Part shown: in pieces, positions 1-64,000 of the stretch | Position numbering within the stretch: position 1 is the first letter of the stretch | Layout: every line of letters begins with the position of its first letter | NCBI GenBank assembly: GCA_014526335.1 | Contig: JACTAT010000022.1 | Coordinates: 2,759,436 to 2,823,435 of the forward strand | Length of the DNA: 64,000 nt | DNA from: Chrysaora quinquecirrha | Taxonomy: Eukaryota > Cnidaria > Scyphozoa > Semaeostomeae > Pelagiidae | Direction of reading: 5' to 3' | Program-made: the position numbers and the translations under genes | The notes under the pieces: generated by a model | What the model was told of the DNA's origin: nothing | Seen by the model: only the letters and a program-made list of their open reading frames with translations | The model's database searches: none

Positions 1-1517
1 ATTCCTGAACATTTCCCCCCATCCAACGCAACAATTCTTATTGCATTTCACTGACAAGTAGAAGCAGAATCGGGGGGGGGGGCAGCAGAAAAACGGAGTA
101 ATTGAAGGCACTGACAACAAACCTTCCCAGAAAATACCAAGACGAGCCACTTGATGGATCTAATTCCAATGATTTTTGAAGACAATGAACAGCTTCTTGT
201 GTTCTCTGATTCTTGTCTCCTAACTGTTCATGCGAATGATACATCCATCCTATATTGAAAATAAATTATAAAAATATTCAATAAGCCTAATCCTTAGCTA
301 AACGATCAAACACTGTTGGTCAAACATTTGATATTAGCTTTACAAGCAATGCTTGCCGGTTTGGCCACATCATAAAAAATTGCTTGACAAACAGAATTTG
401 AAAAACTTCGAAAACATTTTATGCTTGAATCAAACAAATAAAGGTTTGACGAGTTATATTTTGTGATGTGGCGAAACAGTCACGTCTTCTGCTTGATAAG
501 CAAATTGCAGGTGTTACCAGTAACTGTTGATCGTTTGGCAAGGGCCTTACTGTTTATAAAATGTTCATTTACTCTATCCGCTAAAAAACTAGTTAAAACT
601 AGTACAAATCACAAACTTGAGCGGGTGAGTAATCAGTGACTCCTGACAATTATTTCGATAAATCAAACGACTATCTCCATACTTTGCAAGATGTTGGAAA
701 GCAAGAAAAAACTAAGGAATGCTTCTTTAAGCTATCCACTAACGAAACTGGGGCGTCAAATTATAAATTCAAGCAGATCGAGGATGAGCGCCTCTTCGAA
801 TCTTTCAACAAAGTTTCCGCTAATTTCAGCCATCCTCAGGTCCTTGTTCCTTCTTAATTTCAAGCATAAAGCTATTTCTTACCTAGCTGCCTCCATGCGA
901 CCGATTGTATATTGGGTGGCATTCCAGCTGCACTGATTATTGCCTGATAGGCATCTTTGGCAAGTTCATATTTTGATTGCATTTCAAAAAGATGAGCAAT
1001 GTGAAACTGAACTGCAATAGAAAACAAGATATAACGTCATTACAATAAGACATTCATCGTTCCAACAAAGAGAAAAACACTATCTCACAGCGTATCTCTA
1101 AACATATCTTAAATGTCAAAGGTCTTTTCTTGTTATCTAAATGCAATATATTTTCTAGTTTTGTTGGTCGCAGAGGAAGTTTTCAAATACAGAAAAACTT
1201 AGCCTAAACTTTTCATATTCACTTTTCAAACGGAGACTGTTTCAAGCATAGCAGAACTAAACTTTTGTGCACTAAATAACCCTTATAAAAATGATGAAGT
1301 TGATGATGCCTATGAATGAAGAATACGATGATGATGCTGATGGTGCTGACGATGATGATGATGATGATGATGATTCCGATGATACTGATTCTGATGATAC
1401 TGATGATGATCATGACGATGATGAAGATGATGATGATACTATATTACTGAGCATGAAGGTAATGATGATGATGATGGCTATGATGAAGAATACGATGGTG
1501 ATGCTGATGATGTTGAC

Positions 1518-1562
<45 letters not shown>

Positions 1563-4500
1563 AATGATGATTCCGATGATACTGATTCCGATGATACTGA
1601 TGATGATTATGATGATGATGATGATACTATTACTGAGCATGATGGCTATGATAAAGAATCGATGATAATGCTGACGATGATGATGATGATGCTAATGATG
1701 CTGATACCGATGACGACGACGATGACGATGATGATGCTGCTGCTGGTGATGAAGATGATGCTGAAGATTACGATAGAATCCAAGAACTTGCCTCAAGCAT
1801 CATCACCTTTAATCACCACATCACCACAAAATTAATGCAAACGTATGATTTTACTTACTTTCTACTTTTGATAAAGAACACGGGTTGGAATCCAGCAAAG
1901 CTAGCTGAAAATGCTGCAATAGACAAAAAGGAAGATTTAAGATAAGATAATAGCCATAGTTTTGCGACTTATCATGAAATTAAAAAGAGTTTGATATGAT
2001 ATGATATGCGATAGTAGAAAAATATTTTTGGTAGGCTTTGAAAAACAATGTCAGGATTCCGTTACAAGCTATTTGCGTATTAATAGCCTTGTCTTTCTCG
2101 ACAAGGGCAAAGGAATTCAAGATTGAAAAAGTTTTCGAAGTTTTAAACCGTTTTCGATTAATCTTAGCTACATGAAGAATGTATTACCCAGTGGAAATAG
2201 GACGTTAGAGCACAACAGAGATAGACAATGTCACATTTTCTACCAGACCAGGTCCTTCATCTGTATGCAGATACGTGCCTCTCTCTCCCTTGGAGGTAAG
2301 GGTCAGGGCGTCTCAATAAAGGATTTTCGGATCCTTCTGTCCCGTGGAGAGTAAAATGACTGCATGAGACGATTTAACCCCTTATGATTTAACATCGAAT
2401 TAGTGGATTTTCGTATTTGTTCATCAAAACTAGGCGCATTTGCGTATTCCAGTACCCCCTTTCACTCCCTAAATAAAGCATTGATCCTAGGTTAAACAAA
2501 TTTTTCATGAAGGCCATTCATGACAATATATACAAATATGAATGATGCTGAAGAAGATTCAACATAGACAAAACACAAGAGTCAAACTGGAGAACAGCCT
2601 TGGGCTGTATGACTTGAGAGTTACTTGACGATTTCATTGAGCTCTTTAGCTCAGTGCAAGCATCGTTGGCTGTCTGATCATGTTGTCCAGGTTCGAACGC
2701 AATCTATTTTGGTACACCAATTGTGGAAAAATCTAGCACTGTTTTCGTCATTCAGGCCCATTCAGGACATATATATATAAATATGTATGGTGCTGAGGAG
2801 GACTCAACATAGCCGAAACCAAATAGTCAAACGGCAGGAGAGCCTTGGGCTGTATGGCTTTGAGAGTTACTCGGTGATATCATCCCATTTCATTGAGCTG
2901 TATAGCTCAGTGCAAGCGTTGTAGGCTCTCTGATCATGCAATCCACGTTAAAATCAAATCTATGATGGTATGCCACTTGTTGAAGAACCTATCTTAGTTC
3001 AAATGTTCATGCATTATTAAAACTGACCTTCAAACTAGCGTCGTGGTTAGCCATTGATTTAAACATTAAACCAAGTCTCAAATGAACTTCGTTTGCTCTG
3101 TTAAAACTTGGATCGATATACAGCAATTGTTGAAAAGCTTTAATAGCCCTAAAAGCAAGGCAATTTACAGTTAGAACAGAAGGAAAAACATCGACAAACA
3201 AAAAGTCAAAGAAAGAGTAGCAAAAATCCCTTAGTTGATGGTTTCACTGTCTTAGTGGTGGTAGGGGTACTATTTACATTACAAGTGGTCAAAGTTCCGA
3301 TACTATAGGGCTTTGATGGTGAAAAGTTACTGAGGGAAGCTACTAGTCTAAGCCCCTAAATTTCGAAATTGAGAGAAATGGCCGAAACATCTTCTTCTAA
3401 CCTACGAAAAGCTTTTCTCGTCTGATACTCCTCCGAGTAAAAATGGCAAAAACAGAGCGCAACAAATGACTCAGGCCATATTTATACCAAGATACGGATG
3501 GAAATACACTAATAGAAAAGCTTAGCCAGAATTGCATTGTGTTTTGCACAGCAATCAACTCGCTGGATAGGGATACCCCTAAATTTATTTGTTGTAAAAA
3601 CACTGGTACATGACACTGGTATACAAAAGAATAAAGAAATATATTAAATAATATAAGAACTGTGAAAAGTTGTATTTACCACTGATAAGCGTTAAAATGA
3701 AAATACACAATTCCTAAACCATACAAAAATGGAGCATCCTAAAAGAAATTAGAAAATTTTGCAAAATACTTGTTAATTTGAAAATGCAAAGAAAATCAGA
3801 AAGATTTTGAAATACTCAAAAACCTTGTCTGATACTCTAATTCTTCAGAGAACACAGAGTTGGAGATAGATAAAATCATTGGTCATAATGGGATACATCT
3901 CTAGATGTGGATCAAAATAGACTGTATACTTGCCTGAGTTTGTCTGAACTCTGTATCAAGTATAGCATTAAAATTGTAATAAACAGCGGAAAGTTTTTCA
4001 GGCATAATTAAAAGCTTTTTTCATCTGACACTCCTCAGAGTATGAACGTAAAGCATCCCTAAATAAAAATATGTTTTTTATTTAGGGATGCTTCAATCCT
4101 ACAGTGTCAGTTCCAAGGATCTCAAAGTAAATAAGTGAGACAGATCCACTCCTTGCTGAGCTCTTGAAGTAAAAAGCAAGTGACATTAGAAAGCAATCTA
4201 ACAGCTTTTATAATTTCCGATGAAAAGAGGTATCAAAATATTCATAATATTACCTTGAAATACTCTTCATGCAGATTAAAATATCTTTGGTAAGCTGACA
4301 TAGCTGGAAAGACAGAAATAGACACAAATTATTTAAGAAAATACCCCCTGTGCATGAAAGGCATCTTACTCGGAAAGAACCATGATTTTCTTACTTACTA
4401 CTAATACCAATACATTTTCGGGCATACTTAAAAGATTTTTTTCGTCTTACGTCTGACACAAAAAGCTTTTAAGCGTGCTCAAAATTGCTTGTACAACTCA

Positions 4501-6809
4501 AAGAATACCAATACAACCAGATACTAAACATATACTGTTATACATGTTTTAGCCAAGAATAAAACCACAGTATTCTATTAGACTTATTACTTGAGTCCCA
4601 GTTATTGCTCATCAGACCGAGACCTAATACCAAACCTGAGAGTCCTAGCATGTATTTCAATAGCGATAACTACGACTCAGGTAATCAGTCTAGTATTCTA
4701 TATTAGATCTTTACTTTTAAGAAAACCTTGCATATCTATGTTGGTTGTAGGCTTTAAATCCATCAATGATAGAAGTTCTTGTGCTGTTGCCTCCCACACC
4801 TTTCATGTGACAAGAATGAAGGCAAAACACAATACTGATCTACCTGTTTGTACTATATACCCTGGGTACTTATTTACACTACCATTTCCATGGACAGCTG
4901 AGTTGGCTGTAGGGGTTTCAAGAGTGACTCCAAGGAGATTCAAATCTATGATCATGAGCTGCATCCTTTACTATTCTGTCTGAACAATTCTAAAAGACAA
5001 GGATTTCTAAGAAAACTAAACCTTACCTTTGTTAAAATCCTCTAGTAGTAAATGAAAATGTCCTAATTGACAATATAATCTTGGATCTGCTTGTTTGCCT
5101 TCTGCTTTTAGTTTATTTTCCAAGAACTGAACCCCCTGCGAAAGTGAAAAAAACATTTGAACAACAATCTAACTGAAGGTGCGGGACAACTGAAGGTGCT
5201 GCGGCATCGTGGTGTAATCCAACTGACTCGTGGTGTCAGAAGCTCAGTGTTGTCAGGGTTCGAGCCCAGCCACGGTAGCGTCACAGCCAGGGTCGATGTC
5301 TCCATTAGTTTACCTACAACTGAGATCCTAGCGACTGTTGCTAAAACACCATATCACCCACTGTCACCTAACTTGCTTTCTGAAGGGGGCAAACACTGAT
5401 CAAGATAGAATGATAAAAACGTAAATGAAAATAGAATGAAATAACTAATAAATTTACTTTTCTAAGTAGTGTTCCGTGATTTGTTCCTTGAACTCCTTCA
5501 CAAATAGGCTCAAACCATCTCAGAAATCCAAAAAGACGACTGATAAAAGAAATTGCTCTTTATTATTTTCTCAGTCTCCCAAAAACTTTAAGAAAACAAC
5601 TCAACACAAAACTATTCCATGTAGGGGGTCTATTCTAGGGTAACCAGAAGCTGCAAAATCACGAAAGAATCAGCTAAGAGGTGCAATCTGTGACAAAATG
5701 AATTGGGATGCCACAATTTGATTTCACATTATCCTCGACAGTGGACACTAGGATGGGTAAGAAACATTTGCAGGCCCCTGTTGGGTCTAGGCTTTCTAGA
5801 CAAGACAGCAAACTGCCAAGTTGGCCCACTACCAAGTCGGCCCACCCCTACTGGCCCCATGGGCAATTCAGCCCATCACAATGTCAGCAATTGATGTTAT
5901 TTACTGGTTATTTGTCACATGTTGGGATATTGGGAGCTGGCACCCCCCTCCACTTTAACAGTGCACATGTTTATTATTACATTTTTTACATTTTATTACA
6001 TTTTAGTGGACCGAAATGTTATACGCTGACAGGCCGACTTGTCTAACACATGGTGGGCTGACTTGTCTAACACATGGTAGGCTGACTTTGTTGTAGGCCG
6101 ACTTGTCATGTTACCGGGTCTAGCGCCTAAGTGTTCCCCCCTGACCCCCCTCTCAAGGTCAATACCAAAGTTATAAACAGCAACCATCCCAGGTTGGTAG
6201 AAAGTTTGGCTCAGTTGTATTGGAAGTTATGAGCAAAATGGATGTATGCTCATACTTACTGGGATGCCAAAAACAACAAGCAAGGTGTTTTCAAAACTTT
6301 TTACATCCATTTTATCGTACGGGTAACTAGGTATAAATTTATCAGGGCCATTTCAATTTTTTTTGAAATATAGAAATGGCCCCTGGTAAATTGACTTGAT
6401 TTTGTAAACTTAAATCTAATTTGCGATTAAAACAAAGACAATTTGTTAATAAGAATTATCCATAGTGCGAACTGAAGGAAGACAGAATCGATTAAAATTG
6501 TCGGCAAAGCAATTTGTCCAAATGACCCATTGAATGAGTTGTAATGAAATAAAGCGAAGACAACTTGTTAGCAAGCCGGGGCTGGGCCTAAATTATTCAA
6601 AAAACAACACGGCCTCACCTGTCATAGCTTTCGAGAAGCTCTTGCTCCTGATTGTTTAAAGATTCGACCTGAAGAAGAAATTGAGATTTTCAAGCAGCTA
6701 GCACAAAGAAGCACGCAAATCACGATGCTTGCAGGTAAGCGAGCATCGGTCTTTTTATCTAAACATTAGCTTGACAAAAGTACCAGAAAATTTCAAGGTT
6801 TTTTACCAT
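1..6809 (-). CDS. KDM6A: KDM6A/UTX-like histone H3K27 demethylase, N-terminal TPR part (partial gene)
   Basis: Nine exons on the minus strand splice in frame: 6619-6668, 5458-5539, 5027-5135, 4254-4303, 3680-3738, 3028-3148, 1859-1913, 883-1011, 123-249. The protein follows the TPR region of vertebrate UTX closely, with segments such as [96 protein letters not shown] and [23 protein letters not shown] family proteins remove methyl groups from H3K27 in the nucleus through a C-terminal JmjC domain; the TPRs bind partners. Linker, JmjC and zinc domains lie beyond the left edge. Exon borders are all phase-consistent. The start is uncertain: the first clear exon (6668) opens in phase 0, and the only fitting start I see is an ATG at 6807-6809 directly followed by a GTAAAA donor. 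The UTX assignment is very secure; the start is not. Confidence 0.9.
291..548. repeat. A-family palindromic MITE (copy 1)
   Basis: Ends GCTAAACGATCAAACACTG and TGTTGATCGTTTGGCAAGGGC are inverted to each other. The family consensus start is GGCCCTGGCCAAACGATCAA. It sits in an intron of the UTX gene. Confidence 0.75.
1291..1775 (+). repeat. GAT/ATG microsatellite
   Basis: Long imperfect (GAT)n with GATTCC/GATACT interruptions in a UTX intron. It makes spurious Met/Asp and Ile open frames on both strands. Confidence 0.95.
2515..3000 (+). repeat. tRNA-derived SINE, two tandem units
   Basis: The heads GAGCTCTTTAGCTCAGTGCA (2639) and GAGCTGTATAGCTCAGTGCA (2895) resemble a tRNA 5' half with the A box; a B-box-like GGTTCGAACGC follows the first. 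Each is followed by a body with TTCATGACAAATAxATACAAATATG and AAGAAGxxTCAACATAG. Further copies are at 19560-19895 and 25300-25615. Confidence 0.75.
5174..5378 (+). repeat. tRNA-derived SINE, second family
   Basis: Head GCGGCATCGTGGTGTAATCC with B box GGGTTCGAGCCC, then a body shared with copies at 44285-44485 (plus) and 29865-30070 (minus). It lies in a UTX intron. Confidence 0.7.
5805..6118. repeat. Palindromic repeat with GACAAGTCGGCC motifs
   Basis: Repeated inverted motifs such as CAAGTTGGCCCACTACCAAG and GGCCGACTTGTC. A second copy is at 37208-37480 in the first large introns of the DHHC gene. Confidence 0.6.
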
Positions 6810-6959
6810 GGCGTACTAAAATCCAAGATCCTTAAGTCTTTTAACACACCATATATGTGTTTAACTGACTCTCCCATCTGTTCTTGGTAGTTTCGACTTG
6901 TTTTCGTGCCTTCTCAAATATATTTTGATGTAGAAATTAGGCTCCGACTACAGAGATAA

Positions 6960-7886
6960 ATCGTCGGCCATCTTCTTTGTTCTACACGCTATACACAAAG
7001 CAAGCTAAACTTTGACTTCCAGCCAATCACAGACATCCCTTAGCCAATCACATTTCATGAAAAGCTCACGTGGCAGGAAAAAGGTATTGTTCTTCTACGT
7101 TCACTTGGTCATGCAATTATCTCTTTTGTTTATAAAAGGGGTGACTTTCCCCTCAAAACAGGGGCTCTCCCATAACTTGTAATGTAAGTTATCTTTGACA
7201 TCGATGAACGGGGTATTTTGCAGCTCGATCCAGAAGTCCCCCTAAGGGTATTTCTCTTTCAGGAGTTGATTTCCCTTTTTGGAGTTGCGTGACAGAAGCA
7301 AAACAATTATCACTGCAATTCATCCATAATTACAGCGTGAACAGCTCCATAAAAGGGAAAAGATTGAATCTACGTTTTAATTGTCGACGTCTCGACATCC
7401 AATGTTTCTATTATTCTCACTTATGTCTGCCATTTTCATTTTCAAAAACAATCGTATTCTTTCGTAAGAAATAGATTGTTTCTACACTTTTTTTAAATAT
7501 AAGCAACTGGACTTTCGGTCTAGCCCTTAAAGTTGCTGCTTTAAAATTTCTAGTATTTCACCCCCCACAGAGTGGCTGGGGTACCCCTTAAAAACTCTTT
7601 TTTTGTGGCTCTTTCCTTGCTTTTAAATTGGCGGAGAGAACACGACGATTGCAGAAATTACTCAGAGTTTCATGTCTGATTCAAATCATCATACAAATTA
7701 TTAAAATAATTAGACATATAAAAAAAGTTAAACTTAGATACCATCACTAATAATATTAAATATATTACTACGTAATATTTAAAACTATTACTACGAAACC
7801 ATATAAATTACTCATACAGCGTCTCCAAAGAGTCGTTCAAAGGTCATACACTTTATCTTGTGTGATGTCTGATGTCACACCTCTTA
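6960..7886. promoter_or_regulatory. Intergenic region with putative KDM6A promoter (CCAAT boxes)
   Basis: This stretch separates the 5' end of the UTX-like gene from the 3' end of the astacin gene. Two CCAAT motifs at 7023-7027 and 7044-7048 lie some 210-240 bp upstream of the putative UTX start (reverse orientation on its strand) and may be promoter elements. A short ATG ORF reading MADDLSL then stop (around 6975) may be a 5' UTR uORF. From about 7478 there is a piece of the AATAAGCAAC MITE family. The rest (7650-7830) is AT-rich without recognisable content and would be the 3' UTR of the downstream gene. Confidence 0.3.
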
Positions 7887-7975
7887 TCATATTGCAGTAG
7901 AGTTTGTAACTACCCTTGAGCCAATCACTGAAGGCATCGGGGTGCTGCGAGAAGGTTGTGGTGATGTGACCACTC
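7887..7975 (-). other. Probable terminal exon of the astacin gene
   Basis: Good acceptor at 7976-7978. With the phase set by the CUB 2 exon the tail reads [17 protein letters not shown] and stops with TGA at 7887-7889. A second frame is open longer, from [18 protein letters not shown] to KVYDL, stopping at 7837-7839; it would need a one-base change or another splice. Phase favours the first. Confidence 0.5.
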
Positions 7976-10900
7976 CTGTCAAAAGATGGAAGGAATTGAT
8001 CATTATGAGCGATAAATTATAAAAATCATTATAAAGACAATTACTTTTGCTTTCTGTATGATTACAGTTACAACAAAGTTTAAGGTCTCCGATGGCCGTG
8101 TCCCCAGCAAAGCAAAAGAAAAGAGGGTAAGGGAAAATTGAGCTTAAAGGCTATATCAATACGATCTATACCGTAAATCCCCAAATAAGCCCCCACCTTC
8201 GAACAAGCCCCCATCTTCGAATAAGCCTCCCTCGAATAAACCCCCACCTGAGAATTCATTTTTGCAAATAAGCTCTCCCCTCGAATAAGCCCTTATGAAT
8301 TTGTTTTTGCCTGTAATGTATCTTTCAACTAAGAAAAACACTGAAAAAGCTAGTGCTGACAGTCTATATCAATTCAAACAATAATCAGCCATTGGCTGTT
8401 GGCAAACAGCTGATTTTGATTATAGAGTAAAGATAAGTTATCTTTTTCTCGCTGCTTTTCTGTCGAAAACATACTGGAACTATTGAGCTTTGAAATAATC
8501 CCTCCCCTCGAATAAGCCCGCCCCTCGAATAAGCCCCCATCAAAAAATTCGCTTTTGCAAATAAGCCCCCGGGGGCTAATTCGAGGATACCTGGTATGGC
8601 AATCTTCGATCACAGCTTACAGTAATTCTTGTTAACCGAGGAAAGGATATTTACTGCCTCATATCCAATAATGGTACACGTTTTCTTTATAAGAAACTGC
8701 TTTATAAGAAACCCTCTAATAAGATTTCTGGCAAATTAAAATAGATTCTTTTGTTCTTTTGTTTCTTAAAACTATAGAATACAATAGAAAATTTAAGAAA
8801 CTTTGACTATTAAGGCTTTAACTAGGTTTCTTATAAAAAAACGTGTACTGCAAAAAAATGAAATAGAGGTTCGAAGTTTATTTTACCTCTAAAGGCTCTC
8901 CAATGAGCGTGAAAACCAGTACGAGTGACTGAACCGTCAGAAGTTAACTGAACGAACATGACATTCGATATTGACGTGTATGAATTGCCTGTTCCTTGAC
9001 TAAATGTCAATCGTGCAATAAGGCGTCCACTTGAGCCTCCATCCCTGAAATTCATAAGGATTTTTACAGAAAAAACAAGCATGGTGTAAAATAAAATGAA
9101 CTGCAGACTAGTAGTTCATAAAGTATTGCATGTAAATTAGTTACAAGTTTTATTTACAAGGAACCTTTGGTCTGAGTTTAGGCTAGAGTTCCTTAATTTT
9201 TCAACAAAATGACGCTGAAAGTTTCTTATACTGTTCCTTGTCGTGAGATATTTTTAAATGCTAATTTTTTCAGCAAATTTATATAAACTTGCTTCATTTT
9301 CTAACGGTAAATATAACGTGAGTCTTACGGGGAAGAACGATAGGAAATATATTGTTATTCTGTTTTTAATTTGTACAAATCGTCGTTTTCTTGAAAAGAT
9401 TATTCTCAGTTTTTCATCTGAGCCTCGACAGTTCCTTAAAGTTCCTTAATTTGGGAATTTTCAGCCTCCAGTTCCTTATAAAGGTGTTCCTTATAAAAAA
9501 TCGTGTATGCAGAAAAAGTGACTCACCTTAAAGTCAAGAAATCGTAATTATTTTCCAAATTGAAGTTAAAAAATCCCAAACGTACACCATATCCAGGAGA
9601 CACAGTAATCGTCCATATACAATTGTGGTTGTTGTTGTAATTACTTGGGTAGTTGGGGGATGCAAAGGTACCAGAAACTCCAAGAAAAGCTCCTCCGCAA
9701 GCTAAAACAAAATTCAGTATTTAGAGCCATTTGTCGACAATTTATGCGTAATTGAATAGTTAACATCAGAGGCTATTTGAAGGAGGATTATTTGGGAAGA
9801 CGTATAAGAGCTTAAAAGAAACAATATGCTGTAGGAATTGCTAAAGAGGATCCCTTTACACCTTTAAATGTAATTTTTTTCCTCACGACAATGTCATTAC
9901 ACGCTTTTTTTTATAAAAAACCTACCTCAAGGCCTAGTTCGTCAAGTCCCTTATTTTTAGACCTCTTTTGAGGCAATCGTAGTTCAAAAAGTTCCTTAAT
10001 AGTTCCTTAATTTTAACTGCACATACAGTGGTCATAACAATAATAGAGAGACACTTGCATGAGAGCAAAGCTCGGGACTTATCAAGGAAACATTTGATGC
10101 ATGCTTAACGTACGATTTATGTGGTTTTCGAATGCAAATGAATGGAACCGGCTTTCTAATTCTTGATTTTTTGCAGCGATAAAAGCATTAATAGACCTTT
10201 TCAAAGAGGTCTGGGTCGGCGCGACATTTTTCTGGAAAATGGTAGACATGTTGAGTAAGGGAATCCTCTCCACGTGCAAAGACCAGAATTGCAGTCGTTT
10301 CAGGAGAGATATTGCAGCAAATTTTGCTTCAAATTCACGTTTAATGGGAGTTAAAGTGAAAGAAAGGATTCAAGTCCCAGTTTATCTGCTCTAGGAGGCA
10401 TTTAATCAAGTATTTTCCTTTTGTGAGTTACTTGCATCTTGTTTCCTGAGTTTCTACAGATATTTTAAACATTTAATGTTATAGATTCCTTTCTCTCTCT
10501 TATTCTTCCATTATTCATTATTAGAAGTAAAATCTGCTGCACTACCTCTCCACCCTGCAGATAAGCGACTGCAATCAAGGTCGTTGCACGCGAGAGGATT
10601 CCCTTACTCAAGATATCTACCATTTTCCAGAAAAATGTCGCGCCGACCCAGACCTCTTTGAAAAGGTCTTAATATTACTATATGCAAAAAGGCCTGGGCA
10701 ATCTAAAAATAGATCTATTGCATCGACCAATAAAGTGAGACAGATTCTAATCTGCTTGAGAGATAACAGAGTTTTGAATCAGTCGAAAATGACTTCTTCT
10801 AATATCTTTAAAAAGATCTGGAGACAGTTTGCGTCTTGTTTTAATGAAAGCAATAACTGTTTAGATAAGGTCTTAGGTCAAGCTAGCGAATCTATAATCG

Positions 10901-13900
10901 CTACTGTGGTGGATAATCACTACTGTGGTGGTACTATTTGCATACTGTGGTGGCAGTTTTGGCGTACTATGGTGGATAATCACTACTTGTGGTGGTTTAC
11001 TATGCTTGCGGTGGTGGCAGTTTTGGCGTACTGTGGTGGATAATCATTACTTGTGGTGGTTTACCAGCTTGCGGTGGTGGCAGTTTTGGCGTACTGTGGT
11101 GGATTTTGTGGTTTTTTCTTGCTTGATCTATAGAGTTTTGCTATGGATTTCGTATTCACCACATATAGCATTATAACCCACCACAAGTAGTGATTATCCA
11201 CCACAGTACGCAAAACCTACCACCACAGTACGCAAATAGTACCACCACAGTAGTGATTATCCACCACAGTACTCCAAATCTGCCACCACCGCAAGCATAG
11301 TAAACCACCACAAGTAGTGATTATCCACCACAGTACGCCAAACTGCCACCACCGCAAGCATAGTAAACCACCACAAGTAGTGATTATCCACCACAGTACG
11401 CAGAAACTACCACCACATTACGCAAATAGTACCACCACAGTAGTGATTAACCACCACAGTAGTGATTATAGATTCGCTAACGTGTAGGTCCACGGTGTCG
11501 CAAGTCCTTTACCTGACGCAAAACATACCTGATTTCAACGGTATCATACAGAGAGCAGTTTGGGTGGGACTCCAGTTCAAAGTCGGTGAATACAATAGTA
11601 ATGTATCCGGATGGAACTGTTATTGTCCAAACACAGTTGATATTATTCGAATAGTGTTCTGGGTAGTTTGGAGAGGTGATTGTGCCATTTTCTGCCGAAA
11701 AAGTACCACCACATTCTGCAATGGAAAAGGTAGGGTAATTGGTATAAGCATTTCACAAAAAAGCCAGTAAATGAATTCATAATAAGAATAATCAGTCAGT
11801 CAATCAATCAATCAATTAATCGATTATTTAATCACTACAGCGATCAATGTACCAATCAATCAATGAATCCATCAATGTATCATTTAATCAATCAACCAAA
11901 CAATTGATCAGCTAATCATCAGTTAACTATCGATTGATTAACTTGATTGATTGAATGATAGACAAATTGATTGAGAGATTTGTCCTGATTTTCTATATTT
12001 TTATAATAATTCACAACAACAATTAGGTAAATAACAAATTAGTTTTTTTATTCAATTAATCATATTCATTTTCACTTACTCTTAACTATAATTTAGGCCC
12101 TGGCCGAATGATCAAACATTGTTGGTCAAACATTTGAGATTTGTTTGTCAAGCAAAATTTTTGATAGTTTGGCCACGTCCAAAAACATTACTCGTCCAAC
12201 ATTTTTTGCTTGCATCAAGCAAAAGATGTTTTTGAACTTTTTCAAATACACCACGCCACAAATTTTTGCTTAATTTTGTTGGTATAGCAATGTTTGATCA
12301 TTTGGACGCCTTTCCAACATTGCTTTTTCAAACATTTCTTTTGCTATAGCCAGATTTCAACAATTTTTATTGCGGCACTTATTAACATTTCTTAGCAACA
12401 AGGCGTTCATGCTTGCGCATTAGCAATAACTTGGTTGTTACAAAATGTTGGACAGCCAAGTTTTTGGACGTCCCCAAACGATCAAACATTTGTTGTAAAG
12501 CAAATCTAAAATGTTTGACCAACAATGTTTGATCGTTTGGCCAGAGCCTTGGCCTCATCTAAACTATTTTGATATGTCGTGCTAACCTGTAAGGCACAGG
12601 GCACCAGTGCAATTTCTGATTTCTTCTTTATGACCATCACAGTCTGTTCCAGATCCCTGTCTTCTTGGTTCTGTGCAATAACGTTTGCGAACCTGTGTGC
12701 ATTCCGAAGAACAGTTAGACCAAGGACTCCAGTTCGACCAACCTCCATCCACTACGAATAAAAAAGATAGTATTTTGAGCAACTTCCTTCAAAAGACCCT
12801 CGATTAAGAATACATTATAGGCTTTGACAGTTGCAAAGAAGATGTTGCTGAACGCTAGTGCTCTGTGGGTTGGCGGGGAAATAAGTTTTGGACAATATAT
12901 GCATAATTTTATACAATACTGTATGAAACTGGAGTGATTAGGTAATGAATGAAATGAATGAAACAATGGGTAATGAAACATACCATCCTCTAGATGTAGT
13001 GATATGTCGTCTATAGCGATGTCAGCTCTGTAATCAATTCCAGATAGTGCCTCGAACATAATCTGACAAATAATCGATTCATTTAGAAATTAAACAAAAG
13101 TAAAGACCGATGTTACATTGTTACAAAATGGCAGCTGTGTTGATTGACGATGATGATGATGATGATGATGATGGTTATGATGCTGATAATGATGATTCGA
13201 CTGATGATGATGATGATGATGATGATGGCAATGATGATGATGGTTATGATGATGATAATGATGATGTTGAGGATGATGATGATGATGGCGATGATGATGA
13301 TGATTATGTGACTATGATGACGATTATTATTATGGTGATGATGATGAAGATGATGATGATAACCATGATAAAATCCTCGAAATGTTTTCAAATTTCTCAC
13401 TTTAAAGATGCCCCCCGACTCAATGTTGGGGAAATTGATGTTGTCAGTGATCCCAACATTGAGTCGGGGAGGGGATCTAATTACCCGAATATACAGCATT
13501 ATATTGGGTCCGGACTTCCGGTAAAACATACTTATAACATAGTGTCCCCAATGTTTTTATCGATGATTTTAGTTAACATGGTCGTACGATATTTTGAAAA
13601 TGGGAGCTACTCACCCTGTAAGGAAACTGACTAGAGATTGACAAATGTTCAGTATGCCATGTATCACCCTGATCTCCAGTAATTGCATGCAGCAGATTCT
13701 TGAACCCATTTACAACAATGTATATCTTCAATGCATTGACAGATGCGCCATTCATATAGTACTTGAATTCCAATTCAGCGTGATCGGTTGGAGAGAACAA
13801 TTTGCTTCTTAGCCGAGCCCATGAACCGTATGGTGCAAATGAAGAATCCATCATGAGGTAATGACCAGCTGGAGGAAAAAATCAAGCATCATTTAAAGGC

Positions 13901-13919
13901 TAATTTAGCCAGTCAATTC

Positions 13920-13957
<38 letters not shown>

Positions 13958-16900
13958 CAATCAACTAATCACCTAATCAATTAATCAATCAATCAATTAA
14001 ACAGTTAGCTGCTCAAATAAAAATCAATCAATCAATCAGACAGTCAAACACTTCGTGCAACATTCAATCAATCAATCCAAGCTAAATCAATCAAGCCAAA
14101 ATCAATCAATCAATCATTTAAATTCAAACTTCTTCATATGATACAAAACTGCATCAGGAATCTCATAAAAGGGTAGAGTAAAGTAAAGTTGCCGTTTTTA
14201 AGTCTACTACTAGCCTAGGGCTTCTAAGACGACCTACACTTTACCCCTGGTCTGGATGCATATAGCATATAGCAGGGTGCAGCCACACATGGCGCTTAGA
14301 ACTACCGACCAGGTACCCATTTATACACCTGGGTTAGAGAGAGGCACAATTGTGTTAACAACTTGCCCAAGGTTGTTATCTTTGCAATCGCAAGTGGAAA
14401 GACCGTGGCTCGAACCCACAATTTTCGTTGTTAGTCCTGAACGCTAACCACTGCGCCACAGAGACCATAAAGAGGACAATTTGTCATCCGTCTTGGTAAA
14501 CCATATTGCTAACTTCAAATTGTTTTTATTGCGTGTTTGTCCTTTAACTTATCACACAGGTATCTACAGGCTCGTATCATAAAACAGACGATAACATTTG
14601 TGGTGTTGTTAAACGCAATGGCCATTTAGAATCAAAGAGTTTTACTTACTTTCATTACTATTTCCATCGCTAAGAAATCCTGTTGACCATGGTTGCGTAT
14701 CTCCAAGACCACGTTTATCTCTGTGACCACTACCATGATCTCTGCCTTGACCTCTGCCTTGACCTTTTCCTTGACCTCTGCCTTGACCTCTGCCTTGACC
14801 TCTGCCTTGACCTCTATCTTGACCTCTGCCCTGACCTCTGCCTTGACCTCTGCCTTGACCTCTGCCATGATCTCTGCCATGACCTCCTTCATCGTCATGA
14901 TCTTCCTTTATCTGTCTTCCTTTGATTCTTACGAACTGCAACCTTCCTGGAACAATTTCCCAAGAACACAGCGGGTAGATGGGATTCTCAAAATCACAGT
15001 GACCTTCATGCAAATTTAAACAAAATTTAGTCATGCTACATAGGTGTATTGATATGGATTAATTTCTTATCGTTAGTAAAGTGCAAAATAAGATACTTAA
15101 CTATTAACTCTTCACTATCCTGTTTTTCGCAAGTTTGTGCCTGAAAACTATTTTTTACTACTTCATTGTCGCATGTACACGCATTTTTTTATAAAGAAGG
15201 CCTTTATAAGGAAGGTAGTACTCGGATAAAGCAAACATTTAAGGAATTTCTGGTACTGGAACATAGACTGCTAAGGAGTGTGAAACATCAATTTGAATGC
15301 ATTCGTACTGCATTAATGTAGTTCAACCACAACTGAAGGTGGAAAGCACACATGGGGTTTAAAGTGGCTGTACAGAAGCCAAGTACCAAGCACAGTATGT
15401 ATTGTATTAGTCCTTACCCCTAGGTTTATTTTAAAGAAAGACAAGGTGACAAGTTAAGGAATTGCCAAGGAATTTTGAGTACTCAAATTGGGCTGTACTC
15501 AAACAAGTACTCAAATAAGGAATTTTCAGTACCCAGCCTAAGCTGTATTTCCTTATAAAAATGCGTGTATCCGTCAGACTCCCGCTCCAGCATGCAGTGA
15601 AATCAAAACATCAATGTATCGTTAAATTTTCAAAATTTTCATACCGAAACATTCTTCCTCGCTGCAATGTCGTTCTTCTGTTTCAGTTCTAGATGAGGTT
15701 CCGCTGCATGTAGAACCCAGCTCTGCAATGCAGTGCCTCTGCCTTCTTTGAATGCAATACTCATTACAAGTGCTCCATCTGGACCAGTCACCCCAACTGC
15801 TAAACTTGGCTTGCTCTGTGGGTGGAATTGCGATAAAATCAACCTGTTAGTTAAGGATGTATTTTAGGATTATTAATAGGAAAAGAAGATTAATTTCATC
15901 TTCGTGTAGTATGACATGAGCAGACTGACACAAGGAGTATGATACATCCCTAAGATTTAGGCCCCAGTTACACTATGCCGGCATGATATCGTTGCGTTTT
16001 GATTTTGGTGCCGTCATAAGATTGTGTCCAGCAGTTATACTGAGCGCAGCGCCATCCGCCATGGCTTTCAGCACGATTATTGCAGTTACAATGAGACGCC
16101 ACGGGAGCTCCTTCGCAGATTTGCTTCGCATTTGTTTCGTGAAACAGAAAAACAAGGTTTCAGAGCGTCATATATCGGATTGGCATGATTACACTGTGTC
16201 GCCACGTCGTGTCTTCATTTTCTTATCACCTCCAGAGCGCCATGATTTTCATGACGATTTGCGGAGCCTCTTATACCGGATTGAGTCATCATAGTGCAAC
16301 TGAAAGCCCAGTTCGATACAAAATTCGAGACGCGAATTGTAACTTGGGCCTTACTTTCTTTAAAAATAAATAGAGCTGGGTAAGAGGTGGCTGTTTCATC
16401 AAGGGGTCATGATGAGGGTGAATTAAAATGATACCTACGATCAAGAAACGTGATTTGATCAATCGCAATATCACTCCGATCGGTATGTCCTGCAAATGCT
16501 GCAACGAGTATCTAAAAGAGGGAAAAAACAAATTAGGCCTTCTTCCTACTTATCCATAGTCAATTGCAAAATTATTGAAATAAATCTTAGGCCCTGGCTA
16601 AACGATCAAACATTATTGGTCCAACATTTGAGATTTGCTTGTCAAACAAAATGTTTGACCGTTTGGCCACGGCTAGTAACATTGCTCATCAAACATTTTT
16701 TGTTTACCTCAAGCAAAAAATGCTTTTGAACTTTTTCGAAAACATCACGCCACAAAGTTTGTTACTTTTGCTTGTCAAGCAATGTTTTTAGACGTTGCCA
16801 AACGGTCAAACATTTGTTGTAAAGCAAATTTAAACTGTTGGACCAACAATGTTTGATCGTTTCGCCAGGGCCAAACTGGCCACACATGGTGATCTAGTTC

Positions 16901-19900
16901 TTATTTACATCGCAACTTGTAGGCCATTCATAACTACCTGGTCGTAAAAAAGTCATAAAACAATCTTATCGTAACATTTCTATCAAGCAAATCAACAACA
17001 GGCTATTTCCTATCTACATGGTACACCCTTTCTTTACAAAAAACCTAGCTGAAGGCCTAGCTCTTAATCTCCTCATTTTTGGACCTCTTATGAGTCAAAT
17101 GTAGCTCCGAAAGTTCCTTAATAGTTCCTTAATTTTAACTGCACACTCAGTGTGTCGTGATTATTTTACAGAGAAACTTGCATGTAAGGAAAGCAAAATT
17201 CGAGATTAGTGGAGGAAACATTTAATGCTAAACAAATCACGTATGTGATTTTTGCCTGCAAATGAAAGGAAAGGTTTATCTAATTCTTGATTGCTTGCAG
17301 TGATAAAGTAATCAAAATTGAAAAGTTCCTTAGTGAGTTTCTCTTTGGTAGTACAAGTTCTCTAAATTTTCGGGCTTTCTTCATGTAGGTTCCTTATAAA
17401 GTGGTTCCTTATAAAAAAGCGTGTAGACCAAGTTCTATCTACTCACATTGTACGGATCACTGCTTGAAACAGTGATATCTCCTTGAATCCATCGTGACCC
17501 TTGGTTACCGTGGAGTTGCCATAGTTGCGTTCTTGTTGACTTGACTTCTTGTAAAATTCGCAGTTGGTTGACAGAAGCTCCGTACATATAATAATGGAAT
17601 ATCATCTTCCGTGGTACTGTAGTTGCGGGGAACTGTTTACTGCGGAGGACAGCAGTGTCGCCATAAAAGAGATACGACGCTTCATGGTACAAGTAATACC
17701 CACCTGTGACAAAATTGAAATCATTAGTTTTTTTTTCGCAAAGAATGACTTCATTAGGGATACAGCACTAGAATGAGGGGGTGACAGGGGGTCTTTGGTA
17801 CCGGTACCACAAAGTTTGGTACCAAGTTCCACCCAAATCGCAGGTAGTGGTACCAGTGGACCTTATGACGCTTCTGCCACCAGAAGATTAATGGAAACAT
17901 GCATCGCAGCTGTGTGTCTGTTCTCATTGAGCACATGACTGTAACAAGCCAATCAAATGCGAGGTAATATGAAACAATTTTAAAGCAACCACTGTCTCAG
18001 CACAGGTACAGCCGTGTCTCCGTACTGGCCCCGCCACTTATGGCTGTATGGAACGAAACGTCGCAACACTTTCTCAGCACTTGTACAGCCGTGTCTCAGC
18101 ACTGGTACAGTCATTATTGGCTATATGGAGAACAGGTTTTTTACGTCGGCACTACCGCAGTAGAGTAACTGTCCAGCCACGGTAGAGCCACCGTAAGGAA
18201 GTGTTTCTATTAAAACTAAAAACGTCACAGCACTGTCTCAGCACTGGCACAGCCATGCCTCAGCACTGGCACATCCACTTTCGGTTCTATGGAATCCAGG
18301 CTTTACGGAAAGTTGTGATCACATTATAATTGCTATTTGATCTTGTAATTGTGAATAGTTTATCACTTACCGTTACGAGTTGAATTCGTTGCATCGTACC
18401 CCCTGTCCGGACCTGTCCCAAACGTGGGCGTCGAACCTGACCTTCTGAGAAACTGCCTCCTAGCTGGATACTGCGTGCGCCAGTGACACATCTGATTATT
18501 GTAGTCATCAAACGTGCAGTCATCTAATGAGAAATAAAGCAATTAATTGACTAGATAAAACTTGTAAAATCATAAACCTCTGCACATCAAGACTTCAAGA
18601 CATCAAGACATTCCAAATAGGACTGGAACCCCAGGGGGCACATGACTTACAAATGGACGGGGATGTGCCGCCTAGATTTTTCAAACCCACCCACATATAA
18701 TGTAGACCTATGCAGAAACAGACCCTATACTATGAGTAAAAATCAGCTGAATATGAGAGCAATATGACTTTCCAAGTTTTAATATTGCTTGAAATTATAC
18801 TACGAACATCTTCGACGCGATTTAACACTTTTCTGACCGACAGAAAGATAAAGTCGCGAGTATTCTTCAATTTCCCACCCACTTTTATGGGTTTTTTGTT
18901 AAAATCATACCCATGTTTAGAGAAATTCAGGGCCAAAAACCCATCCGTATAGGTGTCACATATTTCACTCAAAGTATCCCCCACCCGCCCCCACGGACTG
19001 GAACTTGAAGATAACAAGGGAAATATAGGGTTGGGTCAGATACAGTATTTTGAAGAAGAAAAAAAGAGAACGTCGTTTAATTCTAACGTTTTATACTGTT
19101 TATTCATCTCAAGTAGGCACAACAAATTCTAATACCTGAACATCGCCCAGTGTTGCATTTTCTCGTTTGCACTGCCATGTAATCCACTATTCTTGTTCCA
19201 TTCGCCATTGTACCATTAATCGTTGTTCCGTTCACTTGATTCTGTCCCCCCAAGGCACCAGGACAGTGGGCTTTAGCATTTGCTTGGTCGAAGCAATACC
19301 TATATCTTACTTGTGAGCAGTTATATTGGTTGCAAGGGCCCCATGATGACCATACAGACCAACCAATTGAAGATACTGGCACTAGATGGACAGAGAAACA
19401 AATATATTGTACAATAAGGTGTAATAATATAATATAATAACAAACAGAGTTGTCTTATAATCGAACCAAACGTGAAACTTTAAGCTACACCAAAAACCGT
19501 CGTCTTCTACCTTCTACGTGTAGTAAATAACAAATTAATAAATGCAAGTAATTGAAGCTCATATGCATAGAGCTGTATAGCTTAGTGGAAACGTCGTTGG
19601 TTCTCTGGTCATGCAGTCCAGGTTTGAATCCCTTTGTTGTGGTATGCTACTTGTGGAAAAATCTATCCTAGTGTTCGCCACTCATGACAAATAAATACAA
19701 ATACGTATGGTGCTGAAGAAGGCTCAACATAGGTGAAACACAAAAAATCAAACGGGAGGAGAGCTTTGGACTGTATTGGACTTGCGATTTCCTTAGAGGT
19801 CTATAGCTTAGTGGAACCGTAGGCTCTCTGGTCATGCAGCCCAGGTTCGAATCCTATCTATTGTAGTATGCCACTTGTGGAAAAATCTACAAACGGGTAT

Positions 19901-22900
19901 TTGTATTTGTAGGCATGGGGAGGTTGGGAGGGCAAAAATGAATGGGAGGGCTTATTTCAAAGTTCAGTAGTTCCAGTATGTGACAGAATAGCAGAGACAA
20001 AAAGATAACTAATGTGTATTCTACATTCAAAATCATCTGCTTGCCACGGGGGCAGCGGGGGCAACTGCCCCCCCTGCCCTCGGAAAAATTGCCAAATTCT
20101 TTTATTTTCCTATTGTTTTGCCCAAAAATTGTTGCTTCTGCCCCCGCCGCCCTGCATTGCTTTCGGCGCCCTTGCAACAGCCAATGGCTTATTACTGGTT
20201 TATTTGTAGTAAAACCTGTGAGGGCTAGCTTTTCCAGTGTTTTAATTAGTTGAAAGATACATTATAGGCAAAAATAAACTCACAGAGCCTTCGAATAATT
20301 CCCCATGGGGGCTTATTCGAGGTGGGGCTAATTTGCAAAAATGAATTCTTAGGTGGGGCCTCATTCGGGGGGCTCATTCGGAGGGAGGGGGCTTATTCGA
20401 GGATTTACGGTGTACATCGTTCAGTTCATTAGAATATAAACCATTTCAGATTATTATGATAATCATGCTTACCTTCTTCAAACGAAATGTTGTCGATGGC
20501 AATATCACTTGTGTATCTGAACCCCATTCGAGCTTGAAATATAATCTGTCGAGAAAAATGATAGTAAGTACAAATCAAATATAAAAACTTCATGGGACTG
20601 ATAAAACCTGTTGGACTTAAAACCTAAAAGACTTAAGGCCCCGGCCAAACGATCAAACATTGTTTTTCAAACATTTGAAATTTGCTTGTCAAGCAAAATG
20701 TTTGACCGTTGGTCCACGTCCATTGCTACAAAGAAGTCATTGCTAATGCACAAGCACGAACGCCTTGTTTCCAAGAAATGTTGCTAGGTGCCGAAATGTT
20801 GCAAGTTGTTCGTGTTTGAAATTTAAAAAAAGAATTGTTTGTCAACCAATGTTGGAAATGCGGCCAAACGATCAAACATTGCTTGACAAGCAAAAGCAAG
20901 CAAAATTTGGGGCGTGATGTTTTTAAAAGTTCAAAAACATTTGTTGCTTGATGCAAGGAAAAAATGTTGGGTGTGCAATGTTTTTGACTTTGCCAGACGG
21001 TCAAACATTTTGCTTCACAAGCAAATTTCAAATGTTTGACCAACAATGTTTGATCGTTTGGCCAGGGCCTAAATATGTTTGTCACTTACGTTATAGGCCT
21101 CAGGACTGAAGAACAATACTTCCGCCTTGATCCACCTTTGACCTTGTTCACTTTGCATTTTCCACATCTCCTTCGAAACCTTACCAAATTGAATGATAAC
21201 TGAAAGATCTTGAATCGTCTCTCCATACATGAAGTAGTAGAATGTCAATTTAGTTCCACGTGTCTTCGGAAATTGTCGACTTCTAGTTTGAATTATGTTG
21301 TAAGAATATTGAGATGAATCAGCCAAAAGGTAAAAGCCATCTTGAAATAGATCAAAACAAATTAATTCTGGGACGGAATTTTTTTCCCGAAAGAACATAA
21401 GGGAAAGACACGCCAACTTTTGAAACTTCAGAGAAAATGTTCGTTTCAACAATAGACCTTTGAAAGGGTCTGGGTCGGCTTTTTCGGAAAATGGTAGACA
21501 TGTTGAGTAAGGGAATCCTCTCCATGTGCAAATACCGGAATTGCAGTCGTTTCACGAGAGATATTACAGCAAATTTTGCTTCAAATTCACGTTTAATGGG
21601 AGTTAAAGTGAAAGAAAGGTTTTAAGTACCAGTTTATCTGCTCTAGGAGGAATTTAATCGAATAATTTCCTTTTTATGAGTTACGTGCATCTTATTTCAC
21701 GAGTTTCGACATATGCATAAATACATTTCATGTCACAGATTCCTTTCCTCTCTTATTCCTCGATTATTCATGAATTAGAAGTAAAATCTGCTGCACAACC
21801 TCTCGTTAAGCGTCTGCAATCAAGGCCGTTGCACGTGGAGAGGATTCTCTAACTTAATTTATCTACCATTTTCCAGAAAATGTCGCGCCGACCCAGCCCT
21901 CCTTGAAAAGTTCTACAGCGTTAAAAGTAAAAAGAAGGATAATTCCGTACCTCCAGATTTGGATTTATCCATTGTTGGCCCGGAATTAATGGATGGTGTA
22001 GATAACCGATGACGTTTGAAGCTTGGATATGACGTGTTGGTCCAATGGCACATGGGCATTGCAAATTCATCAAAATCACAGTTTGCTAGAAAGCAAAAAC
22101 AGAGAAAATTGTAAACCTCATATTCCTGGCAGCAAAGTTAAAGGGCATATCCCTGGCATGTGTCTCATATATTTCAGTGATATTCTCTGTTACATACAGT
22201 CGACATCAACTATCTCGAACTCTCAAGGGAAACTGAAATTTGTTCGAGATAGCGAATGTTCGAAATAACGGATGCTCCATATAAATATGACAAATATAAA
22301 GTTTTCAAATGAGGAAAGGAACCCTGATTAACATGCAAGGTTACTCACTCCAAAATTTCATTAAACAAGTCAGCTATTTCAAAATAGGAGTTCAGGGTTA
22401 TCTGCTTTCCTGGATTAATTTCGTCCCTACTATCGTAGAACTTGAGACAATGGTGCAGCAAATCTCCATGCGCGAAAAACAGGCAGAGCTTACAGGCATC
22501 ACCTCAGGGTTAGCAAGTCAGTAATGAACGAGAAGAGCTACTTTCTGCCAGGAATTTCCTGTCAAGCTCTTGTACCTATTTCTCTTTGAACAAATCATAT
22601 CATCATCGACCAAACTGTTTCTTCCGATAGAAGCATTAAGACTCTGATACTGGCAATTTATCGTGGCTTCTGAGCTTCATCTGTAAACATGGGCATCGTA
22701 TCACTTGGTTGCTGCCATTCCAACTATACGAACTTATAAGCATACTTTCGGCCAGTCTCTTTACATAGTTCAGCAGAAAATTTGGCAGAGCTCGAGATAA
22801 AGAGCAGTTTTCCTTGGCAGTAATATACTTTTGATCAGTGGCATAAAAAATGAAATAATAATAACAATAAGCTAAGGGAAATTCATCCAAGTACCCTTAC

Positions 22901-25900
22901 CACGACAGGATGAGCATGGTCGTGTTTCAGTTTGGATGCCATCGAGGCCGATTCCCTTGCAGGCTTCATGATGATCGTAGCTCAAGCAAAATCGAGTGCG
23001 TTTTTGTTGACACCGCGCGTCACATGCACTCCAGGACGACCAACCACTCCAATCTTCTATCTTTCCGCCTGAAAAGAACAATAGCTCATTACAATGTCGA
23101 GAAAGCGAAAAAGGAACTAGTTGATTGTCATCACCCACAATAAGGTTCTTGTTCCCCTTTAAAGTAAAAAAGTAAAGTTGCCGTTTTTGAGTCTACTACT
23201 AGCCTAGGGCTACTCAGTCGACTTTACACTTTACCCCTGGTCTGGATGCATTAGCATATAGCAGGGTGCAGCCACACACGGTGCTCATAACTACCGACCA
23301 GGTACCCATTTATACACCTGGGTGGAGAGAGGCAAATTTGTGTTAACAACTTGCTCAAGGTTGAAATCTCTGCAACACAAGTTGAAAGACCGTGGCTCGA
23401 ACCCACAACATTTGCGCCACAGAAACCACTTTAACCACTGCCCCTTTCATAGACCTTTTCAAAGAGGTCTGGGTCGGTGCGACAATTTTCTGGGAAAAGG
23501 TAGTCATATTGAGCAAGGGAATCCTCTCCACGTAAAAAGACGGGAATTGCAGTCGTTTCAGGGGAGATGTTCCAGCAAATTTTGCTTCAAATTCACGCTG
23601 AATGGACATAAAGGTGAAAGTAAGTTACTTGCATCTTGTTCCCTGAGTTTCTGCAGATATTCTAAACATTTACAATCGCAGATTCCTTTTCTGTCTTTTT
23701 CTACTATTACTTGTAAATTTGAATTAAAACCTACTGCACTACCTCTCGTAAAGCGGCTGAAATCAAGAATATCTACCATTTTCCAGAAAAATGTCACGCC
23801 AACCCAGACCTCTTTGAAAAGGTCTGTTCTAATGTGGTACAGAAAAGCTTCGTAAAAAGCAAATTTCATCTTACCTTCAACGAAATGAATATCATCCAAT
23901 GCTACACCATCAAATCGATTCCTGCCTTTCTTCGTTTCAAATACCACCTGAAAAAACGGTCGATATTTTTGCTTATTAATTTCTCATGTAGATCCTTGAT
24001 TTCCTAACTTCATCAATTTTTCATGTAGATCTTTTATATGACAATTTCACTTCCTGAACCAATTCATCAATTTTTCATCCATTTACACGAGCTGAAACTT
24101 ATGCAATTTGTCAAAGAACTTAAGTTTTATGCTGAAAGATTGTCCTCCTGCTAGAGTTTTAGAAATGAAAAAGAAACACAACTGAATATGTATTCTAAAA
24201 AATTGAACTGTCTGGGGCTGAACTGATTTGAAAAAACACACCTTGAACGGCCTCGGATTGGAAAAGGGGACGACTGCCTTTAACCATCTACGACTTTTGC
24301 TGCCCACTCGACGCCAAACTTCTCTCTCTCTCTGACTATCCTGTATGAGCATGCGCAGGTAGGTCACTCCTGAACCATACATGTTGTAAAAGAACTTGAT
24401 TGTCCTCTGCGGAGTCGAAGGAAGGGTCTTGCTTGTCAGCCTTGATGTTGTCTCGCGATTATAGTAGTAATATGGGCCATAAAATAGAATGTATGCACCA
24501 GCTATGGAAAAAACGAAGTCATTATCATTATCATTATCAAAATTATGATCATTATCATTATTATCATTATCGTCGTCATCATCATCATCATCATCAGCAT
24601 CATCATCATCACCACCACCACCACCACCATTATCATCATCATCATTATCATCATCATTATCACCATCATCATCATCATCGTCATCATCATTGTTATTATC
24701 ATTATCATCGTTATCAATATTATGATCATTATCATCATCATCATCAACATCATCATCATCATCATTATCATTATTATCATCGTCATCGTTATCATCAGTA
24801 TCATCATCATTATCATCTTACCCCAAGAATTTACAGCAAGAAAGCGAAAAATTGCGACACGAGGCAGCAAAATACTGGGCCTGCCAAAGTCGCGAAATTG
24901 ATCAGTTTCACACCTTGCTTATGGGCCAATTAATCTCTACCCATTAATTAGTATGAATGTCATCTTCACCAAATTTCTGAAATTTTTACAAGACTTAAAG
25001 ATACAGTCAATCTTGACTTGATATTCACAAACCTCCGTTTTTCGAATGGTCTCCATCTGGTCCAGTTGAGGCCCACCTTCCTCTTGTTATATAGACAGTT
25101 CCTTTACGTGTCCAATGGCAATACGATCTTTCAAAATCACAGTCGTCTGGAGCTGCAATGTTGAAATAGTTTCACATGTTAACTTTTTTATGAAAGCGGC
25201 AAGGGTGAAGTTTTCTTCAAAAGTAATTGTCTTATCATAAAGGGGTAGGAGAGGGTTTTATAGGAGATAGTGGAAAACATTAGAAAATGTCACATTTCCA
25301 TCAGTATCTAAATATCTTTCTTCGATATATATTTGTCATGAATGGCGAACACTAGGTTAGATTTTTCCACAAGTGGCATACCACAATAGATGGTATCTTG
25401 TACAAATATGCATGGTGCTGAAGAAGGCTCAACATAGCTGAAACACAAAAACCGAGCGGGAGGAGAGCTTTGGGCTGTATGACTTGGAGAGTTACTCGTT
25501 GATTTCTTCATTAGAGCTCTATAGCTCAGTGGAAACGTCGTTGGCTCTCTGGTCATGCAGTCCAGGTTCGAATCCTATCTGTTGTTGTATGCCACTTGTG
25601 GAAAAATCTTTCTTCGATAAATATCTATCTTTTGATAAAAAATAAGATGAACTATTGCCAACTTCTGCAAGGAGGGAAGTTGACTATTTTTCTGGACCCA
25701 GAAAGCGACTTTGGCTTTATTTCGAAATTCATGTGGGTCTGTTTATTTGGGTACAATTGAATATTTGATGACAAAGTAGTGGGGGAGTTGAAAAGTTCCT
25801 TGATGATAAAACAAGAAAGTGCTCTCTTACTTGGGTTGCAAAATCCACTCCAACAGTGTCCCGTCTCTACTGTCTGTCCTTGACAAGGACGTCCACCGTT

Positions 25901-28900
25901 AACTGGTGCAGGATTTGTGCAACTACGACTTCTGGAACGTAAACCATCTTCACATTTGGACGAGCATGTTGCCCAAGATGACCACTGTGACCAACCTCCA
26001 TCAACTGTAATAAATAATCATCAATATTAAATATAAAGAATGATTAATTAATTCATATACTTTAGGCAACATAATTATAGATCTATGTAATGATGGGGGA
26101 ATTATTACGCAAAAAATGAAGAAATAACAAAAGTAAAGCAAAAGGAATCCAATTTGTCCTTTAGCGTTCCTCTTGCTTTACTTTAATTATAGATCTGTGA
26201 TGTTTTTAAATATTGAAATCAAGAATATTGACCTAAATTCATATGATGCAGACTTTTTTGACGAGCAGCCACGATTATGGAAATTTTTCAAAACCTCGAG
26301 TTATAGATTTTGCCATACCAAATTCGAATTCAGAAGCCAAAATTTAGTCTAAGGGCAAAGTTTTACTATCTTAGCGCTCGCACTAATGATTTTATGAGCG
26401 TTCAAAGTTTCATTCAAAGCTTACAATTTAATAAGGGCTTTGACCAGCTGGGGTGGAAAGTTTCACCCCCATCACTTTTCACGGTCAAAGCCCATATAGA
26501 ATCGTGAACTTTGAATGCTCATAAAATCAATAGCACCAGTGCTAGAGCAATGAAAATTCGCAACTAGACTAAGTCTTAGTTGCTGTATATGACTGCAGCA
26601 TCAGAAACGCGATATCTCAAGATTTTCGAAAAATTTCAATCAAGGCCACCTTTTGTAGAAAAGGTCTAACACTATTCCTGCTAAGTCTGAAGTTATGGTG
26701 GGCCACAAGGATACTTCCTAAGAACAGACTTCTCTTCTTGGCACATATTGCGACTCATATTACAGCAGCAAAAACATTTTCTTACCAACACAGTGTGGAT
26801 TACAAAGCCTGCTGTCAACTTGAATAAAATGCTGATTTGCTCCAAAGCATAAGCTTCTGTCTCGTCTATGACAATACCTTTGGCGTTTTGATTGACAGGT
26901 CATGTCACATGGAGACCATAAGGACCATTCTGACCATATTGGATAATTACCTTTGAATATAGAGAAATATTTCAAATAATAAAATTCTTCAGTATCATGG
27001 TAATATTGCTAAATATCATTATCAATAACACTGTACATGTACATTTTCACGTGTTGTCATAATTAGCATGTACAGGCTTCAGATTCAGATAGAGTACCTA
27101 AGTGAGACATCATCAGAAATCTATTTTAGAATTTTGAAATTTGCTCTTCATTTTGTGAAAGATCATCAAAATAATGCAAAATCAAAAATAATGCAAAGTG
27201 TGCAAAATCAAACAGATATATCAAACATTGACTGATTTTGCATGTTTACACATTATTTTTGACGCCCTTTCACAAAATGAAGAGCAAAGTTTGAAATTCT
27301 AAAAGTAGATTTTTGTGACGTCATGATTTAGGTACTCTCTTTCTCTAAGTCCAAAGCCATGGTGCTCTACAAGAATACTTCCTAACAACAGCATTTTAAC
27401 ATTATAGAGAGTCGTTAAGAGGGTTACATGTTCCCCTGTTCCTTGAGAGAACCCCTATGTTCCCCGGAGTTTGGTAGGATTATTTTTCAGATTGATGGTC
27501 AAGCGGATTGACAGACAGGATTTTCTTGATTCCTGTTTCCCGATGTTCCCTTTTAATTTTGGCAATGTTCCCTTTGTTCCCTGGATACATTTCCGATGTT
27601 CCCATGTTCCCTAGAACCCCTTAACAAATTATAACAGTTTCACTTACGTCTACATTGGTACAATGCCCATAGCTGGATCAGGTCAGTTTTGCTGAAACCA
27701 ATGCGCTGTCCAAACGTGACAGGAGGCACAACAATGGAAGATGTGTACCTTGGTGTAATGGCACTGATAGTTGGCAGGCCATTGCGAGAAAATGCATATG
27801 GTCCGTAATGCATTAGCCCATCGAAATCATAAAATGCACCCAAAGAATCGACAGTAGTTGATGTTTGCTTTGCAAAATTGTGTTGACGACCTTTAAAAAA
27901 GGTTAGAATCAGTGTCAGCGAAGAAAAGGATCAGTGATTTGAAAATAATTTGTAAATTCAGAACAACATCATCATGTTTTAAATTATAAGAATCTAAATT
28001 TATAACTGTTAAGTTATTGTAAATCCTTAATTAGCCCTTTCCGGCTTATTTGCATAAAGGAATTTTGTGGTGGGGACTTATTTGAGAGGAGGGCTCATTT
28101 GAGGGAGGGGGGTTATTTGAAAGTTCAATAGTTCCAGTGTGTTTTTGACAGAATAGTACAGAGATAACTTATGTGTATTCTATAATCAAAATCAGCTGCT
28201 TGCCATCTGCCAATGGCTGATTATTGGTTGAATTGATATTAAAACCTGCCAGGGCTAGCTAGTTTGTTCAGTGTTTTAATTACAGTTGAAGGATGCACTA
28301 TAGACAAACAAATTCATACATCCTTCAAATAATTCCCCATGGGGGTTTATTAGAGAGGAGGGCTTCTATGCAAAATGAATTCTTAGGTGGGGGCTTATTT
28401 GAAGGGAGGGCTTATATGAAAAGATGAATTCTTAACTGGGGCATATTTGAGGTGAGGGCTCATTCAAAGGTGGGGGCTTATTTGAGGATTAACGGTTTGC
28501 AGTTTTCTGGATACTACAAGACTCAAATTTACCATAAGCGATATTTTCTGGATGTATTCTGATGTAAAGATCTCTATCTGGTCTTGATTGCTCATGGTAA
28601 AAACCAAGAGCATGAAGTATTTCATGAATAACAATCGCTTTCGTTTCACATCCATACCCAATTGAGATGATTTGTTGATAGTTTTGTCTCCCAATATATG
28701 ACCAGCATCTAAGAAAGAATACATGTTGTTATTTTCATAATAGATTTTTAATGATGATTAATGATGGTGGTGGTAATGATAATGGTGATGATGATAACTG
28801 ATGATGGTGATTAATGTGATTGATGTGGAAATGATGCTGATGATGATGTTATGGATGATGATGATTGATTATGATTTAATGATTTATATGATTGATGATG

Positions 28901-31795
28901 ATGATGATTAGTGATTTGTTTTATGATGATGATGATTTTGATGATAATTTTGATTGATGATGATGATTATGATGATTAGTGATTTCTTTTATGATGATGA
29001 TGTTGATGATCATGATGGATGATGATGATGATGATTGATGATTATGATTTATGATTATTACTATAGAAATAATTTTCCCAAAATTGAGGAGTATGCAATA
29101 TTTCGCACGTGGAGGCACAACACACAACACCAAGGCGTGCACTTTGATGCCAGTTGAGAATTTAAAACAAAAGGCGGGAAAACAAGAGGCCTAATCTAAT
29201 GGCCTAAAATGTACCATCCTAATTATAGTCTAAGCTATACAAAACTACGGTGCATAACTAGGTAATAAGGCAGGAAAACTGTGATATACACTGCTAATAA
29301 AAATAAGAATTATATTGAAAAAAGAGTATCATACATGTACATTTCAATACATACCCGCTATAATAGCGACCATAGAAAATAATAGCATTTCTTTGAGATA
29401 ATCTTGGCACAAATCTGATGCAAGTTCTTGCGTGGAAGTCATTTATGGCTTGTTGAATTGCATTGAGCGTTGCGGAGGAGCTATCTGAAAAAAGGGGTCT
29501 GGAAAGTTAACCTATCCACAGAAGTAAACGATTAAAATTCGTTAAATAGAAATTTAGGCATTTAGTATCTTAATTTTCACATATTCAACAGTGTTGTATG
29601 TAGGCACGTCTTTGAGATAATAGAGGATAATTTCGGATAGATAATGGCCGGGGGGAGGGGCAGAGAGCCATGGACCGCCTTTAAAAATGGTCCCATGGCA
29701 CCAGTGAGTGTGTCGGGAATATTTCTAAGCCACTATTTAAGATACGATCGCAAACTTCTGCAAATTGCCCCCCCTGTCAAGAAACTTAGCACCCCGTCAG
29801 GAAAATCCTTGTGGGGGTTATAACATCCTTAGATGCACCCTTCAATCTGTATACCAACACGTTTATAACTGAAGGTAAAGGTGAAATGGTGTTTTAGCGC
29901 CAATCGCTAGGATCTCAGTATTAGGTTAACTAATCGACACCTTCGACCCCCTGGCTGTGACGCTACCGTGGCTAGGCTCGAACCCCGACAACACTGAGCT
30001 CCTGACACTACGAGTCAGCTGGATTACACCACCACGCCACAGCACCTCTTCAACTCTGCAGCTGAAGCTTTTAACTCAGTAAAAGTAACACTTTATACTT
30101 ACAAACGCTACTATGAAATGAATACGGAACAACACCACCAGGCCAAAGAAGATTTCTGTTGCTAATAGCAGCCCTTCTTCTTCGAACATGATCTTCAGGT
30201 CGTGGCTCGAGGTCTGGGGCAATGTCTCCTTCAGTTAAATTTGTAAGTCCCAGTTCTGTACGGAAAAAAGTAAATTAACTTAGCAATGCCATGTGATGTG
30301 GTTTGTTGGATAGGTATCGATTTGTCGATCGATGGGTGTTAATAATATACAAAAAATTCTGAGAATTAGCATCAGTTGAGTTTATTCTCCCAGTTTGGAA
30401 GATTCAGGGTTAACACTTTTTTAATAAGCAACTGCTCAATAAGCAACTAAGGGCTGAGATTCTGTTCAAATTTTTGGTTGAGATAGCTTTCTTTGAACAG
30501 CAAGAAAAGAGCCAAAAATGGAGTTTTGGGGGTACCAGTCATTCTGTTAGGGCTGAAGGACCAGATGCGTTAAGCAACTTTGAAGGCTGGAGAAAAAATC
30601 CTATTGCTTATTAAAAAAAGTGTACTCCCTTATTTTTCATGTCTCGCATCGCTATGTTGGTTTGTCGATTAGTCGATCGATGGTGTTAATCAATCAATCG
30701 AAAGTGGTCGTAATTTCAGGAACCAAATTATTTCTAGAGGTTGATTTATTATTATCAAATATCAAATATCAATTATCTACCTTCATTCAGCTCTGCTATG
30801 TAGTCAGATACAGTTTGGTTCTTTTTCATTTTCACTGGAGTTTCTTTCGGAGCTGGTGAAAGAAATCGACTATTTAGTAAATGTAAGTAATGTAAATGTA
30901 ATTAGAAAACAGCTTTAAGACGGCTTTACTTTAAGTCAGAGGGTTTAGTTATAAATGCGACCTTGGATGACTGACTTTCTTGTTTAAGCCGAAGGCCCTT
31001 GCAAATTTCTTGACTCGGAACGGACGAGGAACGGACCGGAACGGACAGGATCGGAACGGAACAGAACGGAAATTTACTAATTGCAATGTCCACTAAAATT
31101 TTGGCTGCAAAATACCAACAAATTTCTATCGGTTATTTTTTCTAAATCTGACCTTTTGAATACGCTAATAGGAAAGCTTGGAAAGAAGTTGAATTCACTC
31201 AACTTTCATTCGGAACGGAACGGAACGGAACAGAAAGGACATGAAATTTTCCAAGTCATGATGTTTTTCCAATCCGAGCCGTTGATACATGCAAGTGGAA
31301 ATTCGGCTGAGGCTAGCAGCAGGACTGTACCTTTCATGAAAAGCACCTTTTTGTAGAATTAGAGGCCTCAGCAAAGTGCACTTACAAGTAAGGAATGGAA
31401 TAGATAAAGAAAAAATATAAAAAGTAATTTATATGGACATAAGGACATTATCTTACGCGATGATATCATTTTAAGTCTACACAGATAATTTTGCAACTAC
31501 AGTAATAGCAATAACTTAGTAAAGAAAACTAAAGTAAAGTAAAGCAAGGTCTCCATTTCGGAACATTCACTTGCAGCACCTGTGGGTATCACCGGCAATA
31601 GTGAACATTGACGATGATTTAGCTGCAAGAAACGTTCAACATTTCTAGTATTCGATTTTTCCTCAAAATTAAGCATGCAGCATTTCTTACAATTGTTGAA
31701 CAAAAAAGGAAAACTTAGGTGTTACCTGATTCTCCTAGGGTACTTGTCAACCCTAACAAAGACAGCATGAGGACATAGATAAGAACGTTGTCCAT
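7887..31795 (-). CDS. Secreted multidomain astacin metalloprotease with TSP1, MAM and CUB modules
   Basis: Exons (minus, 5' to 3'): 31726-31795, 30781-30852, 30103-30255, 29355-29484, 28533-28708, 27648-27890, 26786-26950, 25831-26004, 25033-25152, 24242-24501, 23875-23947, 22901-23068, 21951-22085, 21090-21340, 20473-20545, 19136-19381, 18371-18523, 17447-17703, 16439-16511, 15645-15815, 14650-15003, 13615-13868, 12984-13062, 12587-12751, 11529-11715, 9527-9701, 8887-9044, 7887-7975. Phases agree at every junction except 11529 to 9701, where an exon seems missing. About 1,540 residues are visible: signal peptide, propeptide, astacin, TSP1 x2, then MAM-TSP1 four times, then CUB modules. Astacins are secreted zinc endopeptidases that process matrix or growth factors; the TSP1/MAM/CUB tail should place the enzyme in extracellular matrix or mucus. 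The single-gene model rests on phase continuity, not on transcripts; a split into two genes cannot be fully excluded. Confidence 0.85.
8169..8596. repeat. E-family palindrome rich in AATAAGCCCCC
   Basis: Starts TACCGTAAATCCCCAAATAAG and ends GGGGGCTAATTCGAGGATA. Related copies are at 19900-20413 and 28040-28495. It lies in the last intron of the astacin gene. Confidence 0.7.
8675..8848. repeat. B-family MITE (short)
   Basis: Inverted ends TACACGTTTTCTTTATAAG and CTTATAAAAAAACGTGTA. Confidence 0.7.
8887..9701 (-). other. CUB domain 2
   Basis: Exons 9527-9701 ([38 protein letters not shown]) and 8887-9044 ([35 protein letters not shown]) make a complete CUB fold. The intron holds a 9147-9509 MITE. 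Confidence 0.9.
9147..9509. repeat. B-family MITE (diverged)
   Basis: It ends with GTTCCTTATAAAAAATCGTGTA and contains repeated AGTTCCTTAA. It lies in the intron that splits CUB 2. Confidence 0.55.
9898..10191. mobile_element. B-family MITE, interrupted
   Basis: It begins TACACGCTTTTTTTTATAAA and follows the sequence of the 57616-58023 copy in reverse up to 10191, where a C-family element is inserted. Confidence 0.65.
10192..10670. mobile_element. C-family MITE with ~75-bp inverted ends
   Basis: The left end TAGACCTTTTCAAAGAGGTC and the right end CAGACCTCTTTGAAAAGGTCT are inverted copies; the inner CATTTTTCTGGAAAATGGTAGA also matches. Other copies are at 21453-21916 and 23447-23828. Confidence 0.8.
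10882..11480. mobile_element. Palindromic element built of TGTGGTGG / CCACCACA units
   Basis: The ends GCTAGCGAATCTATAATC and GATTATAGATTCGCTAACG are inverted. The left half repeats GATAATCACTACTTGTGGTG and the right half its complement. It could fold into a ~300-bp hairpin with internal repeats. Confidence 0.75.
11529..11715 (-). other. CUB domain 1, N-terminal half only
   Basis: The exon reads [21 protein letters not shown], a standard CUB start, then [19 protein letters not shown] and ends at VEI in phase 2. CUB 2 shows that the next exon should start in phase 2 and end in phase 1 (as 8887-9044 does). No such exon is visible before the next CUB start at 9701; that interval is filled with mobile DNA. 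Confidence 0.85.
11786..11965 (+). repeat. (AATC)n microsatellite
   Basis: Imperfect CAATCAATCAAT runs with inverted GATTGATT at the right end. A second block is at 13918-14125. Confidence 0.85.
12094..12550. repeat. A-family palindromic MITE (copy 2)
   Basis: Full copy from TAGGCCCTGGCCGAATGATC to TTTGATCGTTTGGCCAGAGCC, just 3' of the TSP1-6 exon. Confidence 0.8.
12587..12751 (-). other. TSP1 repeat 6
   Basis: The exon encodes [22 protein letters not shown] and NCTGALC. It joins MAM 4 to the first CUB module in phase 1. Confidence 0.88.
13147..13372 (+). repeat. GAT microsatellite
   Basis: (GAT)n/(ATG)n in the intron between MAM 4 exons. Confidence 0.95.
13918..14125 (+). repeat. (AATC)n microsatellite
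   Basis: CAATCAATCAATC runs in a MAM 4 intron. Confidence 0.9.
14170..14466 (-). repeat. tRNA-derived SINE, third family
   Basis: Read on minus, it starts TGTGGCGCAGTGGTTAGCG (A box) and has GGGTTCGAGCCAC (B box), then a body ending in GGCAACTTTACTTTACTC. A second copy is at 23165-23447, also on minus. Confidence 0.75.
14735..14885 (-). repeat. 12-bp coding tandem repeat (GRGQ)n
   Basis: CCTTGACCTCTG repeated about twelve times on plus. It lies wholly inside the first exon of MAM 4 and is translated as GRGQ units. Confidence 0.9.
15176..15571. repeat. B-family MITE
   Basis: Inverted ends TACACGCATTTTTTTATAAAG and CTTATAAAAATGCGTGTA. Confidence 0.75.
15645..15815 (-). other. TSP1 repeat 5
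   Basis: The exon encodes [17 protein letters not shown] and RRQRHC, ending in [10 protein letters not shown]. The acceptor chosen at 15815 gives the phase needed after MAM 3. Confidence 0.86.
15959..16352. repeat. Palindrome-ended repeat
   Basis: Ends GGCCCCAGTTACACTATG and CATAGTGCAACTG / GTAACTTGGGCC are inverted. Single copy in this window. Confidence 0.5.
16588..16874. repeat. A-family palindromic MITE (copy 3)
   Basis: TAGGCCCTGGCTAAACGATC to GTTTGATCGTTTCGCCAGGGCC. Confidence 0.8.
17030..17429. repeat. B-family MITE
   Basis: It ends in GTTCCTTATAAAAAAGCGTGTA. The interior matches 9898-10191 and 57616-58023. Confidence 0.7.
17990..18290 (+). repeat. Minisatellite of CTCAGCACTGGTACAGCC units
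   Basis: Several copies of TGTCTCAGCACTGGTACAG with drift, between MAM 3 exons. Confidence 0.65.
18636..19020. repeat. F-family repeat (GGGG...ACCCATTTGGGCGG type)
   Basis: It shares AAACCCACCCACAT and CCCATGTTTAGAGAAATTC with 43290-43505 and 62569-62937. Confidence 0.55.
19136..19381 (-). other. TSP1 repeat 4 with N-glycosylation-rich insert
   Basis: The exon begins [19 protein letters not shown] and is about 75 nt longer than the other TSP1 exons. The extra part reads [17 protein letters not shown]: three NGT sequons in a row, predicted N-glycan sites in a loop before the last two Cys. Phase 1 borders. Confidence 0.86.
19560..19895 (+). repeat. tRNA-derived SINE, first family, two heads
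   Basis: TAGAGCTGTATAGCTTAGTGG at 19568, and CTATAGCTTAGTGGAACCGT plus CAGGTTCGAATCCTATCT near 19800-19862. Confidence 0.75.
20634..21072. repeat. A-family palindromic MITE (copy 4)
   Basis: AGGCCCCGGCCAAACGATC to GATCGTTTGGCCAGGGCCT. Its right end is only about 20 bp from the MAM 2 donor at 21090. Confidence 0.85.
21453..21916. mobile_element. C-family MITE (copy 2)
   Basis: TAGACCTTTGAAAGGGTCTGG at the left and CCAGCCCTCCTTGAAAAG at the right. Confidence 0.7.
22901..23068 (-). other. TSP1 repeat 3
   Basis: One exon with [15 protein letters not shown] and QQKRTRFC followed by RPCSSC. It lies between MAM 1 and MAM 2 and has phase 1 borders. Confidence 0.88.
23165..23447 (-). repeat. tRNA-derived SINE, third family (copy 2)
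   Basis: Same body and boxes as 14170-14466. A C-family MITE follows directly. Confidence 0.7.
23447..23828. mobile_element. C-family MITE (copy 3)
   Basis: ATAGACCTTTTCAAAGAGG to CCTCTTTGAAAAGGTCT. It lies next to the last MAM 1 exon. Confidence 0.75.
23875..25152 (-). other. MAM domain 1
   Basis: Three exons (25033-25152, 24242-24501, 23875-23947) encode a MAM domain: start [10 protein letters not shown], middle [18 protein letters not shown], end [20 protein letters not shown]. The intron pattern (phase 1, phase 1, phase 0, phase 1) recurs in all four MAM domains of this gene, which points to tandem duplication of the unit. Confidence 0.88.
24518..24822 (+). repeat. CAT/ATC microsatellite
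   Basis: (ATC)n with CACCACCAC block, 17 bp from a MAM 1 exon. It makes poly-His and poly-Ile frames. Confidence 0.95.
25300..25615 (+). repeat. tRNA-derived SINE, first family (best copy)
   Basis: The head AGAGCTCTATAGCTCAGTGG with CCAGGTTCGAATCCTATCTG at 25510-25580 is the clearest tRNA-like part of the family. Confidence 0.8.
25831..26950 (-). other. TSP1 repeats 1 and 2 of the astacin gene
   Basis: Exons 26786-26950 ([22 protein letters not shown]) and 25831-26004 ([27 protein letters not shown]) each encode one thrombospondin type 1 repeat with the WxxWxxW tryptophan ladder, the basic strand and six Cys. Both have phase 1 borders, so either could be gained or lost without a frameshift. 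Confidence 0.9.
27085..27348. repeat. Palindromic MITE-like element
   Basis: The left half (AGAGTACCTAAGTGAGACATC, GCTCTTCATTTTGTGAAAG) is mirrored by the right (CTTTCACAAAATGAAGAGC, GACGTCATGATTTAGGTACTCT). Confidence 0.75.
28040..28495. repeat. E-family palindrome (copy 3)
   Basis: GGGGGCTTATTTGAGGATTAACGG at the right; the inner TCAATAGTTCCAGTGTG is shared with 19960. Confidence 0.65.
28745..29062 (+). repeat. GAT/GATT microsatellite
   Basis: GATGATGATT repeats in the intron after the zinc-site exon. Confidence 0.9.
29865..30070 (-). repeat. tRNA-derived SINE, second family (minus copy)
   Basis: Reverse of the 5174 copy: GGCTCGAACCCCGACAACACTG and GGATTACACCACCACGCC. Confidence 0.7.
30408..30632. 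repeat. AATAAGCAAC MITE
   Basis: Ends AACACTTTTTTAATAAGCAAC and TTGCTTATTAAAAAAAGTGTA. Related to 35925-36325 and the piece at 7478. Confidence 0.75.
31010..31250 (+). repeat. (GGAAC)n-bearing repeat
   Basis: CGGAACGGAACGGAAC runs at both 31017-31070 and 31210-31240. Confidence 0.6.
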
Positions 31796-31963
31796 GTTGA
31801 ACGGCAGACTCTGAAGCCTTGATATTAATTTTTCAATCTTGCAACACTGAAGTTGTTATCTTAATCTTAATATTAATATTAATCGTAAAAAACTCAGCTT
31901 TCAGAATTCCAATTTTTCGTAAGTGTCTTGACTTTTCTGTTCAACTGCCTCGTGCCACTCGTA

Positions 31964-31969
31964 CTTATA
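31964..31969 (-). promoter_or_regulatory. Putative TATA box of the astacin gene
   Basis: TATAAG on the minus strand about 170 bp upstream of the ATG at 31795. Transcription would start near 31935, giving a 5' UTR of about 140 nt. Position and match are reasonable, but no initiator was checked. Confidence 0.35.
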
Positions 31970-33973
31970 GGCAAGTCGAGGCATTTCCATACACCCACGT
32001 TAATTAACGTTATTGCGTAGAATCACCTTGTTGTACATAATGGATATACATTCTCGAAGGCATGTTTTTTTCCCAGGTACTACATGTTTGTGCATTTTTA
32101 TTTCCGCTTTACTAGAAAAAATAATAAACTGTCTTCTCCGTACATTTCCCGATTCGTTTCTTGTAAACATGGGGATATTATAATACGGGGGAGGGTGGAC
32201 TTCCCAATCGACATGTCCGCATTTTTCTGCATTTCAATAAAAGTAACAAATTAGCATAATGACGCAAGAAATGTATATGCACCCAATGATATCCAGCCCT
32301 TGCTGAAAATGCAAAGGAATGTTATACGTAAAGTAAAAGCCCGCATTTAAGAACCTAAGTTGTTTTACACAGCTCAGCTTGTTTAGGTTCTAATGCAATG
32401 AGATACCATAATCATGGTGTACGTAAGGTGCTTATGGTTCAAGGTTTGGTAGCTTTAGCAGTCCCAACTCCCCCCAACTCATCATTTTTATGAATGCAAT
32501 GCTTTTGGAGTTCATAAAATAGGTTAAATCAAAGAAAAATTGCATTCAAAGCCCAGTGTATGGATTGAAATCCTTTATTATGGACCTTCTTGGATATAAG
32601 GCTATAATGGTTCTAATGTAGTGGGTAGAATGTCTCGTTGACAGAAATTGCACTTTGGTAGGCATATTCTTTTTTCTTTTTAATCAAAAGATTAAACACT
32701 TAATAGGGAGTAAATACCTCTGATATAGCTACCGCGACATCTGCAAAACTGCAAGATCTTATATAGGTATATTAACACTACAGTAATGTACTTTATTTGG
32801 GTAGATCAACATAACCAATGCTGGGCATCAAATCTGTGCAAAGCTTGCAGTTGCATAAATTTGCCTCTTTGTAATTCTCTGTGAGGCATTCCTGAAAACT
32901 AATGTACTGTGTTACTTTTCTTAGTTTCATTAGATCAGATTCGATGAGAACTGCCTCGGTAGGTTAAGGTGTTCAGACCATATCTGTTTGCAGAAGGGGC
33001 AGAAGGTCTGTTTATCTCTAAATGAGACGATCATAGATTATAATTTGGAGTACAAGTGAGTGAGAAACAGCTCTTTCTTGAAATCTGGATTTAGACTATT
33101 TAGTGTCTTTAGTTGTTGGGGAGATGAGAAGCAGTAAGTCCGAGGAAATATTAGTACCCCCGTTTTTGCGGTTAAAGCGCAGGCGTACTAGCTATTTGCG
33201 GTCAAAACTTGTAAGCCGGGTGTCAGTTATTTTGTTGGCAAACGAGGTGGTCAACAAAAAAAATGGAGGGAAATTTTTTGTCCAACCTCAGCTTTGAAGG
33301 CGCAAACACTGTTGTTTTTATGTTTCTAAGCTGTTTATTTTGAAATAGGCCTAATCAATAGTTCAAGATATGCTTGCGAAATAAATTATTGAATTGAAAT
33401 GAATGCGAATTATTGATGTGAGATGACATTGAAAGGTTTAAAGAAGAAAACAAGAGATGTGACGGACCGGATGGCCTAAGCCTAAGCCAGGTTTTGGCAC
33501 TTAAAATTTTGATTCTAGGTACCCTACCTGCTATTGTACTGAAGCCGATTACCCTACTTGATGTAAATGCTATCGAACGCACATTAACGCACTGGGATGA
33601 ACGTATTATGTATTATTAGACACTGAGATTGTATGGTCGAAAATGGTGTTCAAAACACAAACACAATAAACTGACTGTGCCAGTGGAAGAACTCTATTTC
33701 ATTTGGGGCTTTTGGAATCTGTCCATTTCAAAACCAAAAAAGCTGGTTTTCTGCAGAAAGACTTTCTTCTCTTGGATTCTTCAACTAATTCTTTCTGACA
33801 GCTGCTTTCAATCTACATCTTCATATATACTCTGCTATAGTTACTTGTTTCAGTCTGCTCTATCTGATGACTGAATTCAGGATTGTCAGATAAAAAAGCT
33901 TTTTTTAAGTATGCCCAAATTTGTCTCTGATTTTCTGTGCAATCCTGCAGTTTTGTTCCACTTAAAAGAATAT
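31970..33973. other. Intergenic region between astacin and F-box genes
   Basis: AT-rich DNA with no domain-like reading frame. A short plus ORF at 33103-33297 has no recognisable motif. I see no tRNA-like box or clear long palindrome here. Confidence 0.3.
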
Positions 33974-35547
33974 CTACTTTAGGTATAGAACTGTTCTTAG
34001 TCTGAACTCTACCCATCGGACCTTCCTAGCATGGGCAACCCTTAATGGAAACAAAGTTCCAGCTAGTAGAGCTCCTAGGGTCACTTTCCACCTGTTTTTC
34101 AGCAGCTGATTGTAACGAGAAAAATACTGAGCCAAGCATTTGGCAGCAAAATAACCTAGCATTTCTACTGAGGAGGGCTTTCTATTATGACCAAAGGCTC
34201 TGAGAAGCAAATTAAGACTGTTGTCATTTTGCAATAGAATGCTGGGCTGTCTTGTCAATTCAGATGTTATTTTGAATTGACTGGAACTGATGTCAGATTG
34301 AAAATTTCTGCCTTGTGAACAATACATATCAATAGCTTTAAAAGATTCAAAAAATGTTTTCCCGTTTAATTTTCTGTCTATAAAAAAGTGGTTCAACAAT
34401 AACCGTTGCCAGGCACAATCATCTATAAGATACAATATCACCTTTTCATTAAATGCTTTGCATGCAAGAGAAAGGGACTTAATGTCACTGAAACTTAGAA
34501 AACTTAACACTCTGTTTAAAACTTTTCTGTCTGCAGAGAGCAGCAAACTTGTCATGTTATTATCATGGTCATTGGAAGAAGAATCACAACTTATAGAATT
34601 AATCTGAAAACTGAATTCCCTCTTGTATACTGTCAACTGATCTCTGTAATTATCAAGAGATTGTTTAAGTTTATAATTATAATGATACCAGTTTGTCCAA
34701 TGCTGACTACAAATATTGGCTTTAGAGCATTCACCAATGTTTTCTAGTCTAAAATATGTTATCATGAGCATTGTACTTTCCCAATCCCATGAATTATGTC
34801 CACCACCTCTTATTTTCTTCTTAGCAAAGATTTCAGTTTAATATTAGCAAAAGGGTTGGGAATAATGCATTTACTTTCTGCCTGCTTCTCAACAATGGTT
34901 GATGTGCATTTACTGATATTTTCAATATGCAAGTCAGTCTAATCATAAAATTGTGCATTGTCTGAACTGTTTCCTGTTTTATGAAAAAGGGGAGAAACTC
35001 CAGGAGAAGGAAAGAGCACATTACCTGGCTTTGCAGAGACTGGAGTTGAAACTTTACTCTTTTTTAGAACAGCACCTTTAGGAAGATTTAAAGGAACAGA
35101 AGAAGAGGAAGATTAATAACAACCAAGTCCCTCAATATCTATCTGAAATAATTCACTCAAACTCAAAAATTCATGAGCATAACACTATGTCCACAACAGC
35201 AAGCCATCACAGAACATTCTTGTTTCAAGCCACTGCCGAATACAATATATTACCATCAAGAGTGCAGCAAGTAGGCCCTTAAATGCTATCAAACAAAATT
35301 TGCGATGATAATGGCCATGTTCAATATTGCAACTATCTACGTTCAATACTCACTGTGGTTAAAAACTCTTGTCTTCTTTGTTAAAAAATCATAGTATAAT
35401 CCTGCACACGGAGACTCGCCATGATGTGAGCCCTCGGCCAACGCCGAACACACTCTATCTACCTCTACCACAGAAACCAAACAACACTGATCCGACTAAA
35501 CTCCAAACAAAATCGTTCACCAGTTTTAAAGAAAATCCTACGTCCAT
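33974..35547 (-). CDS. F-box-like protein of unknown target
   Basis: Three exons are phase-consistent: 35463-35547 (ATG at 35545-35547), 35025-35075 and 33974-34806 (stop TAG at 33974-33976), giving 322 residues. The second exon has a strong pyrimidine tract (CTTCCTCTTCTTCTG) before its acceptor. The last exon encodes GGGHNSWDWESTMLM, a region with many aromatic residues, then an F-box-like helix set (LLLSADRKVLNRVLSFLSF, DIKSLSLACKAFNEKV, CAWQRLL) at about residues 125-175. F-box proteins normally bind SKP1 in SCF ubiquitin ligases; the C-terminal part (SSVEMLGYFAAKCLAQYFSR) carries no LRR, WD40 or other substrate domain that I know. No orthologue is recognised. Its 5' end faces the DHHC gene 1.28 kb away, so a shared promoter region is possible. 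Confidence 0.65.
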
Positions 35548-36826
35548 GGCCTAAACTCACACCACAACAAGTGAAGCTTCCAAGGAGAGAGGAGAGGCAC
35601 AATTTTTGCGGGAAACCATGTCGTAGATCGCATGCGCTTTGACCGCAAAGCCGATTGGTTCGGACAAACCTATTAGTCTTTTGTTCTAAACAATAGAGTT
35701 GAAGACTCATCTCCCCAACAAGAAGTCTGGCATGACACAATTGTAAATAGGAATTGAAAAGAATCGCCGTCATATTCGATTTTTCGAGACTTTGCATTAG
35801 TTCTAGCACTGTAAAATGTTTTAAAAGTGATTTGAACATGTTCAGTACAGTAAACACGAGTATCGCTTCTGTTGTTATCATTGTCGACGTTTAAGTAGGC
35901 ATTGCATTTTTAACTGTCGGAACCCTTATGCACTTTTTTTTAATAAGCAACTTGACTTTCGTCCAGCCCTCAAAGTTGCTTAAAATGTCGATTAGACATT
36001 TCAGCCCTCAAAGTTGCTTAAACGTTGCTTAACATTTTTTGTACCTACTAACCACCCCTGACTTCGCGGGTCAAAATCGTCATCTGTTAGGCCTACAACA
36101 TGACTTTTCGGAGACAGTAAGTGGGAAAACGTTAGCTAACGAGCTTCAACATGCAAAACATAAGAACGAAGAACAATTTCCTAACACAAGAAAGAGAACA
36201 AGCTTGGTTGTTTGACTTCTTAGTTGCTTACAGTAATTCAATTGAGCCCTCAAGTTGCTAAATGTTAAGGTCAGTTCAGCCCTAGTTGCTTATTGAGCGG
36301 TTGCTTATTAAAAAAAAAGTGTAATGTAGAAATAGAGTTTCTTATTTTTTGGACATCTGAGATGGATGTTGGGTTTTGGTGCTATGCTACACTTGTTTCA
36401 TCTAGTGTTAGCTGGTGATTTTGCACGATTTGTGATCTATAGTACAGTAATAAGTTTACATAAGTTAGGTACACTACATAGTTAAATGTTGATATAAAAC
36501 TTTTGCTCATTTATATTTCTTTATAAGGAAAGTAGGAGAGGTACCTATAGCCAGACCAAGACAAGCCAAAACTTATTTTGAGAAGGGGCTATATCGCGAG
36601 GGTGCAGATGCAGCCTGCGTGCAGCCTGTCCTTACCCGTGCCCGCCCCGTCAATGCCCCGCCGACACGCCGAACCCCCGAATTGTTGGGGAACTGTTGTT
36701 CTTGTCACGAAGAGTGGAGGTAAGAAGCGCATGCGTATCATCATCTATTACAAGAGCCAGAATCAAAATCAAACAAAATTTTTGGTTGGCAGAGTTTGGG
36801 AAGTGGAAATAAGCTGTTGAATTATA
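35548..36826. other. Divergent intergenic region between F-box and DHHC genes
   Basis: About 1.3 kb separates the two start codons. It contains a MITE at 35925-36325 (ends GCACTTTTTTTTAATAAGCAAC and TTGCTTATTAAAAAAAAAGTG). A 138-codon minus ORF at 35465-35881 overlaps the first F-box exon in another frame and has no recognised domain. A GC-richer patch at 36595-36680 may be the DHHC promoter or 5' UTR. Confidence 0.35.
35925..36325. repeat. AATAAGCAAC MITE (copy 2)
   Basis: Inverted ends GCACTTTTTTTTAATAAGCAAC and TTGCTTATTAAAAAAAAAG. It sits in the divergent promoter region. Confidence 0.75.
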
Positions 36827-39800
36827 ATGGTTTTTAGAAAAGATCCTTGTGGGATATTTTGTCTGATATTAACATATGTTTGCGTGTTATACAGCGATTA
36901 TTGTGTCATCGATCACGTTATTAAACCAACTTTGTCTTCAAGGTAAGTATGCACAAAGTGGTGGGGGGCCTATTGGCCTAAAACCTCACAAACTCGGAAA
37001 CTTCGCAATTTTGCTGTTATCAGCAAAAATCGGATGAAAACTGAGTCGACTTTTTTCTTTTTTAGTTTATGGGGAGCATTTCACGCAACATTTTTCAACG
37101 TTATTCTATTTTTGCTGTCATATTCTCACATAAAAGCAAGCTTTTCAGACCCAGGTTTGTTGTTCGTAAATTATCATAAATTGATAAATAAAGTGATAAT
37201 AAACATAAACAAAGAAAAATAGGTAACAAGGACAAGTCGGCCCACTACAAAGTCGACCCACCATGTGTTAGACAAATTGGCCAATCATGTGTAAGACTCA
37301 GGACTCAGCCGTCAGCATATACCCCACTAAAATATAATACATCTGAAACATACACTGTTGAAACAGGGGTTTTAGGGGTGGCACCCCCAGTATCCCCACA
37401 TGTAACAAACTAAATAGTAAATAACATTGGGGCCAGTTGCGCGATGGGCCAACTTGTCAATGGAGTTGGACCGACTTGACTACATATTATATAAAAACAA
37501 GTTGGTCTTTTCTATTTGAAAATTGTTGTTGCTCTCTCAAGAAAAAAGCAATAATTCTTTGCAATATTTTTTCTTAACAGGAATAGTTCCACTACCAACG
37601 GCAAGACTTGATTTCTCAGACATCAAAAAAGTGAAATCAAAAACTTAAGGTAAAATACCTAAAATAAGCCTACAAAAAGTACTTCAAGAGTAATAATTTC
37701 AACATGATATTTATCATAAGTAATATCCTGGAGAAATTTCCTTAATCCCTCCCCAAAGGTTATAATGGAACTATTATTTTTTTATTTCTAGGATGCAAAT
37801 GAATGGGGCGTTTGTGCCAAGTGTGAAGCATATAAGCCCCCAAGAGCACACCATTGTTGGTAAGGTTAGACTTCAATTTGTAAAGCCTCGTTTGGGCTGA
37901 AAAGACATATAAAAAGTAAAAGAAAATTAATATATACTAAATCAGCTATGTTAAGTGAGATTGTTGTTAATTTCTTTTTTAGTATTTGTAACAGATGTAT
38001 TAAAAAGATGGACCATCACTGTCCCTGGTGAGTTAAAGGATGCAATGTCTTGAAGCAGTGGCGTATCCAGGTCTAAAGTAGTGGGGGGGGGGTATGGGGG
38101 AAAAAATTTTGCAGACCACGCCCTTCATACTCTCACCAATTTGGGGAAACGCCCTTTTTGCCCCCCCATGAGTTTTACAACGATTTTGGACAAATCTCGA
38201 GGACCATATTTTAGAAAAGTCCAGACCCCCTATTCCCCCTTGGGTATGCCACTGTTTGAAGGGCATTTATTCCATAAATGTTGCACCGAAATACCAGAAT
38301 TTAACTTGCAGAAGGACCATCAATCTGTTCTTGAAAGCACCTGTGGATGTCTTAAGCCAAATTATAAAGTTTATTTTGCTTCTAGGATTAACAACTGTGT
38401 TGGAGAAGACAACCAGAAATTCTTTATACTCTTCTTATTCTACACAGGTAAGGTTATTATGATTACCATGATCATGATGATTGATTATCATTGTAGTGAT
38501 TGTTATCATAAGAATGATGATGATGATCGACAGGCATTTTGCTGTTCAAAAAGACATTTGAAATTGCTGTTGAAACAAAAGGCTTGGCAATCGATTCCCA
38601 ATGAGTTAATTGCCCCTCAATGATGTAGCCAATGATGATCATGATGATGTTTATGATGATGATGTGATCATGATGATGTTTATGATGATAATGTGATCAT
38701 GATTATGCTGTTGCCAATGATACTGGTAATTATAACAATGATGTTGATGACAATTGTGTTGATTGTGATCAAGATCAACATAATGGGTGGTGATGATTAT
38801 GATGATAATGATGATTATGATGATGATGATGCGGATGATGATGGTGATGCTGCTGATGACTATAGCAATGTGATGATAATGATAATTTTTGCGATGGTAA
38901 CAGCAATTGATTTTGAAGTTCAAGGATGATTGTGATATTTTTTTCAAGATATCTTATGGACGAGCATGTAATTATATACCAACATATTTAATCTTTTAGG
39001 AATTGCTAGTTTGTATGCAATTATTCTGGCAGTAGCCTCAATATTTAAAAAATGCCATGGATGCAGTGAGAAATATGAACTTGGTACCAGAGTGTGAGTA
39101 GCTTATTGTCGTTTTAACCATTTTCATTACTGTCCGTTTCAAATGTTGTAAAGGCACTCCCCAGAGTACGCATGTATGAAACAGACTGAAACAATTAACT
39201 AGTCGGTAGTTTGGTCCGTATCTGAGGTGTATACTCTGAAGAATGTCAGACGAGAAAAGTTTCCTAGCATTCCCGAAGACGTGTCCAACTTTTATCACAA
39301 TTTTGGAGTTTTTGGTTCTGCAAACACACATATTTTTAGCAGACACCCCAAAAAACCCTAAGCTACATCTCCAACTCCAACTGTCAAAAAGATAACGAAT
39401 TTTTTTTCTTTCCAGATTTCATATCGTTTTATTGCTGGTTCTCTGCTGCCTGTTTTGCATGTTTGTTCTCTGCATACTGTATGATCAGGTATTGTAAACA
39501 ATCGTTTTTTATAGCAACAAAAGCTCAATTGAATGTTAGGCTCTGCCCTTATGATAAACATTATTTGTCAAACATGTGAAATGTACTTGGCAAACAAATG
39601 CTTGCTAGTCTGGTGTTGTTGCAAAACATTGATTGGCAGAAAATATTATTGAAGTTTTCAATAAACATTGCTAAGCAAAGCAAGGTTTGTTAAAGCAAAT
39701 CTCAAATGTTTTAGCAACAATGCTTGGTCGTTTGGCCAAAAGAAAAAAGAAAAAGACGGCTTAACTGGATGCATGCATAGAAGAGCTCCTTGCGCCGAAG

Positions 39801-40757
39801 AAGTGAATAAACGTCAGGCAGAAACATCATGATGCAAGGCAAAAGACGACTATGTTTGTTATCAGTACTAATGTTTCGCCTTGCCAAGCAAGGCTTCTCC
39901 AGAGTTCTTCATATTTCAGATGTTTGACAAACAATGTTTGATCGTTTGGTCAGGGCTTTCATTTCAGTCTTCGCTTTTCAAATGTTGGTAGGTTTAGATT
40001 TCTCTATCGAAAACCCCATAAGATACTTTGATGGAAATAGAACTAAGATAATTTGTTTTTCTTCCTTCAGATTTACTCCGTCTTCTATGATCTCACCATG
40101 ATTGAACAAGTTAAAAAAGAGCAAAGAGATGTTCGGAAGCCAAAATTAGCTCTTATGCAAGAAATTTTCGGCAAAGGTACCTAGGATACTATTTACTTCT
40201 TTTTGCCCTTGATTGTTTTATTTTCAATTCGCTTTTCTTTACTTAACTTAACTTTACCTTACGCTACTTACTTTCCCTAACTTTAATTTACTTTATTTTA
40301 CTGCTCTTTACTTTAATTTTCGTTACTTGTCCTTACTTCACTTTACTTAACCATACTTTACTTTACTTAACTTTACTTTAGTTTACTATAGCATACGGAG
40401 GGGCATTTCACTCTTCGAAAAAGCGTACGAGACTTCCGTCAAAACAAAAGAATTTCCATGAGATTTCCATAAAAACAGTGGGATTTCCAGCAAAGGCGTA
40501 TGAGATTTTCAGGGATTTATTTGCCCTTCCTACTATACTTTGCTATAAAGTACTGCATTGCATTATAATCTAGTTACGACGCACTCCAATGGACCACTCG
40601 ATCTTTACGTTAACTCCGAAGTATGCTATAGCCAGCGTAGACTACATAAATTTGACTGATTTTCGAATGTCTTTTATCCCTAGGTTCAAAACTTTTATGG
40701 CTGTTGCCCTGTAGCCACCCAAGAAAAACTAAACGTTCTGCAGACTACACGGTGTAA
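36827..40757 (+). CDS. zdhhc: DHHC palmitoyltransferase, ZDHHC3/7-like
   Basis: Ten exons: 36827-36942, 37066-37154, 37581-37630, 37792-37859, 37983-38027, 38386-38447, 39000-39093, 39416-39488, 40071-40176, 40684-40757. All phases agree; total 777 bp, 258 residues. The enzyme attaches palmitate to Cys of membrane proteins, usually at the Golgi. Visible parts are DPCGIFCLILTYVCVLYSDY (TM1), TM2, SFSDPG, the Cys-rich domain CAKCEAYKPPRAHHC - CICNRCIKKMDHHCPW - INNCVGEDNQKFF with the catalytic DHHC, TM3, TM4, and TMIEQVKKEQRDVRKPK, which resembles the TTxE-like region of ZDHHC3/7. Exon 3 must use a weak donor (GTGAAA at 37631), since the stronger GTAAAA further on follows an in-frame TAA. Stop TAA is at 40755-40757, and AATAAA at 40815. 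Confidence 0.92.
38053..38258. mobile_element. Non-autonomous DNA transposon with CAGTGGCGTA ends
   Basis: Left AGCAGTGGCGTATCCAGG and right TTGGGTATGCCACTGTT are inverted. CAGTGGCGTA is a common terminus of hAT-type MITEs in animals. It is inserted in a DHHC intron, 25 bp after the donor of the DHHC-motif exon. Confidence 0.7.
38630..38880 (+). repeat. GAT microsatellite
   Basis: (GAT)n/(ATG)n in a DHHC intron; a shorter block is at 38455-38540. Confidence 0.9.
39537..39958. repeat. A-family MITE, diverged (copy 5)
   Basis: TAGGCTCTGCCCTTATGAT to TTGATCGTTTGGTCAGGGCT, with an unrelated insert near 39745-39900. Confidence 0.6.
40205..40395 (+). repeat. (CTTTA)n minisatellite
   Basis: TTTACTTAACTTTAC units in the last DHHC intron. 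Confidence 0.75.
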
Positions 40758-40814
40758 ATAGAAGTAAGAAATTATTGAGTCGCACGGTCGCACAAGATTG
40801 CTTGTAATAGTACA

Positions 40815-40820
40815 AATAAA
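40815..40820 (+). terminator. Polyadenylation signal of the DHHC gene
   Basis: AATAAA 58 bp after the stop codon. A second AATAAA lies near 41374, so a longer 3' end is possible. Confidence 0.6.
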
Positions 40821-42145
40821 TTGATTTGATGTAATGTGGGACTGGTTTCCTTATTTCACTTAGTTTTTTATTTAAAAATGTATATTATTCCTCAAAATGC
40901 AGATACAACGTTATAGCTATAGACAACTAGCTTGTTTTTCTGTACACTAATTTTTAGAAGCACATCTTTTCTCTTAGCTTCTACACTCTTTTTTATAAGA
41001 ACCAGGAAATTTTGATCGAGGCTTGCTGTTTTTAAGTTTTTGCCTTTTTTGAGCCTGATATGTTCTTAACCTATTCTTAATTCCTCGGTTACTTATAGAC
41101 CGTAATATTTTTCAGTGAATGCCTGAAGTGGTACTGGTTTATGTAAAAATGCAGCATGTTTGTCCATTTCTTTGTTCGCTTGCTTTTTAAGTTTAGTCTG
41201 ACTGTCTTTCTCAAATCAAGCTGTCTTTCTCAAATCAAGCTGGCATTCTGAGGGCTTATGAAAAAGCCAGCATCAGCTTGTTCTTATTTTGTTCTTAAAA
41301 TCTGAGCCAAATCAAGGCTTGTTTTCCTATAAAATTGTTCTTATAAAAAAGAGTGTATTGTGTTTTCATTTCAATAAAGTGTTAGCACTTTCCTTGTTGT
41401 TATTTATTTTGCAATGCTGATGTAACATTTAGAGTATGGTATTTTTTACTTTCGTTGCACTCTTCTTGCTATCTGCCATTCTTTATGCGTTTGAAAAGTT
41501 GAAATAGATGAAAGTCGAAAAAGCGAAGTTTAAAAACAAAAAATGCAAGAAAAATGCAATGTTAATTTAGAAGAACGCACAACACAGTGTAAATTGCTTC
41601 TTAAAATATTATTTCAAACAATTATTTATTTCATTCTTAAATATATATTACAGTGAGTTGGTTTTTTCTGTTTTTTTTTGTTCCGACTTCTAATTTCTAA
41701 TAAATAGGTTTAAGGTGAATAACCCGAGTCACACAAAATTTCAGAGCTGTGATAAAAAGTGCAGGAATAAGATAATCTCCGGACTGGATGCATATACCAA
41801 ACAGCGATAAGCAGCAACCGGTCCATGATTTACTTTCATTCTGATAGTCAGTCTATGTTTTAATCTACGTTCTATGATAGAAGCTCAAGGCTAAGATAAT
41901 CTCCAGGCCAGAGACTAATCCAGTCCAGTCGTCCGCAATTAACTTTGACTCCGATAAGTTGGTCCATTTTACTCTAGGCTAAGAGAATCTCTGGACTGGA
42001 GACCAATACCAAACAGCAACAAGCAGCCAACGGTCAATAATTAAATTTGATTCTGATAAGCTGGTCCATGTTTTACGCTAGGGTAGGATAATCTCTGGAC
42101 TAGGGACCATTCCCAAACAGCAATAAAGCAGCCAACGGTCCATTA
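40821..42145. other. Convergent intergenic region between DHHC and receptor-channel genes
   Basis: The two genes point at each other here. It holds a MITE (40983-41362) and a block of four imperfect ~105-bp tandem repeats (41760-42185). A minus-strand AATAAA (TTTATT on plus near 41626) could end the receptor-channel transcript. Confidence 0.4.
40983..41362. repeat. B-type MITE
   Basis: Ends ACACTCTTTTTTATAAGAAC and TTCTTATAAAAAAGAGTGTA are inverted. Confidence 0.75.
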
Positions 42146-42185
42146 TTAAATTTGATTCTGATAAGCTGGTCCATGTTTTGTTCTG
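41760..42185 (-). repeat. Four ~105-bp tandem repeats spanning the receptor-channel stop codon
   Basis: Units share GATAATCTCTGGACTGG, CAAACAGCAA, GCAGCCAACGGTC and TTTGATTCTGATAAGCTGG. The fourth unit includes the stop codon and last codons of the receptor-channel gene. Confidence 0.8.
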
Positions 42186-42474
42186 TGGAAGGTCCTTTGA
42201 TGCGGTCTCCTTGCATTTGAATAACCCTTCAGATCTGCATTCATAATATCATCAAGCGTTATTTTCCGTTTTATCTTCGCCTCGTTCATCGTTCCAAACT
42301 TACTGACACCAAGAATCCCAAAATTGTAATTGTGTGTTGCGAACCAATGCTCTCGTTCGTTCTCGTGTTTTTCTTGAAGTTCCTTGAACCTTTTTTCAAT
42401 GTCAGAAATCAATTGATTTGCTGTGATACATATTTCATTTTCAATTTCCTTCTCTGTTTCGATGGCCGGCGGAT
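42146..42474 (-). other. Cytoplasmic tail exon and stop of the receptor-channel
   Basis: It encodes a charged, partly helical tail ([30 protein letters not shown]) and ends GPAYQNQI with stop TAA at 42146-42148. The heptad-like E/K pattern suggests a short coiled coil. No PDZ ligand is evident. The last ten or so codons and the stop lie in the first unit of a tandem repeat that continues into the 3' UTR. Confidence 0.75.
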
Positions 42475-45400
42475 CTTGGAAAAAAGTGACCGTTTATAAT
42501 GCACCTTTTAAGCTAATGGCCGGTTTTTTCTAATTTGCGATGATTACTTAAGACAAAAATATGACTTTAGATTCGGATTCAACACCTTAGGCCCAGGCCA
42601 AACGATCAAAAATTGTTTGTCACACATTTGAAATTTGCCAGTCAACCAAAATGTTTTACCGTTAGGCCACATCGCAAAACAATGCTCGTCAAAGATGTTT
42701 GAACTTTTTCAAAATCATCGTACAAAGGAATCTGCTTATTGATGCTTGCCAAGCAATGTTTTGTGACGTGGCAAAACGTTCAAACATTGCATGATGAGCA
42801 AATTTCTAATGTTTCACAAACAATGTTTGATCGGATGGCCACGTTGCAAAACATTCCTTAACAATCAGGGCATGATTGATAACGTTTCTGAAAACTTCAA
42901 AAACACCTGCTTCTCGTAAGCAAAAATGTTTGATAAGCATAGTTTTATGATGAATGGAAAAAAATTTCAGATGTTTGACAAGCAATGTTTGGTCATCTAG
43001 CCAGAGCCTTAGGCGCAGAAAAGTTTAAATGGTTAAGAATCAATAAAAAGATTCGGCAATACTTACTCATTGGCGAAACTTTCCAGCGTTTGTAGCAACG
43101 AAATAAGAATTGAGTCAGCAATGAAATAAGAGAAACAACGACAATTGCAACTGATAATCCAATGACACAGGTATTAAACGTTTTGCCATAACTCAAGATA
43201 CTTGCAAGAATGCTTGGGTTTTAGTGCTTTTCGATTTTCCCTGGACCTACAAGATCAAAATGGAGAAAATTCAAGGTTATAGTTAGAATGAGTCAGACAC
43301 CCTCGGGGAGGTAGTTGGGGAAGGGGGTGCTTAGTATAATTTGGGTACGTGTAATTGCCACCCATATTGGTGGGTTTTGGGACCTGAAATTCTCTAAACA
43401 TGGGTATGATTTTAGCCTCAACCCCATACAAGGGCGTGGGAAATTAAAGAAAACCCTAAAGGTTCACATGATTTGGGGCAAAATAGTGATAAAATCGCAT
43501 CGATAACGTTCTTCGTCCAATTTCAAATAATAGTAAGGCCTAGAAATGCTTTTGCTGCTTTGGGGGCAGGAGTGACGGTAGAGGGGGCAAAGGGATACAG
43601 ATTTCAGATTGTTTTCAATAAATTAGCCTAATTGCATAGTAAATATGCTTACTTAAGCAGCTACTTGATTACTTACTAGAACAGAACAACACGCAAAGAA
43701 CTACAACCCCACCAACCACATTTTAATGAAAATTGTTTTTGTTTTCAATTATCTAAGTATTATCCTGCAATCAAGCTGCTGCCGTCACTGCCCTGCCTTC
43801 GGCATCCCTGATTTTGGGGGGGGGGGAGTTAATTTAATTCTCATGATACAAAAAACAGTACCTCAATGACTTTCGTAAAATTTTTGATGGTCACTGCAAT
43901 CTCATTTCTCTTGGAATCAATGAATTTCTCTAAATTCTTCTGCAGTGGTATGATCTCTGAAGAAAGGACGATGCCAAAACCATTTGACCCTTGAATGAAC
44001 TTGCTTACTTCGATCTGTTTCTCATTGAGACTTTTGATCGCAGACGCTGCCGATAAAGAATCGACCAATGCACCTTGTACGAGGTCATTTTCTAATGCTG
44101 AGATCACTTCGGAGTTATTGTGATACGACACTAAGAGGAAGAACGAAAAAAGCTCGTAAATTATCAGATGGGGGGTAATTGAGGCCTTATTAGGATATAA
44201 GGGATATGGGATAATTTCAGAAAAAATATTAAAAGAGATAAGGAATTATTCTGGACAAAATAAAATGTATACGGGATATTTTTTGTGAAATGATACTGTG
44301 GCGTCGTGGCCTAATCCAGCTGGCTTGTGGTGTCATAAGCTCATCCAGGTCAGCGATCGAGCCCCAGCCAGGTAGCGTCACAGGCAGGGTTGACGTCTCG
44401 ATTAGGTAGCCTACTACTGTGATCCATGTGTGATCCTAGCGATTGGCGCTAAATACAACATTTCACCGTCACCTTCATTCGGTGATAAAAGGGAGAAGAC
44501 ATACAGGGGATAAGGGTTTTGTTCAGGAAAATGGTAGTCAATTAAATAGCGATAGCTACAACTCAGGTAATACGTCTAAGTATTTGGCTGCATTGCAAAC
44601 ATTGTAAAAAGATACCTTTTTGGCTAACTATCGCATTTCTTCTTATTGCCAGATTGTATTCGAATGAATCTTTGATAACTGCGACCTGTCAAGGGCAGAG
44701 TATTAAGCTGAGATGGGGGAATTGAAAATGAATAGGGAGAAAATCACAACACGGACAATTTCCAACAGGACTTTTAATTAAGACCAATTTTTTCAAAGAA
44801 ATTTCTTATCAAAGACATTTTGGCTTTCTCTAGCATCGCTGCCTTAACAGCACTACTAACCTTCATTCCATAAAGCAATGTCGATTTTGACGTCACGGCT
44901 GCTGTAATCATTGAAGTGATCACACCAATGATTATGGAATTTAAAACAGGACCAATCAGCATCCAGAAAATGCCAACTACTTTACCAAGAAAAGATTTTG
45001 GTGTGATGTCTCCATACCTTGCAAGTATTGAAAAATTAATCAAATTAGCAAAGAAAGATAGGCAAGCAACGATTCTGGAAGAAAGTATACGTATCTAGAA
45101 ACAAAGAAACAAACAAACAAACAAACAAACAAATAATAGAACAAACAAAGAAACAAACAAAGAAATAAACAAAGAAACAAACAAAGAAACATATAAACAA
45201 AGAAACAAAGAAGCAAAGGCACAAAGGCACAAAGAAACAAAGAAAAACAAGGAAACAAAGAAACAAAGAAACTAAGTAACGAAGAAACAAAGAAACAAAG
45301 AAAGCAAAAAGAAACAAAGAAACAACGAAACAAAGAAACAAAGCGAAAAGAAACAAAGAAACAACGAAACAAAGAAACAAAGAAGCAAAGACACAACGGA

Positions 45401-48400
45401 ACAAAGAATTACAGAAACAAAGAAAAAAAGAAACAAAGAAACAAAAAAGGAAGGAATGATTGACAACTTACCCTACTGTTGTCATGGTAACAAATCCCCA
45501 CCATACTCCAGTCAGTGTTCCTCTAACATAACTTCCAATGTTGAGTTCGTTGGGATTAACTTTCCTTTCCTAAAAAATAGACAGAAAATGTTACTTTTAA
45601 GACAAAAAACTTACAGAGCATATTGTGGTAAATACACCAAGTTGGTTGACAAATGCAAATACACAAATATTACGCTTATCTTTCAAACATTTTCTCTACA
45701 AATCCCATACTGCACTATGTTGGTGCTCCCTAGATGACCCCTAGATGATGCACTACGGGTTGCGAACTAAGAAAGTTCTTGTCGCAAGCTTAGATTCTCA
45801 GGAGGGCCCTAGCCGCCCTGGCCAAACGGTCAAACATTGTTTGTCTTTATCAAGCAAAATATTTCAACGTTTGGCCCATTGCAAAAAATTGCTCGTCCAA
45901 CAACAATTTGCTTTCATCAAGTGAAAAATGTGTTTAAAGTTTTCAAAAACACTGCGAAATAAGTTAAGCTATTTTAGCTTGTCAGCCAAGTATTCAAACG
46001 TTGCTTCATAAGCTAATTTTAAATGTTTGACAAACAATGTTTGGTCGTTTGGCCAGGGCCTAAGACAGTAGGTAGGAACATAGGCGTAGGTCATGGGACA
46101 GGAGAGCTAAGGTCGATACAAGATATATAAATGCATTTTAGATAATACAGTTAATACATTAACTCACCACAAGCCATAGTAGTGTGCCAATGATGGTACC
46201 CATCAACATCACAATAACTAATGGCGGCCAGATTTTAAAAATCAATCCAACGACTTTTCCACTTAAATTCTCGTTTGTTTTCTTTTTTACCAGCAATACA
46301 GATCCTGGATTATCTGCAACTAAAATGAACTTGAAATCTTTCTGAAATTTCTCAACTTCTTTTCTTCCATAAATTGGCAGGAAAAAATGAGCATTGTCGT
46401 CTACCTTTGCCTTCAGTTCTTTTTCACCTGAAAAAACAAAATTTTTTCCTTACTTTGTGACGTTACAGTGACGTAATTTTCTTTCGAGTATGTGACGTCA
46501 TTCCGAAAGTGTTCAGCATATTAAGCCTCCCAAAAAGTCCAAAATTTTGAAATATTACGTTCAATAGTGTTCAGAACGAGAATAATCAACGTCAACGCGA
46601 CAAGAAGGACTGGCAAATGAACGCACGTAGCACGCATATAAATTTTCCTTCTGACGTCATCGTGACGTAATGAGTAATATTTTGTGACGTCACAACTAAA
46701 GCAGGCATTTTCCTTGACAAGAAACAATTTGAGAGAACAATTTTAGCTCATTAAATTGAGCACGGTTCTTCAGAAAACTGAATCGTACCTTGCCGGCTGA
46801 AAAATGATATTAGCAAAAAAGAACTAACAAATTAAGCATTGCATTTCAGTCAACTTACTTTGAAACTGTCCCACTTTGCCATTTTTCGTCCTATTGAACA
46901 AAACATTGACTGGTCCAAAATTGTGATCCTTGTTACCATTGCAAGTCTGACAAATCTCCTTTGCAGCTTCAGTGACAATGTCAGCCAGTAATCCAACAGG
47001 TCTGCTTGCATCACCGTGTATGTATGGTTTGCGAGAACACCAAGCAACGAAAATGTTTCTGGGACATTGACAAGTTTCTACAAAAAGGAAAAATATATTT
47101 ATGTATAAAATTTGTATAAAAGTTTCTGGAGTGAACTGAAAGTTTAAACAGTCAGCACTTCACGCATCAGTTTCGTCTAAGCCTTGACTCGTTATTGCAG
47201 CTGGAATTGACGAGAACTTTGAACAGAAATTTAGGTGCCAAATAAACTCCTCGTTTATTAATTTTGAGTTTTTTTCCCCACCCCGGACCTTATTAGAACC
47301 CCCCGTTTATTAATTTTTGAAGAAAACATTTCACTTGTGAAAGGAGTAAACTACGTTTATTAAAATTTCCCCACACCCGGACCTTATTAGGACCCCCGTT
47401 TATTAAATTTTCGAAAAATTTCCCACCTACCCCGTTTATTTGGCCCCTGAGAGTAGGAAGTTATCTGGCGAAACTCTACGATTAGCATCATGGCGCTGCT
47501 ACGACTGGAAAATTCTATGATTCATATAGCACGTTGCATGTGGCCCTGGTCAAATGATCAAACATTGTTTGCCAACTACCTGAAATTTGCTTGTCAAACA
47601 AGATGTTTTATCGGTTGGCCACGTTGCAAAACATTGCTCGCCAAACGTTTTTGCTTGTGACGAGCAGAAACTTTAATTGTAGCTTTTAAAAGAATTGCCA
47701 AGCAGTTCTACTTATCAATCTACGTTTTTCGATGTGAGCAAACGTTAACCGGTGAAACATTGCTTTTAAAGCAAACCTGAAATGTTTGACTAACAATGTT
47801 TGAGCGTTGGATCGGGGGCTAAGATTCAAGACCTGCCAAATTTGTTTGCCATGTAATTCGAAAGAAAACTCAAATTTCATAAATCACCCCGGGTAATGTC
47901 TATGCAATGCAGTGGAGGGTGTGCAGTTCGGTGGAGGATATTCAGTACAGAGGAGGGATATCATCTGTACGGTGGAGGATATTCAGCAAAGTAGAAGGAT
48001 ATCATCAATCGGTGGAGGGATATCATCAGTACAGTCTGTACAGTCTACAGTGTCCCTTCACTGTACTCAATATCCTCCGCCGCTTTGCACACCCTCGCCA
48101 TATGCACACCCTCCACTGTACTGTATAGACATTACCCGATGTAGATAAACAGAGTAACTCACCTATTATCACACTGGGACTTTTTGGTCCCTCACCAACC
48201 AACGTAAAGGCAGACACAGCTATCACAACTTCAGTAAACGGTGCGAAACCACTTAAAATTAAACTGTTTGAGTAGAACGTTGTAGTCGTGGAGCTGGTTA
48301 TATTCTGTGTCAATGTTGTGGTTCCATTTCGTGTTATTGTGTAATAAACAGTATAGCCTTGTAGTAATCCATTCGCTTTATTGTCCGGCAAATGATTCCA

Positions 48401-50570
48401 CGTAACCATTATTTTACCATCTCGAGAGAGTAACCTTGCAGTGACGTTGCTTGGTGCGGATACTGGAACTGAAGAAAATGTAATTATTTTATATTTATAG
48501 ATAAAATGATAGTGAATATGCTCATATATAATAAGGACGAAGAGTTGAAAGAAACCAGGAGCAAATTTTGGACCATACATACACACAGTATTTACTGGAC
48601 TAATAAGTTTGATCTTCGTTTGCAACTTTTCTTTTCTTTTATTGACAATAACAGTCTTTTTACCCTTAGCCTTCCTAAAATTCACGTGTTGCACGACCAA
48701 AGCTCCACTCCTGGAGATCTTTTGCATTCGAGTTGAGCATTGAAAATCAAATCAAAGAAAATTAAGATTTCTCAAGTGATTTTCTTAAGAAGTAACGAAA
48801 TTTCCAGTCAAATTTCAGCCTCGTATTTCTACTAAAGTTTGCTCTGATAAAGGATGTGTACAAAATTTTAATTTTTTGAAGAACGCTGGAATAACGTAGC
48901 TACTACCGAAATAGCTTTTTCATCTCAGCACACAGAACGCAACGAGATAACCAGCAGTTTAAGCGACGAAACAACTCTTTCCATCATAACACAGCTTTGG
49001 CCGTTTAGCTCTGTGTGCTGTGTTATGTTGTGAAACTGGTTTCATCTAGTTTTGCTTCACTTAGAGATTTTTTAATTTTGTACCAGAAGTCCTATTCGGC
49101 TAACGTTGTTTACAACCACTTTAGCCCTTGGTCGTGCCCTTGAGGAATCATTGCTCATTGCTTTGATGTCAAAAATAGAGCTCACATCAAGCTTTTCATA
49201 GCACAAAATTGAGAATTCATTTTAAAGGAAAACCTTCTCAAGAGTATGGGCATGTGACCTGAACTAGGTGTAAATAAGGTTAGGTCTATAGAAGGCTGCA
49301 GTTGTCTTATGGTTCAAGGAAAAAGTACAGAAATATCTTTGGTAAGTATTTCAACGTACCATCTTCTTCCGTGATGCATTGCGTCCACGCAAACGGGCCT
49401 ACACCAGCACCAGTAACAGCAGCTACTTCAACCTCGTATCGAGTAAACGGCTTTAGATTTTCGATTGTGAACGAGGCATCCCAGTTATTATTGGTTACAT
49501 TCAACCAATTAACAGCTTCGTTGTATACTTTGTAACGTATCATATGACCAAATTGGAAGCCGTGCAACAGACTTTCATTGACATGAACCCAGCTCAGGAA
49601 AAACGAAGAAGCAGAAAGTGGAGTGCACAGTAAGTCTGATGGGGCCGCCTCTGGTACTGAAATGAACAGGGAAATGGAATAATCAACAGACATAAATGAA
49701 AACAACAAAACAAACGAAAACGAATAAATAAATAATGAAAACCATGAAATAAATTGAATGAATAAAACTATAGATAGACAAATAAATAACCAAACTATCA
49801 GATACGTAAATGAATGAACGAATGAATGAACGAACGAATGAATGAATGAATAAATGAATAAATAAATCAATACATTATTACATAAAGACTAAATAATAAA
49901 TAAATAATTATAAGAAAATGAAGGCTAACGTGAAGAAATAAGCAAAAAAAAGACATTAAAATGAAATGATGACAAAGATAAAATAAATACACTGTCACAA
50001 GTAATCAATCAACATAATTAATCGACGGGGGTTGTAAAAAAAGATGGTACCCCAAAGAGACAGCTACTTACCCCCTTCCTGCGTAAAGCAGTCCACAAAA
50101 GGACTTGAAATCCCATTGCCATCCAACGTAAATGCCAAGACTCGTATCGTATACAACGCATATTCTTTTAACAATGAAATGACCAGTTGAGTTTCATTGT
50201 GATTAGTGGATAACCATTTCCATAAAGTTGTACCAAATTCTTTGTAGAATACAGTATATCCGGTTATATTCTTAGAGGACGTAAAACCTGACCAGCTAAC
50301 GGTTATAGTTGTAGCTGTATGCGAAGTGGCCTGTACTGAAGTTGGGGCGGTTGGAACTGAAAAGAAATGAAATGCTATTCTAAGCACTTTGCATCATGGC
50401 TTCATGCCAGCTAATGGCAAGGTTTATAAGCAAGCAAGCAAGCAAGAATGCAAGCAAGAAAGCTGGCAGGCAAGTAAGCAAGCAAGCAAGCAAGCAAGCG
50501 AGCAAGCAAACAAGCAAATGAGCAAACAAGCAAGCAAGCAAATAAACAAGCAAATAAGCAAACAAGCAAG

Positions 50571-50601
<31 letters not shown>

Positions 50602-53600
50602 CGCAAGAAAGCAAGCAAGCACGATAGCAAGCAAGCAAGCATGATAGCAAGCAAGCAAGAAAGCAAGCAAGCAAGCAGGCAGGCAGGCAGGCAAGCCAAC
50701 AAGCAAGCAAGCAAGTAAGCAGGCAAGCAAACAAGCAGGCAAGCCAACAAGCAAGCAAGCAAGTAAGCAGGCAAGTGAGCAAACAAGCGAGCAAGCAAGC
50801 AATCAAATAAGCAATCAAGCAAGCAAGCAAGCAAGCAGGCAGGCAAGCCAACAAGCAAGCAAGCAAGTAAGCAGGCAAATGAGCAAACAAGCGAGCAAGC
50901 AAGTAAGCAAGCAAGCAATCAAGTGAGCAAGCAAAAGAGCAAATGAGCAAACAAGCAAGTAAGCAAGCAAGCAAACAAACAAGCAAGCAAGCAAGCAAGC
51001 ACCAAGCAAGCAAGTGAGCAGACAAGCAAGCAAGCAAGCAGGCAAGTAAGCAAGCAATAATTTAATTTTCAAAAGCAGAAACAGGTCAGAGATCTTGTTA
51101 GTTACATAGCCCAGGACGTGCAGGGTACCCCCGAGACTAATTTTCTACAACGAAAATCCTTGGCACTCATTTATCGACCTCGTAGGCTAGGATAAAATAT
51201 TTAGACCCAAATATAGAACACTGTAGAATGGATAAAAACATTCACGAATAGAAGGGAAACAATGTACTTCTTTGTACATGAAAAACAAACGTGTCTAGGA
51301 ACTTACCATCAAAAGAGTGAATATCTAGTGATTTTGTAGGCATAGTGTAAAGAAAACCAGTATCCTCAATTGCATGTTGAAGGGTTATTACTTCGTCAGT
51401 TGCTGATTGGTTGAATAGGATGGTGAAATTGCAGTAAACACTGCCTTTGCTGTGGAAACAAATTGACAAAGTCAATGGAAAATAGGCTTTTGAAGACATA
51501 GGTACTTTTATAGTATGTCACTATGAAAACGCCCCTCCAGTAAAAAAGTTTTGTATTTGACTATGATAAATGTCCCATTAAACACTCTGTATCCAGATGT
51601 GAATCAAGAACAGCCAATCAACTAGATTTGGTCGAATGGTTCAATTAACAGGGGCTAAGATAGCACTGTGTTATATCAAAGTAGTAGACAGATACCCCCT
51701 GTTTTGCAGATCGATGCTTCTAATGAACCTTCGATAGGGGTTTCGAGAGCTTTCGGGAGCAAGTCTTAAGACAGGCCGGAGAATGGGAGCATTAGTAGAA
51801 AGTACCAGAGCTTAGGAGAAAACAAATTTCTGGATAATTTATTTTCAAAGAGATTACTCTAAGCACAAGGTTAATTTTGATGGAAGCAGAGAGCATGATG
51901 CTTTCTAAGATGTGAACAAGGGAGCGATGGCTTCTCCTCCTATCAGAGCCTCTCAGATGCTTCGTACTTTGAAGTGTCAGGATTCTAGCGTGCTCGAAAA
52001 TCGTTCCAATGTTCATTGCAAACTAGCAGATCTATACGAATTCAAGACTTTAAAAAATGATTTTGACTTCTTTGATTCCGATCTTTTAGTGTGAATAGGC
52101 CTAACTAAGACACGAGAAAAGAGTTTTACCTTAGTCCATTGATGACAACTTCCTGAATAACTTGCTTTCGGTCTTTATAAAGTTCAAGCACCTAAAGATA
52201 AAGGTAGATATATTAATAGTAAATAGATAAATATCTTATTCGTTCAAGAAGGAATGTTTTCTCTAGTGTTAAAAAATGTATTTAAGGTGGCATGGAGAAA
52301 GTGTTACCTTTAGTTATGGTTATCATATCATATGAGCATAAATTCGGCGAGGCTATGCAGAAAGGCTACGGGAATGTGGGGGTTGTAAGAATAGATCCCG
52401 TAGTATAGACATTATACAGGGGGGTTGACAGGGTAGTGCGAGAGAAGTTCACAACAGAAGCTCATATCTGGAGGGACTAGTACGCATAGTTAGGTACTTA
52501 AGATGCTGCAATCTTAAGGTAACGAAAAGTAACCAGGTAACCAGGCAGGGGCTGCAGCGCAATGGTGCTTCGATTACTTATAATCAAGAAACTTCAACAG
52601 AGATCTTTCTCATAAACAGAAAAAATTTTGAACCGCATCTGACAGACAAGCAATGTATTGCAACGTGGACGAACGGTCAAACATTTTATTCGTCAAGCAA
52701 ATTTCAGATGTCTGGCAAAAGCTGTTTGATCGTTTGGCAAGGGCAAAGGCTACACTAGTGCATATGTGGATTGTGACTAGATTTGTTACACTACTAATGG
52801 AATTGACAAAGATTTATGAAAGACGAATACTTTCTGTACTCACATTTTGTTTGACTTTTAAGCTGAATTCTTTGAACACTTGGCTGTTATTGTGAAGCAT
52901 CGACGGTGAAAATGTTTCGTTGGTGAATTTGACAAAGACGTCAACTTTAGCAGCTAAAAAAGCAACAATAATTCAAGTGTTTACATTGATATTTGTATAA
53001 GGAACCAGTTTATAAAACATCTAATTCTAGATGGGTTGCAGAGATCTCAAAAATTTACAAAAATTATAAAAAATAGATTAGTATACTATAAATAAATCTC
53101 TTCTCTAATTTCGTACAACTCTATAAACCTACTTTTGTGAGCAATTTTTATGTCTTGTTGATATTTTCCCTAATTTCAAAATAGCATGATGTGTGAGATA
53201 CTTGATTGTTTTATAAAAGTTAAGAAACTTCCAAGATATGTCATACTTACGTTTGCAAGCATGTTGGTTACAGCTTCTTTTTTCGGTAAAATTCCCTTTG
53301 CAATTTAGTCCACCAAAAGCTGGAACTGGCGAATTACATTGACGATATCTTGTTATTTTGCCACCACCACATGGTTGATTACAGTACGACCAAGAAGTCC
53401 AGGGACTAAAACCACCATCCACTACAAATAAAAATGCATTAGACTACGTATGTCATTTTATTTAGTTTGGTGAATTGATGAATTTCTCCATTTTTGGTTA
53501 GAAATTACAGTGGCAAAATGGGGAGAATGTTTCAGTTATTGGGTCTCTGAGCTAGTTATCGTATACCAGGATTCAATTGTAGATAGTGAGGGTATATTTT

Positions 53601-54675
53601 TTCAAGAATAAAAGTCATTAACGTACAATGGCATCCTTCGTCTGACAAGAAGGCAAAAGCAAGCCTAATGCAACCATTTCACTCAGTACAAAGAGTTTCT
53701 TCAGAGCTAGAGGTAGTAACATTTTGGCTTTCACAGCACTAATATAACATGTTATCCTATTTTTTGCAAAAAACAAGAACCTGAAAGCTAGTGAATAACC
53801 TGATAACATGGAACTAGTAACCAGGGAGTACGCGTAGCGGTGCGGATGACCGGTACCTAACAATAGATGTAGTAGGCCTGGGCTCTTGCAGACCTCCGGT
53901 CTTTGTGATGCAGCAAAACATTATTTTACGTATGTACTTCTTTCAAAGCCGAGGGCGGAGAGACTATAGCAAATAAAAGCGACACAAACCAGGGCATCGA
54001 AAGAAGTTACATCCAACTGATTCTTTAGATAGCCCAAAGCAATCGAATCCTCCGTTACTTGGAGGGGGGTTGGTGCAAGATCTTTTCCTTGTTTTCAACC
54101 CCCCAATGCAGGGTTTGCTGCAGTTCGACCAAGAGCTCCATTCTGACCAACCACCGTCAACTGAAATACAAATTAGCATTAATAGTCATAACTTCGAATT
54201 ATTTAATACTAATTACGTAGACCTAATGCAACTATATGAGACCCTACATGTATAGTAATCATTTAAATCAACAAAAGTTTTAGATAATGCAGAGAGTGAT
54301 TCATTCTACGAAATATAGAAAATCACAAAATCCACAATACTAAACTCTGACAATGGAAAGCTGAAATAGCTTCAGGGCAAGAAAAATTCCGAGCAAACAA
54401 AGGGGTTATTAGCATTATTGCATTAAATGTTACAGCATTACCTGGGCAAGGATTGTCAAGGCATGGTCCTGACTCCATTATGATGTCATCACATTCTTTG
54501 TATGATGTACAATGGCCATATCTCGTTCTTGTCCCCGGGCCACAATAGCTAGAACATTCTCCCCAATTTGCCCAAACACCTCCACAGTTTGTTACTAAAA
54601 AGTAGAAATGTTATCAAGCAAGCAAAATAAAAGTCAGTTAGTTGATTAGATAGTTAGTTAGTTAGTCAGTTAGTC

Positions 54676-54706
<31 letters not shown>

Positions 54707-57420
54707 AAGTTAGTAAGCTGGTTAGTTAGTTAGTCAGTTAGTTAGTTAGTTGCTTGGTTAGTTAGTTAGTTAGCTAGCTAGTAAGTTGGCTAGTTACTTG
54801 TTTAGTTAGATAGTTAGTTAGTTAGATAGTTAGTTAGTTAATTAGCTAATTAGTTAGTTAGTTCGTTAGCTAGATAGCTAATTAGTTAGTTAGTTAGTCA
54901 GTTAGTTAGTTAGCTAGATAGTTTTTTAATTAGTCAGTCAGTTATTTAGTTAGTTAGTAAGTCAGTTATTTCGTTACTTAGTTAGTTAGTCAGTTGCTTG
55001 GAAAGTTAGTTAGCTGGTTAGTTAGTTCGTTAGCTATTTATTAATTTACGAGCTATTGCATTTAACAAAAAAAAATGTTTTCTTACTATTGCATTCGATT
55101 CCAGGCACACAGTCCTTAAATTCCATGTCTGAGCCAGAACATTTATCTGCTGCAACTGTTTCAATGAAAGTTTTACATGAAGAGTTCTCGTTATTGACAC
55201 ATTTTGAATCGCAACTAAGATCTGAATTAGCCACAACACTCGAAGAAGAGAAATAATCTAAAAATGAAGAAAAGGAATTGTCTTGACATCAGATACACTT
55301 TTTTATTTGATAAAAAACTAAGATTTCTTTCCAGTACCAAAAGTTTCTTCATTTTTTGAGAATTTGGTACTGAAAGTTTCTTAGCAGTCTCTTAGGGGCA
55401 ATCATTGTATTGATTCAAAACAGGTAATTGACCCTTAACATATGACAAACAGAGGATGCAATACAATCTACGTTTACAGTAGCTGCTTGTCGTAAAAATA
55501 GACACTTAGCGTGTAACAGAAGGCCGGTTCTCGAGGCTATATTTCTAATTCTAAAGATTGTTGAGACCTGCGAGATTCTCATCATTTTGGGTCGAGTACT
55601 GAAAGTTTCTTAAACAATATTGATCTCAGTGCCGAGTTTCTTAAACAAAACGAGTTTCAATGAAACTCCACAAAAATGGAATGCAAAATACATCAAGAGA
55701 AAAGTGAACTCTACAAAGCCCAAACAAAACGTTTAGCTTTAGCAGAGGAATTAAAAGCATGAAAATTTCGAAGCTTAAATGCTTACCTTTAGATGGATAA
55801 ATCGAGGTTTTTGGACAAAATCTGCCCTCTGAGATAACAGTTCTACATTGTTCATTGTTCTTGATAACATATCTATATCTGTGACATGATCTTTCTCTTG
55901 ACTGACTATAAAAGCTCTGACAAGCTGACCAAGGCTGCCATGAGCTCCAGCGAAAAGCTAAAATGGAAAATTGAAAAGACAAGCACTTCAGTAAGGTTAT
56001 TAGCATTTTGCAATATATTTGTAGGTTTCTAAGAATTGAGGGTTGGTTGGAATAAGAGAGATTTTGAAGTACATGAATGACCTAATTAGCGGGCAATCGT
56101 AATGACTAAGGGGTCTGAATTCCACTAACAGAACGTCGTAACGAATTCTTAGTAACTGAATAAAAAAGGCCAAAGAAGCTCTTCAAATCCCTATTTTTCA
56201 GAAAAGGATTGTACAAAGCGAAATTTCGCATGTTTCTGATGTTAATAAACATTGCAATATATAGTGATTTTGAGGGCAGAGATTAGTAAGCTGTAAGCGC
56301 CAGACGTCACAGTTCATATCTGTTGGGCGTACAGAGTTTCAGGGGCTGATTATATAAGAGTTTTCAGCTAGAATCTCAGCTCGGTTAACCGGGTTGGAAT
56401 CGGCGTGCGATGATATGAACGCTTCCAGGCGGGCTGAAATCAAATACCTAAGACAAATGACGCCAACATTGACACGCTTTGACACGAAACTAAAACTACA
56501 GTCAAATTGGGCTTGCGCAAAGAGAGTTCCTAGCCCGGGCTGGAAAAAATTTGCGATTACATGAGAAATCTCAGCCCGTTCAAGCGGGCTGGAAATCCTA
56601 GCCCGTCTAGCTGAAGGAGGGCTGGAATTCCAGCCCGAGCTGAGTTTTCAGCCTGGGCTGAAATTATCTCATGTAATCACAAAATCAATTTTGCAGAGAA
56701 TCGACCGGAGAGGAGGGCTGAGTTTGCAGCCCGTTTAACCGGGCTGAAATTCCAGGCCGGGCTGACAACTCTCATAACATCGGCCCCTGACACTGACTCA
56801 AAACAGCACATATTAGATTTGGGCTGATGAAACATTCTGTAATTCATATTTGAAAAATATTTAACACGCAATAAAAACCAGCTACAATTATTCACATATA
56901 TGTCAAATATTTAGAAGAAGTTAAGAAAAGCACTTCTACTACAAATTATACTGCTTATTTAATTAAAGATTGTACATACCCTTGCACTTTTTAGCAAATC
57001 TGCACGATTTTGTTTCAGTATTTGACCCAATGCATTCAACAGGAATGGAACAAAAACTAACCCTATCCAAACTGCCCGTTTTTCCAGATGATATTTCGAG
57101 ACTGTGCAGCATAGCTGAGAATGAATAGTTGCAAGATAGAAGACCTTCCGAGGCTAAAGAAATGAAATAATAACAAAATTCAAATCTGATAACAACAAAC
57201 AAAGATGAATGGTGATGATGATGATGGTAATGATGATGATGATGATGATGAATGATGATAATGTTGATGATGATGCATAATGATGATGATGATGAAAATG
57301 ATGATGGTGGTGGTGAAGATTACGGTGATGGTGGTGAATGATGATGATGATGATGACGATGATGAAGATAATAATGATTAATATGACGATATGATGATTG
57401 CAATGATTAATATAATAATA

Positions 57421-57452
<32 letters not shown>

Positions 57453-60400
57453 TGCGATGATTAATGTGATAATGATGATGATAATGATGATGATTATGAT
57501 TTATGATGATGCAAAAATTAGTACTGAAGAATATTTCACGTCAAGGCAGTATAAGGAACTCTCAACCTCATCTCAGACCGAAGATTCCTTATAAAAAAAC
57601 GTGTAATCGGCCTAGGATGTACACGCTTTTTTTATAAGGAACCACTTTATAAGGAACCTACATGTAGAAGGCCCGAAAATTTAAAGAACTTATACTACTA
57701 GAGAGAAAATAACTAAAGAACTTTTATGTTGAATAGTTTTATCACTGCAAATAATCAAGAATTAAAAAGCCGGTTCAATTCATTTGCAGTCGAAAATCAC
57801 ATAAATTGTACGTTAAGCATGTATCAAATGTTTCCTCGAGTAGTCTCGAGCTTTTCTCACATGCAAGTGTCTCTCTTTTATTGTTAAGACCCCTGTATGT
57901 GCAGTTAAAATTAAGGGACTATTAAGGAACTTTTTGAACTACAATTGCCTTAAAAGAGGTCCAAAAATAAGGAACTTTAAGAACTAGGCCTTGAGGTAGG
58001 TTCCTTATAAAAAAAAGCGTGTATGATTAGAAAATTGTTTGCCTTCTTACCATTTTTCAATGACTCGTAAGTGGTATCCCAGCGTTCTGTAGAAATCCGA
58101 GTACAGTTAGTCTGATTGAATTGAAGCTGAAAATTGTTACACGTTCTTTTTCGTTGTTTGGAACCAAAAAGTTTACCAGGCTCTTTGTTTGCACATGTGC
58201 CCCATTTTGACCAGTTCGTCCAATTCTCGCCTAAAAATACACACCAATATTTAATATAGCAGTATAAATTTATGAAAAAAATTGTACCTTAGAATAACAA
58301 GAATCACGCCGCTGTATGCATAAACCTAAAAAATGACTTGAAATACTTATAACTTAAAAGCAGTACAAGAAACCGTGTAATCGGTATCAAGGCCCATTTC
58401 CACTTCGTTCGCAATTACTGTTCCCCAGTGAATTTGCTGGTTCACAAGTCTCTACCGAACAGACAACAACTTTTGCGACCAATTATAAGTCATAAACCAA
58501 GTAAGACCTTTTCAAAAGGTTGAACTTCACTTGAAAAACGCTTCGCGTTCGCCTGTTTCTGATCGCTAGCGAACAGCGAACAGCGAATGCGAGCGTATTT
58601 GAAATAGGGCTTCAGGAGGCTGAAAACGCGAAAATTGTTGACTTGAGGTACCCTTACCCAGATCCAAAACTGAAACCATATTCAAAGTGATGGGAAATCG
58701 TCGATGGGTGCAGTTGTATTCCTAAAAGGAGTTACATTCGACTATCTCAAATGCTTTTCAATACCTATGCATCTATAGTTTCCAGTTTGTGTTCTTGTTC
58801 TCGGCTCTTTGGATGTCGGTTTAGTTGATGTTGTTGTCGTTGTCGGTGGCGTTGATGTTGTTGTTGTTGTTCTTATGGTTGCTGTTGTCACAGCTGTTCC
58901 TCCTCCATTTTTACTGGTCGATCTGCTAACTTCTGTTGTTCTTGTGGTTGCTGTTGTCACAGCTGTTCCTCCTCCATTTTTACTGGTCGATGTTGCTCCA
59001 TTTTTACTGGTCGATCTGCTAACTTCTGTTGTTGTTGTGGTTGCTGTTGTCACAGCTGTTCCTCCTCCATTTTTACTGGTCGATATTGCTCCATTTTTAC
59101 TGGTCGATCTAATAACTTCTGTTGTTGTTGTGGTTGCTGTTGTCACAGCTGCTCCTCCTCCATTTTTATTGGTCGATGTTGCTCCATTTTTACTGGTCGA
59201 TCTGCTAACTTCTGTTGTTCTTGTGGTTGCTGTTGTCACAGCTGTTCCTCCTCCATTATGACTGGTCGATGTTGCTCCATTTTTAATGGTCGATCTGCTA
59301 AATTCTGTTGTTCTTGTGGTTGTTGTTGTCACAGCTGTTCCTCCTCCATTATTATTGGTCGATGTTGCTTCATTTTCACTGGTCGATCTGCTAACTTTTG
59401 TCGAAGCAGTCGGTAGATTGGCTTTGGTTGAAGATGATGTAGGACCAGTGCCAGAGCCTGTTGTGTCCAACAGTTTTGCTAAGGAAAATAAACAAAATAT
59501 TAGGCCCTGTCCAAAAGATTAAACGTTTTTCCAAATTTGCCTGTCAGACATTTCTCGCTTGTGAAAAGCAGAAAAATGTATTTGAAGACTTCAAGAATAT
59601 ACTCTTAGGTGCCTAATTGCCGGGGGGTCCCAATTAGCAGGAGGGAGGGGTGGGGTTGGATTTTTGTTGAAAATTAATTGCCGGGGGTCCCAAGCCGGAA
59701 GAAAAGGCCAAGGGCATTTCCTCATTAACCAATGTTTCAATGTTTCGCCACGTCCCAAAACATTGCTTGACAAGCATAAGCAGAACTCGTTCGGCATTTT
59801 TGAATGATCGTCTTTTTGTGAAAAATTTATTTCAAAGTTGTTCTCCTTCCCCAGACTCAATTTTTATCTTATTTTGTCCGCAGCCTGTTTCCTGTTCCGG
59901 TTTTTATCAAAACAGAAGAGGTATTCTCTTTCTTGCAGGCACTCCAGCTCGGCCAACCAGTCCATGACCATTTAACTAAAAATCAAGGCATTTAGTTGAG
60001 CAATATATTAAAGAAACCAAAGGTTTTGAACAAAGGTACAAGTTTTCGAGTAAACTGCTGCAACAAACTACAAAGGAGAGTTGGTTGTATGATCAAGACG
60101 ATTGCACAGCAAGTTTGCTGAAAAATTACATTTCCGCCTTAAAGCTATTAAACTAGACATATGCAGTGGAATGTCCAATAACGGATATCTCTATAAAACT
60201 AGTACTTCCACGTAACGGAAAAATATTTCCATCCCAAAGATGATTTCGTACGTAAAACGGAACCTCTATACAGCGGACATATCTCTAGAACGGATAATTA
60301 AATTGATCCTAGAGGTTTCTGTCATATCGAGATTCACTGCAAACAAAAATAACCTCGCTCTTTTGGATACCTAGCTGCATTTAGAACAGGTAGCCAAATT

Positions 60401-61593
60401 CAGCCGTGCTATCATAGGAGATTTTAGGAACAAACTGATAGGGGGGTCAGTTCACGAATCTTTTACAAAGAGCAACACAAAAATTTAAAGCCAAGGTATG
60501 TTTCTGAATAACTAGGGAGAAGAGTTGCATCATCCTGTGATCCTGTGAGCCCCGACTCTACACCCCTGGAAGGACCTAAAATTATCTAAAAGGGGAAAAT
60601 GCGAGAAAGGGATGCCAACCATCCATGTTTTTAAAAATCAAAGCTATAAGAAATAATGGAACTGGGCGTCTCGCAGGAGGAGGACCTTGGTCTAAAAACG
60701 TAGCCTCTTGAATAAGGTGTCTAGGGATAACTCTGCCATCAGATTCTATATCATTGTTGTTTGATATCGACCATGATCTCAACCTGACCTCAAACGACTC
60801 TAAAAAGAAAAAGAGAATTATTTTGATACATAAATAAAAGACAAGAGCAATATATATGTCAGCTAAAGTTTTGGTAAGCTAGAAGTAGAAATCATTTCTA
60901 GTTTAAATCTTTGTCGAAAACATCGGGCAATAAATTTCTGTTACTTTAGCTGGTCAAGCAATGTTTTTGGACGTGGTCAAACGGTCAAACATTTGCTGTA
61001 AAGCAAATTTTAAATGTTTGGCAAACAATGTTTAATCGTTTGGCCAGGGCCTAACTGATGGAAAAGATACATTGGCGTAAAAGACTCTCTAGGGATAACA
61101 ATCAGATTTTGATTCATAAAAAGACATTTACCATGCAAAATTGCCATCACTTGAAATCTTCCTAACGTCAGATTTCGGCTATTTGTTATTTCCAGCATAC
61201 TTTTTTCATGATTCCAGGATTCAGCCACTAACACTTGAGGTTTGAAACTATCATAATATTGAAAGCGGTTGATTAAATTTATGTCTGCTTTAAATGCAAT
61301 CGTGTCATTCTGAGAGAAAGTCTTTTGCTCTAAACTGCGAAATATGTTTAAACCAGTGACTGCCCAAAAGCTCTCCTCATAAATTATCGTGTAGACCTTC
61401 GGATTTTCTGACGGTCGCAAAATGAGAAATGTGATGTTACCGCTTTTGGTAGCTTTTACATTCCAGCCATATATTCTTCCATTACAGGGTATGCGAGTAC
61501 CACTGAAAATAATTTTTGTTTTTGAATCTGACACACTCCATGTCAGATAGTCATATAATCCATCTTTTTCACCCAAGAATACTGGACACTGAG
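42146..61593 (-). CDS. Chimeric receptor-channel: TSP1/SEA/FN3 ectodomain fused to a glutamate-receptor-like K+ channel core
   Basis: Exons (minus, 5' to 3'): 61132-61593, 60686-60799 (uncertain), 58765-59478, 58051-58230, 56980-57153, 55787-55957, 55087-55257, 54442-54594, 53990-54160, 53251-53421, 52844-52953, 52130-52191, 51307-51449, 50072-50356, 49360-49656, 48163-48468, 46859-47077, 46168-46427, 45472-45569, 44857-45017, 43862-44130, 43067-43246, 42146-42474. Codon phases agree at every junction except between 43067-43246 and 42146-42474, where one base is lacking. About 1,730 residues are seen; the 5' end and signal peptide were not found. The C-terminal third has the order S1 - M1 - pore loop - M3 - S2 - M4 - tail of ionotropic glutamate receptors, but its pore reads TTVGYGD, the K+ selectivity signature. 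Predicted role: amino-acid-like ligand gating of a K+ conductance in a receptor tethered to matrix or mucus. The order is seen directly; the function is inference. Confidence 0.85.
42593..43010. repeat. A-family MITE (copy 6)
   Basis: AGGCCCAGGCCAAACGATC to GGTCATCTAGCCAGAGCCTT, in the intron between M4 and tail exons. Confidence 0.75.
43067..43246 (-). other. M4 transmembrane exon with apparent one-base deletion
   Basis: The acceptor at 43247-43249 is strong and in phase 0 with S2, giving [13 protein letters not shown], then a stop. Shifting by one base from about 43212 opens [20 protein letters not shown] and [17 protein letters not shown], a clear TM helix, then [10 protein letters not shown] and a donor that fits the tail exon. 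The exon is 180 bp where 181 are needed. Either one base was lost in assembly, or this allele is broken. Confidence 0.7.
43862..44130 (-). other. Glutamate-receptor-like ligand-binding half S2
   Basis: The exon reads [31 protein letters not shown], then [20 protein letters not shown] and [13 protein letters not shown]. This follows S2 order: a strand with Ser-Glu, the Asp/Glu that binds the ligand amino group (Asp codon 44060-44062), then the YGIA-type strand and final helix before M4. Confidence 0.8.
44285..44485 (+). repeat. tRNA-derived SINE, second family (copy 3)
   Basis: GTGGCGTCGTGGCCTAATCC with a diverged B box (GATCGAGCCCC). Confidence 0.65.
44857..45569 (-). other. Pore loop with K+ selectivity filter TTVGYGD, and M3
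   Basis: Exon 45472-45569 encodes [20 protein letters not shown], and exon 44857-45017 continues [20 protein letters not shown] then [15 protein letters not shown]. The filter is split by a phase 2 intron in its first Gly codon. [14 protein letters not shown] is as found in voltage-gated K+ channels; the position between M1 and M3 is that of the glutamate receptor pore. The donor at 44857 is chosen because it gives the phase for S2 (LLYGMKV-MSYHNNSE). Confidence 0.88.
45098..45452 (+). repeat. (AAAC/AAAG)n satellite between the two filter exons
   Basis: AAACAAAGAAACAAAG repeats fill most of the 454-bp intron that splits the K+ filter. Confidence 0.95.
45812..46066. repeat. A-family MITE (copy 7)
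   Basis: GCCCTGGCCAAACGGTCAA to TTGGTCGTTTGGCCAGGGCCT. Confidence 0.8.
46168..47077 (-). other. Glutamate-receptor-like ligand-binding half S1 and helix M1
   Basis: Exon 46859-47077 reads [16 protein letters not shown] then [21 protein letters not shown], like the GF(x)iDLl(x)xiA strand-helix of periplasmic-binding folds. Exon 46168-46427 reads [20 protein letters not shown] and ends with the hydrophobic M1 segment ([20 protein letters not shown]). The Arg in GRKEVEKF (codon 46363-46365) sits where the REE Arg of AMPA/NMDA receptors binds the ligand alpha-carboxyl. Confidence 0.82.
46493..46692. promoter_or_regulatory. Cluster of CRE palindromes TGACGTCA in an intron
   Basis: Perfect TGACGTCA at 46493-46500, 46652-46659 and 46685-46692, with TGACGTAA-like half sites near 46459, 46469 and 46662. 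This is the canonical CREB/ATF site. They lie in the intron between the two S1 exons. They may be an intronic enhancer or the ends of a small palindromic repeat. Confidence 0.4.
47539..47822. repeat. A-family MITE (copy 8)
   Basis: TGGCCCTGGTCAAATGATC to TTTGAGCGTTGGATCGGGG. Confidence 0.7.
47888..48142. mobile_element. Hairpin element beside an FN3 exon
   Basis: Left CGGGTAATGTCTATGCAATG, CAGTGGAGGGTGTGCA; right TGCACACCCTCCACTGTACTG, TATAGACATTACCCG. The inner repeats are GGTGGAGGATAT units. It ends 20 bp from the FN3-3 donor. Confidence 0.8.
48163..50356 (-). other. Three fibronectin type III domains
   Basis: One exon each: 50072-50356 ([27 protein letters not shown]), 49360-49656 ([40 protein letters not shown]) and 48163-48468 ([51 protein letters not shown]). 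All have the Pro-start, central Trp and Tyr corner of FN3 folds and phase 1-1 borders. Confidence 0.92.
50415..51062 (+). repeat. (AAGC)n microsatellite, ~650 bp
   Basis: AAGCAAGCAAGC with sparse changes, in the intron between the SEA and first FN3 exons. It makes Leu/Ala/Cys and Lys/Gln/Ser frames that are not genes. Confidence 0.97.
51307..52953 (-). other. SEA domain with probable autocleavage site
   Basis: Exons 52844-52953 ([33 protein letters not shown]), 52130-52191 ([20 protein letters not shown]) and 51307-51449 ([28 protein letters not shown]) build a SEA fold. KGSVYC aligns with the GSVVV motif of MUC1-type SEA domains, where the chain breaks itself between Gly and Ser (here the border 51443/51442). 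It lies between the TSP1 array and FN3 domains. Confidence 0.82.
54640..55035 (+). repeat. (GTTA)n microsatellite
   Basis: TTAGTTAGTTAG over about 400 bp between two Cys-rich exons. Confidence 0.95.
55293..55660. repeat. B-type MITE (AAGTTTCTTA variant)
   Basis: It starts TACACTTTTTTATTTGATAAA and has repeated AAGTTTCTTA. The right end is unclear. Confidence 0.5.
56338..56790. repeat. Palindromic element with AGCCCGGGCTGAAA motifs
   Basis: Left CAGGGGCTGATTATATAAGAG and right CTCATAACATCGGCCCCTG are inverted. The interior repeats GGGCTGGAATTCCAGCCC. Confidence 0.7.
57203..57515 (+). repeat. GAT microsatellite
   Basis: (GAT)n with GGTGGTGGTGA interruptions, 50 bp from a Cys-rich exon. Confidence 0.95.
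57616..58023. mobile_element. B-family MITE (reference copy)
   Basis: The ends TACACGCTTTTTTTATAAGG and CCTTATAAAAAAAAGCGTGTA are near-perfect inverted repeats. It ends 27 bp from the donor of TSP1 exon 58051. Confidence 0.85.
58765..59478 (-). other. Mucin-like Thr/Ser tandem-repeat exon
   Basis: A single 714-bp exon encodes about 237 residues rich in Thr, Ser, Asn and Gly. A unit near 31 residues, with the core RSTSKNG(A)TSTSKNGGG and [13 protein letters not shown], occurs about five to six times, and the DNA copies are about 93 bp. It ends with [19 protein letters not shown]. Dense O-glycosylation is expected, giving a stiff extended stalk. Spliced directly to 58051-58230 it stays in frame ([12 protein letters not shown]). 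Confidence 0.8.
60686..60799 (-). other. Possible exon, unknown domain (uncertain)
   Basis: It follows a good acceptor (TTTTTCTTTTTAG) and reads [18 protein letters not shown] in phase 1-1, so it can be included or skipped without a frameshift. The donor (AAG|GTCCTC) is weak and the frame runs on to a TAG further down. It could be an alternative exon or chance. Confidence 0.35.
60944..61054. repeat. A-family MITE, right half only
   Basis: GGTCAAGCAATGTTTTTGG to TTTAATCGTTTGGCCAGGGCC. It ends 78 bp from the first receptor exon. Confidence 0.65.
61132..61593 (-). other. N-terminal ectodomain of the receptor-channel
   Basis: The exon encodes 154 residues from [11 protein letters not shown] through [20 protein letters not shown] to [14 protein letters not shown]. 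The pattern I-x-C-x-G-x-I-x-GW with a following ITFLILRP strand suggests a beta-sandwich lectin-like fold, but I cannot name the family. The exon opens in phase 1, so an upstream exon with the signal peptide must exist; none is convincing up to 64000. Confidence 0.7.
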
Positions 61594-64000
61594 CTAAAAA
61601 ATCAAGAAAATGTTACATTTCAGCACCAAAAAGAAAAGGATTCTCAAAACTAGGCACTACGAATAAGAATAATAACCTATTCGTAGGATAATAAATGTCC
61701 TTAGTACATATAAAATGCACCGTATTAGTCCTTCATTGATCACCAAACTTTCCTTCTAAGCATCATCTACCACGCCGTCCCTACAATTCTCATCGACCAA
61801 GTCAACTGCCGTAGGTTCACTAACCCGACTACGGCCTATCACAAAATAATTACAAACCTTCTCCATCACAGCGTTAGATGAAATAACCAAATAAACCACT
61901 ACACGCTTTTATTATAAAGAACCACTTTATAAGGAACCTACATGTAGAAGGCCCGAAAATTTAAAGAACTTATACTACTAAAGAGAAAATCACTAAGGAA
62001 CTTTTCAATATTGAATATTATTATAATTAATATTATTATCATGAGCATGAGCAATGTTTTCGGACGTGGCCAAACGGTCAAACATTTTGCTTGACAAACA
62101 AATCTCAAATGTTGGAATCGCGGTTGGAATAACAATGTTTGATCGTTTGGCCGGCGTTACGATTGAAAAGTTACGCTCGGAAATTTTTTCGTATTTTATC
62201 GCAACAATTAGTTTTACCTGCCACTTGGAAAGAAAGCCAAAGCAAAACAACACCATATTGAAGAACTTGCTTTGCCATCTGGAAATAAAGAAAAATCAAA
62301 ACATTTATCTCGAATTTTGGAAAAAACTTGAGAAGGATCATTTGGCTGAAATAAGAGGGAATGCTGGTTAAAGAGAGGTGCGGGAATGGAAAAGAGGGGT
62401 TGTTAATTCAACTTGACTGAAATAAAATGGTAGTAATAATTAGAGGTGTTTAAAAGAGGAGCGGGTAAAAAGAGAGGGCCCTAAGTTGGCTCCACTTGAA
62501 TAAAAGGGGAGCAATAATTAGAGAGATGTATTAATAAGAGGGGGAACGTGAAAGATGGGCCTTAACTCCCAAGGGGGTACTTCATTGTTCAAATGACTAG
62601 ACGTACCGCCCAGTTTTTCCAAACCCACCCATTTCTACCGACAAATTATGTTAACAACGAAATCTTTTACCCATTTGTACCAATATCTCAAATGTTTGAA
62701 CCCAATTTAACGCCTGAGGCAACTCTAAATGCGGCGAAAAGGCATTTGCGCTGTAAACTAAAACGCACTTTTATCAGGCTTTTCAAAGCAATGCATGTCT
62801 AAAATTTTTCTATATTTCACTACCCATGTGCAGAGATTCTTTACGAAAAATCAACCCATATGTAGGGAAATTGGCGCTGAAAAGTTACCCATTTGGGCGG
62901 CACGTCTAGTATAACGAACAATGAAAGTACCCCCGGGCCTTAACTCAACTTGGCTAAAATAGAAGCGCTAATCAGGGGCGTTAAATTCATTCGACTGAAC
63001 AAAGGGGATTGCCAATTAGGAGGTGAAAGATAGAACTGGGGCCGCTAGAGTACAACTATAATCTTCTACGAAAACAGTACCTTGTAAGCGACGTAATCTT
63101 TTTTTCATTTCTTACAAAATCGTTAAGCGTTAGCTGGTTCCTTTGCCCCAAAGAAACGGACAAAATGAAAACTTAGTAGTGTGAAGGTCTTACTTTGTTC
63201 CTTTTCAAATAATAAAGAAAAAACATATATAAATCAAACATAAATTATAAATGATATTCAAGCGGAATCGTTTAAATAAAACGTATTTTCTCAACTGAGA
63301 AAATATTAGAAAGCAATTTCATTTTGAATAGAAGGAACTGTTATAAATAATATATGAAAAGAATAAATGGGAAAGACTTTTACAAATCAAAGCATTTAGC
63401 AACAGTAAATATTCCCAATTAAAATGGGAAATAAAGTGGGAAATTAAGATTCGAACTGCGAAATTAGAAATGCGACGCGAAATCAGGATGAGTTTCGATA
63501 AGATAGCGAGTTAAAGATCTAATTCTTACCATTTCTGACAAATGACCGGCCGAACGAACGCGTCTTCCTCCCTGTTATGCTCCTCTTGCAAAAGCTCAGA
63601 CTGTCTCTGTTAGATACCAGTATAGTTAACCGCTGAAAAAAGAATGGAACCAAATTAGAGATGTTGAGTTCCGAAAAAGCTCTATTTAAACCGCTCCGTC
63701 TTTGAGCCCCTCTTGCCCCTTTTCTCTTCGGAGCCTCTCTCTCTTTCAAGCCCTCTCTCTCTTTTGGCCCTTTTCTCCATTAAGCCCCCAACTCTTCCAA
63801 GCACCCTTTCTCCTTAACACCCCTCTTTATAAAGCCCTGCCTTTCAAGCAAAATTTGAAATAACCAAATAGCCTCCTTACTGCAACCATTGAATGGTGCG
63901 GTTGTAAGCGTACGATAAAACTGCAAATTAAATGACCATGTCTTTGACTTCCCAAACTTGTGTCTTTTACGAATTTTATGTGATACAATTGACAAAACTT
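61594..64000. other. Right edge: repeats, no supported gene
   Basis: It contains the start of a TACACGC MITE (61902-62010) broken by an A-family fragment (62045-62160), AG-rich DNA repeated on both sides of a GGGGGTAC-ended element (62569-62937), and pyrimidine-rich low-complexity DNA at 63700-63840. A short ORF MKKRLRRLQ at about 63070-63105 has a GTACTG donor of the right phase for the next receptor exon but no signal peptide; I do not call it. Confidence 0.35.
62569..62937. mobile_element. F-family element inserted in AG-rich repeat
   Basis: Left GGGGGTACTTCATTGTTCAA, ACTAGACGTACCGCCC; right GGGCGGCACGTCTAGT, GAACAATGAAAGTACCCCC. It is flanked by GGGCCTTAACTC on both sides, which looks like a target duplication. 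Confidence 0.7.

Follow-up and report, generated by a model that had tools for sequence, protein, structure and literature searches.

The question raised by this locus, which lies on the minus strand of a 64,000-nucleotide stretch of Chrysaora quinquecirrha DNA (the window), is whether a single gene joins a glutamate-receptor-type core bearing a K+ selectivity filter to an ectodomain of adhesion type. Fast inhibition in animals proceeds mainly via Cl- channels and glutamate-receptor-type channels are mostly excitatory, while the ionotropic glutamate receptors (iGluRs) of animals normally have a non-K+ filter and carry an N-terminal ATD where the window gene has adhesion modules. The explanation that we consider likely is that the gene running from 61593 to 42146 (minus strand) specifies a single receptor protein, with TSP1, SEA and three FN3 domains ahead of a glutamate-receptor-type core that has the filter TTVGYGD, and that this protein would form a probably tetrameric, ligand-gated K+ channel that damps cell activity. 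The sequence itself shows how the exons are ordered, the presence of the filter and, by profile, the two lobes, and an orthologue as well as paralogues share this order.

Results

Exons of the window gene were chosen by eye on the basis of open frames and splice signals, and were then checked by script. Twenty-one minus-strand exons, spanning 61593-43862, splice together into an uninterrupted reading frame of 1547 aa, with AG acceptors and GT donors on all 21 exons and matching phases at 20 of 20 junctions. The chain encodes, in order, TSP1 modules, SEA, three FN3 domains, S1, M1, the TTVGYGD pore, M3 and S2, and together with Pfam it bears out the coordinates and domain order of an earlier sequence-only reading, whose domain list was correct as far as it went but omitted two exons. 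The first of these (61132-61593), an open frame with AG/GT signals that leaves in phase 1, encodes an N-terminal extracellular domain without a family name and is 35% identical to residues 34-185 of the orthologue P0001, and the second (58765-59478) encodes Thr/Ser-rich mucin-like repeats that align with a Thr-rich stretch of P0001. TSP1-like modules recognized by eye lie at 58051-58230 and 55787-55957, a Cys-containing module (56980-57153) and a Cys-rich module (55087-55257) were placed by the exon chain, the latter also by alignment with P0001, and three TSP1 modules detected by Pfam, at 54442-54594, 53990-54160 and 53251-53421, are 57%, 70% and 68% identical to P0001, respectively. The SEA domain is spread over three exons (52844-52953 and 52130-52191 by Pfam, and 51307-51449, containing GSVY, by the exon chain), and the FN3 domains, all found by Pfam, occupy 50072-50356, 49360-49656 and 48163-48468. 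Lobe 1 (S1) is encoded by a first exon at 46859-47077, which contains the cysteines of ETCQCP and CQTC (exon chain, alignment and hhalign), and by a second that also holds M1 (46168-46427; exon chain, hhalign and hydropathy). The exon chain then gives the pore exon (45472-45569), ending in TMTTV-GG of the filter, and the exon with the YGD filter end and M3 (44861-45017), the intron between them splitting a glycine codon (TTVG/YGD). Lobe 2 (S2) is encoded at 44616-44685 and 43862-44130, the second exon carrying the GALVDS aspartate, both placed by the exon chain and hhalign.

An HMM check of the translation, proposed in the sequence-only reading, placed fn3 (three stretches, 1.8e-30), TSP_1 (three stretches, 1.1e-18) and, only barely, SEA (26.8 bits versus 26.4) above their Pfam cut-offs, as well as Ion_trans_2 (5.4e-12); Lig_chan was absent from the result for the whole 1547-aa model and reached 24.8 bits when only the channel part was searched, under its cut-off of 30.8. 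No Rfam match was obtained anywhere in the 64-kb window. A TSP1-like stretch near 59975 runs into a stop and lacks a donor. The 12.4 kb upstream of the gene held no convincing candidate for a start-codon or signal exon, and the 5′ end of the model is incomplete.

Two further exons encode M4 (43067-43246; frame analysis and hydropathy) and a cytoplasmic tail with the stop codon (42146-42474; 56% identical to the P0001 tail over 79 aa). The claim of one phase-consistent chain, sound for the 21 exons, fails at the first of these, as the M4 exon entered in the required phase 0 yields 17 residues and then a stop, the M4 helix lying one frame off and the tail exon being in phase with the helix. In 3 of 3 paralogues examined the M4-entry junction is phase 0-0 with ordinary splice sites. 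The M4 exon has a single match in the assembly, and no good-quality donor/acceptor pair bypassing the offset was found; alternative splicing into the M4 frame was judged unlikely, the only donor after 43857 being weak (GTTTTT) and the acceptors lacking a pyrimidine tract. The M4 exon being one frame off in the assembly implies that the window copy is misassembled there, or is a recent null allele, or yields a form without M4. That the copy is degenerating, as a pseudogene or null allele in a family functional elsewhere, would fit the offset, the degenerate upstream TSP1 exon and the start exon not found, but we regard this as unlikely, since the other 21 exons are open with intact splice sites, the M4 helix and the tail still appear coding, and residues invariant in a nine-row alignment (the window being one row) are retained.

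The assignment of the adhesion and channel exons to a single gene is supported by several comparisons. P0001 aligns with the window protein in one piece over 1286 residues, the TSP1-SEA-FN3-channel order, for which a search in other genomes had been suggested, recurs at five other loci of the same genome, and the phase of the FN3-to-S1 junction is identical in 6 of 6 paralogues. FN3 and channel occur together in ten long database proteins (P0001, P0002, P0003, P0005, P0006, P0008, P0168, P0183, P0186 and P0187), all of which except P0003 also contain TSP1. A single transcript would be expected to span the gene. The alternative, that an adhesion protein with TSP1, SEA and FN3 and a separate K+-signature channel are adjacent genes linked only by the reader's exon chain, could draw on the existence of channel-only relatives of about 480-560 aa, on the absence of adhesion exons from the stretch read at 3 of 9 paralogous loci (C190, C124b and C213) and on the single transcript being a prediction from DNA. 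It is nevertheless very improbable and was rejected on the junction phases, the orthologue and the paralogues, while the ten long proteins and the type of head, which follows the channel tree, also speak against it.

That the core is of glutamate-receptor type is supported by profile comparison and by a structural model of a relative. With hhalign the window core matches bacterial GluR0-like proteins over both lobes (306 columns); in a plain HMM search most bacterial matches covered the pore and part of lobe 2, and, with eight long proteins set aside, 4 of 151 matched stretches spanned nearly the whole core. The core has the M1-P-M3 order, and a hydropathy scan of the channel part revealed M1 and M3 only, plus M4 in its own frame, and no S1-S4 voltage sensor before the pore, where binding-core exons lie instead. 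With S1 and S2 extracellular, the pore loop would enter from the cytoplasmic side. A Lig_chan profile search of the genome gave 23 matches, which included the paralogue C190 and not the window gene, while some relatives exceed the 30.8-bit cut-off (P0146, 37.3; P0188, 43.2; P0021, 32.8). NCBIfam returned for five relatives only pore-type matches, far below cut-off. No Pfam family of the N-terminal ATD was detected in the 1547-aa model or in P0001, TSP1, SEA and FN3 standing in that place.

The structural model, made for the relative P0185, whose channel is about 30% identical to that of the window protein, has lobes mostly above pLDDT 90. The best 50 of 1913 Foldseek matches to this model were by title FN3 proteins or FN3-bearing receptors, with no iGluR, and the core was therefore judged by VIA-align, in which 41 of 50 rows were iGluR-type (core-plus-membrane chains) and 9, including the top row, were FN3; rmsd values for the iGluR-type rows are high (5.5 to 12.1 at most), a consequence of aligning more than one domain at once. 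A single-sequence model of P0007 reached a mean pLDDT of only 39.9. One might suspect a conventional K+ channel, of two-helix or voltage-gated type, joined to an unrelated ectodomain, as the channel part finds K+ channels as its top Pfam and PDB sequence matches (Ion_trans_2 above cut-off, Lig_chan below); these matches are however limited to the pore part, and in the paralogues that were read through (C224a, C1, C323, C190 and C124a) the pore lies between S1 and S2 exons. Because the lobes match as well, those of the window gene to GluR0-like bacteria by hhalign and the relative's model to whole iGluR chains by VIA-align, this possibility is ruled out for practical purposes, and we retain it at a barely appreciable probability. 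In agreement with the sequence-only reading, the window gene is best described as combining TSP1, SEA and FN3 with a downstream core of glutamate-receptor type that bears a K+ signature.

The agonist-arginine column was scored in a MAFFT alignment of 62 family and 20 bacterial rows, to which the window sequence did not belong, and holds R in 18 of 20 bacterial rows and in 0 of 62 family rows. In the register given by hhalign, R stands at this place in the window, though inspection by eye shows it in just 3 of the 9 rows. Because the family does not keep the arginine in the MAFFT column, glutamate is a doubtful ligand, as is any other standard alpha-amino acid, and the ligand is probably something else. 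The lobe-2 aspartate is present in the window, in 59 of 62 family rows and in 20 of 20 bacterial rows, and 60 of 62 family rows keep a Ser/Thr, a pattern that points to a ligand site still in use. GSVY in the third SEA exon occupies what we take to be the place of the SEA self-cleavage motif, where GS[VI] is present not only in the window gene but also in 3 of the 5 TSP/SEA paralogues and in 7 of the 12 long relatives that were examined. This motif, the adhesion-type modules and the arginine not conserved would suit a channel in which the clamshell is a scaffold without ligand gating and opening results from pull on the adhesion head via the SEA/FN3 stalk; such gating seems improbable given the conserved lobe-2 aspartate and Ser/Thr and the many relatives for which no ectodomain is listed.

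Discussion

Our analysis favours a ligand-gated receptor chain, although K+ selectivity, ligand gating and a role in adhesion are predictions for the window protein. With its adhesion-type head the channel would be kept at a cell-matrix or cell-cell border, the S1/S2 clamshell would shut on a small ligand from outside the cell that is probably no standard alpha-amino acid, and closure would pull M3 open, whereupon K+ would exit and the membrane hyperpolarise.

GluR0 is not known to have an adhesion head, and the plant receptor AtGLR3.4 has an ATD and lacks a K+ filter. GluR0 of Synechocystis and bacterial GluR0-like proteins have the S1-M1-P-M3-S2 order and the K+ filter in common with the window gene, which differs from GluR0 proper in its long ectodomain and in the M4 of its family relatives; the arginine column of the bacterial proteins is not kept in the cnidarian family. 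According to excerpts of the respective papers, the membrane orientation of GluR0 is the reverse of that of KcsA (PMC13099474), and GluR0 is without M4 and ATD (PMC11479355). AvGluR1 of Adineta vaga shares with the window gene a eukaryotic host, the K+ signature and, counting the out-of-frame M4, the four-helix plan (excerpts of PMC11479355 and PMC12332018); compared by description rather than by sequence, it has no TSP1/SEA/FN3 or CUB/Ig ectodomain reported in those excerpts. The animal iGluRs (AMPA, kainate, NMDA, delta and epsilon) resemble the relative's model in how the binding core and the membrane part fold, and unlike them the window gene is missed by Lig_chan.

By sequence, the window gene is one member of a large cnidarian-wide family, found in databases from Hydra, Nematostella, Porites and Rhopilema, with members in anthozoans and medusozoans (corals, anemones and jellyfish). 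Among them are P0169 of Nematostella, with 531 aa, and P0146 of Rhopilema, with 768 aa. TVGYGD is kept in 72 of 73 family proteins, the heads of which track the channel tree and are often CUB-Ig, EGF or, in many members, none listed. Family proteins have been deposited as 'Cubilin', 'Potassium voltage-gated channel subfamily F member 1' or 'uncharacterized'. These names are taken from single domains, or are empty. The sequence-only reading knew of no described receptor of this plan, of which the sequence databases contain a large family. In the literature, among the matches listed and with few subscription journals covered, no paper by title or abstract concerned a channel of glutamate-receptor type with a K+ filter, whether from Cnidaria or combined with FN3/TSP1.

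More tentatively, and with rather less than even confidence, we suggest that the family is a cnidarian class of adhesion-receptor K+ channels, whose cores would have retained a K+ filter of bacterial type while a TSP1/SEA/FN3, CUB/Ig or EGF head took the place of the ATD, and would have given up the arginine for alpha-amino acids and adopted another ligand, and in which a self-cleaving SEA stalk may let matrix contact or tension tune a fast inhibitory K+ current; direct ligand-gated K+ inhibition is not known to be used by animals. A family joining a K+ filter, an animal receptor core and adhesion-type heads would provide a direct ligand-to-K+ route of inhibition. It would also offer a living intermediate that bears on the long-standing problem of the relationship between K+ channels and glutamate receptors, as well as a natural example of an iGluR ectodomain rebuilt from modules, and with its members already in databases under empty or unrelated names the family is open to testing.

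Results

That the TSP1/SEA/FN3 head and the channel belong to one gene is backed by three lines of evidence. The window model and P0001, a predicted protein orthologous to the window protein, align in a single block of 1286 residues that begins at the mucin-like stretch, closes with S2 and has 48% identity; at five of nine paralogous loci in the same genome (C224a, C420, C1, C323 and C224b) TSP1, SEA, FN3 and channel exons follow one another in that order on one strand; and at the FN3-to-S1 junction the last FN3 donor and the S1 acceptor are both phase 1 in all six paralogues in which both were read, as in the window. Each of the nine loci was read over 10 to 30 kb, using domain profiles made from the family's own proteins, and the other four held FN3 and channel (C124a) or, within the stretch read, channel exons alone (C190, C124b and C213). 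The pore exon ends at an identical position within the filter in the window and eight paralogues, C1 having TTL where the others have TTV, and the acceptor matching this exon end was located at nine of ten loci tested, C124a being the miss. The N-terminal exon (61593-61132) aligned separately with P0001 at 35% identity, and no SEA is listed by Pfam for P0001 at E 0.01, the stretch facing the window's SEA exons standing at 50-57% in the alignment. At C224:3779000-3808999 (L023-L025) the TSP1-SEA-FN3 exon set is present twice in succession ahead of a single channel, a tandem duplication of part of the ectodomain.

On the minus strand from 61593 to 43862, 21 predicted exons were picked out by eye, on open frames and splice signals, and then checked by script; all have an AG acceptor and a GT donor, and together they agree in phase at 20 of 20 junctions and give a stop-free translation of 1547 residues, a phase-2 intron splitting the first glycine codon of GYG in the filter (TTVG/YGD). 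Of the domains read from the sequence, Pfam placed FN3 and TSP1 (three stretches each) and SEA (one match, 26.8 bits against a cut-off of 26.4, barely above it) over their cut-offs, and Ion_trans_2 was also found, but Lig_chan on the channel part reached 24.8, below its cut-off of 30.8. A TSP1-like exon remnant at 59975-59873 ends in a stop and lacks a donor; the corresponding part of P0001 is an intact TSP1-like stretch followed by two CUB domains. Some 11 kb upstream of the N-terminal exon, on the same strand, a SEA-like open frame with GSVVV (L021; weak profile match, E 0.006) is either a neighbour or additional 5′ exons of the window gene.

The single phase-consistent chain proposed by the sequence-only reading thus holds to 43862 but breaks at the M4 exon (43246-43067). 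The last S2 exon ends in phase 0, and the M4 exon so entered reads 17 residues and then a stop, the hydrophobic M4 segment sitting in another frame; the tail exon (42474-42146), 56% identical to the P0001 tail across 79 residues, shares its phase with the M4 helix. Because this junction joins phase 0 to phase 0 in the three paralogues examined (C224a, C190 and C124a), where its splice signals are ordinary, because P0001 reads continuously across it, and because the exon has a single match in the whole 328-Mb assembly, the window copy is misassembled at this place, is a recent null allele or makes a form terminating after S2. The model was kept as assembled, with the M4 frame unrepaired.

Elsewhere in the window, a AAACATTGTTTGTCAAACAT-like motif occurs 17 times when up to 3 mismatches are allowed (0.03 expected), with single copies and four inverted pairs (12114/12511, 16608/16835, 20655/21032 and 39556/39920) whose partners, about 230-400 bases apart, look as if they were the ends of a small mobile element. 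A minus-strand open frame of 287 aa at 33974-34837 has an F-box-like stretch slightly below the Pfam cut-off.

No described receptor of this plan had been known to the sequence-only reading; its domain order recurs in P0001 and the five paralogous loci, and the gene belongs to a widespread cnidarian family. Match lists for pore and S1 indicate that the genome carries at least 12 loci of the family. A search with a region of the family protein P0007 (7993 candidates scored, threshold E 1e-10) returned 65 proteins, P0007 included, with Hydra, Hydractinia, Clytia, Rhopilema, Acropora, Stylophora, Pocillopora, Oculina, Porites, Nematostella, Actinia, Actinostola, Dendronephthya and Paramuricea among the genera named; a Montipora member came from the separate, first family search. 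One match, P0200, is from the hemichordate Glandiceps talaboti and carries TMTTVGYGD, and the family may therefore reach beyond Cnidaria; P0200 forms a long branch in the channel tree. The filter is TVGYGD in 72 of 73 family proteins and TVGFGD in P0192, and some are deposited under names such as 'Cubilin' and 'Potassium voltage-gated channel subfamily F member 1'. Pfam Lig_chan marks 23 places in this genome, the paralogue C190 included and the window gene not, so surveys based on Lig_chan would miss it. P0004 of Actinia tenebrosa, in which a polypeptide GalNAc-transferase is joined to a CUB-Ig-channel of this family, is probably two genes fused by annotation. Eight environmental proteins (P0022-P0026, P0028, P0036 and P0068), 456-506 aa long, all carry Ion_trans_2, six also Lig_chan, and SBP_bac_3 is listed in none; they are perhaps additional eukaryotic K+-type receptors, since by eye a further hydrophobic segment seems to follow S2 in the seven that were read.

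In a maximum-likelihood tree of 84 channel regions, one branch (95/87) grouped the 13 rows with FN3-type heads, the window included, with the unlabelled P0191, and another (98/90) grouped 22 CUB-Ig-labelled rows (CUB listed for 21; P0145, with no head listed, labelled after its kin); the two groups were united (99/98), and the window was sister to P0001 (100/94). Since the two head types fall on separate supported branches, head type tracks channel phylogeny, as expected if every fusion arose once and was then inherited. EGF-repeat heads (P0188 and P0189) are a third type.

Residues of the binding cleft were compared in a MAFFT alignment of 62 family and 20 bacterial rows, with P0022 in neither group and the window not a row. 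The agonist-arginine column holds R in 18/20 bacteria and 0/62 family rows (Y in 38, F in 17), whereas the lobe-2 aspartate (20/20 and 59/62) and a Ser/Thr close to the start of lobe 2 (18/20 and 60/62) are shared. An hhalign register with a six-position gap in lobe 1 puts the window's R (YGRKE) at the arginine column, the lobe 1 register being uncertain; there R occurs, by eye, in just 3/9 rows. The cleft looks alive yet unsuited to standard alpha-amino acids.

Discussion

The window gene is genuine, as is the large cnidarian family to which it belongs, and the glutamate-receptor-type channel with a K+ filter behind a TSP1/SEA/FN3 head stands as first read. In passages of PMC12332018 and PMC11479355 the K+-signature glutamate receptors named are GluR0 and AvGluR1, and a passage of PMC2950845 (2010) places a glutamate site and K+ filter together in bacteria alone, to the best of its authors' knowledge. 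By term search, GYG(D) and fibronectin are absent from the main text of the surveys PMC6307864 and PMC12226733, and among the matches listed in a literature search covering few subscription journals no report of this architecture was found, which leaves its absence unproven; the family was apparently not previously described.

The SEA of the window gene holds GSVY, GS[VI] occurs in the SEA of 7/12 long relatives examined, and GSV is present in three of the five TSP/SEA paralogues (C420, C1 and C224b) and absent from C224a and C323. SEA domains elsewhere self-cleave; were that of the window to do likewise, the bond between head and channel would be non-covalent and pull could matter.

The family unites a glutamate-receptor-type channel and its K+ filter with adhesion-type heads; selectivity for K+, opening by a ligand and an adhesive role are predicted. 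Head and binding core would be extracellular, with M1 running inward, the pore loop entering from inside, M3 running outward, lobe 2 outside and M4 inward before a helical tail, a topology with which the GluR0 orientation, given in a passage of PMC13099474 as opposite to that of KcsA, agrees. Ligand binding would close the clamshell and pull M3, and K+ would exit down its gradient and hyperpolarise the cell.
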